DNA from: Herbaspirillum sp. GW103 | GTDB taxonomy: Bacteria; Pseudomonadota; Gammaproteobacteria; Burkholderiales; Burkholderiaceae_D | Length of the DNA: 64,000 nt | Assembly: GCF_000261365.1 (NCBI RefSeq) | Contig: NZ_AJVC01000004.1 | Span: 868,001 to 932,000 of the forward strand | Reading direction: 5' to 3' | Part shown: positions 1-64,000 of the stretch, piece after piece | Position numbering within the stretch: the stretch's first letter is position 1 | Layout of the letters: every line of letters begins with the position of its first letter | Notes under the pieces: generated by a model | Seen by the model: only the letters and a program-made list of their open reading frames with translations | What the model was told of the DNA's origin: nothing | Databases searched by the model: none | Translations under genes and position numbers: made by a program

Positions 1-74
1 TTGCGAGTCGATTTTCTTCTTTCGCTTGCTGTCAAGTCATAAAAACGCACCAAATGTGCGTAAAACACTGCCGC

Positions 75-97
75 AAAGCCGCTAGCCATGCGGCTTT
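75..97. terminator. possible intrinsic terminator of an upstream gene
   Basis: AAAGCCGC and GCGGCTTT form an 8-bp stem around a 7-nt loop, followed by TCTC rather than a clean T run. The hairpin probably ends a gene lying left of the window. The rest of bases 1-255 is a leader with an A/T-rich stretch just before the asparaginase gene; I could not pick a convincing -35/-10 pair. Confidence 0.35.
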
Positions 98-255
98 CTC
101 ATCCGATAAAAAAACCTTTGATTGCCACGCGAGCTGGTGCTATCGTGTCGGCGCTTTTGCGGGGATGACATCGCGCGGCAAGACGTGAGACATCTTTTCA
201 GGGCATCCCATAAAACTAATAAAAAAATAATTCAACTACTCGTTCAGAGGCACAC

Positions 256-1323
256 ATGTTCATCAAAAAAATCTTCCAGCAAATGCTGGTCCTGCTCTGC
301 CTGGCCGCAGCCGCTGCCGCGCAAGCACAACAACTCCCCAACGTCGTCATCCTGGCCACCGGCGGCACCATCGCCGGCACTGGCGCCACCAGCACCACTA
401 CCGTCGGCTACACCGCGGCCAAGGTCGGCGTGGATGCGCTCATCGCCGCCGTTCCCGAACTGAAGAAGGTCGCCAATGTGCGCGGCGAGCAGGTCATGCA
501 GATCGCCAGCGAGAACATGAACAACGACGCCTGGCTCAAGCTGGCCAAGCGCGTCAACACCCTGCTGGCGCAGAGTGACGTGGACGGCATCGTCATCACC
601 CACGGCACCGACACCATCGAAGAGACCGCCTACTTCCTGGACCTGGTGGTCAAGAGCCGTAAGCCGGTGGTGATCGTGGGCGCGATGCGTCCCTCCACCG
701 CCATCAGCGCTGACGGCCCGATCAACCTGTACAACGCCGTGCTGCTGGCCGGCTCCAAGGAAGCCGTCGGCAAGGGCGTGCTGGTGACCCTGAACGACCA
801 GATCAACGCTGGCCGTGAAGTGACCAAGACCAACACCTCCACCACGGACACCTTCAAGACGCCGGAACTGGGCTTCCTGGGCTACATCCAGGGCAGCAAG
901 CCTTACTTCTATCGCCAGTCCACCCGCAAGAACACGGTCGACACGCCCTTCGACATCATGAACCTGGACAAGCTGCCGCAAGTGGACATCGTCTACGGCT
1001 ACGCCAACATGAATCCGATCGCGCTCAACGCCTTCGTGGCCGCTGGCGCACAGGGCATCATCCACGCCGGCGTGGGTGACGGCAGCCTGAACAACACCGT
1101 GGTGCCGTCGCTGACCGAAGCCCGCAAGAAGGGCGTGGTGATCGTACGTTCCAGCCGCGTCGGCCAGGGCATCGTGGCGCGCAACGGCGAAGCCGACGAC
1201 GACAAGCTGGACTTCGTGGTCTCCGACACGCTCAACCCGCAGAAGGCGCGCATCCTGCTGATGCTGGCCCTGACCAAGACCACCGACACCAAGGAAATCC
1301 AGAAGATGTTCTGGGAATACTGA
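256..1323 (+). CDS. ansB: L-asparaginase, type II (periplasmic)
   Basis: Hydrolyses L-asparagine (usually also glutamine, more slowly) to aspartate and ammonia in the periplasm. The 355-residue length fits type II enzymes. Residues 1-25 are a Sec signal peptide (charged start, Leu/Ala core, cleavage probably after Ala-Gln-Ala-Gln). The first catalytic threonine motif TGGTIAG is at 35-41 and the second, HGTDT, at 116-120; the family stretch GAMRPSTAISADGP follows. The ATG is preceded by AGAGG five bases upstream, so the start is well supported. It is a single gene followed by a strong terminator. The catalytic motifs are complete; substrate preference between Asn and Gln cannot be read from the sequence. 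Confidence 0.93.
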   Translation: MFIKKIFQQMLVLLCLAAAAAAQAQQLPNVVILATGGTIAGTGATSTTTVGYTAAKVGVDALIAAVPELKKVANVRGEQVMQIASENMNNDAWLKLAKRVNTLLAQSDVDGIVITHGTDTIEETAYFLDLVVKSRKPVVIVGAMRPSTAISADGPINLYNAVLLAGSKEAVGKGVLVTLNDQINAGREVTKTNTSTTDTFKTPELGFLGYIQGSKPYFYRQSTRKNTVDTPFDIMNLDKLPQVDIVYGYANMNPIALNAFVAAGAQGIIHAGVGDGSLNNTVVPSLTEARKKGVVIVRSSRVGQGIVARNGEADDDKLDFVVSDTLNPQKARILLMLALTKTTDTKEIQKMFWEY

Positions 1324-1364
1324 TCGGCGCGGACGGGCAGATCCTGCCCGCCGCAATTCGTATC

Positions 1365-1388
1365 CCTGTATTCCTGTATCCCTGTATC
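1365..1388. repeat. three tandem 8-bp units CCTGTATC/T
   Basis: CCTGTATT, CCTGTATC and CCTGTATC lie directly end to end between the asparaginase stop and its terminator. A short hairpin (CGGGCAG/CTGCCCG, 1334-1350) precedes them. The repeat is untranslated and its role is unknown. Confidence 0.7.
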
Positions 1389-1393
1389 CCTTC

Positions 1394-1422
1394 AAGCCCG
1401 CTGCACCTGCAGCGGGCTTTTT
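1394..1422 (+). terminator. intrinsic terminator after ansB
   Basis: A perfect inverted repeat (GCCCGCTGCA / TGCAGCGGGC, centred at 1406) is flanked by AA on the left and followed by five T. It separates ansB from opgD and excludes the upstream ATG at 1424 as the opgD start. Confidence 0.9.
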
Positions 1423-1501
1423 CATGGGCGGAACCAAGCCGGTTCGCACCGACTCTGTAGAGTTCGCCCCACCCCGCGAGCGCCTCACAGGAGAACACCG
1501 C

Positions 1502-3130
1502 ATGCCCAGCCGCCGTCATTTCCTCGCCGCCGCCAGTGCCGCCTCGGCGCTGGCCGCCCTCGGCCTCTCACCGCGCGCGCTGGCGGCGCAGGGCTTGCGC
1601 CTGGGTCGCGCGCAGCCGTTTTCCTTCGACACGCTCATCGCCCGCGCACGCGACATGGCCCGCACCCCCTATCAGGCCCCGCCCGCCGCACCGGCTGCGG
1701 TGCTGGACCGCATTGACTACGAGGCGCATGGCCAGATCCGTTTCAAGACCGCAGATGCGCTCTTCGCCCAGGGGCCCGGCGCGTTTCCGGTGACCTTCTT
1801 CCATCTCGGCAAGTTCTTCCGTGTACCGGTACGGATGTTCATCCTTGCTGGTCAGGGCGATGGCACTGTACCGGTCCAGTCCCGTGAAGTGTCTTACCGC
1901 GATGACTACTTCGACATGCCCGCCGACAGCCCCGCCCACCAGTTGCCGCCCGACAGCGGCTTTGCCGGTTTCCGTTTCCAGGAGAGTCGCCTGGCCGACC
2001 AGCAGCTCAAGGACTGGCGCAGCAATGACTGGGTGGCCTTCCTCGGCGCCTCTTATTTCCGTGCCATCGGGGATCTGTACCAGTACGGTCTGTCGGCGCG
2101 CGGCATCGCCATCGATGTGGCCCAGGCTGACCGGCCCGAGCAATTTCCCGACTTCACGCAATTCTTCTTTGAGCCCGGCACCGCCGGCAGTGATACGGTG
2201 GTGGTGTACGCCCTGCTCGATGGCCCCAGCATCACCGGCGCCTATCGCTTCGCCATGCAGCGCAAGCAGGGCGGCGGCGTGAACATGGAGATCGACAAGT
2301 CCCTGTTCCTGCGCCGCGACGTAGCGCGACTGGGCCTGGCACCGGCCACCTCGATGTACTGGTTTTCGGAGACCGTGAAGGGTACCGGCGCGGACTGGCG
2401 GCCGGAGGTGCATGACTCGGACGGACTGGCGATCTGGAATGGCGCGGGCGAACACCTGTGGCGACCGCTCAACAATCCGCCGCGCACGGTGTCATCGGCC
2501 TTCAGCGACCGGCACCTGCGCGGCTTCGGCCTGCTGCAGCGGGACCGCGACTTTGATCATTACCTCGACGGCGTGCACTACGAACGCCGCCCCAGCCTGT
2601 GGGTGGAACCCCTGGGCGACTGGGGCGAGGGCGAAGTCCAGTTGATCGAGCTGCGCACCGATGACGAAATCCACGACAACATCGTCGCCATGTGGGTGCC
2701 CAAGGCACCGGCGCGGGCGGGGGACGCGTATCGCCTGCGCTATCGTCTCTACTGGCAGCACGACGAACCCTTCCCGACCCCGCTGGCGCGCTGCGTAGCC
2801 ACGCGCCTGGGGCGCGGCGGCCAGCCGGGCCAACCGCGCCCGCCGCAGGTACGCAAGTTCATGGTCGAGTTCAAGGGCCCGCCGCTGGCTGCCCTGCCCT
2901 TTGGGGTGAAGCCGGAAGCGGTCATCACGGCCTCGCGCGGCAGCATTTCCTATGTCTATACCGAAGCCCTGCCCAATGGCGTGCCCGGCCACTGGCGCGC
3001 GCAGTTCGATCTTGCGGCCAGCGGCGAGGAGCCGGTCGAACTGCGCCTGTTCCTGCGCCATCAGGGCCAGGCGCTGAGTGAAACCTGGTTGTTCCAATAC
3101 CATCCGTTTGCCGCACGGGAAGTCTATTGA
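1502..3130 (+). CDS. opgD: osmoregulated periplasmic glucan biosynthesis protein OpgD/MdoD family
   Basis: A member of the MdoG/OpgD family that acts in the periplasm on the backbone structure of osmoregulated periplasmic glucans. The start at 1502 is chosen because AGGAGA lies just upstream and because the first residues (PSRRHFLAA) form a twin-arginine signal followed by an Ala/Leu-rich segment to about residue 30. Tat export is typical of OpgD and not of OpgG, which supports the D assignment. The mature part begins with the family-like stretch FSFDTLIARARDMA. The 542-residue length fits. No opgH or opgG lies nearby, so the gene stands alone between a terminator and tRNA-Arg. An open frame starts earlier at 1424, but that ATG sits in the previous gene's terminator region. 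Confidence 0.9.
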   Translation: MPSRRHFLAAASAASALAALGLSPRALAAQGLRLGRAQPFSFDTLIARARDMARTPYQAPPAAPAAVLDRIDYEAHGQIRFKTADALFAQGPGAFPVTFFHLGKFFRVPVRMFILAGQGDGTVPVQSREVSYRDDYFDMPADSPAHQLPPDSGFAGFRFQESRLADQQLKDWRSNDWVAFLGASYFRAIGDLYQYGLSARGIAIDVAQADRPEQFPDFTQFFFEPGTAGSDTVVVYALLDGPSITGAYRFAMQRKQGGGVNMEIDKSLFLRRDVARLGLAPATSMYWFSETVKGTGADWRPEVHDSDGLAIWNGAGEHLWRPLNNPPRTVSSAFSDRHLRGFGLLQRDRDFDHYLDGVHYERRPSLWVEPLGDWGEGEVQLIELRTDDEIHDNIVAMWVPKAPARAGDAYRLRYRLYWQHDEPFPTPLARCVATRLGRGGQPGQPRPPQVRKFMVEFKGPPLAALPFGVKPEAVITASRGSISYVYTEALPNGVPGHWRAQFDLAASGEEPVELRLFLRHQGQALSETWLFQYHPFAAREVY

Positions 3131-3172
3131 AGTGCGGCGGAAAAGATTTTTTGCAGGGCGAGGAAAAAATGT

Positions 3173-3201
3173 TTGTACTTTTTTGAAAAGCTCCTTATAA
3201 T
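3173..3201 (+). promoter_or_regulatory. sigma-70 promoter of tRNA-Arg
   Basis: A -35 TTGTAC (3173-3178) and a perfect -10 TATAAT (3196-3201) are separated by exactly 17 bp. The predicted start point, about 3208, is a few bases before the tRNA 5' end. Confidence 0.85.
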
Positions 3202-3212
3202 CTCGTTCTTTC

Positions 3213-3289
3213 GCGGCTGTAGCTCAGCTGGATAGAGTACTTGGCTACGAACCAAGGGGTCGTGGGTTCGATTCCTGCCAGCCGCACCA
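3213..3289 (+). tRNA. tRNA-Arg (anticodon ACG)
   Basis: A complete cloverleaf: acceptor stem GCGGCTG (3213-3219) pairs with CAGCCGC (3279-3285), followed by discriminator A and an encoded CCA (3287-3289). The anticodon stem CTTGG/CCAAG encloses the loop CTACGAA, with ACG at 3247-3249. The T-arm carries GGTTCGATTCC. It reads CGU/CGC/CGA when the A is modified to inosine. Confidence 0.97.
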
Positions 3290-3297
3290 TATGTAGT

Positions 3298-3331
3298 AAA
3301 AAAGGGTCCATCGCAAGATGGGCCCTTTTTT
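3298..3331 (+). terminator. intrinsic terminator after tRNA-Arg
   Basis: A 15-bp stem with one G-T wobble and a GCAA tetraloop. The left arm begins with six A and the right arm ends with six T, so the T tract is part of the stem. It lies only nine bases past the tRNA CCA. Confidence 0.92.
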
Positions 3332-3517
3332 GTTTTCTGCTGTCGGAAACGGAGCGAGCAACGCGGACCGGCTCCGCAGCTCATCCAAAAAAATCCACCT
3401 CTGGCCGACGCACGCTTGCGCCATCGTCTGACAGGCCCCTGCTGTGCGCACGGGGATAATCAAGGTTCGCAGGACTCGATGCCCTCCGAGTCTCTCTCCC
3501 CACCCACAGGAGCCGCA

Positions 3518-3775
3518 ATGAAAAAGATATCCTTGCTCATGCTGGCTGCCGGTTCGCTGGCCATGCTGGCTGCTGCCAAACCGGTATTGCGCCGCTACGA
3601 TGATCTGACCCGCCGCAACGCCGACAGTACGCGCAGTGCCGACACCGACACCTCCTCCGGGCATCCTGCCGTGATCGCGGCGGAAGACATGCAGCCGGTC
3701 GCCCAGGAAAGCAGCGCGGCAGCCGATGACGCGCAACATCACGAGCCAGCCGCCGCCGCTCGGCGCCTGACCTAG
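3518..3775 (+). CDS. small exported or membrane-anchored protein of unknown function
   Basis: 85 residues. The start is fixed by AGGAG five bases before the ATG. The N-terminus (MKKISLLMLAAGSLAMLAAA) is a signal peptide or single membrane anchor. The remainder is polar, rich in Asp, Ser, Ala and His, has no recognisable domain and is probably disordered. Its stop overlaps the stop of the convergent cytochrome b561 gene by four bases. I do not recognise the family. Coding is supported by the start signal and the signal peptide but not by homology. Confidence 0.55.
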   Translation: MKKISLLMLAAGSLAMLAAAKPVLRRYDDLTRRNADSTRSADTDTSSGHPAVIAAEDMQPVAQESSAAADDAQHHEPAAAARRLT

Positions 3776-4416
3776 CGACGCTCATTCTCCTGCTTACGGC
3801 TCCAGGAGGTCGGCAGCATGCGGGTAAGCGTGGCGTCCTTGCGCACATGGTGATGGAAGAAGGCCGCCGCCGCATGCAGCAGGACCACCACCCACACCAC
3901 CCAGTCACCCAGGAACTTGTGAACGGCAAAGATGGGCGTTTCCACCTGCTCGGCGGTGATCTGCCAGGTGGAAGCGATCCACTGGAACAAGGTGGTCTCG
4001 CGGAAGGCCGGTATCACGAAGAGACCAAAGTGAGTCGGATCATAGGTATTGAGATAGCCCGTGAGCGGCATCAAGATCATGAACAGATACAGCGCCCAGT
4101 GCGCCAGCCTGGCCAGGACATGCTCCAGCGCACTGCCCGGCACCTGGGTCGGTTCCTCATTGACCAGACGCCACACCAGGCGCGGGATCACCAAGATACC
4201 GATACTGACGCCAAGCACCCAATGGATGTTGAGGATGGGAACGACCAGCGCGCCATTGGGTTCGATGCCGAACAGGGCCGGCTTGATGCTGGTCTCGGGA
4301 TCGATGAACCAAATCACGTAATACACCACGATGTAAGCCAGGATGAAGGCCGCCGCCATGGTCCAGTGGAAGCATTTGGCGACCGCACCGAAGCGCTCCG
4401 CAGTATTTTTCAGCAT
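3772..4416 (-). CDS. cytochrome b561 family protein
   Basis: A di-haem b-type cytochrome of the inner membrane that passes electrons between the quinone pool and a periplasmic partner. The 214 residues form about four hydrophobic helices (near 20-38, 60-83, 103-120, 168-186). Candidate haem ligands inside or beside helices are His17, His65, His166 and His181. AGGGGA precedes the ATG. There is no partner gene such as a YceI-like protein or periplasmic dehydrogenase beside it, so the electron donor is unknown. It is transcribed in the same direction as the azoreductase gene (36-bp gap) and may be co-transcribed with it. Confidence 0.85.
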   Translation of the reverse strand: MLKNTAERFGAVAKCFHWTMAAAFILAYIVVYYVIWFIDPETSIKPALFGIEPNGALVVPILNIHWVLGVSIGILVIPRLVWRLVNEEPTQVPGSALEHVLARLAHWALYLFMILMPLTGYLNTYDPTHFGLFVIPAFRETTLFQWIASTWQITAEQVETPIFAVHKFLGDWVVWVVVLLHAAAAFFHHHVRKDATLTRMLPTSWSRKQENERR

Positions 4417-4452
4417 GGAGTCCCCTGCACAAGAAAATGGTGCGACAGTGTA

Positions 4453-5061
4453 TTACACGCGCAAAAAACCGATACGCGCCGTCGCGTCGGCCAGTGCCTG
4501 TGCCTTCTCGGCCTCCCCCATGGCAACACCCTCGGCGCGGATCACGGTGACATCAACGATCCCCAGGAAGCCCAACAGATCCTGCAGATAGCGCTCCTGA
4601 TGGTCCAGCGCCGCCTCGGGCGTCCCTTCCGCATACTGGCCGCCGCGCACGGAGGCGATATATGCCTTGCGTCCCTTGAGTAGCCCTTCCGGCCCCGTAT
4701 TGCCATAGGTGAAGGTCGTGCCTGCCACCGCCACGCGGTCTATCCACGCTTTCAGAGAGGAAGGCAGCGAAAAGTTGTACATCGGTGCGCCAATCACCAG
4801 CAGATCGGCTTGCAGCAATTCATCCAGGCAGGTCTGACCCAGGGCGATATCGGCATGCAGCGCCGGGTCGGTGACCTCGGCACCATTGAAGGCCGCCAAA
4901 TGTTGCGGAGACAGGTGCGCGGGGGCAACGCTGGCCAGGTCGCGACGGAATATCTCCAGCGCAGGATACAGCTGACGCAGACGCGCGACGATATCGGCCG
5001 AGAGCTGGCGGCTCACGGAATGCTCGCCCAAGATGCTGGCATCGAGATGCAGGAGTTTCAT
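4453..5061 (-). CDS. azoR: FMN-dependent NADH:quinone/azo reductase
   Basis: A flavodoxin-fold oxidoreductase of the AzoR/AcpD family that reduces quinones and azo compounds in the cytosol by two-electron transfers from NADH. The N-terminus MKLLHLDASILGEHSVSRQL and the FMN-binding segment PMYNFSLPSSLKAWIDR (near residue 95) are diagnostic, and VRGGQY follows. Two ATG codons lie six bases apart (5067 and 5061). The second matches the usual family N-terminus and leaves better spacing to GAGAA, so it is chosen. At about 202 residues the length is normal. Confidence 0.9.
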   Translation of the reverse strand: MKLLHLDASILGEHSVSRQLSADIVARLRQLYPALEIFRRDLASVAPAHLSPQHLAAFNGAEVTDPALHADIALGQTCLDELLQADLLVIGAPMYNFSLPSSLKAWIDRVAVAGTTFTYGNTGPEGLLKGRKAYIASVRGGQYAEGTPEAALDHQERYLQDLLGFLGIVDVTVIRAEGVAMGEAEKAQALADATARIGFLRV

Positions 5062-5130
5062 TGTCATTTCTCAATACAAATAATTTATATAATTAAATCC
5101 GAAAAGAACACAAGGGAGCGCTGCCTCGGA

Positions 5131-6147
5131 TCAGGGCTTTCCCTTGCCGGGTTCCACCGCCTTGAGCACCCCTTCCTTGGAAAACATCAGCACCTGCCCG
5201 AGCCGGTTCACCAGCAAGGCGGTCAGGGCTTGCGGCGCGGCGGCCACCACCTTCCAGGTCATGCCCTCATCGCGGCTTTGCAGCAGCTTGCCCTCCAGCG
5301 AAGAGGCCGTCAGCAGCCCAGGCGTGGCCTGCAGGGCCGTGATGGAACCGGTGGTGGGAATGGCCATAGCCTGCCAGCTTGCGCCCTCATCGGTGCTGCG
5401 CAAGAGCTTGCCGCCAAGTCCCGCCACGATGAGCACACCCGAAGGCTGAGCCACGGTTCCGCTCCACAGGGAGGCCTTGCTGCCGGTACTCTTCAGGTCC
5501 CAGTGCTGGCCGCCGTCGTGTGAACGGAACACCATGCCCTGCTCTGCCGCCAGGTAGAGTGCATCACCCTGGCCCGCAAAGAGATGCAGCAGGTTCAGGT
5601 CGCTGCGCTTGCTGCCGGGCGCCACCGGCAGGCGCAACGACGTCCAGGTCTTGCCGCCGTCCTCGGTCTGCACCAGCAGCGACCACAATCCGGCGGCCCA
5701 GCCGTGCAAACGGTCACGGAAGTAGACCGTAAACAGAGGCTGATCGACATCGGTAGCACTGCGTTGCAGTTGCCAGGTCTGGCCGCCATCAACGGTGTGG
5801 ATCACCACGCCGCCATGGCCGACCGCCCATCCCTCCTTGTCATCCACGAAACTCACTGCCGTGAGCGTGAAATCTACCGGCACCTCGCGCGCTTGGCGCC
5901 AGTGCTGCCCGCCGTCATCGGAGAGAATGACGTTGCCGCGTGCGCCCACCGCAACCACACGCTCACCGGCCAGGGCGGCCGCCAGTATCATGGAACGCTC
6001 GGCGTGGGCGTCCGGCAAGGCGGCCTGCACCGGCACCGGTGTCATGCCCTGGGCGTCGGCATGGTTGGTGGACAGCGCACAGAGCACCATCATCATCGAG
6101 GACAGCCACCACTTGACTGGCTTGCTCACATCCATTCTCCCTTGCAT
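5131..6147 (-). CDS. YCF48/BNR-repeat beta-propeller protein, exported
   Basis: Carries a signal peptide (hydrophobic core MMMVLCALSTNHADA) and then repeated Asp-box motifs: SDDGGQHW, TVDGGQTW, TEDGGKTW, SHDGGQHW, STDEGASW and SRDEGMTW. These are typical of YCF48-like seven-bladed propellers, which act as assembly or scaffold factors rather than enzymes. ATG 6147 is chosen with GGGAGAG upstream; a GTG sits one codon earlier. It is the last gene of the aminotransferase-DUF1329-DUF1302-RND unit, only 19 bp after the RND gene, so it probably helps assemble or regulate that envelope system. The molecular role is inferred from context only. Confidence 0.8.
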   Translation of the reverse strand: MQGRMDVSKPVKWWLSSMMMVLCALSTNHADAQGMTPVPVQAALPDAHAERSMILAAALAGERVVAVGARGNVILSDDGGQHWRQAREVPVDFTLTAVSFVDDKEGWAVGHGGVVIHTVDGGQTWQLQRSATDVDQPLFTVYFRDRLHGWAAGLWSLLVQTEDGGKTWTSLRLPVAPGSKRSDLNLLHLFAGQGDALYLAAEQGMVFRSHDGGQHWDLKSTGSKASLWSGTVAQPSGVLIVAGLGGKLLRSTDEGASWQAMAIPTTGSITALQATPGLLTASSLEGKLLQSRDEGMTWKVVAAAPQALTALLVNRLGQVLMFSKEGVLKAVEPGKGKP

Positions 6148-6166
6148 CACATTCTCTCCCGCGCGC

Positions 6167-8536
6167 TCAATGGTTCATCATGCCGTTGACCCGAATCTTG
6201 CCCTTGCGCGGGAACAGCCGTTCCAGCACCACCGCAAAGGCCGGCAAGGCGGTCATGGCCATGATCAGGTTGACGATGAACATGAAGGCCAGCAGCTTGC
6301 CCATGTCGGCCTGGAACTTGAGTTGCGAGAAGGACCAGGTGGCCACGCCGATGGCCAGCGTGATGGCGGTGAAGATGGTCGCCACGCCGATTTCCTGTAT
6401 CGATTTCTCCAGCGCCACGTCAATCGCTTCGCCTGCGGCCAGGTGCATCTGCAGGCGGCTGTAGATGTAGAACGCATAGTCCACGCCAATGCCCACGGCC
6501 AGCACCATTACCGGCAAGGTCGCCACCGTCAGGCCGATCTGCAACTGCTTCATGAAGGCATAGCCGATGAAAGTAGCCACCGTCAGCGGCAGGCAGCACG
6601 CCACCACTGCGCGCAGGTCACGATAGACAGCAAACACCAGCACCACGATGGCGGCATAGACGTAGAGCATCATCGGCAGCTCCGACTTCTCCACCTCCTC
6701 GTTGACGGCGGCGATCACCCCGGCGTTGCCGGCGGCCAGGCGGATGGTCAGCCCCGCCAGGTGATGCACGTTGCGGTACCGCTTCACGGCAGCGATCACG
6801 CCATTGATGGTGGATGCCTTGTGATCGGTCAGGTAGAGATGGGTGGCCAGCATGCTGCAATCCTTGGAAAGGAAGCCGCGCACCCGTCCAATCTCCACCG
6901 CCAGCGCGGCGTAGTTGGCCGGGTCCAGGGGTACCGAATACATGGCAGGGTTGCCCTCGTTGTAGCCTTCGTTGTAGGTCTTCATCTGCTGCGCGAAGGA
7001 ACTCACCGACATCACGCCCGGCACCTCTGCCATGGCAGCATCGAACTGGTCCTGGTAGCGCCCGAAGGCCACCTGATCACAGGAATTGGGGGGCGTGGCC
7101 AGAATCACGGAGAGCCAGTCCAGACCGGTGTCATAGTTTTCCGAGATCGACCTGGCATCCAGGTTGTAACGCGAATCTGCACGCAGCTCGGGCGCCCCGG
7201 CCTGGAGCGTTCCGACCAGTCGATCGCTGCTGTACCACACCGAGGCGGCGAACAGCGCCAGCGTCACCAGCACGATCACCCTGGCGTTGCGCGGGTGGGC
7301 TGCCCTCGCGAAGACCTGCAGCCAGCGCGCGCGCTTCTGCTGGGCGCGCATGGCCGTATCCGCATAGGCCTTGTTGACCTTGAGCAGAGATGCGGCCAGC
7401 GGCAGCATGACCAGATTGGTGATGATCTTGTAGCCCACACCGATGGAGGCGGTAATGGCAAGCTCCTTGACCATGGGAATCGGAATGAGGGTCAGCGTGA
7501 TGAAGGAGACGAAGGCCGTCACCAGCGCCAGTACGCCCGGCACCAGCAGGCCACGGAAGCTGGCGCGCGCCGCTTCGTCACAGCCCATGCCGGATGCGAC
7601 GCCACGCACGATGTAGTTGATCTGCTGCACCCCGTGCGAAACACCGATGGCAAACACCAGAAAGGGTACCAGCACTGCCAGCGGGTCCAGTCCATAGCCC
7701 AGCAGATGTAGGGTGCCGAACTGCCACACCAGCGACACCAGGGAACAAACGATGGGCAGAATCGTAAACGGCAAAGAACGGCAATACCAGTACACCGCCA
7801 GTGCCGTCAGCAGCAAGGCCATGGCACAGAACTTGAGCACCCCTTGCGCACCATCGGCAACGTCACCTATCTGCTTGGCAAAGCCGATGATCTGCACCTC
7901 GAAATCGGCGTTCTCATACTTGGCGCGCAAGTCGTTCAAAAGCTTGTTGTAAGCCAGGTAGTCGACCTTCTTGCCATTGGCGTCGAATTCATTGATCTCG
8001 GCGATGATCATCGCGCTATCCTGGTTCCGCGAAACCAGGGTACCGACGAAGCCACCATTGTTGGCGCTGTCGCGGATACTGGCGATGATCTCTGGGGTCA
8101 GATTGTCGGGCGTGACGGTACCGGCAATGACGGGATCGGCGCGGAAGCCTTCTTCGGTGATTTCGTTGACGAAGGTGTTGGGAGTCCACAGCGACTGTAC
8201 ACCCAGCCGGTTGATGTTGGGCAGGAACATGACGGCCTGGGTCATGGCGTTCAGGCGCGTGAGACCCTCCTTGGTCCAGATGCTGCCGTGGCGTGCACGC
8301 AGAACGATATTGAGACGATTGGCCCCGAACAGATCATCACGATACTGATGCAGGGTGGCCACGTATTCATGGTCGGTCGGAATCTGTTTCTCGAAGCCGG
8401 CATCCATGCGCAGCTGCAGCGAGAACACGGCCATCAGCGCCGTGAAGCCCAACAGCGCCAACAGAATGGGCAGCCGCACACGAAACGCCAGCGCCTCCAG
8501 GCGCGCCAGGCTGAGAAAGCCGTTGAGAAAACGCAT
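6167..8536 (-). CDS. RND superfamily (MMPL/HpnN-like) membrane transporter
   Basis: About 789 residues with two RND halves: TM1 near 25-45, a large periplasmic loop, five clustered TM segments, then the pattern repeats. It resembles the lipid-exporting MMPL/HpnN branch rather than the HAE1 drug-efflux branch, being shorter and followed by no adaptor. It belongs to a unit with a DUF1329 (LolA-like) and a DUF1302 (outer-membrane-type) protein, which suggests transfer of a lipid or hydrophobic compound between membranes. Start: an ATG at 8569 is possible, but MRFLNGF at 8536 gives a normal cytosolic N-terminus. Neither has a strong ribosome binding site. Substrate unknown. Confidence 0.82.
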   Translation of the reverse strand: MRFLNGFLSLARLEALAFRVRLPILLALLGFTALMAVFSLQLRMDAGFEKQIPTDHEYVATLHQYRDDLFGANRLNIVLRARHGSIWTKEGLTRLNAMTQAVMFLPNINRLGVQSLWTPNTFVNEITEEGFRADPVIAGTVTPDNLTPEIIASIRDSANNGGFVGTLVSRNQDSAMIIAEINEFDANGKKVDYLAYNKLLNDLRAKYENADFEVQIIGFAKQIGDVADGAQGVLKFCAMALLLTALAVYWYCRSLPFTILPIVCSLVSLVWQFGTLHLLGYGLDPLAVLVPFLVFAIGVSHGVQQINYIVRGVASGMGCDEAARASFRGLLVPGVLALVTAFVSFITLTLIPIPMVKELAITASIGVGYKIITNLVMLPLAASLLKVNKAYADTAMRAQQKRARWLQVFARAAHPRNARVIVLVTLALFAASVWYSSDRLVGTLQAGAPELRADSRYNLDARSISENYDTGLDWLSVILATPPNSCDQVAFGRYQDQFDAAMAEVPGVMSVSSFAQQMKTYNEGYNEGNPAMYSVPLDPANYAALAVEIGRVRGFLSKDCSMLATHLYLTDHKASTINGVIAAVKRYRNVHHLAGLTIRLAAGNAGVIAAVNEEVEKSELPMMLYVYAAIVVLVFAVYRDLRAVVACCLPLTVATFIGYAFMKQLQIGLTVATLPVMVLAVGIGVDYAFYIYSRLQMHLAAGEAIDVALEKSIQEIGVATIFTAITLAIGVATWSFSQLKFQADMGKLLAFMFIVNLIMAMTALPAFAVVLERLFPRKGKIRVNGMMNH

Positions 8537-8612
8537 AGTGATCTGAGTCCAGCATGAAAGGCACAGCATGACCGGAACGGACTACGCCCGCCAGGGCGCA
8601 GTCCGACCGGGA

Positions 8613-10352
8613 TCAGAAGTTGTAGGTCGCGGTGGCGCCGACGAAATTGCGACCCCGCAGCGGCTGGTCGAAGATCGTGTCGCCGCCCCAGAACATGGCG
8701 TAGTTGAGCGAGAACTGCCACTTGGCCGGATTCTGGATGAAGCTGACGATGAAGTTGGCCGACTTGGCCCCCTGCATGAAGGTCCCCGCGAAGTTGGGGG
8801 TACGTCCGTGCAAGGCCTGGAAGTAGAACACCTCCGGCACCACCTGCCAGCCCGGGATCAGAGAACCGTCATACACCCAGCTGAAGTCGAGGTTGTAGCC
8901 ATACGAGAGCGCCGTGCCCACGCTGGGCGGTGTACCCGACCCGGTGGCGATGGCATTGGCGGTAGTGTCGTAACCCCAGCCCCAGTTGCCGGCCGCCACC
9001 GGGATACCCTGGTAGGAGCGCTTCATGTTGGGATAGTAGATGCCCACGGCCTCGGCCATCAACGTCGCCGTATCGGCGCCGCCCAGCATCTTGAGGATGG
9101 TGGGATTGTCGCTCGGCGTCATGCTCAAGAGACCGGTTACAGCCAACTGGTACTTGGCAGTCTCGACGTAGCAGTTACCGTTGGCCAGGCAACCGCTGCC
9201 ATTGGTGGTGGGGCTATTGCCGGCAGTGGAGGTGTTGAGCGTGATCGGATCCTTGGGGCGATACGACAGCTCGGTGCCCACCGCCCAGTTGCCCAGCGGG
9301 AAGTTCATGCTGGCGCCGATCATCTTGCGGTCTTGCAGATAGGAATAGCCGAAGCCCGAAACGGAACTGGTGGAGGTCGACATCACCGGGGACTTGTCGT
9401 GGTAGTTCATCACGTACAAGCCGAAGTTCATCTCGGTGTCCTTCGGGCTGTAGCGCAAGGCCACTCCATACTGCCCGCTGGAACGCGGTGTGCTGGTGGT
9501 GGGCACGCCCAGTTCGGGCGCACCGTTGCCGATGGTGCCGATAGACCAGTAGCTGCCCACCGGCGGGAAGTAGTTACGCTGCCAGCCCTGCTGCACATAG
9601 GTCTCGATGCTCAGGCCATGACCCAGTCCGGTGGCGAGGTTGACCATCGGCGCCGGCAGTACGGCTTCCTTCATCTGCGTGCCCGGTTGCGACAGGCGCA
9701 TCAGATCCAGTGCATTGGTCTGGTTGATGCCGCCGGGAATGAACAGGCTCTCGCCCCAGTTGACCACCTGGTTACCCACGCGCAGACGGGCACGCTGGTC
9801 ACCAATGGAAAACTCCTTGCTCACCCACAGATCCAGCAGCCGCGTCTTGTTGCGCAGCTGGCTGGCCGCATTGCCGGGGAAGGAACTGCCGCCGCCAGCG
9901 CTGACATAGCCGGTGGCACTGTCGGCCGAAAAGTCGCGCAGCCAGCTCACGCGCCCGAAGAATTTCAGGTCCGAGGGCAGCTTGAGCATCAGCTCGTGCG
10001 TGCCTTTGATGTAGGTCGTGAAGGCGCTGCCCCGGTCATAGTTCAGATTGCCCTGGTCATTGTATTGCGAGAGCGAATCGGCACAGCCAGCCGGCGCGCC
10101 CGCCCCGGTCGGCCCCGCGGGTTGTCCGCCGTTGAGCGAACCGATGATGCCGGCACAGGCCGGCTTGCTGGCGCGGATACCGACCCCCACCGTGACAGTT
10201 GAATCAAAGTTGCCCGAGACCGATTCACCCTCGAAGGTGAAGGCATGGGCGTTCCCCGTGTACAAGCAGGCGCCCACCAGCGGTACGACAATGGGCAACA
10301 TCCGTGGCAGCACCGATCCGGCACGCCGTGTCTTGCGCGTTTGCATCTTCAT
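8613..10352 (-). CDS. DUF1302 family outer-membrane-type protein
   Basis: 579 residues with a signal peptide ending near NAHA (about residue 37). The body is rich in alternating beta-strand residues and ends in a terminal Phe (TATYNF), as in outer-membrane beta-barrels. The stretch RVGNQVVNWGESLFIPGGIN is typical of DUF1302. AAGGGA precedes the ATG. Its neighbours, DUF1329 upstream (44-bp gap) and an RND protein downstream (76-bp gap), are the usual company of this family, whose members I recall near genes for hydrophobic-compound catabolism. It is likely the outer-membrane part of an envelope-spanning transport route; that role is inference. Confidence 0.85.
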   Translation of the reverse strand: MKMQTRKTRRAGSVLPRMLPIVVPLVGACLYTGNAHAFTFEGESVSGNFDSTVTVGVGIRASKPACAGIIGSLNGGQPAGPTGAGAPAGCADSLSQYNDQGNLNYDRGSAFTTYIKGTHELMLKLPSDLKFFGRVSWLRDFSADSATGYVSAGGGSSFPGNAASQLRNKTRLLDLWVSKEFSIGDQRARLRVGNQVVNWGESLFIPGGINQTNALDLMRLSQPGTQMKEAVLPAPMVNLATGLGHGLSIETYVQQGWQRNYFPPVGSYWSIGTIGNGAPELGVPTTSTPRSSGQYGVALRYSPKDTEMNFGLYVMNYHDKSPVMSTSTSSVSGFGYSYLQDRKMIGASMNFPLGNWAVGTELSYRPKDPITLNTSTAGNSPTTNGSGCLANGNCYVETAKYQLAVTGLLSMTPSDNPTILKMLGGADTATLMAEAVGIYYPNMKRSYQGIPVAAGNWGWGYDTTANAIATGSGTPPSVGTALSYGYNLDFSWVYDGSLIPGWQVVPEVFYFQALHGRTPNFAGTFMQGAKSANFIVSFIQNPAKWQFSLNYAMFWGGDTIFDQPLRGRNFVGATATYNF

Positions 10353-10396
10353 GGTTTTCCCTTCCCCGTCAAAGTCTTGTCAGAGTGCCACCGGTG

Positions 10397-11761
10397 TCAG
10401 CGATCGCTGATGGCGCGCAGGTTGTCGGCGCTGTAGAAACTGTCGCGCAGGCGTGGGTTGTCCTTGACATCGGTCTCCCAGCGGATGTCCTTGCCCGTGC
10501 CGGCCGAGTGCGAATCCATCAGGTAGCGCCCCTCGGCCAGGTTGTACTGAGCAAAGCCGGAGAGATCGCAGGCACCGGTTTCATAGACCGGGATGATGTA
10601 GCCCTCGCGGTGTTTCCACAGCTTGTTCTGGGCGTCGTAGTCATCGGCCAGCACCAGATTCCAGCTGTCCTCATCCACGTAGTAGGTACGCTTGGGCGCG
10701 AGGTGGCGTACCCCCGGCTTGACCGTGGCTTCCACCACCCAGACCCGGTGCAGCTCATAGCGGCGCGCATTCTCGGCCACGAAGTCAGGCTTGGCGATAT
10801 CTTCGAAATTGGCCTTGAAGTTGTTGGCCCCGAAACTGTTGTAGGCGATGTAGATTTCCTTCTTGCCGACCAGCTTCCAGTCGAAGCGATCCAGAGTACC
10901 GTTGAAGACGGTCGGCTCATCCATGGTGTACTGGTTTTCCATACCGATCTGCGGCGCATCGTAGGCGTAGGACGGCATGCGGCGCACGCGGCGCTGGCCG
11001 GGGAAGTAGTAGAAGGTCTCCGCACCCGGACGATTCAGATAGGTCGTCACCGTCAACGCTTGCCCGGCCAGTGCGGTGGGCGAGGAATAGGCGACGTAGG
11101 TGTAGAACTCGACTCCGCCCAGCGTGGAGAGCTTGGTACTGCCCTTGACGCTGGAGGGATAGAACAACGTGAGCTGCTGGCTGGCCTTGATCCACTCATT
11201 GCTGCCCTTGCGCGGAGAGACAGCGGTGATGGTATTGGGGAAATCCACCCCCACTCCGCGATAGCGCATCTTGCTGTTGTACATCACCTCCAGGCCGGTC
11301 TTGGGCAGCGGAAAGGGGATGCCGGGCACGTCGGCTTCGGCCAGGCTCCAGCCATCAGCGCCGATCTTGCCATCGGCCACGTTCTTCCTGGTATTCTCGA
11401 CTACGAAGTCTGGCGCGGAACAATAGCGATGGGTGGGATAGATATCCATCTTGTAGCCCTTGACCTGCTTGATCAGGGCCACCTGTCCCGGCGTCAGATG
11501 ATCGGCGTACTTGTCCACGTTGGAGGCGTCGATGACCTCGGTGGGCTTTTCATCCTTGTACTTGAAATAGTCCTTGCGCAGCTTGCCGTAGGACCAGCCG
11601 GGCAACTCCACATTTTCCGCCTTCCATTCCGGCACGCCCTGACCGGCGGCCTTGTCGCCGCCAAGCGGTGTGAGGGTGGTGCCCAGATCCTGCACCGAGG
11701 CCGCGTGTACCAGCGTCGCGCCCATTGCCAGCAGGGACAAACCGAGGATCGTTCTCTTCAT
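10397..11761 (-). CDS. DUF1329 family periplasmic/outer-membrane protein (LolA-like fold)
   Basis: 454 residues with signal peptide MKRTILGLSLLAMGATLVHA. The start at 11761 is chosen over an open frame eight codons longer because GGAGA lies at proper spacing. The body contains the family-like stretch FYYFPGQRRVRRMPSYAYDAP and many aromatic and beta-strand residues. DUF1329 proteins are related to the lipoprotein carrier LolA and are expected to bind a hydrophobic ligand in the periplasm. Placed between the aminotransferase (91-bp gap) and the DUF1302 gene, it would be the periplasmic shuttle of this system. Confidence 0.85.
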   Translation of the reverse strand: MKRTILGLSLLAMGATLVHAASVQDLGTTLTPLGGDKAAGQGVPEWKAENVELPGWSYGKLRKDYFKYKDEKPTEVIDASNVDKYADHLTPGQVALIKQVKGYKMDIYPTHRYCSAPDFVVENTRKNVADGKIGADGWSLAEADVPGIPFPLPKTGLEVMYNSKMRYRGVGVDFPNTITAVSPRKGSNEWIKASQQLTLFYPSSVKGSTKLSTLGGVEFYTYVAYSSPTALAGQALTVTTYLNRPGAETFYYFPGQRRVRRMPSYAYDAPQIGMENQYTMDEPTVFNGTLDRFDWKLVGKKEIYIAYNSFGANNFKANFEDIAKPDFVAENARRYELHRVWVVEATVKPGVRHLAPKRTYYVDEDSWNLVLADDYDAQNKLWKHREGYIIPVYETGACDLSGFAQYNLAEGRYLMDSHSAGTGKDIRWETDVKDNPRLRDSFYSADNLRAISDR

Positions 11762-11852
11762 GACCACTTTCTCCAATTGACTCAAGCCTGTTGCGATTGA
11801 TGAGGAATAAGGCAGGGTGCCGGGATGTGCCCCGGCACCCTGGCTGTCCTGT

Positions 11853-13223
11853 TCAGAGGGAGGCCAGACCGGCGCCGAAGATGTCCAGTCCCTTGAACAT
11901 CAGCGAGCGCGGGATGGTCAGCGAGGGCATCACGCGCATGACGTTGGTGTAACGACCGCAAGGAATCATCAGCACACCGTGACCGACTACGTAATCCATC
12001 AGCTTGCCCAGCTTCTCGCGCGAAAGTGGCTCGCGGGTTTCGCGGTTCTCGACCAGCTCGATGCCGATCATCAGGCCACGTCCACGCACCTCGCCCACCC
12101 ACGGGCTGTTGAAGCTGCGGATGCGTTCCTGTGCTTCCAGGCCCAGCGTGTGGGCACGGTTGACCAGGTCCAGACGCGGATCCTGCAGGATGCTGATGTT
12201 GGTCAGCGCCACTGCAGCCGAGATCGAGTTGGCCGCGAAGGTATTGGGCTGCGAACCATCGGGAATCTTGGCGGCCAGGTCCGAGCGCATGACCAGGCCG
12301 GCCATGGGCATGTCGCCGCCGATACCCTTGCCGAAGGTCAGCATGTCGGGCTTGACGCCCGAGTGCTCCACCGCCCACATCTTGCCGGTGCGACCGGCCC
12401 CGGCCTGCACTTCATCAACGATGAGCAGCGCGCCGCTGCGGTCGCAGGCTTTGCGCAGAAGTTGCAGGAACTCCGGCGAGGGCGGCACATAGCCGCCCTC
12501 ACCCTGCACCGGTTCGACGATTACGGCGGCCACGTCATCGGCTGCGGTATAGGGGGTGTTGAGCAGGTAGTCGACGTACTCACCGGCAATCTGCTCGGCG
12601 CTCTTGTGGCTGGTATCGAAGGGGAAGCGATAAGCGTAGGGATACGGCGCATGGATCACGCCGCCCATGAAGGGACCAAAGCCCTTGCGGTACGCTGTGC
12701 CGGTGGTGAGCGCGTTGGAAGCATTCCAGATACCGTGATAGCCACCGTGGAAGGCGATGATCTGGTGCCGGCCAGTGACGCGCCTGGCGAACTTGACGGC
12801 CGCTTCCAGTGCATCGCTGCCGCCCTGGGTGAAGAAGGTGATGCAATCACCGCGCAATCCCTCGGGCATGATCTCCGACATCTTGGCGGCCAGCTCGGTG
12901 CGCCTGGAGCTGTTGACTTCCATGGAGTGCATCAGCGATTCGGACTGCTTGCGGATGGCCTCGACTACTCGCGGATTGCAGCGTCCCACGCTGCTCACGC
13001 CCACGCCGGCGGAAAGATCGATGAAGGTATTGCCGTCCGGGTCCTTGAAGGTCACGCCGAATGCTTGGTCCATCGCAATGGGCATGCGGCCACCGCCACG
13101 CGCCATCGATTCGGTCCGCGCCGAGAGTTCCAGTGCGGCCGCCGTCTTGGGGCCAGGATAGGTGGAAGACACCATCTTGGGAGCGTCAGCAAAGTTGAGC
13201 GACTCCAGTTCTGCTTCAATCAT
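11853..13223 (-). CDS. class III PLP-dependent aminotransferase
   Basis: 456 residues, fold type I, class III (omega-transaminase, GABA transaminase or dialkylglycine decarboxylase group). Visible landmarks are the PLP phosphate region near FTQGGSDALEAAVKFAR (131-147), HGGYHG (159-164), the Asp pairing with the PLP ring nitrogen at D270 in LIVDEVQAGAGRTG, and the Schiff-base lysine K299 in FGKGIGGD. It transfers an amino group from an amine or omega-amino acid to a 2-oxo acid, giving an aldehyde or ketone. AAGG lies upstream of the ATG. It is the first gene of a five-gene unit whose other members are envelope proteins, an unusual pairing. A conserved promoter element lies 143-162 bases upstream. 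Substrate unknown. Confidence 0.9.
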   Translation of the reverse strand: MIEAELESLNFADAPKMVSSTYPGPKTAAALELSARTESMARGGGRMPIAMDQAFGVTFKDPDGNTFIDLSAGVGVSSVGRCNPRVVEAIRKQSESLMHSMEVNSSRRTELAAKMSEIMPEGLRGDCITFFTQGGSDALEAAVKFARRVTGRHQIIAFHGGYHGIWNASNALTTGTAYRKGFGPFMGGVIHAPYPYAYRFPFDTSHKSAEQIAGEYVDYLLNTPYTAADDVAAVIVEPVQGEGGYVPPSPEFLQLLRKACDRSGALLIVDEVQAGAGRTGKMWAVEHSGVKPDMLTFGKGIGGDMPMAGLVMRSDLAAKIPDGSQPNTFAANSISAAVALTNISILQDPRLDLVNRAHTLGLEAQERIRSFNSPWVGEVRGRGLMIGIELVENRETREPLSREKLGKLMDYVVGHGVLMIPCGRYTNVMRVMPSLTIPRSLMFKGLDIFGAGLASL

Positions 13224-13365
13224 AAACTTACCTTTCTAGACCGTTTTCAAGAGAGTGTTCGCCTGCGCCAGCGGCAGGCGAGAAACCAGGAACAGCGCCG
13301 CCCGACACGCCGCTGTGGCGCCCTTTCGGCATGACACGATTAAAACCCTTGCAGCGGGCAAGCCA

Positions 13366-13385
13366 TTAGCCCAAATGAGCAAGTC
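13366..13385 (-). promoter_or_regulatory. regulatory element, copy A: GACTTGCTCATTTGGGCTAA
   Basis: Read on the minus strand this 20-mer is identical to the copy at 26858-26877. A -10-like TTTAAT (13344-13339) lies 23 nt after its GGGCT. It points toward the aminotransferase unit. The 372-bp gap 13224-13595 also holds a small inverted repeat (CGCCTGC/GCAGGCG, 13260-13280) and the terminator of the chemoreceptor gene; I see no gene in it. Confidence 0.7.
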
Positions 13386-13461
13386 ATTGCGCGGTGCGCA
13401 GCGGGGAAGGAAATAATTTGCACAGACGCACCCCCGCCTTGCGGGAGGCTGACGAGCGACT

Positions 13462-13487
13462 AAAAAAATGGCGGCCGAAGCCGCCAT
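13462..13487 (-). terminator. intrinsic terminator of the ten-gene catabolic operon
   Basis: ATGGCGGC and GCCGCCAT form an 8-bp stem with a 4-nt loop. On the minus strand the hairpin is followed by a run of T (seven A on the plus strand, 13462-13468). It lies about 110 bp past the stop of the chemoreceptor gene, the last gene of the operon. Confidence 0.88.
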
Positions 13488-13595
13488 CAAGGGTGCTGCC
13501 AGGCACCGGAACACACAACGATGTGCAGGAAGACGTAACGAATCGCGCACCGGAAAACGTACAGAGACTACGCCCGAAAAAAGAAAGAGAAATCG

Positions 13596-15203
13596 CTACC
13601 TCAGCGGCAAGGCCAGCGACGGAGGTGATTGCGATGGCAGATGCAGCTGTGCGCCCTCCGCAATCCTGAACGTCGACACCGTCTCCAGCAGGTTGCCCGC
13701 CTGCTGGCGCAGACTCTCGCTGGCTGCGGCGCTCTGCTCGACCAGGGCCGCATTCTGTTGCAGGGCATCGTCCAGTTGCCGGATGGCGCCCTCGACTTCG
13801 GCGATGTCGCCACTCTGGGCCAGGCTGGCCTGGCTGATCTGGACCACGATGTCCGAGACGCTGCGCACCGCCTGCACGATCTCTTCCATGGTCTGACCGG
13901 CGCGGTCCACCAGACGGGCGCCGGTCTGGATGCGCGCTACCGATTCATGGATCAGGGCATTGGTCTCACGCGCGGCTAGTGAACTGCGCTGGGCCAGCGC
14001 GCGCACCTCGGTAGCCACCACCGCAAAGCCCCGGCCCTGTTCACCGGCGCGCGCCGCCTCCACCGCCGCATTGAGGGCCAGAATATTGGTCTGGAAGGCG
14101 ATGCCGTCGATCGTGCCGACGATCTCCGAAATACGCTGCGAGCTGTCCTCGATGCCACGCATGGTCTGCACCACCTCCCGCACCGCCTGCCCGCCCTGCA
14201 TCGCCACCGTACTGGCCTGCTGCGCGGTGCTGCTGGCCTGGCTTGCGTCTTCGGCATTCTTCTGCACCGTGGCACTGAGCTCATTCATGGTGGCCGCCGT
14301 CTCCTCCAGCGCCGCGGCCTGGGCCTCTGTACGAGTCGAGAGATCGGCATTGCCGGCAGCGATCTGCACGCTGGCCGTGGCCACATGCTCGGCCTCGCGC
14401 CGCACCCCGGCCACGATGTTCACCAGGGCCTGCTGCATACGCTGCATCGCCAGCAGCAACTGGCTGATCTCGTCACGGCCACTGACGGTGATCGCCTGAT
14501 CAAGCGCTCCCTCGGCAATGCGGTGCGCCGCCTCTACTGCATGCCGCAGCGGTCCGGCGATGCCCCCGATCAACAGCCGTGCCAGCAGGAGGGTACCCAG
14601 CAGAGCTGCCACGCTCACCGTCAGCAACGCGTGGCGGGCAGAGATGAAGGCATGCTGGCCATCGATGACCGAGACTGCCGATTCCTGCGCCACCGAATCG
14701 CTGATGAACTTGAGGATGCCAGCCATCTTCTCATAGGGGGCCGCACTGTCTGCGGCCAGCATCAAGGCCTCGGCTGACTGGCCGGCGGCGGCCAGCGCCA
14801 CCGCCTTCTCGGCCAGGGCACGATAGGCTTGCCAGTTGGTCAGCAGCTGGCGGCTGGTAGCACGCTCGTCGTCATTGCTGGAAAAATCGACCAGTATCTT
14901 CAGGTACTTCTCGGCATAGGCCAGTCCTTCGCGGCGTGCCCGGGCGGCCGCCTTACCGCCGCTGCCGTCATCGGCCAGCAGCGACAGTGTCACGCCCATG
15001 CGGTACTGCGCCATCCCGATGCGGATGCCCGAGACCGATTCCATGGCCGGCACGTTGATGTTGCCCAACTGCTCGACCTGGCGGTTGATCTGACTCATGC
15101 GACCGTACGCAAACAGGGCCATGCCAACCAGCATCAGCAACAACAGCATGAAGGCCAGCCGCAGCCGGGCCGCGATGCTCAATCCAGCGAGCGCCTGCCT
15201 CAT
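13596..15203 (-). CDS. methyl-accepting chemotaxis protein (4-helix-bundle sensor)
   Basis: 535 residues. TM1 spans about 13-33, followed by a helical periplasmic domain of about 155 residues (4HB_MCP type), TM2 about 190-212, then HAMP and the cytoplasmic signalling rod. The hairpin tip carries the near-invariant [28 protein letters not shown] gives a strong ribosome binding site. It sits 27 bp after the aldehyde dehydrogenase gene and before a terminator, so it is the last gene of the catabolic operon. It probably senses the operon's substrate or an intermediate. No C-terminal CheR-binding pentapeptide of the NWETF type is seen. Confidence 0.92.
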
Positions 15204-15230
15204 CGTTACTCCCCCTTTGGTGGTGGATCT

Positions 15231-16673
15231 TCAGCCGGGTACGTGGCTGATCTGGCTGATCATCTTGGTGACCAGGAAGCTGTCGAAACCCTCGGTGCCG
15301 CCTTCGCTGCCGAAGCCGCTTTCGCCGACGCCACCGAAGGGCAGTTCAGGGTGCGCCATGCCGGAATGGTTGATGTTGACCATGCCTGCCTGCAGTGCAC
15401 TGGCCACCTCGTGCGCCGTGGCCAGCGACTGCGTGAACACATAGGAGGCCAGGCCCAGCGGCAGGGCATTGGCCATGGCAATGGCTTGCGCGGTCTGCTC
15501 GAAGGGTGTGACGGCTGCCACCGGACCAAACGGCTCCTCCTGCATCACCCTGGCTGTCGGCGACACGTCAGCGATCAGCGTGGGGGCATAGAAATGGCCG
15601 CGCTGGCCGATGCGTGCGCCGCCCGTCACAAGTTGCGCGCCCCGGACCATGGCGTCCTCTATCAGGTCATGCACCGCCTCGAAGCGGCGACCATGAATCA
15701 ACGGGCCCATTTGTACGCCGACCTCCAGCCCGGAACCGACCTTGACCTGCTGCAAGGCATCAGCCAGCGCCACCACGAAGCGGTCGTAGATGCGCTTGTG
15801 AACGAAAAAGCGCGACGGCGAGACGCACACCTGACCGGCGTTACGAATCTTCATTCGCGCCAGCAGACGCGCCGCCGCATCCACCTCGGCATCGTCGAAC
15901 ACCAGTACCGGCGCATGCCCGCCCAGCTCCATGCTCATGCGCTTCATATGCAGTGCCGCCTGGGCGGCCAACTGGCTGCCCACGGGAATGGAGCCTGTGA
16001 AGGAGATGGTACGCACCAGAGGCGAGGCAATGAGCTGCTCCGAGATCTCCGAGGACACGCCCCAGACGATATTGAAGACGCCCGCCGGCAACCCGGCATC
16101 ATGGAACAGCCGGGCCATCAGTACGATGGCCGCCGGTGACTCCGACGGTCCCTTCAGGACCACAGTGCAACCTGCCGCCATGGCCGCCGCCACCTTCTTC
16201 ATAGCCTGGCCGAACGGGAAATTCCACGGGCTGATGGCAGCACACACGCCCACCGGCTCTCGCACCACCATCTGCCGCACCTCCGGATGGCGTGCGCCGA
16301 CCACGCGGCCATACAGGCGGCGGCCTTCCTCGGCGTGCCAGTCCAGGTGTTCGGCGGCATTGAGGATCTCGGCCACGGCGTCGGCCAGGGGCTTGCCATT
16401 ATCCATGGTAATGGCCGGTGCCATCGCCTGGGCGCGTTCACGCGCCAGCGTGGCGGCGCGGCGCAAAATGTCGGAACGTTCCAGCGGCGACACCTGGCGC
16501 CATTGGCCGAAGGCCGCGTGGGCCGCTTGAATGGCGTCCTCGATATCAACTGCCTCGGCCCAGGGCAATCGCCCCAGCACCTCGCCGGTGGCAGGGTCGC
16601 GCACCTCCTGGTAGCGGCGGCCGTCGAGGCCATGGAAACGTCCGTTGATGTAGAGCTGCAGATCGGGATACAT
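15231..16673 (-). CDS. NAD(P)-dependent aldehyde dehydrogenase (succinate-semialdehyde dehydrogenase-like)
   Basis: 480 residues of the ALDH superfamily. Catalytic Cys283 lies in [12 protein letters not shown], the general base Glu249 in MELGGHAP, Asn151 in SPWNFPF and the cofactor-binding Lys174 in VVLKGPSE; all are present. The sequence resembles the GabD branch, but the specificity residues cannot be judged. It oxidises an aldehyde to the acid, probably in the catabolic operon, after the flavin hydroxylase gene (73-bp gap). AAGGTG precedes the ATG. Confidence 0.9.
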
Positions 16674-16746
16674 GGATCACCTTGAAGAGGAAAAGACCGA
16701 TACGCACAGGACGTACCGGCAAATACACAGGCAGGAAGCAATGGCG

Positions 16747-18357
16747 TCAGCTGGCCACGCGATCGAGGAAAAGGCGCATCACCGCAGGCGCATCGTCGGC
16801 CCGGCCGGCAGCGGCGATGAAGCGGTCGGGACGCAGCAGGACCCAGTCCACGCCCTTTTCCTTGAACCAGGCGTTGAGTTTGTTTTCATGGTCCTGGATC
16901 ACCACGCCGGAACTGCACGGCGGTGCACCGCGTGCCCCGCTGCGCGAGCGTACGCCCTGCAGGTAATTGCAGCCGAACGCTTCCATGCGGCGACGCAGAC
17001 CGGCATCCAAGGTCGGCCCGGCCAGCACATCGCAGCGCCAGCTCAAGAGCGTGAAGCGACTACCGCAGATGTCATCCAGACGCAGCACTTCGCCGCTGCC
17101 GGTTTCCACCAGCGACTGCAGGAACATGCGTCCAACCAGGTCCTCACGATTGCGGGCGTCGCCCTGCATCACGGCCTGACTGCTGAAGCTGGGCATGGGC
17201 TTGAATTTCATCTGCAGCACGTAGTCGCGTACGCGCGGGATATCCTTGATAGCGAGGAAGAAGCGGTCACGGCACCAGGCTAGCAGACGATTCTTCTGCG
17301 ACAGCACGGCACCGAACAAGTCGGCCAGATCGATCATGGCCTTGACGTGGGCATGGCGCTCGTCGTGGTAGCTGGCCAGCAGTTCCGGCTTCATCCGCCC
17401 CTCCAGTACCCAGGCCAGTTTCCAGGCCAGGTTGAAGGCGTCGCGCAGTCCTGCATTCAAGCCCTGCCCGATCCAGGGCGGCGTGATATGGGCGGCGTCA
17501 CCGGCCAGGCAGATCCGGCCGCAGACCAGCGAAGCGGCTACCCGCGAGTTATGCGTGTAAACACGCGCGCGAATGATATTGAGCGCATCGACATCGGCCA
17601 CGTGCTCGCGCAACAGTTCGCGCACCTTGGTCGGCGCCAGCATCTGCTCGCCATCCTCGCCGGGAAACAGCATGAACTCCCAGCGCCGCACGCCGTAGGG
17701 CAGCGCCAGGCATACGTAGGGACGCTGCGGCTCGCAATGCAGGGCAGTATAGGGCGCATCCAGAGGATCGCTGTCGCACTCGATCACCACCCATTTGGCG
17801 GGATGAGTCTTGCCCTCGTAGGGCAGCTTGAGAATCTTTTCACGCACCGTGCTGCGCCCGCCATCGCAACCCACTGCGTACTGCGCGAGCAGCTGGCTCT
17901 GCACACCCTGGGCATCGAGGAGAGTGGCCAGCACGCCCTGCTCGTGCTGCACCAGATCCAGCAGTTCCACCCCGGAGCGCAGCGCCACATGCGGGAACCG
18001 CAGCAAGCCCTGGCGCAGCGTGGCCTCGCCCAGTGGTTGCGAGAACAGGTTGCGGCGATACCAGCCGAATTCCCGCGTACTAGGCTGGATCTCGGCGAAG
18101 CAGCGGCGCCGGGCGGTGTACATGCGCATGGGGACGTTCTGGATCACGTCGCGCACGATGGCGTCGGCCATGCCAGCGGACTGGAAGGTGCGCAGCGCTT
18201 CATCATCGATGCCCACCGCACGCGGATAGTCGAGCACGTCAAGGTTGCGTTCGATGACGAGCGTGGAGATGCCATAGGTGCCCAGCAGATTGGCCAGCGT
18301 CACACCGACCGGCCCGGCGCCGATGATGAGCACCTGGGTCTGTGGCGCAGCGCTCAT
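16747..18357 (-). CDS. FAD-dependent aromatic hydroxylase, MhpA-like
   Basis: 536 residues of the class A flavoprotein monooxygenases (PHBH fold). The N-terminal FAD motif IIGAGPVG starts near residue 10, the DG motif CDGGRSTVRE is in the middle and the second FAD motif ICLAGDAAHITPPWIGQGLN follows. The closest type by eye is the MhpA branch, which hydroxylates phenolic acids with NAD(P)H and O2. Start: the ATG at 18357 overlaps the NIPSNAP stop (ATGA) and begins directly before the FAD motif. A longer open frame to 18606 is excluded because it runs through NIPSNAP in another frame. In this operon it would hydroxylate an aromatic or enolic ring before cleavage. Confidence 0.88.
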   Translation of the reverse strand: MSAAPQTQVLIIGAGPVGVTLANLLGTYGISTLVIERNLDVLDYPRAVGIDDEALRTFQSAGMADAIVRDVIQNVPMRMYTARRRCFAEIQPSTREFGWYRRNLFSQPLGEATLRQGLLRFPHVALRSGVELLDLVQHEQGVLATLLDAQGVQSQLLAQYAVGCDGGRSTVREKILKLPYEGKTHPAKWVVIECDSDPLDAPYTALHCEPQRPYVCLALPYGVRRWEFMLFPGEDGEQMLAPTKVRELLREHVADVDALNIIRARVYTHNSRVAASLVCGRICLAGDAAHITPPWIGQGLNAGLRDAFNLAWKLAWVLEGRMKPELLASYHDERHAHVKAMIDLADLFGAVLSQKNRLLAWCRDRFFLAIKDIPRVRDYVLQMKFKPMPSFSSQAVMQGDARNREDLVGRMFLQSLVETGSGEVLRLDDICGSRFTLLSWRCDVLAGPTLDAGLRRRMEAFGCNYLQGVRSRSGARGAPPCSSGVVIQDHENKLNAWFKEKGVDWVLLRPDRFIAAAGRADDAPAVMRLFLDRVAS

Positions 18358-18677
18358 GCGGCACTCCCGACAGCCGGTTCCGGCGCACTGATGAGCAGGC
18401 GGCTCTCCTGCTGCACCAGCAGGCCGCGCACCTGCTTGCGGAATTCGGCAAAGGCAGGATCGGCCAACAGTGCCGTGCGGCGACGGGCGCGCTCCTCCAG
18501 GCTGTCGAAGGCCCAGTGGTACACCAGTTGGTTGAGGTCGCCGCTCTCGGGAATCATCATCGCCACCAGATGCCCCAAGAGGCGCACCTGATGGACGCGG
18601 CCACATTCGTTGTAGATGCGCACGTACTCGCGCACGCCGCCCGGCACCATGGTGTAGGTGCGCAGTTCATGGATCAT
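18354..18677 (-). CDS. NIPSNAP family protein
   Basis: 107 residues of dimeric alpha/beta-barrel (ferredoxin-like) type. The N-terminus MIHELRTYTMVPGGVREYV and the later VYHWAFDSLEERARRR are typical of NIPSNAP. The gene overlaps both neighbours by four bases (ATGA at each end), so it is translationally coupled to the hydrolase before it and the hydroxylase after it. GGAGAGG precedes the ATG. Family members recur in catabolic operons, but a reaction is rarely assigned. A role as a small isomerase or monooxygenase-like accessory is possible, not shown. Confidence 0.85.
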   Translation of the reverse strand: MIHELRTYTMVPGGVREYVRIYNECGRVHQVRLLGHLVAMMIPESGDLNQLVYHWAFDSLEERARRRTALLADPAFAEFRKQVRGLLVQQESRLLISAPEPAVGSAA

Positions 18678-19543
18678 GGTGTCCTCTCCGCCCTGGTCGT
18701 TCTTTCTTCCAGCAGGAAGGGCCGTACCGCGTCGGCGAAGGCTTCCGGCTGGTCGTCGTGGATGTAGTGGCCGGCATCGGCAATGGTGCAGGTGCGGATG
18801 CGCGGATTGAGCTGGCGCATCTCGGCGGCGATCTCGGCGGACAGGTAGTCCGAGCGTTCGCCGCGCACCACCAGCGTGGGGCAGCTCAGCGCCATAATGT
18901 GCGGACGCAGGTCGACCACGCGGGCGATGTCGGGCATCAGGCGCGTGGCGCTGATGCCGACATGGTCGTAGCGCCACGTATAGCCGCCCTCTGCTGTGGG
19001 CTTGAGCATGTTGTCCAGGCGCTGCTGGCGCGCTTCTTCGGTCACGCTGGGACGCAGCGCGCGCATGAAATCGCTAGCCTCCTCCCAGTTGGCGAAATGG
19101 CTGGGCGTGGTGGCCAGTTCACGGCGGATGCGGGTGGCACCGGCGCTGCTCTCGAAGGCGCCGGGACCGGCATCCTCGATGATGAGACGACGTACACGTC
19201 CCCGGTGCCGCGCGGCATAGACGATGGCATTGATGCCGCCCATGGAGTGCCCGAGCAGGTCGAAGCGGTGCAGTCCCAGCCGCGCCACCAGCGCTTCAAT
19301 ATCGGCCACGTAGGCATCGGTGTAGTAGTTGCAGCCCGGGTCCCAGTCGCTCTGGCCGCGCCCGCGCTGGTCCAATGCGATGCAGCGGTAGCCGACCGGC
19401 AGACGCTGCACCAGGTCGGCAAATGTCTCTCCATAGCCGCGGATGCCGTGCAGGAGCAGTAGAGGGAAATCCTGTGCATCGCCCCATTCGGTCACGTGGA
19501 ACTGCAAACCCGAGAGGGTCAGCCAATAGTCTCTGTGCTGCAT
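18674..19543 (-). CDS. alpha/beta hydrolase
   Basis: 289 residues from the ATG at 19543, chosen for GGAG upstream; an ATG ten codons earlier has none. The oxyanion-hole segment LLLHGIRG is near 29-36, the nucleophile Ser100 in GHSMGG, the probable acid Asp232 and His259 in DAGHYIHDD complete the triad. This is the profile of C-C bond hydrolases of meta-cleavage products as well as of esterases and lactonases. Given the flavin hydroxylase and VOC protein in the same operon, a ring-cleavage-product hydrolase is plausible, but an esterase cannot be excluded. Confidence 0.88.
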   Translation of the reverse strand: MQHRDYWLTLSGLQFHVTEWGDAQDFPLLLLHGIRGYGETFADLVQRLPVGYRCIALDQRGRGQSDWDPGCNYYTDAYVADIEALVARLGLHRFDLLGHSMGGINAIVYAARHRGRVRRLIIEDAGPGAFESSAGATRIRRELATTPSHFANWEEASDFMRALRPSVTEEARQQRLDNMLKPTAEGGYTWRYDHVGISATRLMPDIARVVDLRPHIMALSCPTLVVRGERSDYLSAEIAAEMRQLNPRIRTCTIADAGHYIHDDQPEAFADAVRPFLLEERTTRAERTP

Positions 19544-19575
19544 GATGGTCTCCGTGATCTCTGCGTGGCACAACC

Positions 19576-20178
19576 TCAGACCAGGCCGTCGAGCCCCTTG
19601 ACCTCGGATGCCTTGAGGCCACCCAGGCGGGCATTGAGGCGGCCACGCGTAGCGAAGGCCCAGATCAGCACCACTTCATCGCGGTTGGGACCATCGTTGA
19701 ACTGGGCGCTGACGGTGTCGTAATGGGACCGCACATACAGTGCATCCTTGTGCGCCAGCGGTATATCGATGATGGTGCCGGGTCCGCCGCGCTTGCCGGT
19801 CGAAGGGACCCAGGACTTGCCACCGCCGATACCGTCGCGTACGGGATTGGCAGCCGGGTTGGTCAGCAACGCATTACCGTGTTCGTATTCACCATCCACC
19901 CCCACCAGGCAAGCCTTGCCATAGCTCTCGATGGGCTGGCCCTGGGCCGCATCGCGGATGCGGCGCGCGAATTCCTGGCCCAGCAGCGGCGAAGGTTCGA
20001 TCCAAGCGGACAGGTCCTCGACATACTTGCCAGCGAAAGGATTGTGGAGGCAGGCGGCAATGACGATCTTGCGCAGCGGTGCGCCATCGGCCTCCTGGCC
20101 GGTCTCACCGGCCAGGATGTCTTCGATTTGGAGGAACCACTTGCGGATATGGAAGTTGGCGAAATTGGGAGTCTTCAT
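19576..20178 (-). CDS. DUF1185 'amino acid synthesis' family protein
   Basis: 200 residues. The start at 20178 has AAGGA upstream; the longer open frame is rejected. Stretches such as KIVIAACLHNPFAGKYVEDL, YGKACLVGVDGEYEHGNALL and GKSWVPSTGKRG fit the DUF1185 family, a small alpha/beta fold named from weak similarity and without a proven reaction. It is found here between the hydrolase and VOC genes of a catabolic operon. No signal peptide is present, so it is cytosolic. Function unknown. Confidence 0.8.
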   Translation of the reverse strand: MKTPNFANFHIRKWFLQIEDILAGETGQEADGAPLRKIVIAACLHNPFAGKYVEDLSAWIEPSPLLGQEFARRIRDAAQGQPIESYGKACLVGVDGEYEHGNALLTNPAANPVRDGIGGGKSWVPSTGKRGGPGTIIDIPLAHKDALYVRSHYDTVSAQFNDGPNRDEVVLIWAFATRGRLNARLGGLKASEVKGLDGLV

Positions 20179-20245
20179 GGAACGTCCTTGGAAGGAGGCA
20201 ATACGGTGCAAGGGAATAAAGGAAATAAAGGAGACTCGCGCCGCC

Positions 20246-20749
20246 TTACAGCGGATCGAGATGGAAGCTGTCGCTGGGGGCGTTGTACTGGCCCAGCAGG
20301 CGCTTGCCTTCCTCGTCATCGTGCGCGGTCTCGAAGAAGAATTCGAAGCGGTGACCGTCGGGGTCATGGAAATAGATGCCATAGCCGACTTTGTGATCGG
20401 TGATCTTGAAGATCTCGATGCCCTTGGCCAGCAACATGCCGTAGAGGCGACGGAATTCCTCCATGTCGCCCTCCACCTCCAGGCCGTAGTGCTGCATGTT
20501 GACCTCGCCACGTACGGCCTGACCGGGTTCGTCCACGCGGATGAGCGCGATGTCGTGGTGCTTCTTGCCGAAGGACAGGAAGACCCAGCGCTCGGCGCGG
20601 GCCGTGACCGTCATGCCCAGCACGTCTTCATACCAGGGTGCCGAAGCGTGCGGGTCCCTGACGAACAGGGCCAGGTGAGTGCGGCGGATGCGCGGCCTGA
20701 TCGCCGCAGCGGTGTGCGCAGCAGCGGCGGTGGTGGCGGTTGCGGACAT
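20246..20749 (-). CDS. VOC superfamily protein (single-domain dioxygenase/glyoxalase fold)
   Basis: 167 residues: one vicinal-oxygen-chelate unit with two beta-alpha-beta-beta-beta modules. Probable metal ligands are His25 (THLALF), His87 (MQHYGLEV) and Glu136 (DPDGHRFEF), the 2-His-1-Glu set of the type I extradiol dioxygenase and glyoxalase families. AGGAGG precedes the ATG. It is shorter than classic two-domain extradiol dioxygenases (about 300 residues), so ring cleavage is possible but isomerase or lyase activity is equally consistent. The operon context of hydroxylase plus C-C-hydrolase-like protein favours ring cleavage. Confidence 0.85.
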   Translation of the reverse strand: MSATATTAAAAHTAAAIRPRIRRTHLALFVRDPHASAPWYEDVLGMTVTARAERWVFLSFGKKHHDIALIRVDEPGQAVRGEVNMQHYGLEVEGDMEEFRRLYGMLLAKGIEIFKITDHKVGYGIYFHDPDGHRFEFFFETAHDDEEGKRLLGQYNAPSDSFHLDPL

Positions 20750-20764
20750 GAGACCCTCCTGTGT

Positions 20765-21802
20765 CTAGTCGATCGATTGCGGATGGGCATGCACCGGGGC
20801 CACGAAGGGCGTCCACGCCACCGAGGTGATTTCGCTGAAGTCGCGCCATTCCTTGTACCAACTGCGTCCGCCATCGGTGGAGCGCAAGAGATAACCATAC
20901 TTGGTGCCGGCAAAGAGCAGTTGCGGGTCCGATGGATGGCCACCGAACGCCCACACCGTGGAATTGGGTGCGGTGTGCAGCACACTGAGTTGCCAGCTCT
21001 GGCCGCGATCCTCGGAGCGATAGATGCGGGTGCGTGTACCGGGCGTACCATCGCCGATGGCCAGCAGCAGTTGATTGCCCTGCGGATCCAGCGCCTGGAT
21101 GGTGCGGGTGTAGTACATGCCGTCGAAGCGCTCCTTGGAGGCCTTGGCAGTGAAGCTGGCGGCATCATCACTGCTCTCGCAGACCGAATTGACGGTCACC
21201 ACCACATGCTTGACCGGTGCATCGGCGGTGGCCGGCAGCACGGTGATGGCATGGATGTCGGAATTGTTGATGCCACGGCCCGGTGTGTCGATGCGGGTCC
21301 AACTATCGCCTTCGTCATTGCTGCGCCAGGCACCGCCCTCTTCCACACCGAACCAGACTTCCTGCGGTGCATCGGCGCGCACGAAGATGGTCAGGATGCG
21401 CGGCTTGTGCACGCCCGAGCAGAATTCCGGCAGCTCCACATCCAGTTGTTGCCACGACAGGCCACCGTCGCGTGAACGGAACATGCAAGCGCGCGACGGT
21501 GCGCCGGTACCGGCAAAGACCAGTTTGGGGTTGCTGGGGCTGAAGGCGATTGACCAGACGGTCTGATCATCGGCGGGCGAGGCAATGCGCTTGAAGTGCG
21601 CACCGCCATCGGTGCTCAGGCAGATGCCGACATCGGCACCGGCCAGTACCCGTGCGGGGTCCGACGGATCGACAGCCAGGCTACGTACCACGCCGTCGAA
21701 TTCGATGGCTTCCTTCAGGCCCAGGCGGTGCCAGGTCGCACCATTGTCGACACTGCGCACGATGCCTTGGCCGGCGGTGCCGACCAGGATGGTTCCTTGC
21801 AT
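20765..21802 (-). CDS. BNR/Asp-box beta-propeller protein (cytosolic)
   Basis: 345 residues with repeated Asp-box motifs in propeller blades: SVDNGATWHRL (17-27), STDGGAHF, SRDGGLSW, SNDEGDSW, SEDRGQSW and STDGGRSW. Such proteins are often named glycosyl hydrolase or sialidase, but no sialidase arginine triad or catalytic set is evident, so I read it as a propeller of unknown activity. No signal peptide is seen. AGAGGA precedes the ATG at 21802; the much longer open frame to 22240 overlaps the SDR gene and is rejected. It lies 15 bp before the VOC gene. Together with the exported YCF48-like protein it is the second propeller in this regulon. Confidence 0.8.
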   Translation of the reverse strand: MQGTILVGTAGQGIVRSVDNGATWHRLGLKEAIEFDGVVRSLAVDPSDPARVLAGADVGICLSTDGGAHFKRIASPADDQTVWSIAFSPSNPKLVFAGTGAPSRACMFRSRDGGLSWQQLDVELPEFCSGVHKPRILTIFVRADAPQEVWFGVEEGGAWRSNDEGDSWTRIDTPGRGINNSDIHAITVLPATADAPVKHVVVTVNSVCESSDDAASFTAKASKERFDGMYYTRTIQALDPQGNQLLLAIGDGTPGTRTRIYRSEDRGQSWQLSVLHTAPNSTVWAFGGHPSDPQLLFAGTKYGYLLRSTDGGRSWYKEWRDFSEITSVAWTPFVAPVHAHPQSID

Positions 21803-21834
21803 GATGAGTTCCTCTTCAGTCTCTCGGGTTCGAG

Positions 21835-22629
21835 TCAGATGTAGATGCCACGGGTGATGCCGCCATCCACCGCAATGGATTCGCCGGTGATGGCCGCCGC
21901 ACGCGGGGAAGCCAGGAACAGTACGACGTCGGCGATCTCCTCCACCTGCAGCACGCGCCGGATCGGCGTGGCCTTGGCATAGTTCTGCTCGACCTGCTCG
22001 GGAGTCAGGCCCTGCAGCTTGGCTTCCTTCTCGTACAGCTCGTGGATGTGCGGGGTCTCCACCACGCCGGGATGGATCACGTTGACAGTGATGCCGTCCG
22101 GTCCGAGCTGATCCGACAGGGTCTTCGTCAGATGGCAGATAGCCACGTTGCGCATGCCGGACAACTGCTTGCTGCCACGGCCGGTAAGCCCGCCGATATT
22201 GATGATGCGACCGTACCCACCGCTGCGCATGTGTGCACAAGCGGCTTTGGCAAAGCGCATGTAGCCGACCACCTTGATGTTGATGTCTTCCAGCAGTCCC
22301 TCGGCACTGGCGTGCTGGATTTCCGAACGCACCAGGCCACCCGGATGGGCCGCGCCATTGACCAGGATATCGATACGGCCGAAGTGCCGGGCAGCGTGCG
22401 CCACGGCAGCCTCCACCTGGACGGTATTGCTCACGTCGGCGGCCACGGCGATGACTTCGGCGCCGGTGCTCTGGCTCAGCTCGCTGGCCACTTCTTCCAG
22501 CTTGTCCTTGCTGCGCGCCACGATGGCCACGCGCACCCCTTCGCGCGCCAGCGCTTCGGCTACCGCCCGTCCGATGCCCAGGCTGCCGCCGGTGACGATG
22601 GCGGCCTTGCCTTGCAGATTCAGTTCCAT
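21835..22629 (-). CDS. SDR-fold protein lacking the canonical catalytic Ser-Tyr-Lys
   Basis: 264 residues with a clear Rossmann fold: TGGSLGIG at 13-20, NGAA at 91-94 in place of NNAG, Asn117 of the active-site tetrad, and the C-terminal HPGVVETP. Where classical SDRs have Ser, then YxxxK, alignment by eye gives Gly146, Ser157 and Asn161 (SGMRN) before AICHLTKTLS. The usual acid/base residues are therefore missing. It may bind nucleotide and act by another mechanism or as a non-catalytic partner. AAGGAG precedes the ATG. It lies 53 bp after the ThDP enzyme gene in the operon. Confidence 0.85.
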   Translation of the reverse strand: MELNLQGKAAIVTGGSLGIGRAVAEALAREGVRVAIVARSKDKLEEVASELSQSTGAEVIAVAADVSNTVQVEAAVAHAARHFGRIDILVNGAAHPGGLVRSEIQHASAEGLLEDINIKVVGYMRFAKAACAHMRSGGYGRIINIGGLTGRGSKQLSGMRNVAICHLTKTLSDQLGPDGITVNVIHPGVVETPHIHELYEKEAKLQGLTPEQVEQNYAKATPIRRVLQVEEIADVVLFLASPRAAAITGESIAVDGGITRGIYI

Positions 22630-22682
22630 GCTTGCTCCTTGTTCAGTGCCGTGTATGACATTACGTCGCTAGGGAAAATGAT

Positions 22683-24239
22683 TTACAGCGCCATCTCGAT
22701 GAGGGTCGGTCCATTAGCAGCGAAGGCAGTCTGCAACTGCTGCTGCAATTGCTGCGCAGTTTCGGCACGTACGGCCGGCACGCCATAGGACTGCGCCAAC
22801 CCGACCCAGTCGATGCGCGGGTGATCCAGCGCGGTCATCTGCGCGGCGCGCTCGCCCAGGGAAGCGCCATCGCGGCGCAGTTCGTTGCGCAGGATGGCGT
22901 ACTGGTGATTGGCGGCGATCAGCACCACCACCCTGGCGTTCTCATGGGCCAGCGACCACAGGGTCTGGATGGTGTACTGCGTGCTGCCGTCCGAGAGCAG
23001 GCCGACCACGGTGCGCTCGGGGCAGGCCACCGCCGCGCCCAGCGCCACCGGCAGGCCCTGGCCGATGGCGCCGCCGGTATTGGTGAGCACCGTATGCGCA
23101 CGGGCCGCATCGGAGACCGCATAGAAGGGATAGCCGCAGGTACCGCCCTCGACTGAGACAATGGCTTGCTCCGGCAGCTCGCGCGCCAGGACGGAGGCAA
23201 TCTTCTGCGGCGTCAACTCGCCCTCCGGCAGCGGCGGCAAGACATGCTGCGGCATCACGTAGGCGGGCGCACCGAGCGCATCGGCCAGTTTCTCCACGCG
23301 CACAGCCGCAGGACGGCCAGGCAGGCTGATGGTCAGCAGGCGCTCCGGTGTCACCAGCGCGCTGGGATGGCCGACATAGCCAAAGTAGGTGATCGGTGGG
23401 AGCGCGCCTACCAGCACTACCAGGTCTGCCTCGTCGAGGATCTTGCGGGCCGGTTCGGGGAAATACGGCAAGCGATCAAAGGAGGGCAAACCCTGGCCGC
23501 GCTCGGCGCGGGCCGGGAAGGTTTCAGCGTAGACGCCGCATCCAATGTGCGCCGCGATGCGCGCCACGGCACGCTGGGCGCGAGATCCCAGGCCGCTGTC
23601 CTCACCTCCCCCGCCCAGCAGGAACACCACGCGCTGCGCACGTTGGAGAAGCGCCAGCGCCTGGGCGGGCTGGTAGTCATCGGCGGGTCCGGTGTCGTCT
23701 TCGGTGGCAGCAGCCGGAGGGGCCGCCTCCATGGCGGCGAACTGGAAATCCGCCGGGAAGATCAGCGTGCTGCCCTGCCCGCCCGCCGCCAGGCTCTGAC
23801 GTACGGAGGCGGCGGCGGCGGGGGCGATGTCCTCGGTGCCGGTGATGCGGTGGACCCAGCCCGAGACCGGATGTGCCAGCGATTCGATATCCGAGGTCAG
23901 CGGTGCGTCATAAGGCAGGTGCCAGCTGGTGTGGTCACCGATGATGTTGACAATGGGCGTGCGGGCGCGGCGGGCATTGTGCAGGTTGGCGATGCCATTG
24001 GCAAAGCCCGGTCCCAGGTGCAGCAGCGTGCTGGCCGGACGACCCAGCATGCGACCATAGCCATCTGCGGCGCCGGTGCAGACGTTTTCCTGCAGCGCTA
24101 CCACACAACGCAGCTTGGGGAAACTTTCCAGTCCTCGGACCAGGTCCAGTTCGGTGGTACCGGGATTGGCGAAACAGGTGTCCACGCCTTGGTCCAGCAG
24201 ACCGGCCCATAAGGCCTGCGCTCCAGTGTATCGGGTCAT
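22683..24239 (-). CDS. thiamine-diphosphate-dependent enzyme (acetolactate synthase / benzoylformate decarboxylase type)
   Basis: 518 residues with the three-domain layout of ThDP decarboxylases and lyases. The activating glutamate is Glu51 in LQENVCTGAADGYGR. The ThDP/Mg motif near 416-444 starts with SDGS rather than GDGS and ends with Asn444 in IAANHQYAIL. It is shorter than true biosynthetic acetolactate synthases and has no small subunit nearby, so a catabolic 2-oxo acid decarboxylase or C-C lyase is more likely. AAAGGA precedes the ATG. It is the first gene of the ten-gene operon, divergent from the IclR regulator. Substrate unknown. Confidence 0.87.
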   Translation of the reverse strand: MTRYTGAQALWAGLLDQGVDTCFANPGTTELDLVRGLESFPKLRCVVALQENVCTGAADGYGRMLGRPASTLLHLGPGFANGIANLHNARRARTPIVNIIGDHTSWHLPYDAPLTSDIESLAHPVSGWVHRITGTEDIAPAAAASVRQSLAAGGQGSTLIFPADFQFAAMEAAPPAAATEDDTGPADDYQPAQALALLQRAQRVVFLLGGGGEDSGLGSRAQRAVARIAAHIGCGVYAETFPARAERGQGLPSFDRLPYFPEPARKILDEADLVVLVGALPPITYFGYVGHPSALVTPERLLTISLPGRPAAVRVEKLADALGAPAYVMPQHVLPPLPEGELTPQKIASVLARELPEQAIVSVEGGTCGYPFYAVSDAARAHTVLTNTGGAIGQGLPVALGAAVACPERTVVGLLSDGSTQYTIQTLWSLAHENARVVVLIAANHQYAILRNELRRDGASLGERAAQMTALDHPRIDWVGLAQSYGVPAVRAETAQQLQQQLQTAFAANGPTLIEMAL

Positions 24240-24367
24240 TTCTTTTCCTTTGCCGCCAGCGGCCAGCGCCGCGCTCGGGCGCTTCTAAAGAATCGGGCAG
24301 ACCAGCCGGGCCACGGCAGCAGGCTGGTTTGCGGCATCGCAATCAAGTCAAAGAAAATCGTGTATTC

Positions 24368-24391
24368 TCGTATAGACGAAATATGTACATA
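24368..24391. promoter_or_regulatory. two inverted repeats in the IclR/ThDP divergent promoter region
   Basis: TCGT-ATAG-ACGA (24368-24379) and the perfect 10-bp palindrome TATGTACATA (24382-24391) lie side by side in an A/T-rich island of the 318-bp divergent gap (24240-24557). They are candidate operators for the neighbouring IclR regulator, which as a dimer would bind palindromes. No direct support beyond symmetry and position. Confidence 0.4.
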
Positions 24392-24458
24392 ATTATTCTC
24401 ACCAGATCGATTATTTATTGCTTGATTTTGAATATAAGAGATTTGTGCAATATATTTG

Positions 24459-24473
24459 AGCCCAAATCGGCAA
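24459..24473 (-). promoter_or_regulatory. regulatory element, copy C (degenerate)
   Basis: Minus strand TTGCCGATTTGGGCT matches TTGCTCATTTGGGCT at 13 of 15 positions. A good -10, TATATT (24436-24431), lies exactly 22 nt after it. It points to the ten-gene operon that starts at 24239. Confidence 0.55.
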
Positions 24474-24557
24474 TTGATGACCGCGGCGCGTTCCCGGCGC
24501 GCGAGTGGACGTACAATGCCTGCCACCGGGCCGCCATTGCCCTTACTGCCCTAGACC

Positions 24558-25292
24558 ATGAATAGCCTGAGCCGCATGCTGGACGTCCTGACCCTGTTCA
24601 AGCCCAGTCAACCCGTGATCGACATCGACATCATCTGTGCCCAGTTGGGCTATACCCCGGCCAGCGCCTATCGGTATGTGCGCGAGCTGGGCCATGCCGG
24701 CCTGCTGGTAAAGATGCCGCGAGGTTATGCCGTAGGACCGAAGGTGATCGAACTGGATCGCCACATGACGCAGTTCGATCCCCTGCTCTCAGCCAGCCGC
24801 GACATCGTCGGTGACCTGGTGACGCAGACCGGGCTGGAACTGTTGATCAGTGAGCTGGTTGGATCGACCGTGATCAACATCCTGCAGGAGTCGGGCAACA
24901 ATGATGCGCGTCTGAACTATGGGCGCGGGACCCCCATGGATCTGTTCCATAGCGCTACGGCGCGGGTGATCCTGGCTTATCTGCTGCCGCGCCAGTTGCG
25001 CAAGCATTTCGATGGAGCCAGTGCCGAGGAACTGCAGCTGGTGGGGAGCAACTGGAAGGAATTCTCGAAGGTGATGCTGAAGATTCGCAAGGACGGCTAT
25101 TGCATCAGCGAAGGTGAATTGGACCCCGGCAAGACTGGCATCGCAGCACCCATCTTCGACGAGAGGCAGCGCATCCTGGGCAGCATCACGCTGGCCGGCA
25201 ATACCGAGCGGGTCAATGCCTTCAACCGTGACTTCCTCTCGGGACTGATCACCGATGCGGCGCGCAAGATCACGGCGCGGATTGCGGGCTGA
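24558..25292 (+). CDS. IclR family transcriptional regulator
   Basis: 244 residues. The N-terminal winged helix-turn-helix (about 5-62: LSRMLDVLTLF, then GYTPASAYRYVRELGHAGLL) is followed by the IclR effector-binding domain (about 75-243), with GTPMDLFHSATARVILAYL and the KTGIAAPIFD segment near the ligand pocket. It is transcribed away from the ThDP-led operon and probably controls it in response to a pathway metabolite. The ATG has only a weak ribosome binding site. A terminator for the gene is not obvious in the 196 bp that follow. Confidence 0.9.
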   Translation: MNSLSRMLDVLTLFKPSQPVIDIDIICAQLGYTPASAYRYVRELGHAGLLVKMPRGYAVGPKVIELDRHMTQFDPLLSASRDIVGDLVTQTGLELLISELVGSTVINILQESGNNDARLNYGRGTPMDLFHSATARVILAYLLPRQLRKHFDGASAEELQLVGSNWKEFSKVMLKIRKDGYCISEGELDPGKTGIAAPIFDERQRILGSITLAGNTERVNAFNRDFLSGLITDAARKITARIAG

Positions 25293-25488
25293 ACAGTTTG
25301 CCCCAAAAGCGAGCTGCGAATCGAAAAATTTCGCTCTACGACAATTGGGAACGATGGATAGGTGAATGGAGTTCAGACCGCGCGTGGATATTGCAGGAAG
25401 GCCTGAGTGTAGACGATCTCCCACAGCCCCCTCACCGCAAAGGCGCCAAATCAGGGCTGACGGACCACATCCATCAACCCCGCATCAA

Positions 25489-26466
25489 TTACTGAAACAC
25501 CTTCTGCCCCACCCTGCGCGCCGTCTGCGACGGCAACTCCCCAAAAAGCTCCTGGTAATCCTCTGCAAAGTGGCTCAGATGGAAGAAGCCCCAGCGCGAC
25601 GCGATGTCGCCGATCGAGGATTCCTGGTTGGTGGTGGACAAAAGTTCGCGCCGCACGCCGTTCAGCCGCACGCACCGCAGGTAATTCAAGGGCGTGGTCT
25701 CGGCCACCGTCTGGAAACTGTTCTGCACCGTGCGGCGGCTCACCTGCAGGCGCTGGCACACCTCGAAGATGCTCGGCACATTGGCCGCATCCACGATGGC
25801 CTGGCGATGCAGCTTCTCCACAATGTAACTGCGAGTGGTACTCATCTGGCGGACGGGATCGCAATCCGGTGCCGACAACAAACCCAGCAACTCACCCAGC
25901 AATGAGGACTCCAGCGCCTGCTCACGTTGCTGCGCGTGTGCATCGGCCTGCCATTGTCCGTCATCAATCTGCAGCATCGAATGCGAGAAGATGTTGAGCA
26001 GCCGTTCGCGGCAAGCGCGCAATCCCTTGGGAGGTACCTTGATGACCGGCTGCCGGAGCAAGGCACTGATGCGATCGGGATCTGGCATCTGGTGCAGGTG
26101 CTCCTCAAACAGGTCACGATCAAAGGTCAGCGACAAGAGATCGGTGTCCATCGGCATGTGGAACATGAATTCCTCGCCGCCCTGCAAAAACAAGATGCTC
26201 TTGTCATCCGCTTCACGCCCCTGCACGTGCGCCGCGCCCGGTGCAGCAATCGGGAAGGCAAAGCAGATCTGGTCCCGCGGCGCCTCGCCATGCTGAACCA
26301 CACGCTTGTTGATGCGCTCGCGAAAAGCGTGGCAGCGCCGCGTCGATAACTGCATCAGCGAGCTCTCCAGCTTGCCGGCGGAAATCTGTGCATACGTCTG
26401 CTTCCACGCGCCAATGGCGGCAGCGTGCACATGCACATCCTGAAAACGGTGAATGCTTTGCAACAT
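25489..26466 (-). CDS. AraC family transcriptional regulator (EutR-like)
   Basis: 325 residues from the ATG at 26466, chosen for GGAGAGAG upstream; an open frame 18 codons longer is less likely. The N-terminal ligand-sensing domain spans about 1-215, and the C-terminal double helix-turn-helix about 220-320. The stretch CQRLQVSRRTVQNSFQTVAE followed by TPLNYLRCVRLNGVRREL is of the type seen in the ethanolamine regulator EutR and related activators of amine/aldehyde genes. It lies divergent from an aldehyde dehydrogenase and between copies C and B of the shared promoter element, making it the best candidate for the protein that binds it. Confidence 0.88.
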   Translation of the reverse strand: MLQSIHRFQDVHVHAAAIGAWKQTYAQISAGKLESSLMQLSTRRCHAFRERINKRVVQHGEAPRDQICFAFPIAAPGAAHVQGREADDKSILFLQGGEEFMFHMPMDTDLLSLTFDRDLFEEHLHQMPDPDRISALLRQPVIKVPPKGLRACRERLLNIFSHSMLQIDDGQWQADAHAQQREQALESSLLGELLGLLSAPDCDPVRQMSTTRSYIVEKLHRQAIVDAANVPSIFEVCQRLQVSRRTVQNSFQTVAETTPLNYLRCVRLNGVRRELLSTTNQESSIGDIASRWGFFHLSHFAEDYQELFGELPSQTARRVGQKVFQ

Positions 26467-26540
26467 GGTCTCTCTCCAAGTGAGCCGCGATTGCTCCCGC
26501 GAACGTGGCTCTGTCTCCATGCATTTAACGTGCCTGCATT

Positions 26541-26567
26541 TTTGATTTTTTGATTTTTTTGATCAAA
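26541..26567. repeat. TTTGAT repeats ending in palindrome TTTGATCAAA
   Basis: TTTGAT occurs at 26541, 26549 and 26558, and the last copy is part of the palindrome TTTGATCAAA (26558-26567). It lies 75-100 bp upstream of the AraC gene in a T-rich stretch. It could be a bent or A/T-rich promoter segment or an operator. The 535-bp gap 26467-27001 also holds a very A/T-rich stretch (about 26630-26740) and promoter element B; I see no gene in it. Confidence 0.4.
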
Positions 26568-26857
26568 GTCTGCAACGGTAACGAGGACTGCTCCGAAAGC
26601 GGGTCCAGGGGCCGTGCGGCATCGGGCTTATTTACTTCTTTTTTTGCAAATTTATCTTAATGCGAGAAATTAGCAAATACTTTTACAAATTTCAAAGATT
26701 TGATGATGCTCTTTTCAAAATAGTGCAACTTTAGTTTTTCATGCACAACATCAATGCAAGCCGGGCGACAACGGGGCAGTCAAATTTCCTATGCGGCAAC
26801 GCTACCTTGCGCAAGGCGCCTGGCCCTACCGCGCGCAAAGCCTTCCGAAGCGGTCCC

Positions 26858-26877
26858 GACTTGCTCATTTGGGCTAA
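26858..26877 (+). promoter_or_regulatory. regulatory element, copy B: GACTTGCTCATTTGGGCTAA
   Basis: Identical over 20 bases to copy A at 13366-13385 (opposite strand). A -10-like TATACA (26896-26901) or TACATT (26898-26903) lies 20 or 22 nt after GGGCT. It points to the aldehyde dehydrogenase gene, whose start is 124 bp downstream. Confidence 0.7.
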
Positions 26878-27001
26878 CTGCGGCGCCCTGCTCTCTATAC
26901 ATTCTGGCTCCATGCGGGCCCGTTTGCGTAACTTCCAGCCAGCGCATGGTGCAAGTGGCCGCATCCCGTATCCCTCGACAACCATCACAACGAGAATGAG
27001 C

Positions 27002-28456
27002 ATGTCTCTCCATCTTCAGCACTTTATTGCAGGCCAGGCCGCCGAGGCCTCCGATGGCCAGCGCATGAATCTGGTCAATCCCATCAACGAGGAAATCTAT
27101 GCCAGTGCCGCGCAAGGCACTGCCGAGGACGTGGCACGCGCCGTGGCGGCAGCCAAGGCACAGCTAGAAGGCGGCGCCTGGAGCAAGCTGTCGGGCCTGC
27201 AACGCGGTCAGTTGCTGCACAAGCTGGCCGCGCTGGTGGAGCGCGATACCGATCTGCTGGCCGACATGGATGCGCGCGCCATCGGCCGCTCGCCCATGGA
27301 ACCACGCATGATGGACCTGCCCAATGCCATCAGCCATCTGCGCGCCGCCGCAGGCTGGGCCAACCAGATGGAAGGTCGCACCATCCCCACCGCCGGTTAC
27401 ATGGGCAAGCCCACGCTGTCCTATACGGTGCGCGAACCGATCGGCGTGGTCGGCGCCATCCTGCCGTGGAATGCGCCCCTGATGATCACCAGCTGGAAGG
27501 TCGCAGCCTTGCTGGCAGCCGGCTGCACGGTGGTGATCAAGCCGGCCGAGGAGACCCCGCAATCGGCACTGCACCTGGCACGCCTGGCACAGGAAGCAGG
27601 CTTCCCGGATGGCGTCGTCAACGTCGTGACCGGTGATGGCAATCGCGTCGGCAAGGCCTTGTGCGAACACCCCGACGTGGCCAAGATCAGCTTCACCGGC
27701 AGCCCCGAAGCCGGCCGCGCCATCCTGCGCATCGCCGGTGAACAGTTCAAGCGCGTGACACTGGAACTGGGCGGCAAGAGCCCGCAGATCGTGTTCGACG
27801 ATGCGCCCTTCGAGGATGCGCTGTTCGGTTGCACCCTGGGCCTGTTCGTCAACCAGGGCCAGGTGTGCGCAGCCGGTTCGCGCATCCTGGTTCAGCGCAG
27901 TCTCGCGCAGCGTTTTGCCAAGGCGCTGGCCGAGGCGGCCGCCGGCATCACCGTGGGTGACCCCAGCCAGCCCGGCGTGCGCATGGGCCCGGTGGCCAAG
28001 AAGACGCAGTTCGAACGCGTGAACCGCTACATCCAGCAAGGCCTGGAGGAGGGCGCCACGCTGCTGGCCGGTGGCGTTTCGCGCCCTGAGCGCGGCTGGT
28101 TCGTGCAGCCCACCATCTTTGCCGATGCCAACAACGGCATGAGCATCGCCCGCGAAGAAATCTTCGGGCCGGTGGGCACCATCATCAGCTTCGATACCGA
28201 AGAAGAGGCCATCGCCCTGGCCAACGATTCGCGCTATGGCCTTGCTGCAACCGTCTGGACCGGCAACCTGGCACGCGCCCATCGGGTCGCCGCCGGGGTC
28301 AAGGTCGGCGCCATCGGCGTGAACTGCTGGAGCCCGCTGGATGCGAATCTGCCCTGGGGCGGCATCAAGGACAGCGGAATGGGTCGCGAAGGCGGCCTGG
28401 CCGGTGCGCTGGCCTATACCGAAGAGAAGACCGTGACAGTGCTACTGGCCTCCTGA
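27002..28456 (+). CDS. aldehyde dehydrogenase (NAD-dependent), betaine/phenylacetaldehyde-type branch
   Basis: 484 residues of the ALDH superfamily. Numbered from MSLHLQHFIAG, the landmarks are Asn157 in LPWNAPL, Lys180 in VVIKPAEETP, Glu255 in LELGGKSP and catalytic Cys289 in NQGQVCAAGSR, all intact. Two ATG codons six bases apart are possible (26996, 27002); the second has GAGA at normal spacing. The open frame extends to 26741, but that part covers the promoter with element B. It is divergent from the AraC regulator and convergent with the APC permease, and ends at a strong terminator. It probably oxidises the aldehyde made by a transaminase or decarboxylase of the same regulon. Confidence 0.9.
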   Translation: MSLHLQHFIAGQAAEASDGQRMNLVNPINEEIYASAAQGTAEDVARAVAAAKAQLEGGAWSKLSGLQRGQLLHKLAALVERDTDLLADMDARAIGRSPMEPRMMDLPNAISHLRAAAGWANQMEGRTIPTAGYMGKPTLSYTVREPIGVVGAILPWNAPLMITSWKVAALLAAGCTVVIKPAEETPQSALHLARLAQEAGFPDGVVNVVTGDGNRVGKALCEHPDVAKISFTGSPEAGRAILRIAGEQFKRVTLELGGKSPQIVFDDAPFEDALFGCTLGLFVNQGQVCAAGSRILVQRSLAQRFAKALAEAAAGITVGDPSQPGVRMGPVAKKTQFERVNRYIQQGLEEGATLLAGGVSRPERGWFVQPTIFADANNGMSIAREEIFGPVGTIISFDTEEEAIALANDSRYGLAATVWTGNLARAHRVAAGVKVGAIGVNCWSPLDANLPWGGIKDSGMGREGGLAGALAYTEEKTVTVLLAS

Positions 28457-28492
28457 GGCCGCGGCAACAAGGCAGCTTTCCGCAGAAGAAAT

Positions 28493-28525
28493 ACGCGGCG
28501 CAGCGCTCGCTGTGTCGCGTTTTTT
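28493..28525 (+). terminator. intrinsic terminator of the aldehyde dehydrogenase gene
   Basis: A 12-bp stem (ACGCGGCGCAGC with CGCGACACAGCG in complement, two G-T wobbles) with loop GCTC, followed directly by five T (28521-28525). Confidence 0.9.
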
Positions 28526-28549
28526 ACGTCTGAATTAACGTCTGAATTG
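28526..28549. repeat. 12-bp tandem duplication ACGTCTGAATTA/G
   Basis: ACGTCTGAATTA is followed immediately by ACGTCTGAATTG. The pair sits between the two convergent terminators of the aldehyde dehydrogenase and permease genes, followed by an 8-bp inverted repeat CGATACGG/CCGTATCG (28550-28557, 28577-28584). Confidence 0.7.
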
Positions 28550-28608
28550 CGATACGGTAAATTGAGACGTGTTTTTCCGTATCGACAAGCGCGAGCGAAA
28601 ATGAAACC

Positions 28609-28629
28609 GGACCTCGCAAAGCGAGGCCC
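28609..28629 (-). terminator. probable terminator of the APC permease gene
   Basis: CCTCGC and GCGAGG (28612-28626) form a short stem with a 3-nt loop, extended by GG/CC with one mismatch. On the minus strand it is followed by GGTTTCATTTT, a broken T tract, 35 bp past the stop. Confidence 0.6.
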
Positions 28630-28664
28630 GTTGAGCATCGAGCCCTTGCCGGCGACCCAGTACG

Positions 28665-30122
28665 CTACAGCTTGTGACTGCCCAGTGCAGCAAAACGCAA
28701 CGGTGCACAGCGGCGCAGGCGGGTCGCCAGCATCATGCCGATGACGATGGCCAGAGGAATCATTGAACACAGCGCATAGGACATGGACTTGCTGGCCCCG
28801 GTAAGTACATCGAAATGGAGGATGGCCGTACACAGGATATAGAGCAAGGCCACCAGGGAAAACGCCGGCAGGATGCGAACGCGCCAGGCGCTGGCACAGG
28901 CATCAGGATGCCGACGGAAGTAGCAGATCACCGCCGCCGAGGTCATGATCATCAGCAGCATCAAGCACAGTGCTGCGAGGCTGGAAAACCAGGCGAACAG
29001 ATGCAGGATGGGATTGGCGTCCAAGACCGCAAAGAGCGTCACCACCAGCGCCGCAATGGCACTCTGCAGGGCCGATCCCATGTGCGGGCTCTGGTGGGTC
29101 TTGTGAGTGGTCCCCAACAGCCGGTGCAGCAGGCCATCACGGCCAACAGCATAGAAGTAGCGCGCCGCCGAACTGTGGAAGGCCAGCAGGCCGGCATAGA
29201 TGCTGATGACGAAGAGGATGCGGATGATTGCCGTGAGACCGGCTCCGGCATAGTGGTCCGACATGACGTAGATGAAGGCGGTCGGGTCCTGCATATGCTC
29301 CAGCAGCTTGACCACCTTGTCGCTGCCAGCGCCGATGATTAGCGCCCACAGCGAGATGCCATAGAAGGCACCGATCAGCAGTACCGAGGTATAAGTGGCG
29401 ATGGGGATGGCACGCTTGGGATTCCTGGCTTCCTCACCGTAGATGGTCGTGGCTTCGAAACCAATGAAGGCGGCAAAGGCGAACAACAGGCCGATGGAAG
29501 GCGTGCCGCTCATGACATTGCCAGGCGCGAAGGAGTCGAGGTTGACGCCGTGGTCACCTCCTGCACGCAGGATACAGAAGTCCAGTACCAGCACCGCCAG
29601 GTACTCGGCCACCACCACTACCGCCAGCAGGCGTGCCGACAAGTCGATGTTGCGATAACCAAGCACGGCCACGCTCAGCATGGCCATGGCAGCATAAACC
29701 CACCATGCCAGTTGCAGACCGAAGACGTCGAACACGGTCGCCGACATCACCCCGCCGAACATGCCGTACAGGCCGATCTGCAGGATGTTGTAGGCGAACA
29801 TGGCCAGCACCCCGGCCACGCCACCGGCCATGCCGCCCAGGCCGGCGCTGGAAAAGGCATAGAAGCCGCCGGCATTGGTGACATGGCGCGCCATGGTGGT
29901 ATAACCCACCGAAAATGCCAGCAGCAGCAACAGGATCAGAAGCAGCAAGGCAGGCGTACCGGGGCCGTTGCCGAGCATGATGCCGATGGGAAATCCACCT
30001 GCGATCACGCTCAGTGGACTAGCGGCGGACACCACGAAGAAGATGATGAAACCGACGCCCAGGGCGTTTTTCCTCAAGGTGTTTTCTTCCTTGTCTTGCT
30101 TGCTGCAATCGAGCTGGCTCAT
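28665..30122 (-). CDS. APC family amino acid/amine permease
   Basis: 485 residues with about 12 hydrophobic helices. The first helix region, with VSAASPLSVIAGGFP, and the later AFIGFEATTIYGEEARNPKRAIP are typical of the amino acid-polyamine-organocation superfamily: proton-coupled uptake of amino acids or amines across the inner membrane. It carries its own promoter with element D about 150 bp upstream, linking it to the aminotransferase, aldehyde dehydrogenase and ThDP-led units. The likely role is import of the amine or amino acid consumed by that regulon. Exact substrate cannot be read. Confidence 0.9.
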   Translation of the reverse strand: MSQLDCSKQDKEENTLRKNALGVGFIIFFVVSAASPLSVIAGGFPIGIMLGNGPGTPALLLLILLLLLAFSVGYTTMARHVTNAGGFYAFSSAGLGGMAGGVAGVLAMFAYNILQIGLYGMFGGVMSATVFDVFGLQLAWWVYAAMAMLSVAVLGYRNIDLSARLLAVVVVAEYLAVLVLDFCILRAGGDHGVNLDSFAPGNVMSGTPSIGLLFAFAAFIGFEATTIYGEEARNPKRAIPIATYTSVLLIGAFYGISLWALIIGAGSDKVVKLLEHMQDPTAFIYVMSDHYAGAGLTAIIRILFVISIYAGLLAFHSSAARYFYAVGRDGLLHRLLGTTHKTHQSPHMGSALQSAIAALVVTLFAVLDANPILHLFAWFSSLAALCLMLLMIMTSAAVICYFRRHPDACASAWRVRILPAFSLVALLYILCTAILHFDVLTGASKSMSYALCSMIPLAIVIGMMLATRLRRCAPLRFAALGSHKL

Positions 30123-30266
30123 CGTACCCTTACCTTTTCTGAAAACACGTGTGTCTCGTCATCGCCGGGGCGGCGGACACGTTCCGGTCCTTGCGCAGCG
30201 GCATCTTCCGTGCCCGGTGGGCAGCGTGAGGGGTGATGGCATTCTAGAGAAGTGCGGCGTTTTTCT

Positions 30267-30285
30267 TTAACCCAAATTGGCAGTC
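30267..30285 (-). promoter_or_regulatory. regulatory element, copy D (degenerate)
   Basis: Minus strand GACTGCCAATTTGGGTTAA matches the 20-mer with one deletion and three substitutions. A -10, TAGAAT (30246-30241), lies exactly 22 nt after GGGTT. It points to the permease starting at 30122. I see no ordinary gene in the 382-bp gap 30123-30504; its right edge holds only the micro-ORF at 30458-30508. Confidence 0.55.
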
Positions 30286-30457
30286 AGGCTGGCGCCGGAC
30301 GGTACGATGACCTTGCCCTCTCCTGATGGATTGTAGGGGCCAGGAATGTGGGAAGGCTTGCAAAGGTGGGAGGAAATACGGCGACGCGACCTGCACTGTG
30401 GCAAGCCGGCCGCATTTGCTGACGAAGCGCTGACGGTGCGCTCCCGGGGGCAGAGAA

Positions 30458-30508
30458 TCAGCCTGCCAGGCGGCGTTCGATGATCTCGTAGGCGCGCGCG
30501 TACATCAT
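30458..30508 (-). CDS. possible 16-codon micro-ORF coupled to the RND gene
   Basis: The frame MMYARAYEIIERRLAG starts inside the stop codon of the RND gene (ATGA overlap) with AGGGGAGG just upstream. It could be a small coupled peptide, or the surviving start of a lost downstream gene such as an outer-membrane factor. No homology can be judged at this length. Confidence 0.25.
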   Translation of the reverse strand: MMYARAYEIIERRLAG

Positions 30509-33500
30509 GCCTCCCCTGCGTGCAGATCGCTACGGCGGCGCCCCGCCCCCGCCACCAGCACGAACAGCAAGGGCACGAACAGCACCGCCAGCAGCGTGGC
30601 GCTGATCATGCCGCCGAAGACGCCCGTGCCGATGGCACGCTGCGTCTCGGCGCTGGCGCCGGAGGCCAACATCAGCGGTACCACGCCCAGGGCAAAAGCC
30701 AGCGAGGTCATGAGGATGGGACGCAGCCGCAGCACCGCAGCCTTGACCGCCGCCTCCACCAGGCCGGCGCCTTCGACATGCAGCTGGCGCGCGAACTCGA
30801 CGATCAGGATGGCATTCTTCGCCGAGAGCCCGATGACGGTAATCATGCCGACCTTGAAGAAGACGTCATCGGGCATCTCCCGCAACATCACGGCCGCCAC
30901 CGCGCCGACCAGGCCCAGCGGCACCGCCAGCATGACCGACAGGGGAATGCGCCAGCTCTCATACAAGGCCGCCAGCACCAGAAACACCACCAGCATCGAC
31001 AAGGCCATGAGCATCGGCGCCTGCGCCGCCGACAGGCGTTCCTGCAGCGACTGCCCGGTCCATGCCACGGCAAAGCCGGGCGGCAACTGGCGGGCCAGAT
31101 GCTCCATCTCGGCCATGGCATCGCCACTGGCCACGCCCGCTGCGGCACTGCCGGAAATGCGCACCGCCGGGAAGCCCTGGTAGCGCTGCAATTGCGTAGG
31201 CACCACCTGCCAGGACGCCTGCACCAGCTCGGACAGCGGCACCATGCCGCCGCTCTGGTTGCGCACATGCAGCTTCATCACGTCCTCGATCTGCATACGG
31301 GAACGGGCCTGGGCCTGGATGATGACCTGCTGCATGCGACCGTCATTGGGGAAATCATTTACATAAAGAGAACCCACCGCCGCCGAGAGCGTGTCGCTGA
31401 TGCTGGCGAACGACACCCCGAGTGCGGCCGCCTTCTGGCGATCCACCTCAAGATGCAGGCTGGCGCCCGAAGGCAGGCCATCCGAATAGACGCCGGTGAG
31501 CTTGTCGCTGTTTGCAGCCAGCGCCAGCAGTTGCGCCTCGGCCGCCTTGAGCGCGACATATCCCTGATTGGCACGATCCTGCAGACGCATGGCAAAGCCG
31601 GAAGAATTGCCCAGTTCCTCGATGGCCGGTGGCAGCAGGCTCATCACCATGCCGTCCACGCCCTGCTCCATGGCCGCCTGCGCATGCTGGGCCTCGATCG
31701 CTGCGGTGGAACCCTTGCGCGCCTTCCAGTCCTTCAGTTCGGTGAAGGCCATCGCCGCATTGGGACCGGAACCGGAGAAACCGAAACCCAGCACTGACAG
31801 GTTGGCACCGATATCCTGGCGCGTTTTCAGATAGCGCTCGAACTGATCCACTGCGCGCGCGGTGCGCTCGGTGGTGGCATCGGCCGGCAGTTGGAAGCTG
31901 GTCATGAAATAGCCCTGATCTTCCTCCGGCAGGAAAGCCGAGGGCAGCGCCCGCAAACCCAGCACCAGCAACAGCGACAGCGCCCCATAGAGCAGCATCA
32001 TGCGCAGCCCGCGCGCGATCACGCGGCCCAGCAGCGATTCATAGCGGCGCGTCAGGCGTGCAAAGGCACGGTTGAAGGCTCCGAAGAAGCCGCGCTTGTC
32101 GTGATGGCCGGGGGCGACCGGTTTCAACAGCGTGGCGCAAAGGGCCGGTGTCAGGCTCAGCGCCAGGAAAGCCGAGAACAGGATCGATACCGCCATGGCC
32201 AGCGAGAACTGCCGGTAGATCACGCCCACCGATCCCCCGGCCAGCGCCATGGGAATGAAGACGGCGGTCAGCACCAGCGTGATGCCGATGATGGCACCGG
32301 TGATCTCCCCCATCGCCTTGATGGTGGCCTCGCGCGGACCCAGGCCCTCCTCGACCATGATGCGCTCGACGTTTTCCACCACCACGATGGCGTCATCGAC
32401 GATGATGCCGATGGCCAGCACCATTCCGAACATGGTCAGCACGTTGACCGAGTAGCCGGCCACCAGCATCACGGCCAGCGTGCCCAATAGCGCGATGGGC
32501 GCGACGATGGCCGGGATGACGGTATAGCGCACGTTCTGCAGGAACAGGTACATCACCAGGAACACCAGCACCATGGCCTCGATCAGGGTCTGCACCACTT
32601 TCTGGATCGAGATCTTGACGAAGGGGGCCGTGTTGTAAGGCAACGAGAACTGCATGCCCTGCGGCAGGCTGGGGCGCAGTTCTTCCATGCGTGCCTGGAT
32701 CGCCGCGGCCGTTCGTACCGCGTTGGCACCGGGCGAGAGCTGTACGGCGGCCACGCCCGCAGGCTTGCCGTCTTCACGGTTGGCGAAGGCATAGGATTGC
32801 GCCCCAAGTTCGACCCGGGCCACATCGCCCAGCAGCACGCGCGAACCATCGGGCTTGGCCTTGAGCACGATGGCAGCGAACTGGTCCGGTGACTGCAACT
32901 GTCCTTGTACTGTCAGGGGAACGGAGATCTGCTGGCCCGGTACAGTTGGTGTATCGCCCAGGCGTCCGGGAGCGATCTGTGCGTTCTGCTGGCTGATCGC
33001 TGTACTGATATCTGTTACGGACAGTCCGTAGGCATTGAGCTTGAAGGGATCGATCCAGATGCGCATGGCCTGCTCGGCACCGAACAGTTGCACACGCCCC
33101 ACGCCATCCACGCGGCGCAGTTCTTCGACGATGTTGCGGGCCAGATAATCGTTGAGACGAATTTCATCATAGCGGCCATCCGTCGAGGTCAGGCTGACCA
33201 TGAGCAGAAAGCCCGAGGCCGCCGACTCCACGCTCACGCCGTTCTGCCGCACCGCCTGTGGCAGGCGGGCTTCGATGGCCTTGAGCTTGTTCTGTACGTC
33301 GACCTGGGCCAGTTCCGGATCGGTACCCGGCTTGAAGGTCACGGTGATCTGGGCACTGCCCGAGGTGTCGGCCGAGGATTCGAAATAGAGCAGGTTCTTC
33401 ACGCCCGAGAGCTCGCGCTCGATCAGGCTGATGACGCCGTCGTTCATGGTCTGCGGCGTGGCGCCCGGATAGGTGGCATTGATTGTCACGCTGGGCGGGG

Positions 33501-33615
33501 CCACGGAGGGATAGCGGGCAATGGGCAACTGGCTCATGGCGATGACGCCGAAGAGCACGATGAACAGCGCGACCACCCAGGCAAAGACGGGGCGGTCGAT
33601 AAAGAAGCGAGGCAT
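30505..33615 (-). CDS. RND efflux permease, HAE1 family (AcrB/AcrD/MexB type)
   Basis: 1036 residues, the normal length for this family. The N-terminus MPRFFIDRPVFAWVVALFIV is diagnostic. The proton-relay Asp pair lies in GIIVDDAIVVVENVER (TM4), and LSAKNAILIVEFARQL is in TM10. It exports drugs or other amphiphiles as a trimer driven by protons. The start at 33615 has GGAG upstream; a longer open frame is rejected. It is unusual that no periplasmic adaptor or outer-membrane factor gene accompanies it; as with E. coli AcrD it may borrow these from another locus. It is divergent from a BaeSR-like two-component system, the probable regulator. Confidence 0.92.
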   Translation of the reverse strand: MPRFFIDRPVFAWVVALFIVLFGVIAMSQLPIARYPSVAPPSVTINATYPGATPQTMNDGVISLIERELSGVKNLLYFESSADTSGSAQITVTFKPGTDPELAQVDVQNKLKAIEARLPQAVRQNGVSVESAASGFLLMVSLTSTDGRYDEIRLNDYLARNIVEELRRVDGVGRVQLFGAEQAMRIWIDPFKLNAYGLSVTDISTAISQQNAQIAPGRLGDTPTVPGQQISVPLTVQGQLQSPDQFAAIVLKAKPDGSRVLLGDVARVELGAQSYAFANREDGKPAGVAAVQLSPGANAVRTAAAIQARMEELRPSLPQGMQFSLPYNTAPFVKISIQKVVQTLIEAMVLVFLVMYLFLQNVRYTVIPAIVAPIALLGTLAVMLVAGYSVNVLTMFGMVLAIGIIVDDAIVVVENVERIMVEEGLGPREATIKAMGEITGAIIGITLVLTAVFIPMALAGGSVGVIYRQFSLAMAVSILFSAFLALSLTPALCATLLKPVAPGHHDKRGFFGAFNRAFARLTRRYESLLGRVIARGLRMMLLYGALSLLLVLGLRALPSAFLPEEDQGYFMTSFQLPADATTERTARAVDQFERYLKTRQDIGANLSVLGFGFSGSGPNAAMAFTELKDWKARKGSTAAIEAQHAQAAMEQGVDGMVMSLLPPAIEELGNSSGFAMRLQDRANQGYVALKAAEAQLLALAANSDKLTGVYSDGLPSGASLHLEVDRQKAAALGVSFASISDTLSAAVGSLYVNDFPNDGRMQQVIIQAQARSRMQIEDVMKLHVRNQSGGMVPLSELVQASWQVVPTQLQRYQGFPAVRISGSAAAGVASGDAMAEMEHLARQLPPGFAVAWTGQSLQERLSAAQAPMLMALSMLVVFLVLAALYESWRIPLSVMLAVPLGLVGAVAAVMLREMPDDVFFKVGMITVIGLSAKNAILIVEFARQLHVEGAGLVEAAVKAAVLRLRPILMTSLAFALGVVPLMLASGASAETQRAIGTGVFGGMISATLLAVLFVPLLFVLVAGAGRRRSDLHAGEA

Positions 33616-33769
33616 GCAGGAACTCCATCGGGGGAAACACGCGAAGGACAGCACCTGTCGGTCACCCCTGGCATTTTTGCCGCGCGGGCTGCCCGACAGT
33701 ACAATCGCGAGCGAAGGCGGAGTCTGGGCCATGCGCGTGAGGTTTGCGCGGTACAACGATGGAGTTTTG

Positions 33770-34525
33770 ATGGAGAAGGCAAGAATGGCGGCAATCCAAC
33801 CGAAAGCCAGCGAGGCCGCACCGGCCACGGGCGCGCTGATCCTCATCGCCGAGGACGCACCCGAGATCGCCGACATCCTCGCCGCCTACCTGGCCCGCAG
33901 CGGCATGCGCAGCGTGCATGCCGCCGATGGCACGCGGGCGCTGGAACTGCATCTTTCGCTCAAGCCGGACCTGGTGCTGCTGGATATCCAGATGCCGCAG
34001 GTCAACGGCTGGCAGGTGCTGGCGCAGATCCGGCAGCGCGACAACACGCCGGTCATCCTGCTCACCGCGCTCGACCAGGACGTGGACAAGCTCACCGGCC
34101 TGCGCATCGGCGCCGATGATTACGTGGTCAAGCCCTTCAATCCGGCCGAGGTGGTGGCGCGCGTGGAAGCGGTGCTGCGACGCAGCCTGCCGCGCGAGGA
34201 AAGGGAAGACCGGCGCATCCTGCGGGTGCCGCCGTTCGTGATCGACTTCGAACAGCACGAGGTGGTGGCCGAGATCGATGGTGTGCGCCACACGCTGGTG
34301 CTGACGCTGACCGAATTCAAGCTGCTGGCGCAACTGGCGCGCGCCCCGCGCCGCGTGTTCAGCCGCGCTGAACTGCTGGCCACCTGCCTGCCCGAGGGCG
34401 ATACCCTGGAACGCACCGTGGACAGCCATGTCAGCAAGTTGCGCAAGAAACTGGAAGACCTGAACATTGGCGGCATTCCGGTGAGCATTCGCGGGGTCGG
34501 CTACCGCTTCCAGCAGGGCAGTTGA
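33770..34525 (+). CDS. OmpR/PhoB family response regulator (BaeR-like)
   Basis: 251 residues. The receiver domain (about 22-138) has the acidic pair at Glu28-Asp29, phospho-acceptor Asp72 in LVLLDIQMP, Thr99 and Lys121 in VVKPF. The C-terminal winged helix (about 155-248) has the OmpR-type recognition region DSHVSKLRKKLE and the ending RGVGYRF. GGAG five bases before ATG 33770 supports the start; an ATG five codons later is also possible. The gene overlaps the histidine kinase frame region and is divergent (154 bp) from the RND permease, which it likely controls. Confidence 0.9.
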   Translation: MEKARMAAIQPKASEAAPATGALILIAEDAPEIADILAAYLARSGMRSVHAADGTRALELHLSLKPDLVLLDIQMPQVNGWQVLAQIRQRDNTPVILLTALDQDVDKLTGLRIGADDYVVKPFNPAEVVARVEAVLRRSLPREEREDRRILRVPPFVIDFEQHEVVAEIDGVRHTLVLTLTEFKLLAQLARAPRRVFSRAELLATCLPEGDTLERTVDSHVSKLRKKLEDLNIGGIPVSIRGVGYRFQQGS

Positions 34526-34548
34526 GTGACATCGCAACGAGGCCAGCC

Positions 34549-35637
34549 ATGAAACCCGGCATCGATCTCCTGACGCTCTGGCGCGGCAAGGGCCTGGCGC
34601 GCCAGATCATCAGCTCCATCGCCATCCTGGCGCTGAGCATCATGCTCATGGTGCTGCTGGGCTCCTACGCCTTCTATTCGACTCTGTTCATCTTCCTGCC
34701 CACGGCGGCTTCGGCGCCGGATAGCTGGCTGCCCTCGCCGGTCGAATGGGGCTGGATCGTGGTGACCACGCTCATCGGCGTGGCCATCGCAGTGTGGGTA
34801 GCGATGCGCCTGTCGCGCCGTATCCTCACGCCCCTGAACTCGGTGGCCACCAGTCTGCGCCGGGTGGCGCAGGGCGACCTGGCCGCGCGCGCGGCGGCGG
34901 ACCGGCAACCGCTGGATGAAGCCTCGCAACTCATCAGCGACTTCAATGCCATGGCCGAACGCCTGGAGCGGGTACAGCAGGAACGCATCTTCTGGAACGC
35001 CGCCATCGCGCACGAGCTGCGCACCCCGGTGACGATTCTGCGCGGTCGTCTGCAGGGCCTGGCCGATGGCGTGTTCCAGCCCGATCCGGCACTCTTTGCC
35101 AGCCTGCTGGTGCAGGTGGAAGGACTGGGCCGGCTCATCGAGGACCTGCGCATCGTCGGTCTGGCCGAGAGCGGTCACCTGCGCATCCAGTTGCAGCAGA
35201 CCGATCTGCGCCAGGAAATCATGACGGTACTCAAGGCCTGCGAGTCGGCACTGCAAGAAAAGGGCTTCACCCTCACCCTCGACCTCCGTGCGCACGCCTC
35301 GCTCTGCGACCCGGTGCGCATTCGCCAGGCGCTGCTGGCGTTGCTGGAAAACGCCCTGCAACATGCCACCCCTGGCCCCCTGCGCATCACCACCTCGGAT
35401 CTGGATGGCCAGCACTGCCTGCAGGTGGAAGACAGCGGGCCGGGGCTGGCAGCCGCCGATGCCCAGCGCATCTTCGATGCCTTCCAGCGCGGGCCGCGCG
35501 AGGACCAGGTCGCCGCCAAAGGCAGCGGGCTGGGACTGGCGGTGGTCCGCGCCATTGCCAGCGCACATGGCGGCACGGCCGATTGCCTGGCCTCCTCCCT
35601 GGGCGGTGCCTGCTTCCGGTTGCGCTGGCCGAGATGA
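34549..35637 (+). CDS. sensor histidine kinase (BaeS-like)
   Basis: 362 residues. TM1 is about 20-45 and TM2 about 68-86, with only about 20 periplasmic residues between, so it probably senses the membrane rather than a soluble ligand. HAMP is about 88-145. The phospho-accepting His155 lies in AAIAHELRTPVTIL. The ATPase domain shows the N box LLENALQHA, G1 VEDSGPGL and G2 GSGLGLAVV. ATG 34549 has GAGG upstream; an in-frame TTG at 34522 would overlap the regulator stop. It is the partner of the preceding response regulator. Confidence 0.9.
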   Translation: MKPGIDLLTLWRGKGLARQIISSIAILALSIMLMVLLGSYAFYSTLFIFLPTAASAPDSWLPSPVEWGWIVVTTLIGVAIAVWVAMRLSRRILTPLNSVATSLRRVAQGDLAARAAADRQPLDEASQLISDFNAMAERLERVQQERIFWNAAIAHELRTPVTILRGRLQGLADGVFQPDPALFASLLVQVEGLGRLIEDLRIVGLAESGHLRIQLQQTDLRQEIMTVLKACESALQEKGFTLTLDLRAHASLCDPVRIRQALLALLENALQHATPGPLRITTSDLDGQHCLQVEDSGPGLAAADAQRIFDAFQRGPREDQVAAKGSGLGLAVVRAIASAHGGTADCLASSLGGACFRLRWPR

Positions 35638-35778
35638 AACGAGCGGTCGCGGAAAATCGCCAGAAGCTTCATCCTCGCGCAGACCGGGCGCCTGACCTGC
35701 CCGCATTGTCGGCACCTGCCTGAACGCTGCTTCATATCGCCCTCCAGCCCCCTCCCGGTGGGCACGGGCGCGGCCCCG

Positions 35779-37485
35779 CTAGTACGTCGCCAGCGCGCCT
35801 GGGACCGCCCTGGTCTTGAACGCCCCGACCAGTTCGCTGAGCTTGTGCGCCTGCCCCTGCATCGACTCGGCGGCGGCCGAGGCCTGCTCCACCAGGGCGG
35901 CATTCTGCTGGGTCACGTCATCCATCTGGCTGATCGCCTGCTGCACCTGCTCCACGCCGGCAGACTGCTCCTGGCTGGCCGAACTGATGTCGGCAATGAT
36001 CTCGTTGACCCGCTGCACGCTGCTGACCACTTCGTCCATGGTGCTGCCGGCCTGGTTGACCAGGGTGCTGCCGGCATCGACCTTGCTGACCGAGTTGTCG
36101 ATGAGTTCCTTGATTTCCTTGGCGGCCGCCGCCGAGCGTTGCGCCAGGCTGCGCACCTCGCTGGCCACCACCGCAAAGCCGCGCCCCTGCTCGCCGGCAC
36201 GGGCCGCTTCGACGGCCGCGTTCAGGGCCAGGATGTTGGTCTGGAAGGCGATGCCATCGATCACGCCGATGATGTCGACGATCTTCCTCGACGAGGCATT
36301 GATGGCCCCCATCGTCTCCACCACCTGGGAAACCACGACCCCGCCGCGCTGTGCCACCGCTGAGGCGGCGCTGGCCAGTTCACTGGCCAGCCGGGCATTG
36401 CCGGCGTTTTGCTTGACGGTGGAGGTGATCTCTTCCATCGAGGAGGCGGTCTCTTCCAGCGAACTGGCTTGCTGCTCGGTGCGGGTGGACAGGTCCAGCG
36501 TGCCGGCAGCGATCTCGGTGGCCGAATTGTCGATGCGGTAGGCGCCGTCGCGCACATCGGTGACGATGGTCTGCAGGCCGGCCTGCATGCTGCGCAGCGC
36601 GTCCAGCAATTCGCCGGTCTCGCCCCGGATGTTGTCCTGGATCTCGGCGGTCAGGTCGCCCTGCGCCACCTGACGCGCCACCATGGCGGCATGCGCCAGC
36701 GGATCCCGGATGGCCTTGTAGACCAGCATGAGCGTACAGGCCAGCACCACCAGCGCCACGCCGATGAGGGTGTAGAAGATCATGGCCATCTTTGCCGAAT
36801 GGGCTTGGGCCTGCTCGACCTGCGCCAGGGTGCGTGCATCGAGCATGGCAAAGAACTGGTCGACCGGGCGCATGATCCTGGCCTTGTTGACGTGATAGGC
36901 ATGGTCGTGCATGAGCTGGCGCGCCTGTGCCAGGTCGGGTTCAGCGCGCCTGGTGAAGTTGCCCTGCGCATCTTCGTAGAGGCCCTTGACCATGTTCATG
37001 GCCACGGTCTCGGTCTTGACCAGGGCGTCCGAATTGGCCTTGGCCTCGGCCAGCTTTGCCAGCTCGGCCTCGGAGAAGCCGGCCTGGCGCATCAGGTCCA
37101 GCAAGGCCACGCTACGGCTACTGTCGGGGCGCGGCGGCTTGCCGTCGGCTGCCACAAAATCCCAATAGATGCGGCCATAGTGTTCGGGACGGGGCCGGGT
37201 GCCGTTGCGAATGGCCAGGATCGCTTCGTATTGCTTTTCATAGGACGGATCGCCAGTGACGACATAGGTCCGCGCCAGGCGGGTCAGGTCGTCCGAACTC
37301 TGGCGCAGTTCGGTGGCCAGCTGGAAGGATGCGTAGCGGCTTTCATTGGCCGCATTGAGCTTGGCGTCACTGCGCTCCAGCGCCATGGCCACGAGCGCGA
37401 TGGCCAGCATGAGGGCGCTGATGACGGCGGTGAGCAGGATGAAGATCTGGCGGATGGTGAAGCGGCCTATGAGAGAAATGTTCAT
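35779..37485 (-). CDS. methyl-accepting chemotaxis protein
   Basis: 568 residues. TM1 is about 12-35, the periplasmic domain about 36-230 is mostly helical and holds [20 protein letters not shown] and [14 protein letters not shown], patterns found in one recurring class of proteobacterial chemoreceptors. TM2 is about 234-255, followed by HAMP and the signalling rod with [25 protein letters not shown] precedes the ATG. It faces the ABC binding-protein gene across a 427-bp gap, so a binding-protein-mediated sensing pair is conceivable. No CheR-tethering pentapeptide is at the C-terminus. Confidence 0.92.
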
Positions 37486-37912
37486 GAAAGCTCCGTAGAA
37501 AAGTGTGAGCGCAATCGGAACGGGACAGCCACCAGCGTTCCGAATTGATCTTGCCGAGATTTATTGCATATTTACCTAAATCAATTAATTTGATTAAAAA
37601 TGACAATAAAATGACTAAATCGGTTTTTTAAATATATTTAGCGACTCAGAAAAATTCAATGATGAGCTCGGCGTTTTTTGCTTGAAAAGAACAAGGATTT
37701 TCCTGATTGACGCCGCTGTGACGGGACGCCACAAAGCCGGGCGGCCGGCCTGCCAGAGAAGGCGCGGAGGGGAATAGTGGAAGGAAGCTGTGCTGGCGCA
37801 TGGTTCAAGTGCACAGGGATGTGTATATTTTTGATCTCGTACCTGCGCAGGCAGGCAAGAACACCACAAGAACACGGGGCGCTACCGGTCCAGCCGGACC
37901 AAGGGGGATGAG
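37486..37912. other. intergenic region between divergent chemoreceptor and binding-protein genes
   Basis: The left 150 bp are A/T-rich, unlike the surrounding DNA, and probably hold the chemoreceptor promoter. I looked for a flagellar sigma-28 promoter on the minus strand: ACCGATTT occurs near 37617, but the TAAA box is spaced too closely (12 bp), so it is not convincing. No gene seen. Confidence 0.4.
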
Positions 37913-39073
37913 ATGTGGAGAAACATCGTGAGGAGGGCGGCCTTGCTCGTCTTCCTGCTGCCGCGGACGATTGCGCCCGCTGGCGCCGAAGAGCTCAGGC
38001 CGGTGACGCTGGGATTGAGTGCCTGGCTGACGCAACCCATTGTGCAGAGTGCCTGGCATGGGGCTGAGCTGGCCATCGAGGATGCCAATGCCCTGGCGGC
38101 CAGGAAGAAATCTTCCTATCGTTTCCGCCTGCTGGCCCAGGATGATCAGGGGACCGCCAATTTCGGAGTCAACGTCGCCCGTTACTTCATCAAGGAAAAA
38201 GTCGCCGGCGTCATCGGCCCATGGAGCAGCGATGCGGCCATGGCTGCGGCCGAACTCTACGAGGCGGCCCGCGTCCCGCAGATCGGCTTTACGGCCGGCA
38301 CCAGCCAGTGGACCAGCCAGGGCCACCGCATGCCGTTCCGGGTGGTCGGCGGTACCGCCGACGTGGGCGCGACGATGGCCGAGGTGGTGGTCAACACGCT
38401 GAAAGGGAAACGGATCTTCGTGATCCACAACGATTCGGCCTACAGCAATGCACTTACCGATGAACTGACGACCCGCCTGGTCAACCAGCCTGCACTGACG
38501 ACCACCCGCTATCTGGTCGGGCGCCGCAGCACCGACTTCAACGCCGCCATCAAGGCGGCCAGCCAGTTTCAGGCCGATGTGATCGTGTTCCTGGCACTGT
38601 TTCCGCAGGCGTCGGCTTTTGTGGAGGAGGTCCGGCGCGCCGGGCTGCAGGCCCGGATGCTGCTGGTGGGCGGCGCATCCACGCTGTCATTCGGCCAGGC
38701 CGCCCTGCCACAGGCGTATGTATTGGAATATGAACTGGCGCCCGAACATTGCCCGCGCTGGAAACGCTTTACCCAGGCGTATGTGAATCGGTTCAGGGAG
38801 GCGCCCAGTCCCTACTCCTACTATGCCTATGACGCCGCCAGCATGCTGGCCGCAGCCATCCTGCAGAACAACTCGACCGATGGCGAACGGATCGCCGCCA
38901 GCTTGCGCGGCATGCGCCATGCGGGCCTGAGCGGGCCGATCAGTTTTACGGCCAGCGGCGCCAAGGCGGCGCCGCGCTTCCGGCTGTATCGGTATGAGTA
39001 TCAGAACAAGGGACAGTGGCACCAGGTGAGCGTATTTCCACACCGGGCGGGGCTCAACGAGAAATGTCAGTGA
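37913..39073 (+). CDS. ABC-transporter substrate-binding protein, LivJ type (orphan)
   Basis: 386 residues with a signal peptide (cleavage near AGAEE, about residue 25). The periplasmic binding fold type I follows: VTLGLSAWLTQPIVQSAWHGAELAIEDANAL, GVIGPWSSDAAMAAAELYE and RVPQIGFTAGTS are typical of branched-chain amino acid, amide and urea binding proteins. AAGGGGG precedes the ATG. No permease or ATPase gene lies nearby, so it works with a distant transporter or serves as a sensor subunit, for instance for the divergent chemoreceptor. Confidence 0.87.
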   Translation: MWRNIVRRAALLVFLLPRTIAPAGAEELRPVTLGLSAWLTQPIVQSAWHGAELAIEDANALAARKKSSYRFRLLAQDDQGTANFGVNVARYFIKEKVAGVIGPWSSDAAMAAAELYEAARVPQIGFTAGTSQWTSQGHRMPFRVVGGTADVGATMAEVVVNTLKGKRIFVIHNDSAYSNALTDELTTRLVNQPALTTTRYLVGRRSTDFNAAIKAASQFQADVIVFLALFPQASAFVEEVRRAGLQARMLLVGGASTLSFGQAALPQAYVLEYELAPEHCPRWKRFTQAYVNRFREAPSPYSYYAYDAASMLAAAILQNNSTDGERIAASLRGMRHAGLSGPISFTASGAKAAPRFRLYRYEYQNKGQWHQVSVFPHRAGLNEKCQ

Positions 39074-39087
39074 GCGGGACCTGCAAA

Positions 39088-39119
39088 GTAAAAGGCCCGC
39101 TCCCAAGGGGAGCGAGCCT
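39088..39119 (-). terminator. intrinsic terminator of ssb
   Basis: CGCTCCC and GGGAGCG form a 7-bp stem with a 3-nt loop, extended by AGGC/GCCT past one mismatch. On the minus strand it is followed by TTTTA. Confidence 0.75.
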
Positions 39120-39152
39120 GTCGACTGTCGGGTGCCAGAAAACGAGGTCCGT

Positions 39153-39674
39153 TCAGAACGGGATATCGTCATCCATATCCGAGAAGTTCGCTGCCGGGCG
39201 CTGGGCCGGCTGCTGGCGCGGTGCGCCGCCAGCTGCTGCACCACCGCCGGCGCTCTGGCGCGGCGCAGCGCCGCCGTAGCTGCCGCCACCGCCGCCATAA
39301 CCACCTTCATCCATGCCGCCACCGCCGCCGCCGGCACCCTGACGGCCGCCCAGCATCTGCATGGTGTCCGCGATGATTTCGGTGGTATAGCGCTCCACGC
39401 CTTCCTTGTCCTGCCACTTGCGGGTCTGCAGGCGGCCTTCGACGTAGATCTGCGAACCTTTCTTCAGGTACTGGCCGGCGATTTCAGCCAGCTTGCGGTA
39501 GAAGGTGATGCGGTGCCATTCGGTGAGCTCCTTCTTTTCGCCGGTGTTCTTGTCCTTCCAGCTTTCGGTCGTGGCGACGGCGATGTTGGTGACGGCTTCG
39601 CCGTTGGGCATGTAGCGCGTTTCCGGATCGCGCCCGAGATTGCCGACGATGATGACTTTGTTGACCGATGCCAT
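39153..39674 (-). CDS. ssb: single-stranded DNA-binding protein
   Basis: 173 residues. The OB fold starts [20 protein letters not shown] and runs to about 110. A Gly-rich flexible linker (about 112-155) follows, and the acidic tip DMDDDIPF at the C-terminus recruits replication and repair proteins. It binds single-stranded DNA as a tetramer. A good ribosome binding site (AGGAGA) precedes the ATG. The neighbouring MFS gene is upstream in the same direction (18-bp gap), with uvrA divergent beyond it, an arrangement common in related bacteria. I could not find a clear LexA box. Confidence 0.96.
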
Positions 39675-39692
39675 TGTTTCTCCTGAATACGT

Positions 39693-40934
39693 TTAGGCTG
39701 TTGCACCCGCCGCCTGCGCAGCGCGGCGCGGCAGGTTTTTCATGTTAGCCGCGATTATAAGCCAGGTCAGCGTGAGGGCGGCTGAGAGAAGGAATACGGC
39801 GGAATTCCCCACATTTTGTTTGAGCCAGCCGCCCAGCGCCCCGCCACAGGACAGCCCCAGCGCCTGCAAGGTGTTGTAGACGCCCAGCGCCGCGCCCTTG
39901 GCTGCCGGCGGCGCAATGCGCGACACCAGCGAAGGCTGGGCCGCCTCCAGAATATTGAAGGCCACGAAGAACAGGAACAGCAGCGCCACCAGCATCCACA
40001 CCCGCGCCAGGGGATGCGAGAGCACCGCCCAGAAGCCCAGCTGCACCAGCAGCATCAGGCTGATGGCGCCGACGAAAACTGGCTTCATGCGGCCATATTT
40101 CTCGGCCACGATGATGGGGGGCAGCATCAGCACGAAGGAGGCCAGGACCACCGGCAGATAGATCTTCCAGTGTTCCCCCAGCGGTATGCCGGCCAGTTGC
40201 ACCAGGGCCGCCGGCACCACCATGAACATGGCGACCTGGGTCAGGTGCAGCGTGAAGACGCCGAAATTGAGCCGCAGCAGTTCGGCATGGCGCAAGACCT
40301 CGGCAAGGGGAACGCGGCGCGCCTGCACCATCGGCGCGGCCGGGACCACCCAGATCACCACGGCAATGGCGATGAGCGAAAGCACGCCCGTCAGGCCGAA
40401 GATGCCGCCCATGCCGATGGACTTGTAGAGCAGCGGCGAGGCCACCATCGAGACGGCAAAGGTCACCCCGATGGAAGCGCCCACCATGGCCATGGCCTTG
40501 GTGCGATGTTCCTCCCGGGTGGAATCGGCGATGAAGGCAGTGATGGCCGCCGAAATCGCCCCCGAGCCCTGCAACGCACGGCCAATCAGCAACCACAGCA
40601 CATTGTGCGCACCAGCGGCCACGAAGGACCCCAGGGCGAACAGCAGCAGGCCGATGACGATGATGCGCTTGCGTCCGTAGCGGTCGGAGGCGATGCCGTA
40701 GGGAATCTGCCCGCAGGCCTGGGCCAGGCCATAGATGCCCAGGGCGATGCCGACCAGGGTGTCGCTGTCGCCGCCGGGCAGGCTGTGTGCGTGCACCGCA
40801 AACACCGGAAGGACCAGGAACAGGCCAAGCATGCGCAAGGAAAAAATGGAGGCAAGAGAAACGCTGGCGCGCACCTCGGCGCGCGACATGCCGGATTTTT
40901 CGGGCTGTGCGGTGGAACGGGTGTGGTGGGACAT
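39693..40934 (-). CDS. major facilitator superfamily transporter (YajR-like)
   Basis: About 413 residues with 12 predicted helices. The loop 2-3 signature GIASDRYGRKRIIVIG is clear, and SIFSLRMLGLFLVLPVFAVHA forms helix 1. It is likely a proton-driven exporter, substrate unknown. The start is uncertain: ATG 40934 gives a short polar N-terminus, an ATG 15 codons later also fits, and an open frame continues up to 41090; none has a clear ribosome binding site. The stop lies 18 bp before ssb, so the two are probably co-transcribed. Confidence 0.82.
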   Translation of the reverse strand: MSHHTRSTAQPEKSGMSRAEVRASVSLASIFSLRMLGLFLVLPVFAVHAHSLPGGDSDTLVGIALGIYGLAQACGQIPYGIASDRYGRKRIIVIGLLLFALGSFVAAGAHNVLWLLIGRALQGSGAISAAITAFIADSTREEHRTKAMAMVGASIGVTFAVSMVASPLLYKSIGMGGIFGLTGVLSLIAIAVVIWVVPAAPMVQARRVPLAEVLRHAELLRLNFGVFTLHLTQVAMFMVVPAALVQLAGIPLGEHWKIYLPVVLASFVLMLPPIIVAEKYGRMKPVFVGAISLMLLVQLGFWAVLSHPLARVWMLVALLFLFFVAFNILEAAQPSLVSRIAPPAAKGAALGVYNTLQALGLSCGGALGGWLKQNVGNSAVFLLSAALTLTWLIIAANMKNLPRRAAQAAGATA

Positions 40935-41323
40935 ACGGTTCGTGGCTGGCGTTGGCGGCGCCCGGCTCGACATGGGAGCCGGACTGCGAGGCAAAAGCAT
41001 TATGGTAACAGGATAGTCCCGCCCACCGGCAGCAGCGCAAGGCCGATTCATTCCCGTCTGGCGGGATTGATGTGCTTTCATGTCCTGCATCCATCGCCGA
41101 AAACCTGCCGCTTGCGATTTCCTGCGGCATTGGCGCTACACGTCCGGGCTTGTTGCACTGTCGCGCTTTGAATCTGCCGATCCATGCCCACATGCGTTTT
41201 CTGCCGCTGCAGCCCTGCCTGCCGGCCCTTCGCAGTCCTGTTATAGTTACATGTTGTCCCATCGCTGCTCCGCACAAGGCGTCATCGCATGCGGGGGCAG
41301 GCAACCCCTAGCTGAAGGCATCC
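40935..41323. other. divergent gap between the MFS gene and uvrA
   Basis: 389 bp without a convincing gene. A TATAGT near 41242-41247 could be a -10 for uvrA, but its -35 region is poor. The sequence CTGTTATAGTTACATG (41238-41253) resembles half a LexA box only. Nothing firm can be called. Confidence 0.3.
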
Positions 41324-44182
<2,859 letters not shown>

Positions 44183-44352
44183 AAAAGAAGTCCGGAATTG
44201 CGCCCGCGCAAACGATACAGAAATGGCGCGCATCTGTATCTTGCGCTGCGCCGGCCATGGCATACAGTCATGCACCTGGTCGCCATCCGGCGCACAATGA
44301 AGGCTGGCCCGTCCGTCATGGACGGGCGGCCGTGCAACCCCGAAAGTCCATC

Positions 44353-45120
44353 ATGTCGAACCCGCTGTCACCCGCCCAGGTCGCCTTCTTCCGCGAACAG
44401 GGCTATCTCCTGCTCAAGGGCATGGTCCCTGACGCCCTGCGCGAGCGCCTGCTCGCCGTCACCCAGGATCATCTGCAACGTGCCGTCGCCCCGCTGGAGT
44501 ATGAGGCCGAGGTCGGCTACGAAGGCGCTCCCGTTTCGCTGGAAGCCGAAGGAGGCCGTACCGCCCGCCGTCTGCGCGCAGCCTGGCAGCGGGATCCGGT
44601 GTACCGCGAATGGGCTGCCGATGCGCAACTGGTGGCCATGCTGCATCAACTGTTCGAGGAACCGGTGTGCCTCACCCTGGCGCATCACAACTGCATCATG
44701 ACCAAGCATCCGGCCTTCGGCACCGCCACCGGCTGGCATCGCGACATCCGCTACTGGTCCTTCCCGCGCAATGACCTGATTTCGGTGTGGCTGGCGCTAG
44801 GCGCGGAAACACCGGAAAACGGCGCACTCAAGTTCATCCCCGGTTCACACAAGCTCAAGCTGCAGCCGCAACAGATGGACGAACTCGATTTCCTGCGCCC
44901 GGACGTGCCGGCCAACCAGGCCCTGTTTGCACAAGGGATCGCGCTGTCACTGGAGCCCGGTGACGTCGTGCTGTTCCATAGCGGCCTGTTCCATGCCGCC
45001 GGGCGCAACGATAGCGAACAGGTCAAGTGTTCGGCCGTGTTCGCCTATCACGGCAAGAGCAACCCGCCCTTGCCGGGCACCCGTTCGGCGGCGTCCGAGG
45101 ATGTGGCCCTGGACAGTTGA
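44353..45120 (+). CDS. phytanoyl-CoA dioxygenase (PhyH) family protein
   Basis: 255 residues of the Fe(II)/2-oxoglutarate oxygenase superfamily. The iron ligands are His129 and Asp131 (GWHRDIRYW) and His214 (LFHAAGRND); the preceding EPGDVVLFHSG is typical. It hydroxylates an unknown small molecule with 2-oxoglutarate and O2. The ribosome binding site is weak; the ATG at 44353 is chosen because the family N-terminus (LSPAQVAFFREQGYLLLKG) follows. It is monocistronic between uvrA and a convergent chemoreceptor gene. Confidence 0.85.
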   Translation: MSNPLSPAQVAFFREQGYLLLKGMVPDALRERLLAVTQDHLQRAVAPLEYEAEVGYEGAPVSLEAEGGRTARRLRAAWQRDPVYREWAADAQLVAMLHQLFEEPVCLTLAHHNCIMTKHPAFGTATGWHRDIRYWSFPRNDLISVWLALGAETPENGALKFIPGSHKLKLQPQQMDELDFLRPDVPANQALFAQGIALSLEPGDVVLFHSGLFHAAGRNDSEQVKCSAVFAYHGKSNPPLPGTRSAASEDVALDS

Positions 45121-45150
45121 TACGACTGTACTGGTTGGAAATTGATCACT

Positions 45151-45182
45151 GTACCGGCAAGGTCGGAAAACCTTGCCGGTAC
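45151..45182. terminator. perfect 13-bp hairpin between convergent genes
   Basis: GTACCGGCAAGGT and ACCTTGCCGGTAC are exact complements around a 6-nt loop. It lies 30 bp after the dioxygenase stop and 24 bp from the chemoreceptor stop. Neither strand has a T run after it, so it may stop transcription weakly in both directions or protect 3' ends. Confidence 0.6.
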
Positions 45183-45205
45183 GGTAAGACGCTGTAACAG
45201 GTCTG

Positions 45206-46861
45206 TCAGCGAAGCAGCAAGCCACCCGTACCCGGCAAGGCGACCGCTGCCGGTGCCGCCCCCGTGACAGCCGTGCGTGATGCCAGCGCCGGCGATGCCG
45301 CTGCGCCGGTCACCACCGCACCTCCCAAGCGGAACACGCTGACCGCCTCGGTCAGCCGTGCCGCCTGTTCCTGCATCGACTGGGCCGCCGCTGCGGCCTG
45401 CTCCACCAAGGCGGCGTTCTGCTGCGTGGTCTCATCCATCTGGGTGATGGCGTTGTTGACTTCCTCGATGCCCTGGCTCTGCTCCTGTCCGGCCGCACTG
45501 ATGTCGGTGACCACTTCGCTCACGCGCTGCACGCTCCTGACGACCTCATCGATGGTCTGGCCGGCCTGCGCCACCAGCGCGCTGCCACTGCCCACGCGGG
45601 TCACCGAATCATCGATCAAGACCTTGATCTCCTTGGCGGCCGCTGCCGAACGCTGGGCCAGCGAGCGCACTTCCGAGGCCACTACCGCAAACCCGCGCCC
45701 CTGCTCACCGGCGCGCGCCGCTTCCACGGCGGCATTCAAGGCCAGGATGTTGGTCTGGAAGGCGATGCCATCGATCACGCTGATGATGTCGACGATCTTG
45801 CTGGACGAGTGGTTGATGGAACTCATGGTATCGACCACCTGACGCACCACTTCCCCGCCGCGCACCGCCACTGCGGAGGCGGACTGCGCCAGTTCCTTGG
45901 CCTGTTGGGCGTTGTCGGCGTTGTGGCGCACGGTGGAGGTCAGCTGCTCCATGGCGGAGGCGGTTTCTTCCAGCGCACCAGCCTGCTGCTCGGTGCGCGA
46001 GGAGAGGTCGAGGTTGCCCTGTGCGATCTCGCTGGAGGCCGTGGCGATGGTGTCCGTACTCAGACGCACCTGGCCCACGATGCCCTGCAGGTTTTCGTTC
46101 ATCTGCCGCAGCGCCTGCATCAGCTGGCCTGTTTCATCCTGGCTGTGTACCTCGATCTGCTGGGTGAGATCGCCCGCTGCCACCGCCTGCGCCACCTTCA
46201 CAGCCCGCTGCAGGGGACGTGAAATGGCCCGTACCAGCAGTACGCCCATGAGCAGTGCCACGATCAGACCGGCGCCCATGGTCACGCCCATCACGACCAG
46301 CAAGGTCTGGTAGCGCTGCTGTGCCTGTTCATGCAGCTCGCGGCCCACGGTGCGCTGCAAGTCCATCAGTTGTGCCAGTGTGGCGTGCGCATCGGTATAG
46401 AGCTTGAGCATGGCGCCACCAGACAGTTCGATGGCCCCCTGGAAATCGCGGTTGCGCAAGGCATCGGCGGCAGCCTTGACGCCATCGGTGGCGAACTTCC
46501 GACGTTGGGGTATGAGCTTCTCCAGCAGTGCGCGCTCATCACTGTTGAGCTGGGTGTCTTGATATTGCTTGAGGACGGCGTCGTTGGCCTTGAGGGCTTT
46601 CTCGATCTTGTCCATGTTGGCGTCAATGTCGCCGGAGTCGCCCGCGATGGAGGTGGAGATGCCGTTGCGCGCCGCATCCAGTGCGGCCGACATGCGCTCC
46701 AGTTGAGAGAAGGCGACCAGTCGGTCTTCATAGAGCGAGCGCATCTGGGCATTGGTCGAGCGCAGACCGACCAGGCCCACTACGCCCGAGGCGACCAGCA
46801 GCAGCGCCAGAAAACCGATGACGAAAATCAGGCGTGCCCTGATGGTGAGTTTGCTGAACAT
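45206..46861 (-). CDS. methyl-accepting chemotaxis protein (4-helix-bundle sensor)
   Basis: 551 residues from ATG 46861 (GGGAGG directly upstream); a GTG six codons earlier is possible. TM1 is about 7-30, the periplasmic 4-helix bundle about 31-185, TM2 about 188-208, then HAMP and the signalling rod with [20 protein letters not shown]. The C-terminus carries an Ala/Val/Pro-rich tail without a CheR-binding pentapeptide. No chemotaxis genes lie nearby. The ligand is unknown. Confidence 0.92.
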
Positions 46862-47077
46862 GTTCCTCCCGGACTTCACTTTTGTTTTCTCTACAACGGA
46901 TTCATTGTGTGGACCCGTAGTCCTGATGCGTGCAGGGAAGCGATATGGTCGCTTCCCTGCCGCCCGGAAACACTAGCATTTCCCGTACCAGGGGAACAGG
47001 TGTGCGAAGGCGCAAGTGAATATTTATTTTTGGCAGGCTGGAATGATGAGCTGACCTGCTGAAGTCCGCCGGATCGG

Positions 47078-49069
47078 CTATTTGCTGAGCAGGCGCTTTT
47101 CGGCCCGCAGGATGCTTTCGGAACTGCCGCGCAGCACCACGATGTCGCCCGCCATCAGAACGGTATTCTCGGCGGATTCCAGGCGTTGCTTTCCGCGCCG
47201 CAACATGGCGACTTCGGCACCGCATTGGGTGGGCAGGTCGATCTCGGCCAGGGTATGACCGACTGCACTGGCACCGCCGATCAGCGTCACCGATTGCAGA
47301 CGCACGTTCATGCCCACGCCATCGGCCTCGGCGTCCGACATGCCGTGGAAATAACCACGCAGCGAGGCGTAACGTTCATCGCGCGCATCCTGCACCCGGT
47401 GCACCACCCGGCGCAGCGGAACACCCAGCATCACCAGTGCGTGCGAGGCCAGCATGAGGCTGCCTTCCAGTGCTTCCGGCACGACTTCGGTGGCCCCCGC
47501 GGCCAGCAGTTTTTCCAGGTCGGCATCGTCGTGGCTGCGCACGATGACGGGCAACTCGGGTTCCAGTTCGTGGGCGTGATGCAGGACCTTCAGCGCCGAG
47601 GGCGTGCTGGCATAGGTCACCACCAGCGCCGCCGCGCGGTGGATGCCGGCGGCGACCAGGCTCTCGCGCCGTGCCGCATCGCCGTAGGAGACATTGGCCC
47701 CCCCGTTGCGGGCGTCCTGCACCAGTTCCGGGTCCATCTCCAGCGCATGATAGGCGATACCCTCCTCTTCCAGCAGGCGCGCCAGGCTCTGGCCACTGCG
47801 GCCGAAGCCGGCGATGATCACGTGCTTCTGCACGCCCATGGTGCGGGTCGCCAGTTGCGTCAGGGCCAGCGATTGCAACATCCATTCATTGGCGGAGAAC
47901 TTCATGACGATGGCATCGGACTTGGCCAGGATGAAGGGCGTGGCCAGCATCGACAGCACCATCGCCGCCAGGATCACCTGAATGAGCATGGGATCGACCA
48001 GCTTGAGACCACCGGCCTGGCTCAACAGCACGAAGCCGAATTCCCCCGCCTGCGCCAGGCCCAGGCCTACGCGCAGCGCCACGCCGGTGGTCGAACCGAA
48101 CAGGCGCGCCAGTCCGGCGATGAGGGCGAACTTGAGCAGCACCGGTCCGGTCAGCAGGAGCAGCACCAGGAACCAGTGATCGACCAGCGTACGCACATTG
48201 AGCAGCATGCCGATGGTGATGAAGAACAAGCCCAGCAGCACATCGCGGAAGGACTTGATGTCTTCTTCCACCTGGTGCTTGAACTCGGTCTCGGAAATGA
48301 GCATGCCGGCGATGAAGGCGCCCAGGGCCAGCGACAGGCCGGCCTTCTCGGTGATCCATGCCGCACCCAGCGTAATCAACAGCAGGTTGAGCATGAACAA
48401 TTCCTGCGAGCGCCGCTTGACCACGATGCGGAACCAGCCGCGCATGAGCTTGCTGCCGAAGAACAGCAGCAGCGCCAGCACCACCAGCGCCTTGCCCACC
48501 GCCCAGCCCAGCGTGACCATGATGTTGCCGGAATTGTTGGCCAGCGCCGGGACCACGATGAGCAACGGCACCAGCGCCAGGTCCTGGAACAGCAGCACGC
48601 CGAGGATGCGGCGACCGTGTTCGGTTTCCAGTTCCAGCCGTTCGGTCAGCAGCTTGGAGACGATGGCCGTGGAGGACATGGTCAGCGCCCCGCCCAGCGC
48701 GAAGGCCGCCTGCCAGCTCACGTTGGCGAACTGCGGCAACACCATCGCCGCCCCCCAGGCCAGCAGCATGGTGGCGGCGATGGTCGCAGCCACCTGCGCC
48801 ACGCCCAGGCCGAAGACGATGTGGCGCATGGCCGAGAGCTTGGAGAGCGAAAACTCCAGCCCGATGGAAAACATCAGAAATACCACGCCGAATTCGGCCA
48901 GGGCATGGGTGGTTTCATTGTCCTCGGCAAAGGCCAGACCGTGCGGGCCGATGATGATGCCCACGACCAGGTAGCCCAGCATGGGCGGCAGCTGCATCAT
49001 GCGGAAGGCGACCACGCCGAGCACCGCCGCAGCCAGAAGGAAAAGGGTCAGTTCCAGTCCGGAAAACAT
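47078..49069 (-). CDS. monovalent cation:proton antiporter, KefB/KefC type (CPA2)
   Basis: 663 residues. The N-terminal antiporter domain (about 1-385, some 12 helices) contains LGYLVVGIIIGPHGLAF and the ion-site region GVLLFQDLALVPLL. A TrkA-N (RCK) domain follows with the nucleotide motif GFGRSG, and a TrkA-C domain closes the protein. It exports K+ in exchange for H+, usually gated by glutathione adducts or nucleotides. No ancillary KefG/KefF gene is adjacent. The start at 49069 (MFSGLELTLFLL) fits the family; its ribosome binding site is weak. Confidence 0.9.
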   Translation of the reverse strand: MFSGLELTLFLLAAAVLGVVAFRMMQLPPMLGYLVVGIIIGPHGLAFAEDNETTHALAEFGVVFLMFSIGLEFSLSKLSAMRHIVFGLGVAQVAATIAATMLLAWGAAMVLPQFANVSWQAAFALGGALTMSSTAIVSKLLTERLELETEHGRRILGVLLFQDLALVPLLIVVPALANNSGNIMVTLGWAVGKALVVLALLLFFGSKLMRGWFRIVVKRRSQELFMLNLLLITLGAAWITEKAGLSLALGAFIAGMLISETEFKHQVEEDIKSFRDVLLGLFFITIGMLLNVRTLVDHWFLVLLLLTGPVLLKFALIAGLARLFGSTTGVALRVGLGLAQAGEFGFVLLSQAGGLKLVDPMLIQVILAAMVLSMLATPFILAKSDAIVMKFSANEWMLQSLALTQLATRTMGVQKHVIIAGFGRSGQSLARLLEEEGIAYHALEMDPELVQDARNGGANVSYGDAARRESLVAAGIHRAAALVVTYASTPSALKVLHHAHELEPELPVIVRSHDDADLEKLLAAGATEVVPEALEGSLMLASHALVMLGVPLRRVVHRVQDARDERYASLRGYFHGMSDAEADGVGMNVRLQSVTLIGGASAVGHTLAEIDLPTQCGAEVAMLRRGKQRLESAENTVLMAGDIVVLRGSSESILRAEKRLLSK

Positions 49070-49419
49070 TGCTGTTGGGTTTCTTGTCAAAAGCCGCCGC
49101 AGACGGCGGGTTCGATGTGAATAAATTGGCAACGCACCAGCAAATTGCAGTTCATCCAGCCAGCGTGCAGAGTGAAGGAAAATACCGGGCGGCGACCAGA
49201 AGAAACGCCGTAGAATTCATACGTGTAGCACCACAACAGCAGAGTTATTCACCACCGCAGAGTACCCTCAGCCCCTGTTGCGATGCCATTCGCCATCCCC
49301 GTCCTGGCCGGGAATCCCCCGTGGCAGCGGTGCTGCGGTGCGACGCAACGCGGCGCTTGGCATCCAATGCCGGCAGCATTCCCTTACATCTGGCAAGTTT
49401 TTTGCTTTGCTAATTCGTT
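49070..49419. other. divergent gap between the antiporter gene and kdsD
   Basis: 350 bp with a small hairpin (CCGCCG/CGGCGG, 49094-49109) near the antiporter start and the kdsD promoter at the right end. I see no gene or repeat in between. Confidence 0.4.
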
Positions 49420-49425
49420 TATACT
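49420..49425 (+). promoter_or_regulatory. -10 element TATACT directly before kdsD
   Basis: TATACT ends seven bases before the A of the kdsD ATG (49432), so transcription would start at or next to the start codon. The -35 at 17-bp spacing is GTTTTT (49397-49402), poor. No Shine-Dalgarno sequence is present between the two. Confidence 0.5.
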
Positions 49426-49431
49426 TCGGTT

Positions 49432-50460
49432 ATGAGTGTAACCGATGACAAAACCACGCCTGCATCTTTTTCGGCCGGGGCTGCCCGTCGCGCCATCGAC
49501 CTGGCACGCCAGACCCTGCAGATCGAAGCCGATGCCATCCTGGCACTGAAAGACCGCCTGCGCGACGACAGCGCCGAGCCATTGGCGCGGGCCGTGCAGG
49601 CCGTGCTGCAATGCGAAGGCCGCGCCGTCGTCTCGGGGATCGGCAAATCCGGCCACATCGGCCGCAAGATGGCCGCCACGCTGGCCTCTACCGGTACCCC
49701 CGCGCTCTTCATGCACCCGGCCGAGGCCGCGCATGGTGACCTGGGCATGGTGACGGCCCGTGATGTCTTCATCGCCATTTCCAATTCCGGCGAAACGGCC
49801 GAGCTGCTGGCCATCGTTCCCATCATCAAGCGCATGGGCACGGTGATCATCGCCATGACCGGCAACGACGACTCCTCCCTGGCCAGGCTGGCCGCCGTGC
49901 ACCTCAACGTCGGCGTGGCCAAGGAAGCCTGTACCCTCAACCTGGCCCCGACGGCCAGCACCACGGCTACCCTGGCCATGGGCGATGCGCTGGCGGTGTC
50001 GCTGCTGGACGCACGCGGTTTCGTCGAGGAGGATTTTGCCCGCTCCCACCCCGGTGGTGCACTGGGCCGGCGCCTGCTGACCCACGTGCGCGACGTCATG
50101 CGCAGCGGCGAAGCGATTCCCGCCGTGCGTCCGGATGTGTCGCTCTCGGCCGCGCTGATGGAAATCACGCGCAAGGGCATGGCCATGACCGCCGTGGTCG
50201 ATGAGCAATTCCGGCCTATCGGCGTGTTCACCGATGGCGACCTGCGCCGTCTGCTGGAGCGCGGTACGGACTTCACCAGGTTCCGTATCGCCGATGTCAT
50301 GCACGCCCATCCGCAGACCGTCCAGCAGGACCAACTGGCGGTGGACGCGGTGCAGCTCATGGAACAGTTCCGCATCAACCAGCTGCTGGTCACCGATGCG
50401 GACGGCGTGCTCACGGGCGCGCTGCACATCCACGACCTGACTCGCGCCAAGGTGATCTGA
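49432..50460 (+). CDS. kdsD: arabinose-5-phosphate isomerase
   Basis: 342 residues. The SIS domain (about 40-180) with SGIGKSGHIGRKMAATLASTG binds the sugar phosphate; two CBS domains follow (about 215-335). It converts ribulose 5-phosphate to arabinose 5-phosphate, the first step toward Kdo of the LPS inner core. It is the first gene of the kdsD-kdsC-lptCAB cluster. There is no ribosome binding site and a -10 element lies so close that the mRNA may be leaderless. TGATG overlaps the next gene. Confidence 0.95.
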   Translation: MSVTDDKTTPASFSAGAARRAIDLARQTLQIEADAILALKDRLRDDSAEPLARAVQAVLQCEGRAVVSGIGKSGHIGRKMAATLASTGTPALFMHPAEAAHGDLGMVTARDVFIAISNSGETAELLAIVPIIKRMGTVIIAMTGNDDSSLARLAAVHLNVGVAKEACTLNLAPTASTTATLAMGDALAVSLLDARGFVEEDFARSHPGGALGRRLLTHVRDVMRSGEAIPAVRPDVSLSAALMEITRKGMAMTAVVDEQFRPIGVFTDGDLRRLLERGTDFTRFRIADVMHAHPQTVQQDQLAVDAVQLMEQFRINQLLVTDADGVLTGALHIHDLTRAKVI

Positions 50461-51014
50461 TGAACGCGCCAGCCTTCGCCAGCACCCTGCCCGCTGCAGC
50501 ACTCGCCAAGGCGGCCGCGATCCGCCTGATGATCTTCGACGTCGACGGGGTACTGACCGATGCCGGTCTGTACTACGGCGACGAGGGGGAAGTCTTCAAG
50601 CGCTTCAACGCCCTCGACGGCCACGGCATCAAGATGATGCAGCAGTACGGTACTGCCGCCGCCATCATCACCGCGCGCCAGTCTCCCTACGTGTTGCGCC
50701 GCGCGCGCGACCTGGGCATTGCCCATGTGTTCCAGGGCATCCATGACAAGCGCCAGGCCTTCGAACAATTGCTGCAGCAAGTACAGCTCACCCCGCAGGA
50801 GTGCGGCTACCTGGGTGACGACATCATCGACCTGCCGGTGCTGACCCGCGTGGGTTTCAAGGCCTGCGTGGCCAACGGTCATCGTGAGGTGAAATCGCGC
50901 AGCGACTATGTCACGCAGGCCGCCGGCGGCCATGGCGCGGTGCGCGAGATCTGCGACCTGGTGCTGGCCGCACAAGGCAACTACGAGGCGGCGCTGGCGC
51001 CGTACCTGACATGA
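50460..51014 (+). CDS. kdsC: 3-deoxy-D-manno-octulosonate-8-phosphate phosphatase
   Basis: 184 residues, HAD superfamily C0 type without a cap domain, acting as a tetramer. The catalytic DxD is Asp27/Asp29 in MIFDVDGVLTDAGLYYGDEG; Lys in HDKRQAF and GDDIIDLPV complete the active site. It removes phosphate from Kdo-8-phosphate. The start overlaps the kdsD stop and its end overlaps the lptC start (ATGA), so translation is coupled. Confidence 0.96.
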   Translation: MNAPAFASTLPAAALAKAAAIRLMIFDVDGVLTDAGLYYGDEGEVFKRFNALDGHGIKMMQQYGTAAAIITARQSPYVLRRARDLGIAHVFQGIHDKRQAFEQLLQQVQLTPQECGYLGDDIIDLPVLTRVGFKACVANGHREVKSRSDYVTQAAGGHGAVREICDLVLAAQGNYEAALAPYLT

Positions 51015-51619
51015 GCGGGCGCAGCGGCGAACGCCAGGCCGAACGCATCCGCCTGGCGGTGATCCTGGTGATCCTGATCGCGGCGGCCCTGGGCAGCTTC
51101 TGGGTCATGCAGGTCATGCGCGCCTCCGGCGACCAGCAGCCGGCGCAGCGTCCGCGCGGCAAACCCGACTACTATCTGGAAAACTTCAGCTACGTGAAGA
51201 TGGGTCCGACCGGCCTGCCGCGCTATGACGTTTCCGGCGTCAAGATGGTGCACTTCCCCAGCGATGACTCCTTCGAGATCACCAAGCCGGTGGTGCACAA
51301 CCTGGACCAGAATCAGGCGCCCATGCAGCTCTATTCGGATACCGCACGGGTCACCGACGACCAGACCCAGATCCACATGTACGGCAATGCCAATGCAATC
51401 CGCGCGCCCTACAAGGGCCGCGAAGAAATGCACCTGGTCTCGCAATACCTGCTGCTGTTACCCGATGATGAAATCGTCAAGACCGACAAGCCGGTCGCCA
51501 TGACCATGGGGACCACGCGCCTCAATGGGGTGGGCATGGTGGCCAACAATGCGACGCAGGTGGTGCAGCTGCTCGGCAATGTACGCGGCTATTACGAGCC
51601 CGCACCGAAGAAACGCTAA
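51011..51619 (+). CDS. lptC: LPS export ABC transporter periplasmic protein LptC
   Basis: 202 residues with one N-terminal membrane helix (about 14-36) and a periplasmic beta-jellyroll. DYYLENFSYVKMGPTGLPRY and the later QIHMYGNANAIRAPY fit the family. It connects LptB2FG in the inner membrane to LptA. The ATGA overlap with kdsC couples translation. Confidence 0.92.
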   Translation: MSGRSGERQAERIRLAVILVILIAAALGSFWVMQVMRASGDQQPAQRPRGKPDYYLENFSYVKMGPTGLPRYDVSGVKMVHFPSDDSFEITKPVVHNLDQNQAPMQLYSDTARVTDDQTQIHMYGNANAIRAPYKGREEMHLVSQYLLLLPDDEIVKTDKPVAMTMGTTRLNGVGMVANNATQVVQLLGNVRGYYEPAPKKR

Positions 51620-51670
51620 GCCGGTTCAGTCCCGGACAAGAACGCCAAGAATCGAACAGACAGGAAACCA

Positions 51671-52279
51671 ATGAAACGCTCACTCTTACTGCCGATGCTG
51701 ATGCTGGCTGCCGTGTGCGGTGTGGCCAACGCCGAGAAGGCGGACTCCACCAAGCCCACCAACATCGAGGCAGACCAGATGGTCTATGACGACGTGCGCC
51801 AGGTGAAAACCTTCACCGGCAACGTCGTGATGACACGTGGCACCCTGATCATCAAGGCCGGCCGCGTGGTATTGACGACCGATCAGTACGGTTATGAAAA
51901 TGCGGTGCTGTATGCCGCGCCTGGTGCGCTGGCAACCTTCCGCCAGAAGCGTGACGGCGGCCCCAATCTGTGGATCGAAGGCCAGGCCGAGCGCATCGAG
52001 TATTCGGAGCAGACGGAAGTGTCCAAGCTGTTCCAGCGCGCCCACATCCAGCGCATGGACGGCGACCGCATCACCGATGAAGTCAACGGCGAATTCATTT
52101 CCTATGACAGCCGCGCCGAATTCTATTCGGTCAACAACACTGCCAGCGGCCAGAGCAAGCCGGGTGCGGGCCGCATCACGGCCGTGATCCAGCCCAAGAA
52201 CCCGCCGCCGGCCACGGACGCCCAGCCCGCAGCACCGGCCCAGCCGGCAGCGCGTCGTCAGAACGGAAAGGACCAGTAA
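51671..52279 (+). CDS. lptA: LPS transport periplasmic protein LptA
   Basis: 202 residues with signal peptide ending VANA (about residue 21). The OstA-type beta-jellyroll shows [12 protein letters not shown] and [20 protein letters not shown]. Head-to-tail copies form the LPS bridge across the periplasm. AGGAAA precedes the ATG. The C-terminal 30 residues are Pro/Ala-rich and probably disordered. Confidence 0.94.
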
Positions 52280-52281
52280 GG

Positions 52282-53025
52282 ATGGTAGCCAGTTCGCTGG
52301 TCGTTCGCGGCCTGAAGAAAAGTTACGGCGCGCGCCAGGTGGTGCGCGATGTCTCGATGGAAGTGCGCAGCGGCGAAGTGGTCGGCCTGCTCGGCCCCAA
52401 TGGCGCCGGCAAGACCACCTCGTTCTACATGATCGTGGGGCTGGTACCCTCCGATGGCGGCGAGATCGACCTGGATGGCGCGCCCATTTCGCGCATGCCC
52501 ATTCACAAGCGCGCCACCATGGGCCTGTCCTACCTGCCGCAGGAAGCCTCGGTGTTTCGCAAGCTGACGGTGGAAGACAACATCCGCGCCGTGCTGGAGC
52601 TGCGCCAGGAAGACGGCAAGCCGCTCTCGCGCGATGAAATCGAGGGCCGCCTCAACAACCTGCTGCACGAACTGCAGATCGAAAAGCTGCGCGAAAGCCA
52701 GGCCCTGTCACTGTCGGGCGGTGAGCGCCGACGCGTCGAGATCGCTCGCGCGCTGGCCACCGATCCGCGCTTCGTGCTGCTCGATGAACCGTTTGCCGGT
52801 ATCGACCCGATTGCGGTGATCGAGATCCAGCGTATCGTGCGCTTCCTCAAGGAGCGCGGCATCGGCGTGCTCATCACCGACCACAACGTGCGCGAGACGC
52901 TGGGCATCTGCGATCGCGCCTACATCATCAACCAGGGCACGGTGCTGGCCAGCGGCAATCCGGAAGAGATCATTGCCAACGAGTCGGTACGCCGCGTCTA
53001 TCTGGGCGAGCACTTCCGCATGTAA
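52282..53025 (+). CDS. lptB: LPS export ABC transporter ATP-binding protein LptB
   Basis: 247 residues. Walker A GPNGAGKT (38-45), signature LSGGE (144-148), Walker B FVLLDEP (164-170), and the H-loop in ITDHNVRET, all intact. The homodimer powers LPS extraction from the inner membrane. It starts two bases after the lptA stop. Confidence 0.96.
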
Positions 53026-53124
53026 GCAGCACAGTCGCCCTACGTATCGAGCATCACCGACACCCAGGCATCACGCAACGACAGGCACAGCAACCCGCGG
53101 GCCACGCCGCTTTCAGAAAGACAG

Positions 53125-54615
53125 ATGAAACAGTCGCTCCAGTTACGTACCTCGCAGCACCTCGCATTGACGCCGCAACTGCAGCAGTCGATCAGGCTGC
53201 TGCAACTGTCGACGCTGGAACTGCACCAGGAACTGGAACAGATCCTCTCCGACAATCCCCTGCTGGAGCGTCTCGATGACGCTCTCGACAATTCGGTGCG
53301 TCTGCTGGCCGACGGTGCCGTCTCCAGTTCGCCTTCCAGTGGCGTGGCCGACACCCCTCATGAAAACAGCGGCGAAGCGACGCCCGCTGCCAGCGATGGC
53401 GATTCCAGCTTCGAGTACCAGGACAACAATCCGGACACCGGTGTCACCGGTGATGCCGACTGGAGCTTCGATGACGTCGCCCGCAGCGGCAAGTCACCCG
53501 ATGACGACGATGCCCGCCCGCAGCTGGAAGCCCATGAACTGACCCTGCGCGAACACCTGCTGGAACAGATCCGCGTGACTGCGCGCACCCTGCGCGATCG
53601 TGCGCTGCTGGAACTGCTCACCGATGCGCTCGACGAGAGCGGCTATCTGGAAGAACCGCTGGAAGACATCCTCGCGCGCCTGCCTGAAGAGCTGGGTATC
53701 GACATGGAAGAGCTGTCGATTTCGCTCAAGCTGCTGCAGAGCCTGGACCCGGCCGGCGTGGGCGCGCGCAGTGCCGGCGAATGCCTGGCCTTGCAGATCC
53801 GCCGCCTGCCCAAGATCCCCTTTGTCACGCGCAAGCTGGCGCTGAGGATCGTTGAGGATTACCTGCCGCTGTTCGCCCAGCGCGACTTCAACAAGATCAA
53901 GAAGGCTCTCGATTGTGATGACGAAGACCTGCGTGAAGCCCAGGCCGTGATCCGCCAGTGCCGTCCGCATCCGGGTGCCGAATTCGCGCGTGACGCCTCG
54001 GACTACGTGGTGCCGGACGTGATTGTCAAGCAGACAAAGAACGGCTGGCAGGTCATGCTCAACCATGAGGTCATGCCCAAGCTGCGCGTCAATGCGATGT
54101 ACGCCAGTGCCTTGAAGCAGGCCAAGGGCGAAGGTTCGCTGTCCTCGCAGTTGCAGGAAGCCAAGTGGCTCATCAAGAACATGCGGCAACGTTTCGATAC
54201 GATTTTGCGCGTCGCGCAGGCTATTGTGGAACGTCAAAGAAACTTCTTTTCCCATGGTGCAGTGGCCATGCGCCCCCTTGTGCTGCGTGAAATTGCTGAT
54301 ACACTGGGTCTACACGAGAGCACCATCTCTCGCGTGACGACTCAGAAATACATGCTCACTCCGCATGGAATGTTTGAGTTGAAATACTTCTTCGGTAGCC
54401 ACGTCGCGACTGAAACCGGAGGCGAAGCTTCCTCCACCGCGATACGGGCGCTGATCAAACAGTTGATAGGAGCCGAAAACCCGCAGACCCCATTATCCGA
54501 TAGCAAGATTGCGGATATGCTGGCAGAACAAGGCATGGTGGTCGCGCGACGCACAGTCGCCAAATACCGCGAAGTGTTGAAGATTCCGCCAGTCAATCTC
54601 CGCAAGTCCCTCTGA
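53125..54615 (+). CDS. rpoN: RNA polymerase sigma-54 factor
   Basis: 496 residues. The Gln/Leu-rich region I ([20 protein letters not shown]) binds activators, an acidic region II follows (about 65-130), then the core-binding domain, the helix-turn-helix [15 protein letters not shown], and the RpoN box [10 protein letters not shown] (474-483). It directs activator-dependent transcription from -24/-12 promoters (nitrogen control and others). Its place after lptB and before hpf is the classic proteobacterial order. Confidence 0.97.
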
Positions 54616-54632
54616 GTTTTTCCTCAGTTTTT
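54612..54632 (+). terminator. weak intrinsic terminator overlapping the rpoN stop
   Basis: CTGAG and CTCAG pair around a 6-nt loop and are followed by five T. The stem begins inside the rpoN stop codon. With only five base pairs, read-through into hpf is likely. Confidence 0.5.
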
Positions 54633-54768
54633 CTGCAGTACCGTTGCTGTGTTCAGGCAAGCATCCTGACTGATGCCCACGCCATCCGACACGAAGACCG
54701 TGCCCGTGGTACAGCTGCAGCAGGATCGATTGCACGAACCTCCAGTGACTTCACGATAGGAGTCTTGT

Positions 54769-55131
54769 ATGAATCTGACCATCAGTGGACACCACCTCGA
54801 ACTGACCCCCGCCATCCGGGAATACGTGCAAAGCAAGCTCTCGCGTATCAAGCGCCATTTCGACAACGTGATCGACGTCAGCGTGATCCTGAGCGTAGAT
54901 AAACTCACAGAAAAGGAAAAGCGCCAAAAAGCGGAAATCAACGTCCACATCAAGGGGAAGGATCTACATGCGGAAAGCATCGCACACGACCTCTACGCTG
55001 CCATTGACACCCTGATCGACAAGCTCGATCGCCAGGTCATCAAGCACAAGGACAAGTTGCAGGAGCATCACTCCATTGCCAAGCGCCTGCCGGACGACAC
55101 GCCCGAGGATGCGGTAGCCGGAGCGGCATAA
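54769..55131 (+). CDS. hpf: ribosome hibernation promoting factor (short HPF/RaiA type)
   Basis: 120 residues. The beta-alpha-beta-beta-beta-alpha fold is shown by [20 protein letters not shown], then [19 protein letters not shown] and [23 protein letters not shown] broken up along the chain. It binds the 30S decoding region and promotes inactive 100S ribosome dimers in stationary phase. AGGAG lies upstream at normal spacing. It lacks the long C-terminal domain, hence the short form. Confidence 0.94.
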
Positions 55132-55206
55132 GCCAGGACACCAACGGCAAGCCACCTCGCAGCCTGCAGGGCTGCTGAGAAAGCCAGCCGGATTTCACGA
55201 GGAAGG

Positions 55207-55227
55207 GGCGCGCAAGCGCCCTTTTTC
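55207..55227 (+). terminator. intrinsic terminator of hpf
   Basis: GGGCGC and GCGCCC pair around a GCAA tetraloop and are followed by five T. The rest of the 374-bp gap 55132-55505 holds no gene I can support; a TATAAT at 55469-55474 near its right end is the likely -10 of the glutaredoxin gene, with a poor -35. Confidence 0.88.
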
Positions 55228-55505
55228 ATTGGGGCCACAGCATCGGCGATGCCTGTGAAAAACATATAAATCATTACGCCGGGCAACTTCCCGGCAAAAC
55301 CGCAGTGAACATTGTTCATCGCTCTGCTTGAATGTCTTGCGCAGCACCCTCATCTGCTGCCCAGAAGAAACTGCATACGATATAAATCATTTCCCTGATG
55401 CAATTTCCCGCCGGCTCAGACGGACGAATGGCGTGCTGCCGATTTCAACGCGCCTGCCGGCTTTTCCCTATAATGTCGGGCAATCCCATTTTTAAAGGCA
55501 CAGCC

Positions 55506-55817
55506 ATGAGCGACGTCCAATCCTGGATCAAAGAAACCGTGACCCAAAACCCTGTGGTGCTGTTCATGAAGGGCACCGCGCAGTTCCCGCAATGCGGCTT
55601 TTCCGGCAAGGCCATCCAGCTGCTCAAGGCCAGCGGCGCCGAGAACATCGTCACTGTCAACGTGCTGGAAAGCCCCGACGTGCGCCAGGGCATCAAGGAA
55701 TACTCGAACTGGCCGACCATTCCCCAGCTGTACGTGAAGGGCGAATTCGTCGGTGGCTCCGACATCATGAGCGAGATGTACGCCTCGGGCGAGCTGCAGA
55801 CCCTGATCAAGGGCTGA
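55506..55817 (+). CDS. grxD: monothiol glutaredoxin, Grx4/GrxD family
   Basis: 103 residues with the CGFS active site (Cys30 in [10 protein letters not shown]), and the later [20 protein letters not shown] typical of the family. It binds a [2Fe-2S] cluster as a dimer with glutathione and acts in iron-sulfur cluster delivery. AAAGG precedes ATG 55506; an earlier in-frame ATG is in the promoter region. ubiX follows after 25 bp. Confidence 0.95.
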
Positions 55818-55842
55818 GTCTGCCCTGCCCCGTAGAGCGCGC

Positions 55843-56445
55843 ATGAGTGCTTCTTCCAGTCAGCCCCGCCAGCGCCTGATCGTTGCGATCACCGGGGCCA
55901 CCGGGGCCATCTATGGTGTCCGGCTGCTGGAACACCTGCGCAAGCATGGTCAGGTGGAGACGCATCTGATGGTCTCCGAAGCCGGCGTGCTCAATCTGCA
56001 CCAGGAACTGGACATGCGGCGCAAGGATGTGGAAGCGCTGGCCGATGTGGTGCACAACGTGCGCGATGTCGGCGCGTGCATCGCCAGTGGCTCGTTCGCC
56101 TCTGCCGGCATGGTGGTGGCGCCCTGTTCGATGAAGACCCTGGCCGCCGTGGCGCATGGCCTCTCCGACAATCTCATCACCCGTGCAGCCGATGTGGTGC
56201 TCAAGGAACGCCGCCGACTGGTGCTGATGGTGCGCGAGACCCCGTTCAATCTGGCCCATCTGCGCAACATGACCTCAGTCACGGAAATGGGCGGCGTGAT
56301 CTTCCCGCCCCTGCCGGGCTTCTACCAGCGCCCTGCGTCCATGGAAGAAATGGTGGATCACACGCTGGGGCGCGTGCTGGACATGTTCGGGATTGCCATG
56401 CAGTTGACGCCGGAGTGGCAGGGCATGAAGGGTAATCCGGGCTGA
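55843..56445 (+). CDS. ubiX: flavin prenyltransferase
   Basis: 200 residues. GATGAIYG near 18-25 binds FMN, the family motif RETPFNLAHLRNM binds the prenyl phosphate, and PPLPGFYQRP follows. It makes prenyl-FMN, the cofactor of UbiD-type decarboxylases, needed for ubiquinone synthesis. No ubiD is in the window. It lies 25 bp after grxD and is probably co-transcribed with it. Confidence 0.94.
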   Translation: MSASSSQPRQRLIVAITGATGAIYGVRLLEHLRKHGQVETHLMVSEAGVLNLHQELDMRRKDVEALADVVHNVRDVGACIASGSFASAGMVVAPCSMKTLAAVAHGLSDNLITRAADVVLKERRRLVLMVRETPFNLAHLRNMTSVTEMGGVIFPPLPGFYQRPASMEEMVDHTLGRVLDMFGIAMQLTPEWQGMKGNPG

Positions 56446-56556
56446 CGTTCTTCGTGTCCCGCAACATCTCTTCCGACGCCGGATTGCAAATATCTCAGAT
56501 TGGCGTGGGTCCTGCGCTGATCATCGGCTAGAGGATCAAGCCTTTCAGCGCTTCAG

Positions 56557-56592
56557 AAAAATGGCCGCAGCTCATCACTGCGGCCATTTCTT
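56557..56592. terminator. bidirectional terminator between ubiX and the SDR gene
   Basis: A perfect 12-bp stem AAATGGCCGCAG/CTGCGGCCATTT with a 7-nt loop. T-rich sequence follows on both strands, suiting the convergent genes. Confidence 0.88.
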
Positions 56593-56615
56593 CATTTCGG
56601 AACAAACAAGCGCCA

Positions 56616-57374
56616 TCAACCCCGCCCGATATAGGGCATCTTGGTCGCCATCACGGTCATGAACTGCACATTGGCCTCCAGCGGCAGGCTGTCCATGTAG
56701 AGGATGGCCCGGGCCACGTGTTCGGCATCCATGGTCGGCTCGACCTTGGTGGAGCCGTCGGCCTGCAGCGTTCCCTTCTTCATCAGGGTGGTCATGTCGG
56801 TGGAGGCATTGCCGATATCGATCTGGCCGCAGGCGATGTCATAGGCGCGGCCATCCAGCGAGGTGGCCTTGGTCAGACCCGTGATGGCGTGCTTGGTCGC
56901 GGTATAGGATGCCGAGAACGGACGCGGCGCATGCGCCGAAATCGAACCGTTGTTGATGATGCGGCCACCGCGCGGCGACTGCTCCTTCATGATGCGGAAG
57001 GCTTCCTGGGTGCAGAGGAAAACCCCGGTCAGGTTGATGTCCACCGCCGCCTTCCACTGCTCCACGCTCAGTTCTTCCAGCGACACCGGCGGGGCGAAGA
57101 TGCCGGCATTGTTGAACAGCATGTCCAGCCGCCCGAAGCGTTCGCGCGTCCTGGCGAAGAGCTGCTTCACCGACGCCGGATCAGTCACGTCGGCCGCCAC
57201 CACCAGCGCATGGGCAGCGTGTTCAGCGGCCAGCCTGACCGTCTCTTCCAGCACCTCCTGGCGACGTCCGGCCAGCGTCACGCCATAGCCTTCGCGCAGC
57301 AGCGCCAGGGTGATCTGCCGGCCGATGCCGGAACCTGCGCCGGTCACCAGCGCAATACGTTTGGGTGCAGCCAT
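56616..57374 (-). CDS. short-chain dehydrogenase/reductase
   Basis: 252 residues of the classical SDR type. Cofactor motif TGAGSGIG near 11-18, NNAG in LFNNAGIF, catalytic Ser in [10 protein letters not shown] and YTATK with both Tyr and Lys. An Arg-Arg pair in [11 protein letters not shown] suggests NADP preference. Substrate unknown. It is a monocistronic gene between two terminators. In contrast to the SDR at 21835 its active site is complete. Confidence 0.9.
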
Positions 57375-57424
57375 CGTGTGTACTCCTCACTCACGGTATG
57401 TCATGGACGATGCGCATCACGGCG

Positions 57425-57459
57425 CAATAAAAAACCGCCCGTGATGCACGGGCGGTTTT
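57425..57459 (-). terminator. intrinsic terminator after the E1 dehydrogenase gene
   Basis: AAAACCGCCCGTG and CACGGGCGGTTTT are perfect complements (13 bp) around the loop ATG, continued on the minus strand by more T. It lies about 80 bp past the E1 stop. Confidence 0.92.
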
Positions 57460-57539
57460 CACTATAGCAAACACGGGGTCGCGCCAGATGAGAGATTTTC
57501 AATCCGGCGGCCCGGCATTCATCTGTTGCCTCTCACGCT

Positions 57540-60221
57540 TCATACCGTGGAAGACAGGGGCTTGCCGGTATCGATACCCAAGGTCCGCGCCGCGTCTTCC
57601 AAGCGCGCACGATCCTCCCCCCACACTTCACACAAGGCCGTATACGCAATCCAGCGCGCATCGATCTCGAAGAAGTCACGCAGATTCACCCGCGTATCGC
57701 TGCGACCAAACCCGTCCGTACCCAAGGTCACATACGGCGCCGGCACGAACGCGCGGATGCTCTCGGGCAAGCTGCGGATGTAATCGCTCACCGCGATCAC
57801 CGGCGCTGCGCTGCCTTGCAATTGCGCCGTTACATAGGGCTGGGCCGGGCTGGCCGACAGGCGCTGTGCACGTTGCGCCGCCACGCCATCACGTGCCAGC
57901 TCGGTATAGCTGGTCACGCTCCACACCTCGGCCTCGATCTGCCAGTGCTGCTGCAGCAGCGCCGCTGCGGCCACGGCCTCCTTGAGAATGGGGCCCGAGC
58001 CCAGCAAGCGCACCTGCGCACCCGCCTTGCTACCCAGGCAGTAAAAACCGCGCAGGATCCCCTCCTGCACGCCGTCCGGCAGACTGGGCTGAGCCTCGTT
58101 CTCGTTGGTGACAGTGATGTAGTAGAACACGTCATCACCGCGTTCCATCATGCGGCGCATGCCCTCATCCAGGATCACCGCCAGCTCATACGCATAGGCC
58201 GGGTCGTACGAAACACAGTTGGGAATCGACGCTGCCGTCACCAGGCTGTTGCCATCCTGATGCTGCAGGCCCTCGCCGCCCAGTGTGGTGCGCCCCGAGG
58301 TAGCCCCGATCAGGAAGCCGCGCGCCCGCTGGTCTGCAGCGGCCCAGATCAGATCGCCGATGCGCTGGAAACCGAACATCGAGTAGTAGATGTAGAAGGG
58401 CAGCATCGGCGTGCCATGCACCGAGTAGGCAGTGGCCGCTGCGGTCCAGGAAGAAATCGCGCCGGCCTCGGTGATGCCCTCCTCCAGAATCTGTCCATCT
58501 TTCGCTTCGCGATAGTAGAGGATGGACCCGATATCCTCCGGCTCATACAACTGCCCTTGCGACGAATAGATGCCGACCTGACGGAACAGGTTGGCCATGC
58601 CGAAGGTGCGCGCCTCATCGGCCACGATGGGCACGACATACTGGCCGAAATCCTTGTCCTTCAACAGATTGCCGAGCTGACGCACCAGCGCCATGGTGGA
58701 GGACATCTCCTTGCCGTCGGCCTCCAGCGCGAACCGGGCGTGCGCCTCCAGCGGCGGCACCGCGCGCCCTGCCTGCCCGGCCTGGCGGCGCGGCAGATAC
58801 CCGCCGAGCGCGGCGCGACGGGCATGCAGGTGCTTCATCTCCGGACTGTCATCGGCCGGCTTGTAGAAGGCCAGCTCACGGCATTGATCATCAGTGAGCG
58901 GCAGCTTGAAGCGGTCGCGGAACTGCAGCAGGCTTTCTTCATCCAGCTTCTTCTGCTGGTGTGTGGTCATCTTGCCTTCGCCCGCCGCGCCCATGCCGTA
59001 GCCCTTCTTGGTCTGCGCCAGAATCACCGTGGGCTGGCCACGATGGCTGGCCGCCGCCTGGTAGGCCGAGAAGATCTTCTTCATGTCATGGCCACCGCGA
59101 CGCAGGCGATTGATTTCCTCATCGGTGAGCGTGGCGCCGATGGCGCGCGTGCCCGGCGTCTGGCCGAAGAAATGCTGGCGATTGAAAGCACCATCATTGG
59201 CGGCGAAGGTCTGCAACTGCCCGTCCACCGTACGATTCAAGGCATCGACCAGTTCGCCGTCCCGGTCACGCGCAAACAACCCATCCCAGTCCGAGCCCCA
59301 CAAGAGCTTGATGACGTTCCAGCCGGCACCGGCAAAGAGCGTCTCCAGTTCATCGACGATATGACCATTGCCGCGCACCGGCCCATCGAGCCGCTGCAGG
59401 TTGCAGTTGACCACGAAGATCAGATTGTCCAGCTTCTCGCGCGAGGCCAGCGAGAGCGCGGCCAGCGATTCGGGCTCGTCCATCTCGCCATCGCCGAAGA
59501 CGCCCCACACCTTGCGCCCCTGGTCCTGCAACAGGCCGCGATGCTCCATGTAGCGCAAGAAGCGCGCCTGGTAGATGGCATTGATGGGACCGATGCCCAT
59601 GGAACCGGTCGGGAACTGCCAGAACTGCGGCATCAGCCAGGGATGCGGATAGGACGACAAACCCTGGCGCCCCACCCGCTTGGCCTCGATCTCGCGCCGG
59701 TAGTAGGCCAGATCCTCTTCGGCGAGGGCGCCTTCGAGGAAGGCCCGCGCATAGATGCCGGGCGCGGAGTGCGGCTGGAAGTAGACGACATCGCCCGCGA
59801 ATTGCGCATCGCGGGCGCGGAAGAAGTGGTTGAAGCCGACCTCGAAGAGGTCCGCCGCCGAGGCATAGCTGGCGATATGCCCGCCCAGTTCGCCATAGGC
59901 GCGGTTGGCGCGCACCACCATGGCCAGCGCGTTCCAGCGCATGATGCTGGCAATGCGCTCCTCAATGGCCTGGGCATCGGAGCCACCAGGGAAGGGCGGC
60001 TCCTGTTCCGGGCGGATCGTGTTGACGTAAGGGGTATTGCGCGCATCGCGCCAGTTCACGCCCCATTGCTGAGCCGCTGCCGACAGCCGCGAAAGCAGGA
60101 AGCGCGCGCGTTCCGGACCGGCCTCGGCCAGCACGCTGTGCAGCGCTTGCAGCCACTCCTGGGTTTCCTGGGTATCGAGGTCGATATCGCGGGCAATATC
60201 GCTGTCGCTGGGGCGGGACAT
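57540..60221 (-). CDS. homodimeric 2-oxo acid dehydrogenase E1 (AceE/MdeB type)
   Basis: 893 residues, full length for a homodimeric pyruvate-dehydrogenase E1. ThDP motif GDGE (243-246) to Asn272, and the His-containing GGHDMKKIFSAY and GKMTTHQQKKL loop segments are present. It decarboxylates a 2-oxo acid and passes the acyl group to an E2 lipoyl domain. No aceF or lpd gene follows; instead the gene is divergent from an Lrp-type regulator. That layout recalls mdeB-mdeR of Pseudomonas methionine catabolism, where MdeB acts on 2-oxobutyrate. So it may be a second, specialised E1 rather than the housekeeping AceE. The start at 60221 has AGGAAG upstream; the longer frame to 60317 is rejected. Confidence 0.88.
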   Translation of the reverse strand: MSRPSDSDIARDIDLDTQETQEWLQALHSVLAEAGPERARFLLSRLSAAAQQWGVNWRDARNTPYVNTIRPEQEPPFPGGSDAQAIEERIASIMRWNALAMVVRANRAYGELGGHIASYASAADLFEVGFNHFFRARDAQFAGDVVYFQPHSAPGIYARAFLEGALAEEDLAYYRREIEAKRVGRQGLSSYPHPWLMPQFWQFPTGSMGIGPINAIYQARFLRYMEHRGLLQDQGRKVWGVFGDGEMDEPESLAALSLASREKLDNLIFVVNCNLQRLDGPVRGNGHIVDELETLFAGAGWNVIKLLWGSDWDGLFARDRDGELVDALNRTVDGQLQTFAANDGAFNRQHFFGQTPGTRAIGATLTDEEINRLRRGGHDMKKIFSAYQAAASHRGQPTVILAQTKKGYGMGAAGEGKMTTHQQKKLDEESLLQFRDRFKLPLTDDQCRELAFYKPADDSPEMKHLHARRAALGGYLPRRQAGQAGRAVPPLEAHARFALEADGKEMSSTMALVRQLGNLLKDKDFGQYVVPIVADEARTFGMANLFRQVGIYSSQGQLYEPEDIGSILYYREAKDGQILEEGITEAGAISSWTAAATAYSVHGTPMLPFYIYYSMFGFQRIGDLIWAAADQRARGFLIGATSGRTTLGGEGLQHQDGNSLVTAASIPNCVSYDPAYAYELAVILDEGMRRMMERGDDVFYYITVTNENEAQPSLPDGVQEGILRGFYCLGSKAGAQVRLLGSGPILKEAVAAAALLQQHWQIEAEVWSVTSYTELARDGVAAQRAQRLSASPAQPYVTAQLQGSAAPVIAVSDYIRSLPESIRAFVPAPYVTLGTDGFGRSDTRVNLRDFFEIDARWIAYTALCEVWGEDRARLEDAARTLGIDTGKPLSSTV

Positions 60222-60447
60222 GTCCACTTCCTGTTCTCCTGTCTGGGTGCGCCGGGCCGGGTGCATCACTGCTCTATGCAAAGAGACGAAAAGCCGGTAA
60301 AACACAGGCCGCGCCATCCGTCTCCGAGCACCCGACGCCTTTTTGGCCTTGTTGTCGTTGAGGGCTACTGTGATCGAAGCACCGGACTACGATACGCCCT
60401 ATGCCCCGGCATGAGTCACTTAAGATGGGAAGTTGCCGTACAATATT

Positions 60448-60462
60448 CAGCATCCAGTGCTG
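60448..60462. promoter_or_regulatory. inverted repeat in the E1/Lrp divergent promoter region
   Basis: CAGCA-TCCAG-TGCTG lies 34 bp before the Lrp gene in the 274-bp divergent gap. It is a candidate site for autoregulation by the Lrp protein; symmetry and position are the only support. Confidence 0.35.
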
Positions 60463-60495
60463 CGAAACTGAAACTGACAGAATTAAATTTCGATA

Positions 60496-60975
60496 ATGGA
60501 ACTCGACACCACCGATTTGCGCATCCTGAACATCCTGCAGGAGAACAGTTCGATCAGCAATCTGGAGCTGGCCAGCCGCATCAACCTCTCCCCCTCGCCG
60601 ACTTTGGCCCGTGTGAAGCGTCTGGAGACCGAAGGCATCATCTCCCGCTATGTAGCGCTGGCCGATCCGCACCTGCTGGGCCTGAAGGTGAACGTTTTTG
60701 TCAAAGTCATCCTGGAGCGCCAGGGTGCCGAAGCGCTGGCCCAGTTCGAGACGGCGGTGAGTGCCTTCGATGAGGTCATGGAAGTCTATCTGATGACCGG
60801 CGACGAGGATTACCTGCTGCGCATCGTGGTGCCCGACCTGCTGACGCTGGAGCATTTCATCGTCGATCACCTGACCAAGATCCCCGGCATCAAGAACATC
60901 CGCTCCAGCTTCGCCCTCAAGCAGATCAAGTACAAGACCGCCCTGCCCACGCCCAAGATCAAGACGCGGCGATAG
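60496..60975 (+). CDS. Lrp/AsnC family transcriptional regulator
   Basis: 159 residues. The helix-turn-helix ISNLELASRINLSPSPTLARV is near 20-40 and the RAM ligand-binding domain is about 65-140 (VMEVYLMTGDEDYLLRIVVPDL). It forms octamers and responds to amino acids. It is divergent from the E1 dehydrogenase gene and probably activates it, as MdeR/BkdR-type regulators do. No ribosome binding site is obvious before the ATG (60496). Confidence 0.92.
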   Translation: MELDTTDLRILNILQENSSISNLELASRINLSPSPTLARVKRLETEGIISRYVALADPHLLGLKVNVFVKVILERQGAEALAQFETAVSAFDEVMEVYLMTGDEDYLLRIVVPDLLTLEHFIVDHLTKIPGIKNIRSSFALKQIKYKTALPTPKIKTRR

Positions 60976-60995
60976 GCGCTACGGCGCACATGAAA

Positions 60996-61015
60996 AAAGG
61001 GCCTTGCGGCCCTTT
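60996..61015 (+). terminator. intrinsic terminator of the Lrp gene
   Basis: AAAGGGCC and GGCCCTTT pair around a TTGC loop. The T run after the stem is short and merges into the heptamer repeat. Confidence 0.8.
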
Positions 61016-61047
61016 GCTGTTTGATGTTTGCTGTTTGCTGTTTGCTG
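61013..61047. repeat. five tandem heptamers TTTGCTG
   Basis: Five uninterrupted 7-bp units at 61013, 61020, 61027, 61034 and 61041; the second reads TTTGATG. The array lies just after the Lrp terminator and 18 bp before the stop of the convergent pseudo-receiver gene. It is a potential variable-number repeat and is non-coding here. Confidence 0.85.
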
Positions 61048-61065
61048 CGCCCCACCTTGCCTCAC

Positions 61066-61602
61066 TCAGTGCGACCGTCCGCCGCGCGGCAAGCCATCCT
61101 CCTGGCGCCGCTGCGGATGCGCGGGCTCACCCGCCAGCGCATCCTGCACCACGGCCTCGGCCAGCGGTGCGGCTGCCTCGCTGACATCGCACCAGCGCTC
61201 CACCATCGCTACCACGCAACGCGCATAGTGTTCTCCATCGACCGGCTTGGGCAGGTATTCGGTCGCACCGGCCTCCAGTGCCGCACGCTCGCCCTCGGTC
61301 TCGTGGGAAGGAAAGACCACCACCGGGGCAGCAGCCAGATGCTTGCTCGCGCGCAACTCGCGCAAAAGCTGCAGGCCGTCGCCGCACTCCATCTCGGACT
61401 CCAGCAGAATCAGGCTGGGCGCGCCGCCATCGCTCTGGCGGCGCCCCTGCAGCAGGCAGCGACGCGCCGTCGCCAGGTCCGGGCAGGACCGGAAGAGGCA
61501 ATGCAGTCCCGCACGCCACAAGGCGAAGCGCGCCAGCTCGGCGGCCTCCTGGCTGGGGTCGATCATGATGATGCTGGGGAAATTCATGCTGCGAGAGAAC
61601 AT
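61066..61602 (-). CDS. response-regulator-like pseudo-receiver protein (Asp replaced by Glu)
   Basis: 178 residues from ATG 61602 (an ATG five codons later and a GTG 13 codons earlier are possible). It has a single CheY-like receiver fold: SIIMIDPSQEAAE with one acidic residue (Asp15) at the metal site, LILLESEMECGDG where the phospho-acceptor Asp is Glu68, Ser99 in VVVFPS, and Lys119 in EYLPKP. The Glu could mimic a constant phosphorylated state. A C-terminal tail of about 50 residues (Ala-, Arg- and Gln-rich) has no known output domain. No kinase gene is nearby. Confidence 0.75.
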   Translation of the reverse strand: MFSRSMNFPSIIMIDPSQEAAELARFALWRAGLHCLFRSCPDLATARRCLLQGRRQSDGGAPSLILLESEMECGDGLQLLRELRASKHLAAAPVVVFPSHETEGERAALEAGATEYLPKPVDGEHYARCVVAMVERWCDVSEAAAPLAEAVVQDALAGEPAHPQRRQEDGLPRGGRSH

Positions 61603-61819
61603 CCTGTCAGAGTACACAAGCCGACAATGGCTACAGCACACGTTTTACAGGACTGGCGCGGCGCCCGGCATCGGGAAATTCCTGACTGCGCCAGACAAGA
61701 GGGAGACAGACGGTCAGGATTTCCCCGATCGCCGACAGTAGCAAGAATGACTACAGTGACAAGCTCGATGATCCGCTCCAGCAGGATCTGCCCATCTGTA
61801 CAGCCAGGAAGCCCCGCCG

Positions 61820-62251
61820 ATGTTGCCGTTTGCCAAAGTCCGAGTCCCCGTCCCCACCGCCTTGCTGGGCATGGTCGAGCTGTATGTCAGCGCATGCACC
61901 CGCAGCACCGGCCAGCGCGCCGATGCCCTGCACGACTGGGCCAGCCTGCAGGCCACGCCGCGCAAGGTGCTGGAATGGTTTGCCAGCTCCGGCTTTGCGC
62001 CCGGTGGAGAAAAGAGCGCGCTGGCCCGCTTCCAGCCCTGTCCCGAGCGCCTGGTCTGCCTCGACCAGCTCAAGCACCGGGTACCGCCGCCGCTGGCGAT
62101 ACCACGCTTCTGGCAGCTCGACGACAGCAACTACGGCTTCGATACCAGCCCGCACCTGCCCTATTGGCTCGCCATGAACAATGCTTCCTTCGTGCCGCTG
62201 CTGGTGCCCGCGCACCAGATGGCGCACTTCTCGCGCGCCCTGGTGGCGTGA
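61820..62251 (+). CDS. hypothetical protein
   Basis: 143 residues, no signal peptide or membrane helix, with many aromatic residues in the middle (VLEWFASSGF, RFWQLDDSNYGF). I do not recognise the family. AGGA lies ahead of the ATG at loose spacing. The codon pattern is like that of the neighbours, so it is probably coding. It is convergent with the AraC gene at 62286 and has its own 218-bp upstream gap, in which I see nothing definite. Confidence 0.6.
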   Translation: MLPFAKVRVPVPTALLGMVELYVSACTRSTGQRADALHDWASLQATPRKVLEWFASSGFAPGGEKSALARFQPCPERLVCLDQLKHRVPPPLAIPRFWQLDDSNYGFDTSPHLPYWLAMNNASFVPLLVPAHQMAHFSRALVA

Positions 62252-62285
62252 AGTCTTCTTCCCGTTTTCCCCCTCGCCACAGCGC

Positions 62286-63164
62286 TTACTTCAAGGGCAG
62301 GTAGATATCCGTGAGCAACTCGCCCGGTGGTGTATCGGGCAAGAGATTGAGATAGTGGAAGTACAGCGGGAAATCGCGCAACTCCTCACCACTCTCCGGC
62401 AGCCACTGGCGATACAGCGGATAGATGCTCTCTCCCAGGCGTTCATGCGCGCCCGCATGACGCACGCGCGCGCAGCGCCCGCCCGGGATCAGGGAACTCA
62501 CCACGGCTTGCGCATTGCCCGGCACCTGTGCGTCCACTTCACCGCAGATGCCGAAGCGGAATTGCTCCGGGGGCGTGGTGTCGGGATTATCCCAGGCCAG
62601 ACCGAAGGTACGGCAGCGCTCCACCGGCGACAGGCCGGACGCCTTGCGCCATTCGATGAAGCGCGCCACGGTGGCGTTGAGCTGGTTGACGGGGCCGCGA
62701 TGCGCCAGCAGGGCGATACGGATGGGTTCGACGTCGACGATTTCTACTTGCACTTGCACTTTCCTTTCAGGGATGCGGAAGACGAAACGCTCGTTCCATG
62801 AAGGCCAGTCCGGTGCGCGCCGAAACTGCGAAGGCGACTGGCCGAAGGCACTTCTGAAAGCGCGCGTGAAGGATTCCGGATTTTCGAAACCGGCTTCGAG
62901 GGCGATGTCGATGATGCGCCGCTTTGGCTGAAAGGCCAGTTGATGGCTGGCATGCTTCAGACGCATCAGCAGGATGTAGCGCGCCACCCCGACGCCGGTA
63001 AAGTCAGCAAACTGCCGCTGGAAATGGAACCGTGAAAAATGGGCGACAGCCGCCAGCTGCTCCATCTCCAGCGGGCCATGGAGATGCGCCTCGATATGAT
63101 CGAGCACACGTTCGAAGCGGGCTTGATAGCGGGCCTGGCTGGTCTTTTGGCGGTCGTCGTTCAT
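62286..63164 (-). CDS. AraC family regulator with GyrI-like effector domain
   Basis: 292 residues. The N-terminal double helix-turn-helix (about 10-115: HFSRFHFQRQFADFTGVG, then IDIALEAGFENPESFTRAF) is followed by a GyrI/BmrR-like small-molecule-binding domain (about 130-290). This is the layout of Rob/SoxS-related regulators of efflux and stress genes. It is divergent from the CPBP protease gene. Confidence 0.9.
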   Translation of the reverse strand: MNDDRQKTSQARYQARFERVLDHIEAHLHGPLEMEQLAAVAHFSRFHFQRQFADFTGVGVARYILLMRLKHASHQLAFQPKRRIIDIALEAGFENPESFTRAFRSAFGQSPSQFRRAPDWPSWNERFVFRIPERKVQVQVEIVDVEPIRIALLAHRGPVNQLNATVARFIEWRKASGLSPVERCRTFGLAWDNPDTTPPEQFRFGICGEVDAQVPGNAQAVVSSLIPGGRCARVRHAGAHERLGESIYPLYRQWLPESGEELRDFPLYFHYLNLLPDTPPGELLTDIYLPLK

Positions 63165-63313
63165 CGGGTCCTCGGTTCACGGGACATACTGTGCAAGAAA
63201 GAGCGGAACAAATCCTGACCGAAATTGCGCATCGTGAACAGACCTCAAGCTCTGGCCCTCTGACGGGTCGCCATGTTAAAACACTGGCTTCGTCGCACTC
63301 TGCCTTTTTCTCC

Positions 63314-64000
63314 ATGCCTTCCGCTGTTCTCTTGATGCTCGCCATCTGCAGCGTCTGGCTGCCCTCCCTGAGGCTGCCGGGCCGCTGGACCCTTGCACCC
63401 TGGCTGCCGCTGCTGACACTGGCCGTGGCCATGGGCCTGCAGGATGGCCGACTCGATGCCGGCGCCGCCACAGGCATCGTCCTGCTGGGCGTCACCGCCC
63501 TGGGAACGACCCATGCGTCCAACGCATGGCAACGCCGCAGTCTGCTGGCGCTGAGTTTGCTGCTGGCCCTGCTGCTGGCACTGCATCGCTGGCCGGGTTT
63601 CCACAATGTGCTGGTGCTCCCGTCAGCGGCCATGACTGCCGATGCGCGGCCCTTCATGCTCTTTGCCAATCTCGACAAAGGAAGCGCCGGACTGCTGTTG
63701 CTGGCACTGCTGGCGCCACGCTGCCATGCGTGGCGGGAATGGCGGGAGATGCTCTGCAAGACGCTGCTGCCGGGTGCCGTGACGATCGCGCTCGTGATGG
63801 GCGCGGCTTGTGTGGCGGGCCTGGTCAGGCCCGCACTGAAGTGGCCGGACTTTACCGTGGAGTTCCTGGCCATCAATCTGCTGTTGACGGTGGTGGCAGA
63901 GGAAGCCTTCTTCCGCGGCGTCATCCAGCATCGGCTGCAAAGCGTCTTGCAGCACATCCGCGGCGGGACAGGGCTGGCAATGACGGCCTCCGCGCTGCTC
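63314..64000 (+). CDS. CPBP family intramembrane protease (truncated by window end)
   Basis: The frame is open from ATG 63314 to the last base (229 codons) and continues beyond the window. Hydrophobic helices lie near 3-18, 28-41, 52-62, 77-91, 122-135, 152-172 and 183-196. The first CPBP/Abi motif EExxxR is complete as Glu196-Glu197 to Arg201 (AEEAFFRG); the second (FxxxH) would lie past the edge. Family members are glutamate-type membrane proteases. The ribosome binding site is weak, and an ATG seven codons later is possible. Confidence 0.8.
   Translation, partial: MPSAVLLMLAICSVWLPSLRLPGRWTLAPWLPLLTLAVAMGLQDGRLDAGAATGIVLLGVTALGTTHASNAWQRRSLLALSLLLALLLALHRWPGFHNVLVLPSAAMTADARPFMLFANLDKGSAGLLLLALLAPRCHAWREWREMLCKTLLPGAVTIALVMGAACVAGLVRPALKWPDFTVEFLAINLLLTVVAEEAFFRGVIQHRLQSVLQHIRGGTGLAMTASALL

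Follow-up and report, generated by a model that had tools for sequence, protein, structure and literature searches.

A ten-gene operon of Herbaspirillum sp. GW103 with a predicted extradiol ring-cleavage pathway

Which reactions are encoded by a Herbaspirillum operon that joins a flavin-dependent hydroxylase to a ThDP enzyme, a beta-propeller and a DUF1185 protein, and which substrate do they suit? The ten genes lie in a window of 64,000 nucleotides, the whole stretch of DNA analyzed. The original prediction described a catabolic operon without a match to a textbook pathway. This still holds: no described pathway with this gene set, and no published report of the set or its substrate, was found in the open-access literature searched. 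The operon is real and catabolic, and we infer part of its mechanism. With slightly better than even confidence, it encodes an inducible aromatic catabolic pathway, in which an extradiol (meta) cleavage would be continued by reductive and decarboxylative steps.

Operon layout and regulation

The operon of Herbaspirillum sp. GW103 covers positions 13596-24239, all on the minus strand, with a divergent IclR gene and a downstream hairpin with a U run. The features are:

13467-13488, minus strand: terminator-like hairpin with U run (site scan and folding)
13596-15203, minus strand: methyl-accepting chemotaxis protein (Pfam 4HB_MCP_1, HAMP, MCPsignal)
15231-16673, minus strand: aldehyde dehydrogenase (ALDH), succinate-semialdehyde-dehydrogenase-like (Aldedh, E 7e-158)
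16747-18357, minus strand: group A flavin monooxygenase (FMO), MhpA-like aromatic hydroxylase (FAD_binding_3, E 2e-71)
18354-18677, minus strand: NIPSNAP-family small protein (PF07978, 72 bits)
18674-19543, minus strand: alpha/beta hydrolase with Ser100/Asp232/His259 (Pfam and PDB matches)
19576-20178, minus strand: DUF1185/AA_synth protein (PF06684), TgnF/HcdD family (Pfam)
20246-20749, minus strand: predicted single-domain VOC type I extradiol dioxygenase (Glyoxalase (VOC) domain and active-site alignment)
20765-21802, minus strand: BNR/sortilin-type beta-propeller (Pfam)
21835-22629, minus strand: SDR-fold protein without Ser-Tyr-Lys (Pfam; closest PDB entry 6jh7)
22683-24239, minus strand: ThDP-dependent enzyme, benzoylformate-decarboxylase-like (Pfam; NCBIfam PRK07586, named acetolactate synthase large subunit)
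24406-24480: conserved intergenic block, candidate regulator and promoter site (alignment of four Herbaspirillum genomes)
24558-25292, plus strand: divergent IclR-family regulator (Pfam)
25489-26460, minus strand: associated AraC-family regulator (domain scan and genus comparison)

All ten open reading frames are intact and start with ATG. The intergenic gaps are 53, 32, 15, 67, 32, -4, -4, 73 and 27 bp, which bears out the predicted one-strand run with gaps of at most 73 bp or, in two cases, 4-bp overlaps. Pfam confirmed the earlier domain calls for all ten proteins: ThDP, SDR, Sortilin/BNR propeller, Glyoxalase (VOC), PF06684 (DUF1185/AA_synth), alpha/beta hydrolase, NIPSNAP, FAD_binding_3, Aldedh and MCP. 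Three other Herbaspirillum genomes share the gene order, and distant taxa preserve much of it, so the operon is not a chance run.

Of the proposed borders, one regulated promoter and one terminator, the hairpin with its U run is present. It is somewhat more stable than shuffled sequences (13488-13467, z -2.0, folding); terminator-like sites in the scanned region number 9 versus 8.9 in shuffles, i.e. they are not in excess. The single regulated promoter stays conjectural, because the promoter scan listed no sigma-70-like site on the minus strand in 24240-24557. About 70 bp of the divergent intergenic region are almost invariant in the alignment of all four Herbaspirillum genomes. The IclR-family regulator, with homologues in 38 of 80 related loci, likely controls the operon and would sense a pathway compound.

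Enzymes of the predicted pathway

The FMO scores 783 bits against the sub-model NF004831 of the PRK06183 hydroxylases (MhpA superfamily; cut-off 546). The sub-models 1-1, 1-2 and 1-4 remain under their cut-offs, and 1-3 is just exceeded (392.5 versus 390 bits). Four checked FAD-motif positions are invariant in 58/58 sequences. The enzyme would hydroxylate a phenolic ring in the ortho position. In the VOC protein, the residues H25, H65, H87, H119, Y126 and E136 are invariant in 79/79 sequences. In catechol 2,3-dioxygenase 3hpv, all six have counterparts of identical residue type within the C-terminal (catalytic) domain; for 1mpy, where the alignment begins after the first, the other five do. 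We take the six to be the H-H-E metal triad plus the active-site His, His and Tyr. All 79 sequences thus carry the residues tested for a type I (VOC) extradiol dioxygenase. The profile also matches the 'Glyoxalase' 9u42 (E 6e-13; 1mpy, 4e-11), which lacks an equivalent of H65, and Fos thiol transferases (E 3e-8 or weaker); a match to a RecA fusion was dismissed as chance. Two components of the route are thus evident at the sequence level: the FMO, and a one-domain VOC protein that retains the full extradiol catalytic set. Pfam, the curated FMO model and the VOC residues support the original prediction of a catabolic operon with this enzyme pair. Ring cleavage by the predicted dioxygenase is well supported, and would yield an unsaturated 2-oxo acid.

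The earlier SDR assignment is right for the fold and missed the loss of the classical catalytic residues. G147, S157 and N161 occupy the classical Ser/Tyr/Lys sites, invariant in 99/99 sequences, while S-Y-K is found in 27 of the 29 further SDRs inspected from this genome. A classical SDR dehydrogenase, with its catalytic Ser and YxxxK, was rejected on this basis. The closest PDB entry is 6jh7 (AerF from Microcystis, E 2.9e-61), which is also the best fold match, at 34% identity, and carries the same G/S/N set at the aligned positions. AerF is part of aeruginosin biosynthesis and catalyzes a conjugate reduction by 1,4-hydride addition. Since the nearest structure shares the Gly/Ser/Asn set, the protein is predicted to be an NADPH-dependent double-bond (conjugate) reductase of the AerF type. 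In the pathway, this reductase would use NADPH to reduce a conjugated double bond.

The ThDP enzyme exceeds the Pfam cut-offs with its N- and C-terminal domains, the middle domain (29.2 bits) being just under 30.4. It reaches 690 bits against NF005760 (cut-off 363) and stays below the benzoylformate decarboxylase model NF005485 (194 versus 493 bits). The best PDB match is 4mpp (E 3.9e-37). Glu51 and His74 are invariant in 74/74 sequences; His291, by eye the second histidine of benzoylformate decarboxylase, is kept in only 32 of them. A decarboxylation of the 2-oxo acid to an aldehyde may be expected. The aldehyde would be oxidized by the operon ALDH, which remains under the succinate-semialdehyde dehydrogenase cut-off (TIGR01780, 498.8 versus 646.35 bits). 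To our knowledge, the names of both enzymes stem from families with mostly uncharacterized members.

The alpha/beta hydrolase had been regarded as the third, C-C-hydrolase-like member of a meta-cleavage trio. This role is not supported, since the curated scores are far too low for a meta-cleavage hydrolase (HsaD, 49.7 versus 400 bits; BphD, 27.6 versus 462 bits). Ser, Asp and His are invariant in 77/77 sequences, and 3kxp (E 4e-21) matches the protein better than 1iun and 2d0d do (E 1.8e-11), both of which are meta-cleavage hydrolases. The entry 3kxp, an alpha-(N-acetylaminomethylene)succinate hydrolase, is the third PDB match after 3bwx and 7c4d. The DUF1185 protein scores 225.8 bits against PF06684 (gathering cut-off 27), with PDB matches to 2qtp and 3byq. 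Its relatives TgnF and HcdD come from catabolic clusters for heterocycles. The propeller model (pLDDT 90.2) is almost all beta, and its nearest fold is 3b7f, a putative BNR glycosyl hydrolase (TM 0.74). Hydrolase, DUF1185 protein and propeller may handle the remaining part of the molecule, probably a heterocycle, enamide or lactone, in analogy to hydrolase, TgnF and SSADH of trigonelline degradation.

This sequence of steps is the order that we infer. With less than even probability, it amounts to a widespread, so far undescribed route from extradiol fission over conjugate hydride transfer, by an SDR fold lacking the catalytic residues of SDRs, to ThDP-dependent decarboxylation, with propeller and DUF1185 protein as new ring or enamide enzymes. 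The operon could assign functions to these two families, and an SDR fold that lacks the usual catalytic residues would gain a defined part in catabolism. Given the conservation of the active sites, each step should be testable in E. coli.

Distribution and associated genes

The operon is present in 4 of 34 Herbaspirillum genomes, which may share the unit by descent. Three further genes accompany it:

11853-13223, minus strand: class III aminotransferase, associated (genus co-occurrence)
26924-28456, plus strand: ALDH2, phenylacetaldehyde-dehydrogenase-like, associated (open frame from 26741)
28665-30122, minus strand: APC-family amino acid/amine permease, associated (Pfam)

In the three other operon-bearing genomes, homologues were found for the aminotransferase (E 1e-150 or better, 96-98% identity), ALDH2 (E 1e-200 or better, 93-95%) and the permease (E 1e-120 or better, 92-95%). 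The 30 genomes without the operon hold none for the aminotransferase and permease, and a single 66% homologue of ALDH2. ALDH2 scores 655 bits against NF045736 (cut-off 800). An 84% aminotransferase homologue adjoins the operon in Paracidovorax wautersii; the aminotransferase subfamily differs between lineages. The unit probably extends to these three genes, which the original prediction missed. Their tracking of the operon across the genus hints at an amine, and they would probably import and deaminate an amine precursor.

The core of the operon recurs in many genera of Beta-, Gamma- and Alphaproteobacteria and in Streptomyces, a spread that the original prediction missed. The substrate is therefore likely to be a common one. 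From 191 related loci 80 were kept; DUF1185 served as search query and is present in 80/80 by construction. Homologues of all eight proteins (ThDP, SDR, BNR, VOC, DUF1185, hydrolase, FMO and ALDH) occur in 40 of the 80 loci. Another 20 have the six core genes and no FMO homologue, so this hydroxylase is not universal. The propeller is found in 78 loci, NIPSNAP in 33 and a chemoreceptor homologue in only three. By this comparison the chemoreceptor is a local addition; in strain GW103 it may guide cells to a pathway compound. Four loci (L070, L073, L086, whose sequence ends just upstream, and L095) combine propeller and DUF1185 without VOC, ThDP or FMO, three of them also with the hydrolase. Propeller and DUF1185 protein may therefore form a separate reaction. 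Among the loci, 9 from Gammaproteobacteria and 17 from Alphaproteobacteria contain an MhpD-type hydratase homologue; two representatives scanned were both under the cut-offs.

Candidate substrates and related pathways

The ThDP enzyme might instead act as a carbon-carbon lyase on a lignin-type or ephedrine-type alpha-hydroxyketone or diketone, with FMO and VOC protein acting on the aromatic product. Its benzoylformate-decarboxylase likeness and the adjoining SDR and ALDH would fit. This is highly improbable: an SDR without classical alcohol dehydrogenase residues in 99/99 sequences is unlikely to make the ketone. A flavonoid-type A-ring cleavage is also quite doubtful. The fde operon for naringenin, from Herbaspirillum seropedicae of the same genus, and the ifc cluster for isoflavones in Variovorax use an FMO (FdeE, IfcA) followed by a glyoxalase-family dioxygenase (FdeC, IfcB) (PMC11069340, PMC8552027). 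However, the Rieske electron carrier FdeD (PMC8552027) and the cupins IfcD1/D2 (PMC11069340) have no counterpart among the ten proteins, and ThDP enzyme, AerF-like SDR, propeller and DUF1185 protein set the present operon apart from fde; for fde, this comparison covers the genes named in the two cited papers. The ifc cluster shares an alpha/beta hydrolase gene, whose disruption left daidzein degradation unaffected, and the main text on it mentions neither DUF1185 nor BNR (PMC11069340).

A special case of the extradiol explanation concerns bicyclic N-heteroaromatics resembling kynurenate, xanthurenate or hydroxyquinolines, and is rather unlikely. The benzene ring would be hydroxylated and cleaved, and the 2-oxobutenoate chain reduced, decarboxylated and oxidized to a propionate chain. 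The pyridine ring would be opened to an enamide, from which the alpha/beta hydrolase would release succinic semialdehyde. Extradiol enzyme, conjugate-reductase-like SDR, ThDP decarboxylase and ALDH parallel each step of the general kynurenate degradation scheme. In addition, the hydrolase is close to the enamide hydrolase 3kxp, and the ALDH is SSADH-like. In the tgn cluster of Acinetobacter baylyi, the hydrolase yields succinic semialdehyde. TgnF, an HcdD homologue, is reported to assist TgnE in the oxidation of this aldehyde, a step of trigonelline degradation. We know of no extradiol, ThDP or propeller gene in that cluster. The hcd cluster for 7-hydroxycoumarin (Pseudomonas mandelii 7HK4) shares hydroxylase, dioxygenase and the DUF1185-type HcdD; it differs in an ADH-type ene-reductase, a cupin and an FMN reductase, and the text describing it does not mention BNR. 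Against an N-heteroaromatic, no kynurenate-specific ring hydroxylase was identified, no gene cluster for the scheme was found in the open-access literature searched, and the amine-side genes are left unexplained.

These genes, the class III aminotransferase, phenylacetaldehyde-dehydrogenase-like ALDH2 and APC permease that track the operon in the genus, would suit a monocyclic phenolic amine or its acid, a substrate of similarly low probability. They would provide a hydroxyphenyl-alkanoate for hydroxylation, cleavage and hydrolysis in a classical meta pathway, with ThDP enzyme, SDR and ALDH taking the C5 piece. The hydrolase is, however, far under the meta-cleavage cut-offs, and no aldolase was seen among the representative neighbor genes scanned, a minority of the neighbors of the 80 loci. 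The mhp pathway for 3-(3-hydroxyphenyl)propionate shares an FMO of the MhpA superfamily. It employs a LigB-type dioxygenase, a hydratase and an aldolase, all three absent from the ten operon proteins by Pfam. In favor of a phenolic amine, hydratase homologues of the MhpD type are present in other operon versions, and five (26-34%) lie elsewhere in the GW103 genome.

Gene order, control region and distribution

The predicted ten-gene operon was borne out. Every gene is intact and on the minus strand, with gaps of 53, 32, 15, 67, 32, -4, -4, 73 and 27 bp, and Pfam agrees with the predicted domain name of each of the ten proteins. The operon and its associated features are:

11853-13223, minus strand: aminotransferase
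13596-24239, minus strand: operon of ThDP enzyme, SDR-fold protein, BNR propeller, VOC protein, DUF1185 protein, alpha/beta hydrolase, NIPSNAP protein, MhpA-like flavin monooxygenase (FMO), SSADH-like aldehyde dehydrogenase (ALDH) and chemoreceptor
24406-24480: intergenic block
24558-25292, plus strand: IclR regulator
26924-28456, plus strand: separate aldehyde dehydrogenase (ALDH2)
28665-30122, minus strand: APC permease

A 9-bp hairpin followed by a U run lies downstream of the operon. The proposal of a single regulated promoter holds in part: a divergent IclR gene is present upstream (Pfam), but the promoter itself was not located, a sigma-70 scan of the operon-side strand of the intergenic region finding none. 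The intergenic block of about 70 bp, with ATTGC...GCAAT ends, is near-invariant in an alignment of four of four Herbaspirillum genomes. Judged by sequence, it is the leading candidate site at which regulator and polymerase bind, and a candidate IclR operator. In composition the operon (GC 0.652) resembles 21 genes around it (GC 0.636), and thus gives no sign of recent foreign origin.

FMO matches at E 1e-40 or better occur in 8 of 34 genus genomes, with at least 88% identity in only four (own included) and at most 42% in the other four. The ten genes, together with the IclR, AraC, ALDH2 and aminotransferase genes, are in conserved order in the other three of the four operon-bearing genomes, which may share the unit by descent. 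Named-species genomes scanned with the DUF1185 protein yielded 191 related stretches, the best 80 of which were kept. Genes were counted from one tblastn piece (E 1e-8, more than half coverage). Among these best 80 of 191 loci, homologues over half the protein length were found for DUF1185 in 80 (by construction, as the search query), BNR in 78, SDR in 77, VOC in 74, hydrolase in 73, ThDP in 70, ALDH in 65, FMO in 54, IclR in 38, NIPSNAP in 33 and the chemoreceptor in 3; for ALDH and SDR, orthologues and paralogues are indistinguishable, and absences may reflect contig ends or the 10-kb flank limit. The full set of ThDP, SDR, BNR, VOC, DUF1185, hydrolase, FMO and ALDH is present in 40 of the best 80 of 191. 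Hosts among them include Variovorax, Achromobacter, Pigmentiphaga, Burkholderia, Pandoraea, Pseudomonas, Novosphingobium, Sphingobium, Nitrincola and Streptomyces. A plasmid of B. pyrrocinia is annotated in the order acetolactate synthase, SDR, sialidase family, VOC, amino acid synthesis family, alpha/beta hydrolase, hydroxylase, NIPSNAP and semialdehyde dehydrogenase, with an adjoining IclR gene. This recurrence and the plasmid gene order argue for the operon core as a stable unit. The chemoreceptor is, by sequence comparison, not a member of this core.

Another 20 of the best 80 of 191 loci, alphaproteobacterial by titles or genera, carry the six core genes without an FMO homologue. Eleven of these 20, among them L097, L101 and L111, encode close to the core a protein of one family, the scanned representative of which is Acyl-CoA_dh_2. 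This family presumably includes two-component phenol hydroxylases, and its member may stand in for FMO in these eleven loci. DUF1185 neighbourhoods in ten stretches of other genera and in one operon-less genus genome gave no substrate hint; besides DUF1185 itself, the only homologues in them were weak ones for FMO or SDR and moderate ones for ALDH. Locus L041 carries a DUF1185 gene at 9583-10209 (62% identity to that of the operon) with no other operon genes in about 20 kb.

Probable ring hydroxylation and extradiol cleavage

The gene set is very probably a real, widely conserved operon for aromatic catabolism with extradiol cleavage. Residue conservation was read from alignments covering 84 loci with no more than three homologues each, with paralogues and close relatives counted and the window's own sequence included in n. 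Sequences less than 40% identical to the window's own protein were excluded (VOC 2/80, SDR 4/102, FMO 1/58, hydrolase 2/78, ThDP 0/73, ALDH 69/128). The VOC protein has H25, H65, H87, H119, Y126 and E136 in 79/79 sequences. In a profile search, C-terminal domains of catechol 2,3-dioxygenases align with it, 3hpv being identical at all six positions and 1mpy at all five covered. These positions we take to be the catalytic residues of extradiol dioxygenases. One of the 11 other VOC-family loci of the genome has the same six residues. The top match of the profile search was a RecA fusion, a chance repeat match. The entry 9u42, titled 'Glyoxalase' (E 6e-13), outranks 1mpy (4e-11) and has no H65 equivalent; below these, Fos enzymes score no better than 3e-8. 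A role as glyoxalase or fosfomycin enzyme was rejected, since the listed Fos models stay under cut-off and the extradiol residue set is complete.

FMO scores 783 against a curated NCBIfam cut-off of 546, and the four FAD-motif positions checked are invariant in 58/58 sequences. With the VOC residues, this makes hydroxylation followed by extradiol cleavage the best-supported part of the route. From the shared operon we infer that FMO and the VOC protein act on one molecule.

Proposed reduction and decarboxylation, and comparison with known pathways

The SDR-fold protein begins with a nucleotide-binding motif of the TGGxxGIG type (T13, G14 and G18 in 99/99 sequences, G20 in 79/99). The classical Ser/Tyr/Lys sites are occupied by G/S/N in 99/99, a second, diverged sphingomonad copy included, and G158, R160, D115 and K119 are likewise invariant; a smaller alignment of ten sequences was used alongside. 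As a control, 30 loci were examined of 53 SDR matches in the genome, the operon's own among them; the 29 others have S-Y-K (27), YMK (one) or SSK (one). Among solved structures, 6jh7 is closest in sequence (E 2.9e-61; next 1.5e-47) and shares G, S and N at these sites. In fold, the predicted model (pLDDT 83.8; loop 149-154 below 50) best matches AerF of Microcystis, represented by 6jh7 and its sister entries, of which one contains NADPH and 4-hydroxyphenylpyruvate. AerF, on which no paper was found in the open-access literature searched, presumably catalyzes a 1,4-hydride addition to a conjugated dienone. The SDR-fold protein would by likeness reduce an unsaturated 2-oxo acid, the product type of extradiol cleavage. 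The ThDP enzyme, followed by the SSADH-like ALDH, would act after this reduction. Closest to the ThDP enzyme in the PDB are benzoylformate decarboxylases; Glu51 and His74 are kept in 74/74 sequences, His291 in only 32/74. The name 'acetolactate synthase' is no more than the label of its family. The detailed route, with its reductive-decarboxylative branch, is proposed with moderate confidence.

The alpha/beta hydrolase keeps Ser, Asp and His in 77/77 sequences. A classical mhp or BphD meta-cleavage role was rejected because its scores are far below the curated BphD and HsaD models, and the original prediction of a C-C-hydrolase-like third member of a meta-cleavage trio is not supported by them. 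In the PDB, the entries titled 'alpha/beta hydrolase' (3bwx) and 'putative esterase' (7c4d) come closest to it, followed by the alpha-(N-acetylaminomethylene)succinate hydrolase 3kxp. Relatives of 2-oxopent-4-enoate hydratase occur in nine gammaproteobacterial and 17 alphaproteobacterial loci; one hydratase-like representative scanned per group was under the curated cut-offs. The genome itself has five hydratase homologues (26-34%) elsewhere.

The first known pathways weighed, for naringenin (fde) and isoflavones (ifc), were rejected, as no Rieske or cupin gene is among the ten; fde goes unmentioned in one paper (PMC4440368). For 4-hydroxypyridine, a set of FMO, dioxygenase and hydrolase is reported whose dioxygenase is of the amidohydrolase type and not a VOC protein (PMC7356986). 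A pathway for a kynurenate-type bicyclic substrate, one of several rival candidates, would be a special case of the hydroxylation, extradiol cleavage and reduction proposed here. The open-access literature searched held no published match to the gene set, though a subscription paper could exist, and that on B. pyrrocinia LWK2 gave no lead on it.

Accessory proteins and likely substrate side

In its combination of hydrolase, DUF1185 and SSADH-like ALDH the operon resembles the tgn set, whose hydrolase presumably has the same fold as the operon's. The DUF1185-type protein HcdD is reported from a 7-hydroxycoumarin cluster; TgnF, a homologue of HcdD, is said there to stimulate succinic semialdehyde oxidation by TgnE, an effect that could not be demonstrated with HcdD itself (PMC7913881). 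A 2010 structure paper proposed amino-acid metabolism from context (PMC2954203). The propeller model is confident (pLDDT 90.2) and has its closest match in 3b7f, described as a putative BNR glycosyl hydrolase. Propeller and DUF1185 occur without VOC, ThDP and FMO in four loci, L070, L073 (Achromobacter), L086 and L095 (MAG), three of which have the hydrolase; L086 is truncated just upstream by the end of its contig. These proteins may thus form a sub-module of their own. Neighbours of the pair in L070 are GST and GntR genes as well as TctC-family relatives.

The aminotransferase and the APC permease are present in 4/4 operon-bearing and 0/30 operon-less genus genomes at the cut-offs used. ALDH2 follows the same pattern, except for one 66% homologue among the operon-less genomes. 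Loci of Roseateles, Paracidovorax, Pseudomonas and Burkholderia have relatives of permease, ALDH2 or an aminotransferase next to the operon; the three aminotransferases scanned belong to different subfamilies. The association suggests, and does not prove, that an amine is imported, deaminated and oxidised ahead of ring attack. An AraC regulator (EutR/AndR-like, under cut-offs), the phenylacetaldehyde-dehydrogenase-like ALDH2 and the APC permease form a second unit at 25489-30122. After the aminotransferase, a minus-strand block (5131-11785) encodes a YCF48-like BNR protein, an MMPL/RND transporter, DUF1302 and DUF1329. Loci of Roseateles, Variovorax and Paracidovorax, too, have a DUF1329 or transporter relative close to the operon, and the block may therefore export a toxic intermediate.
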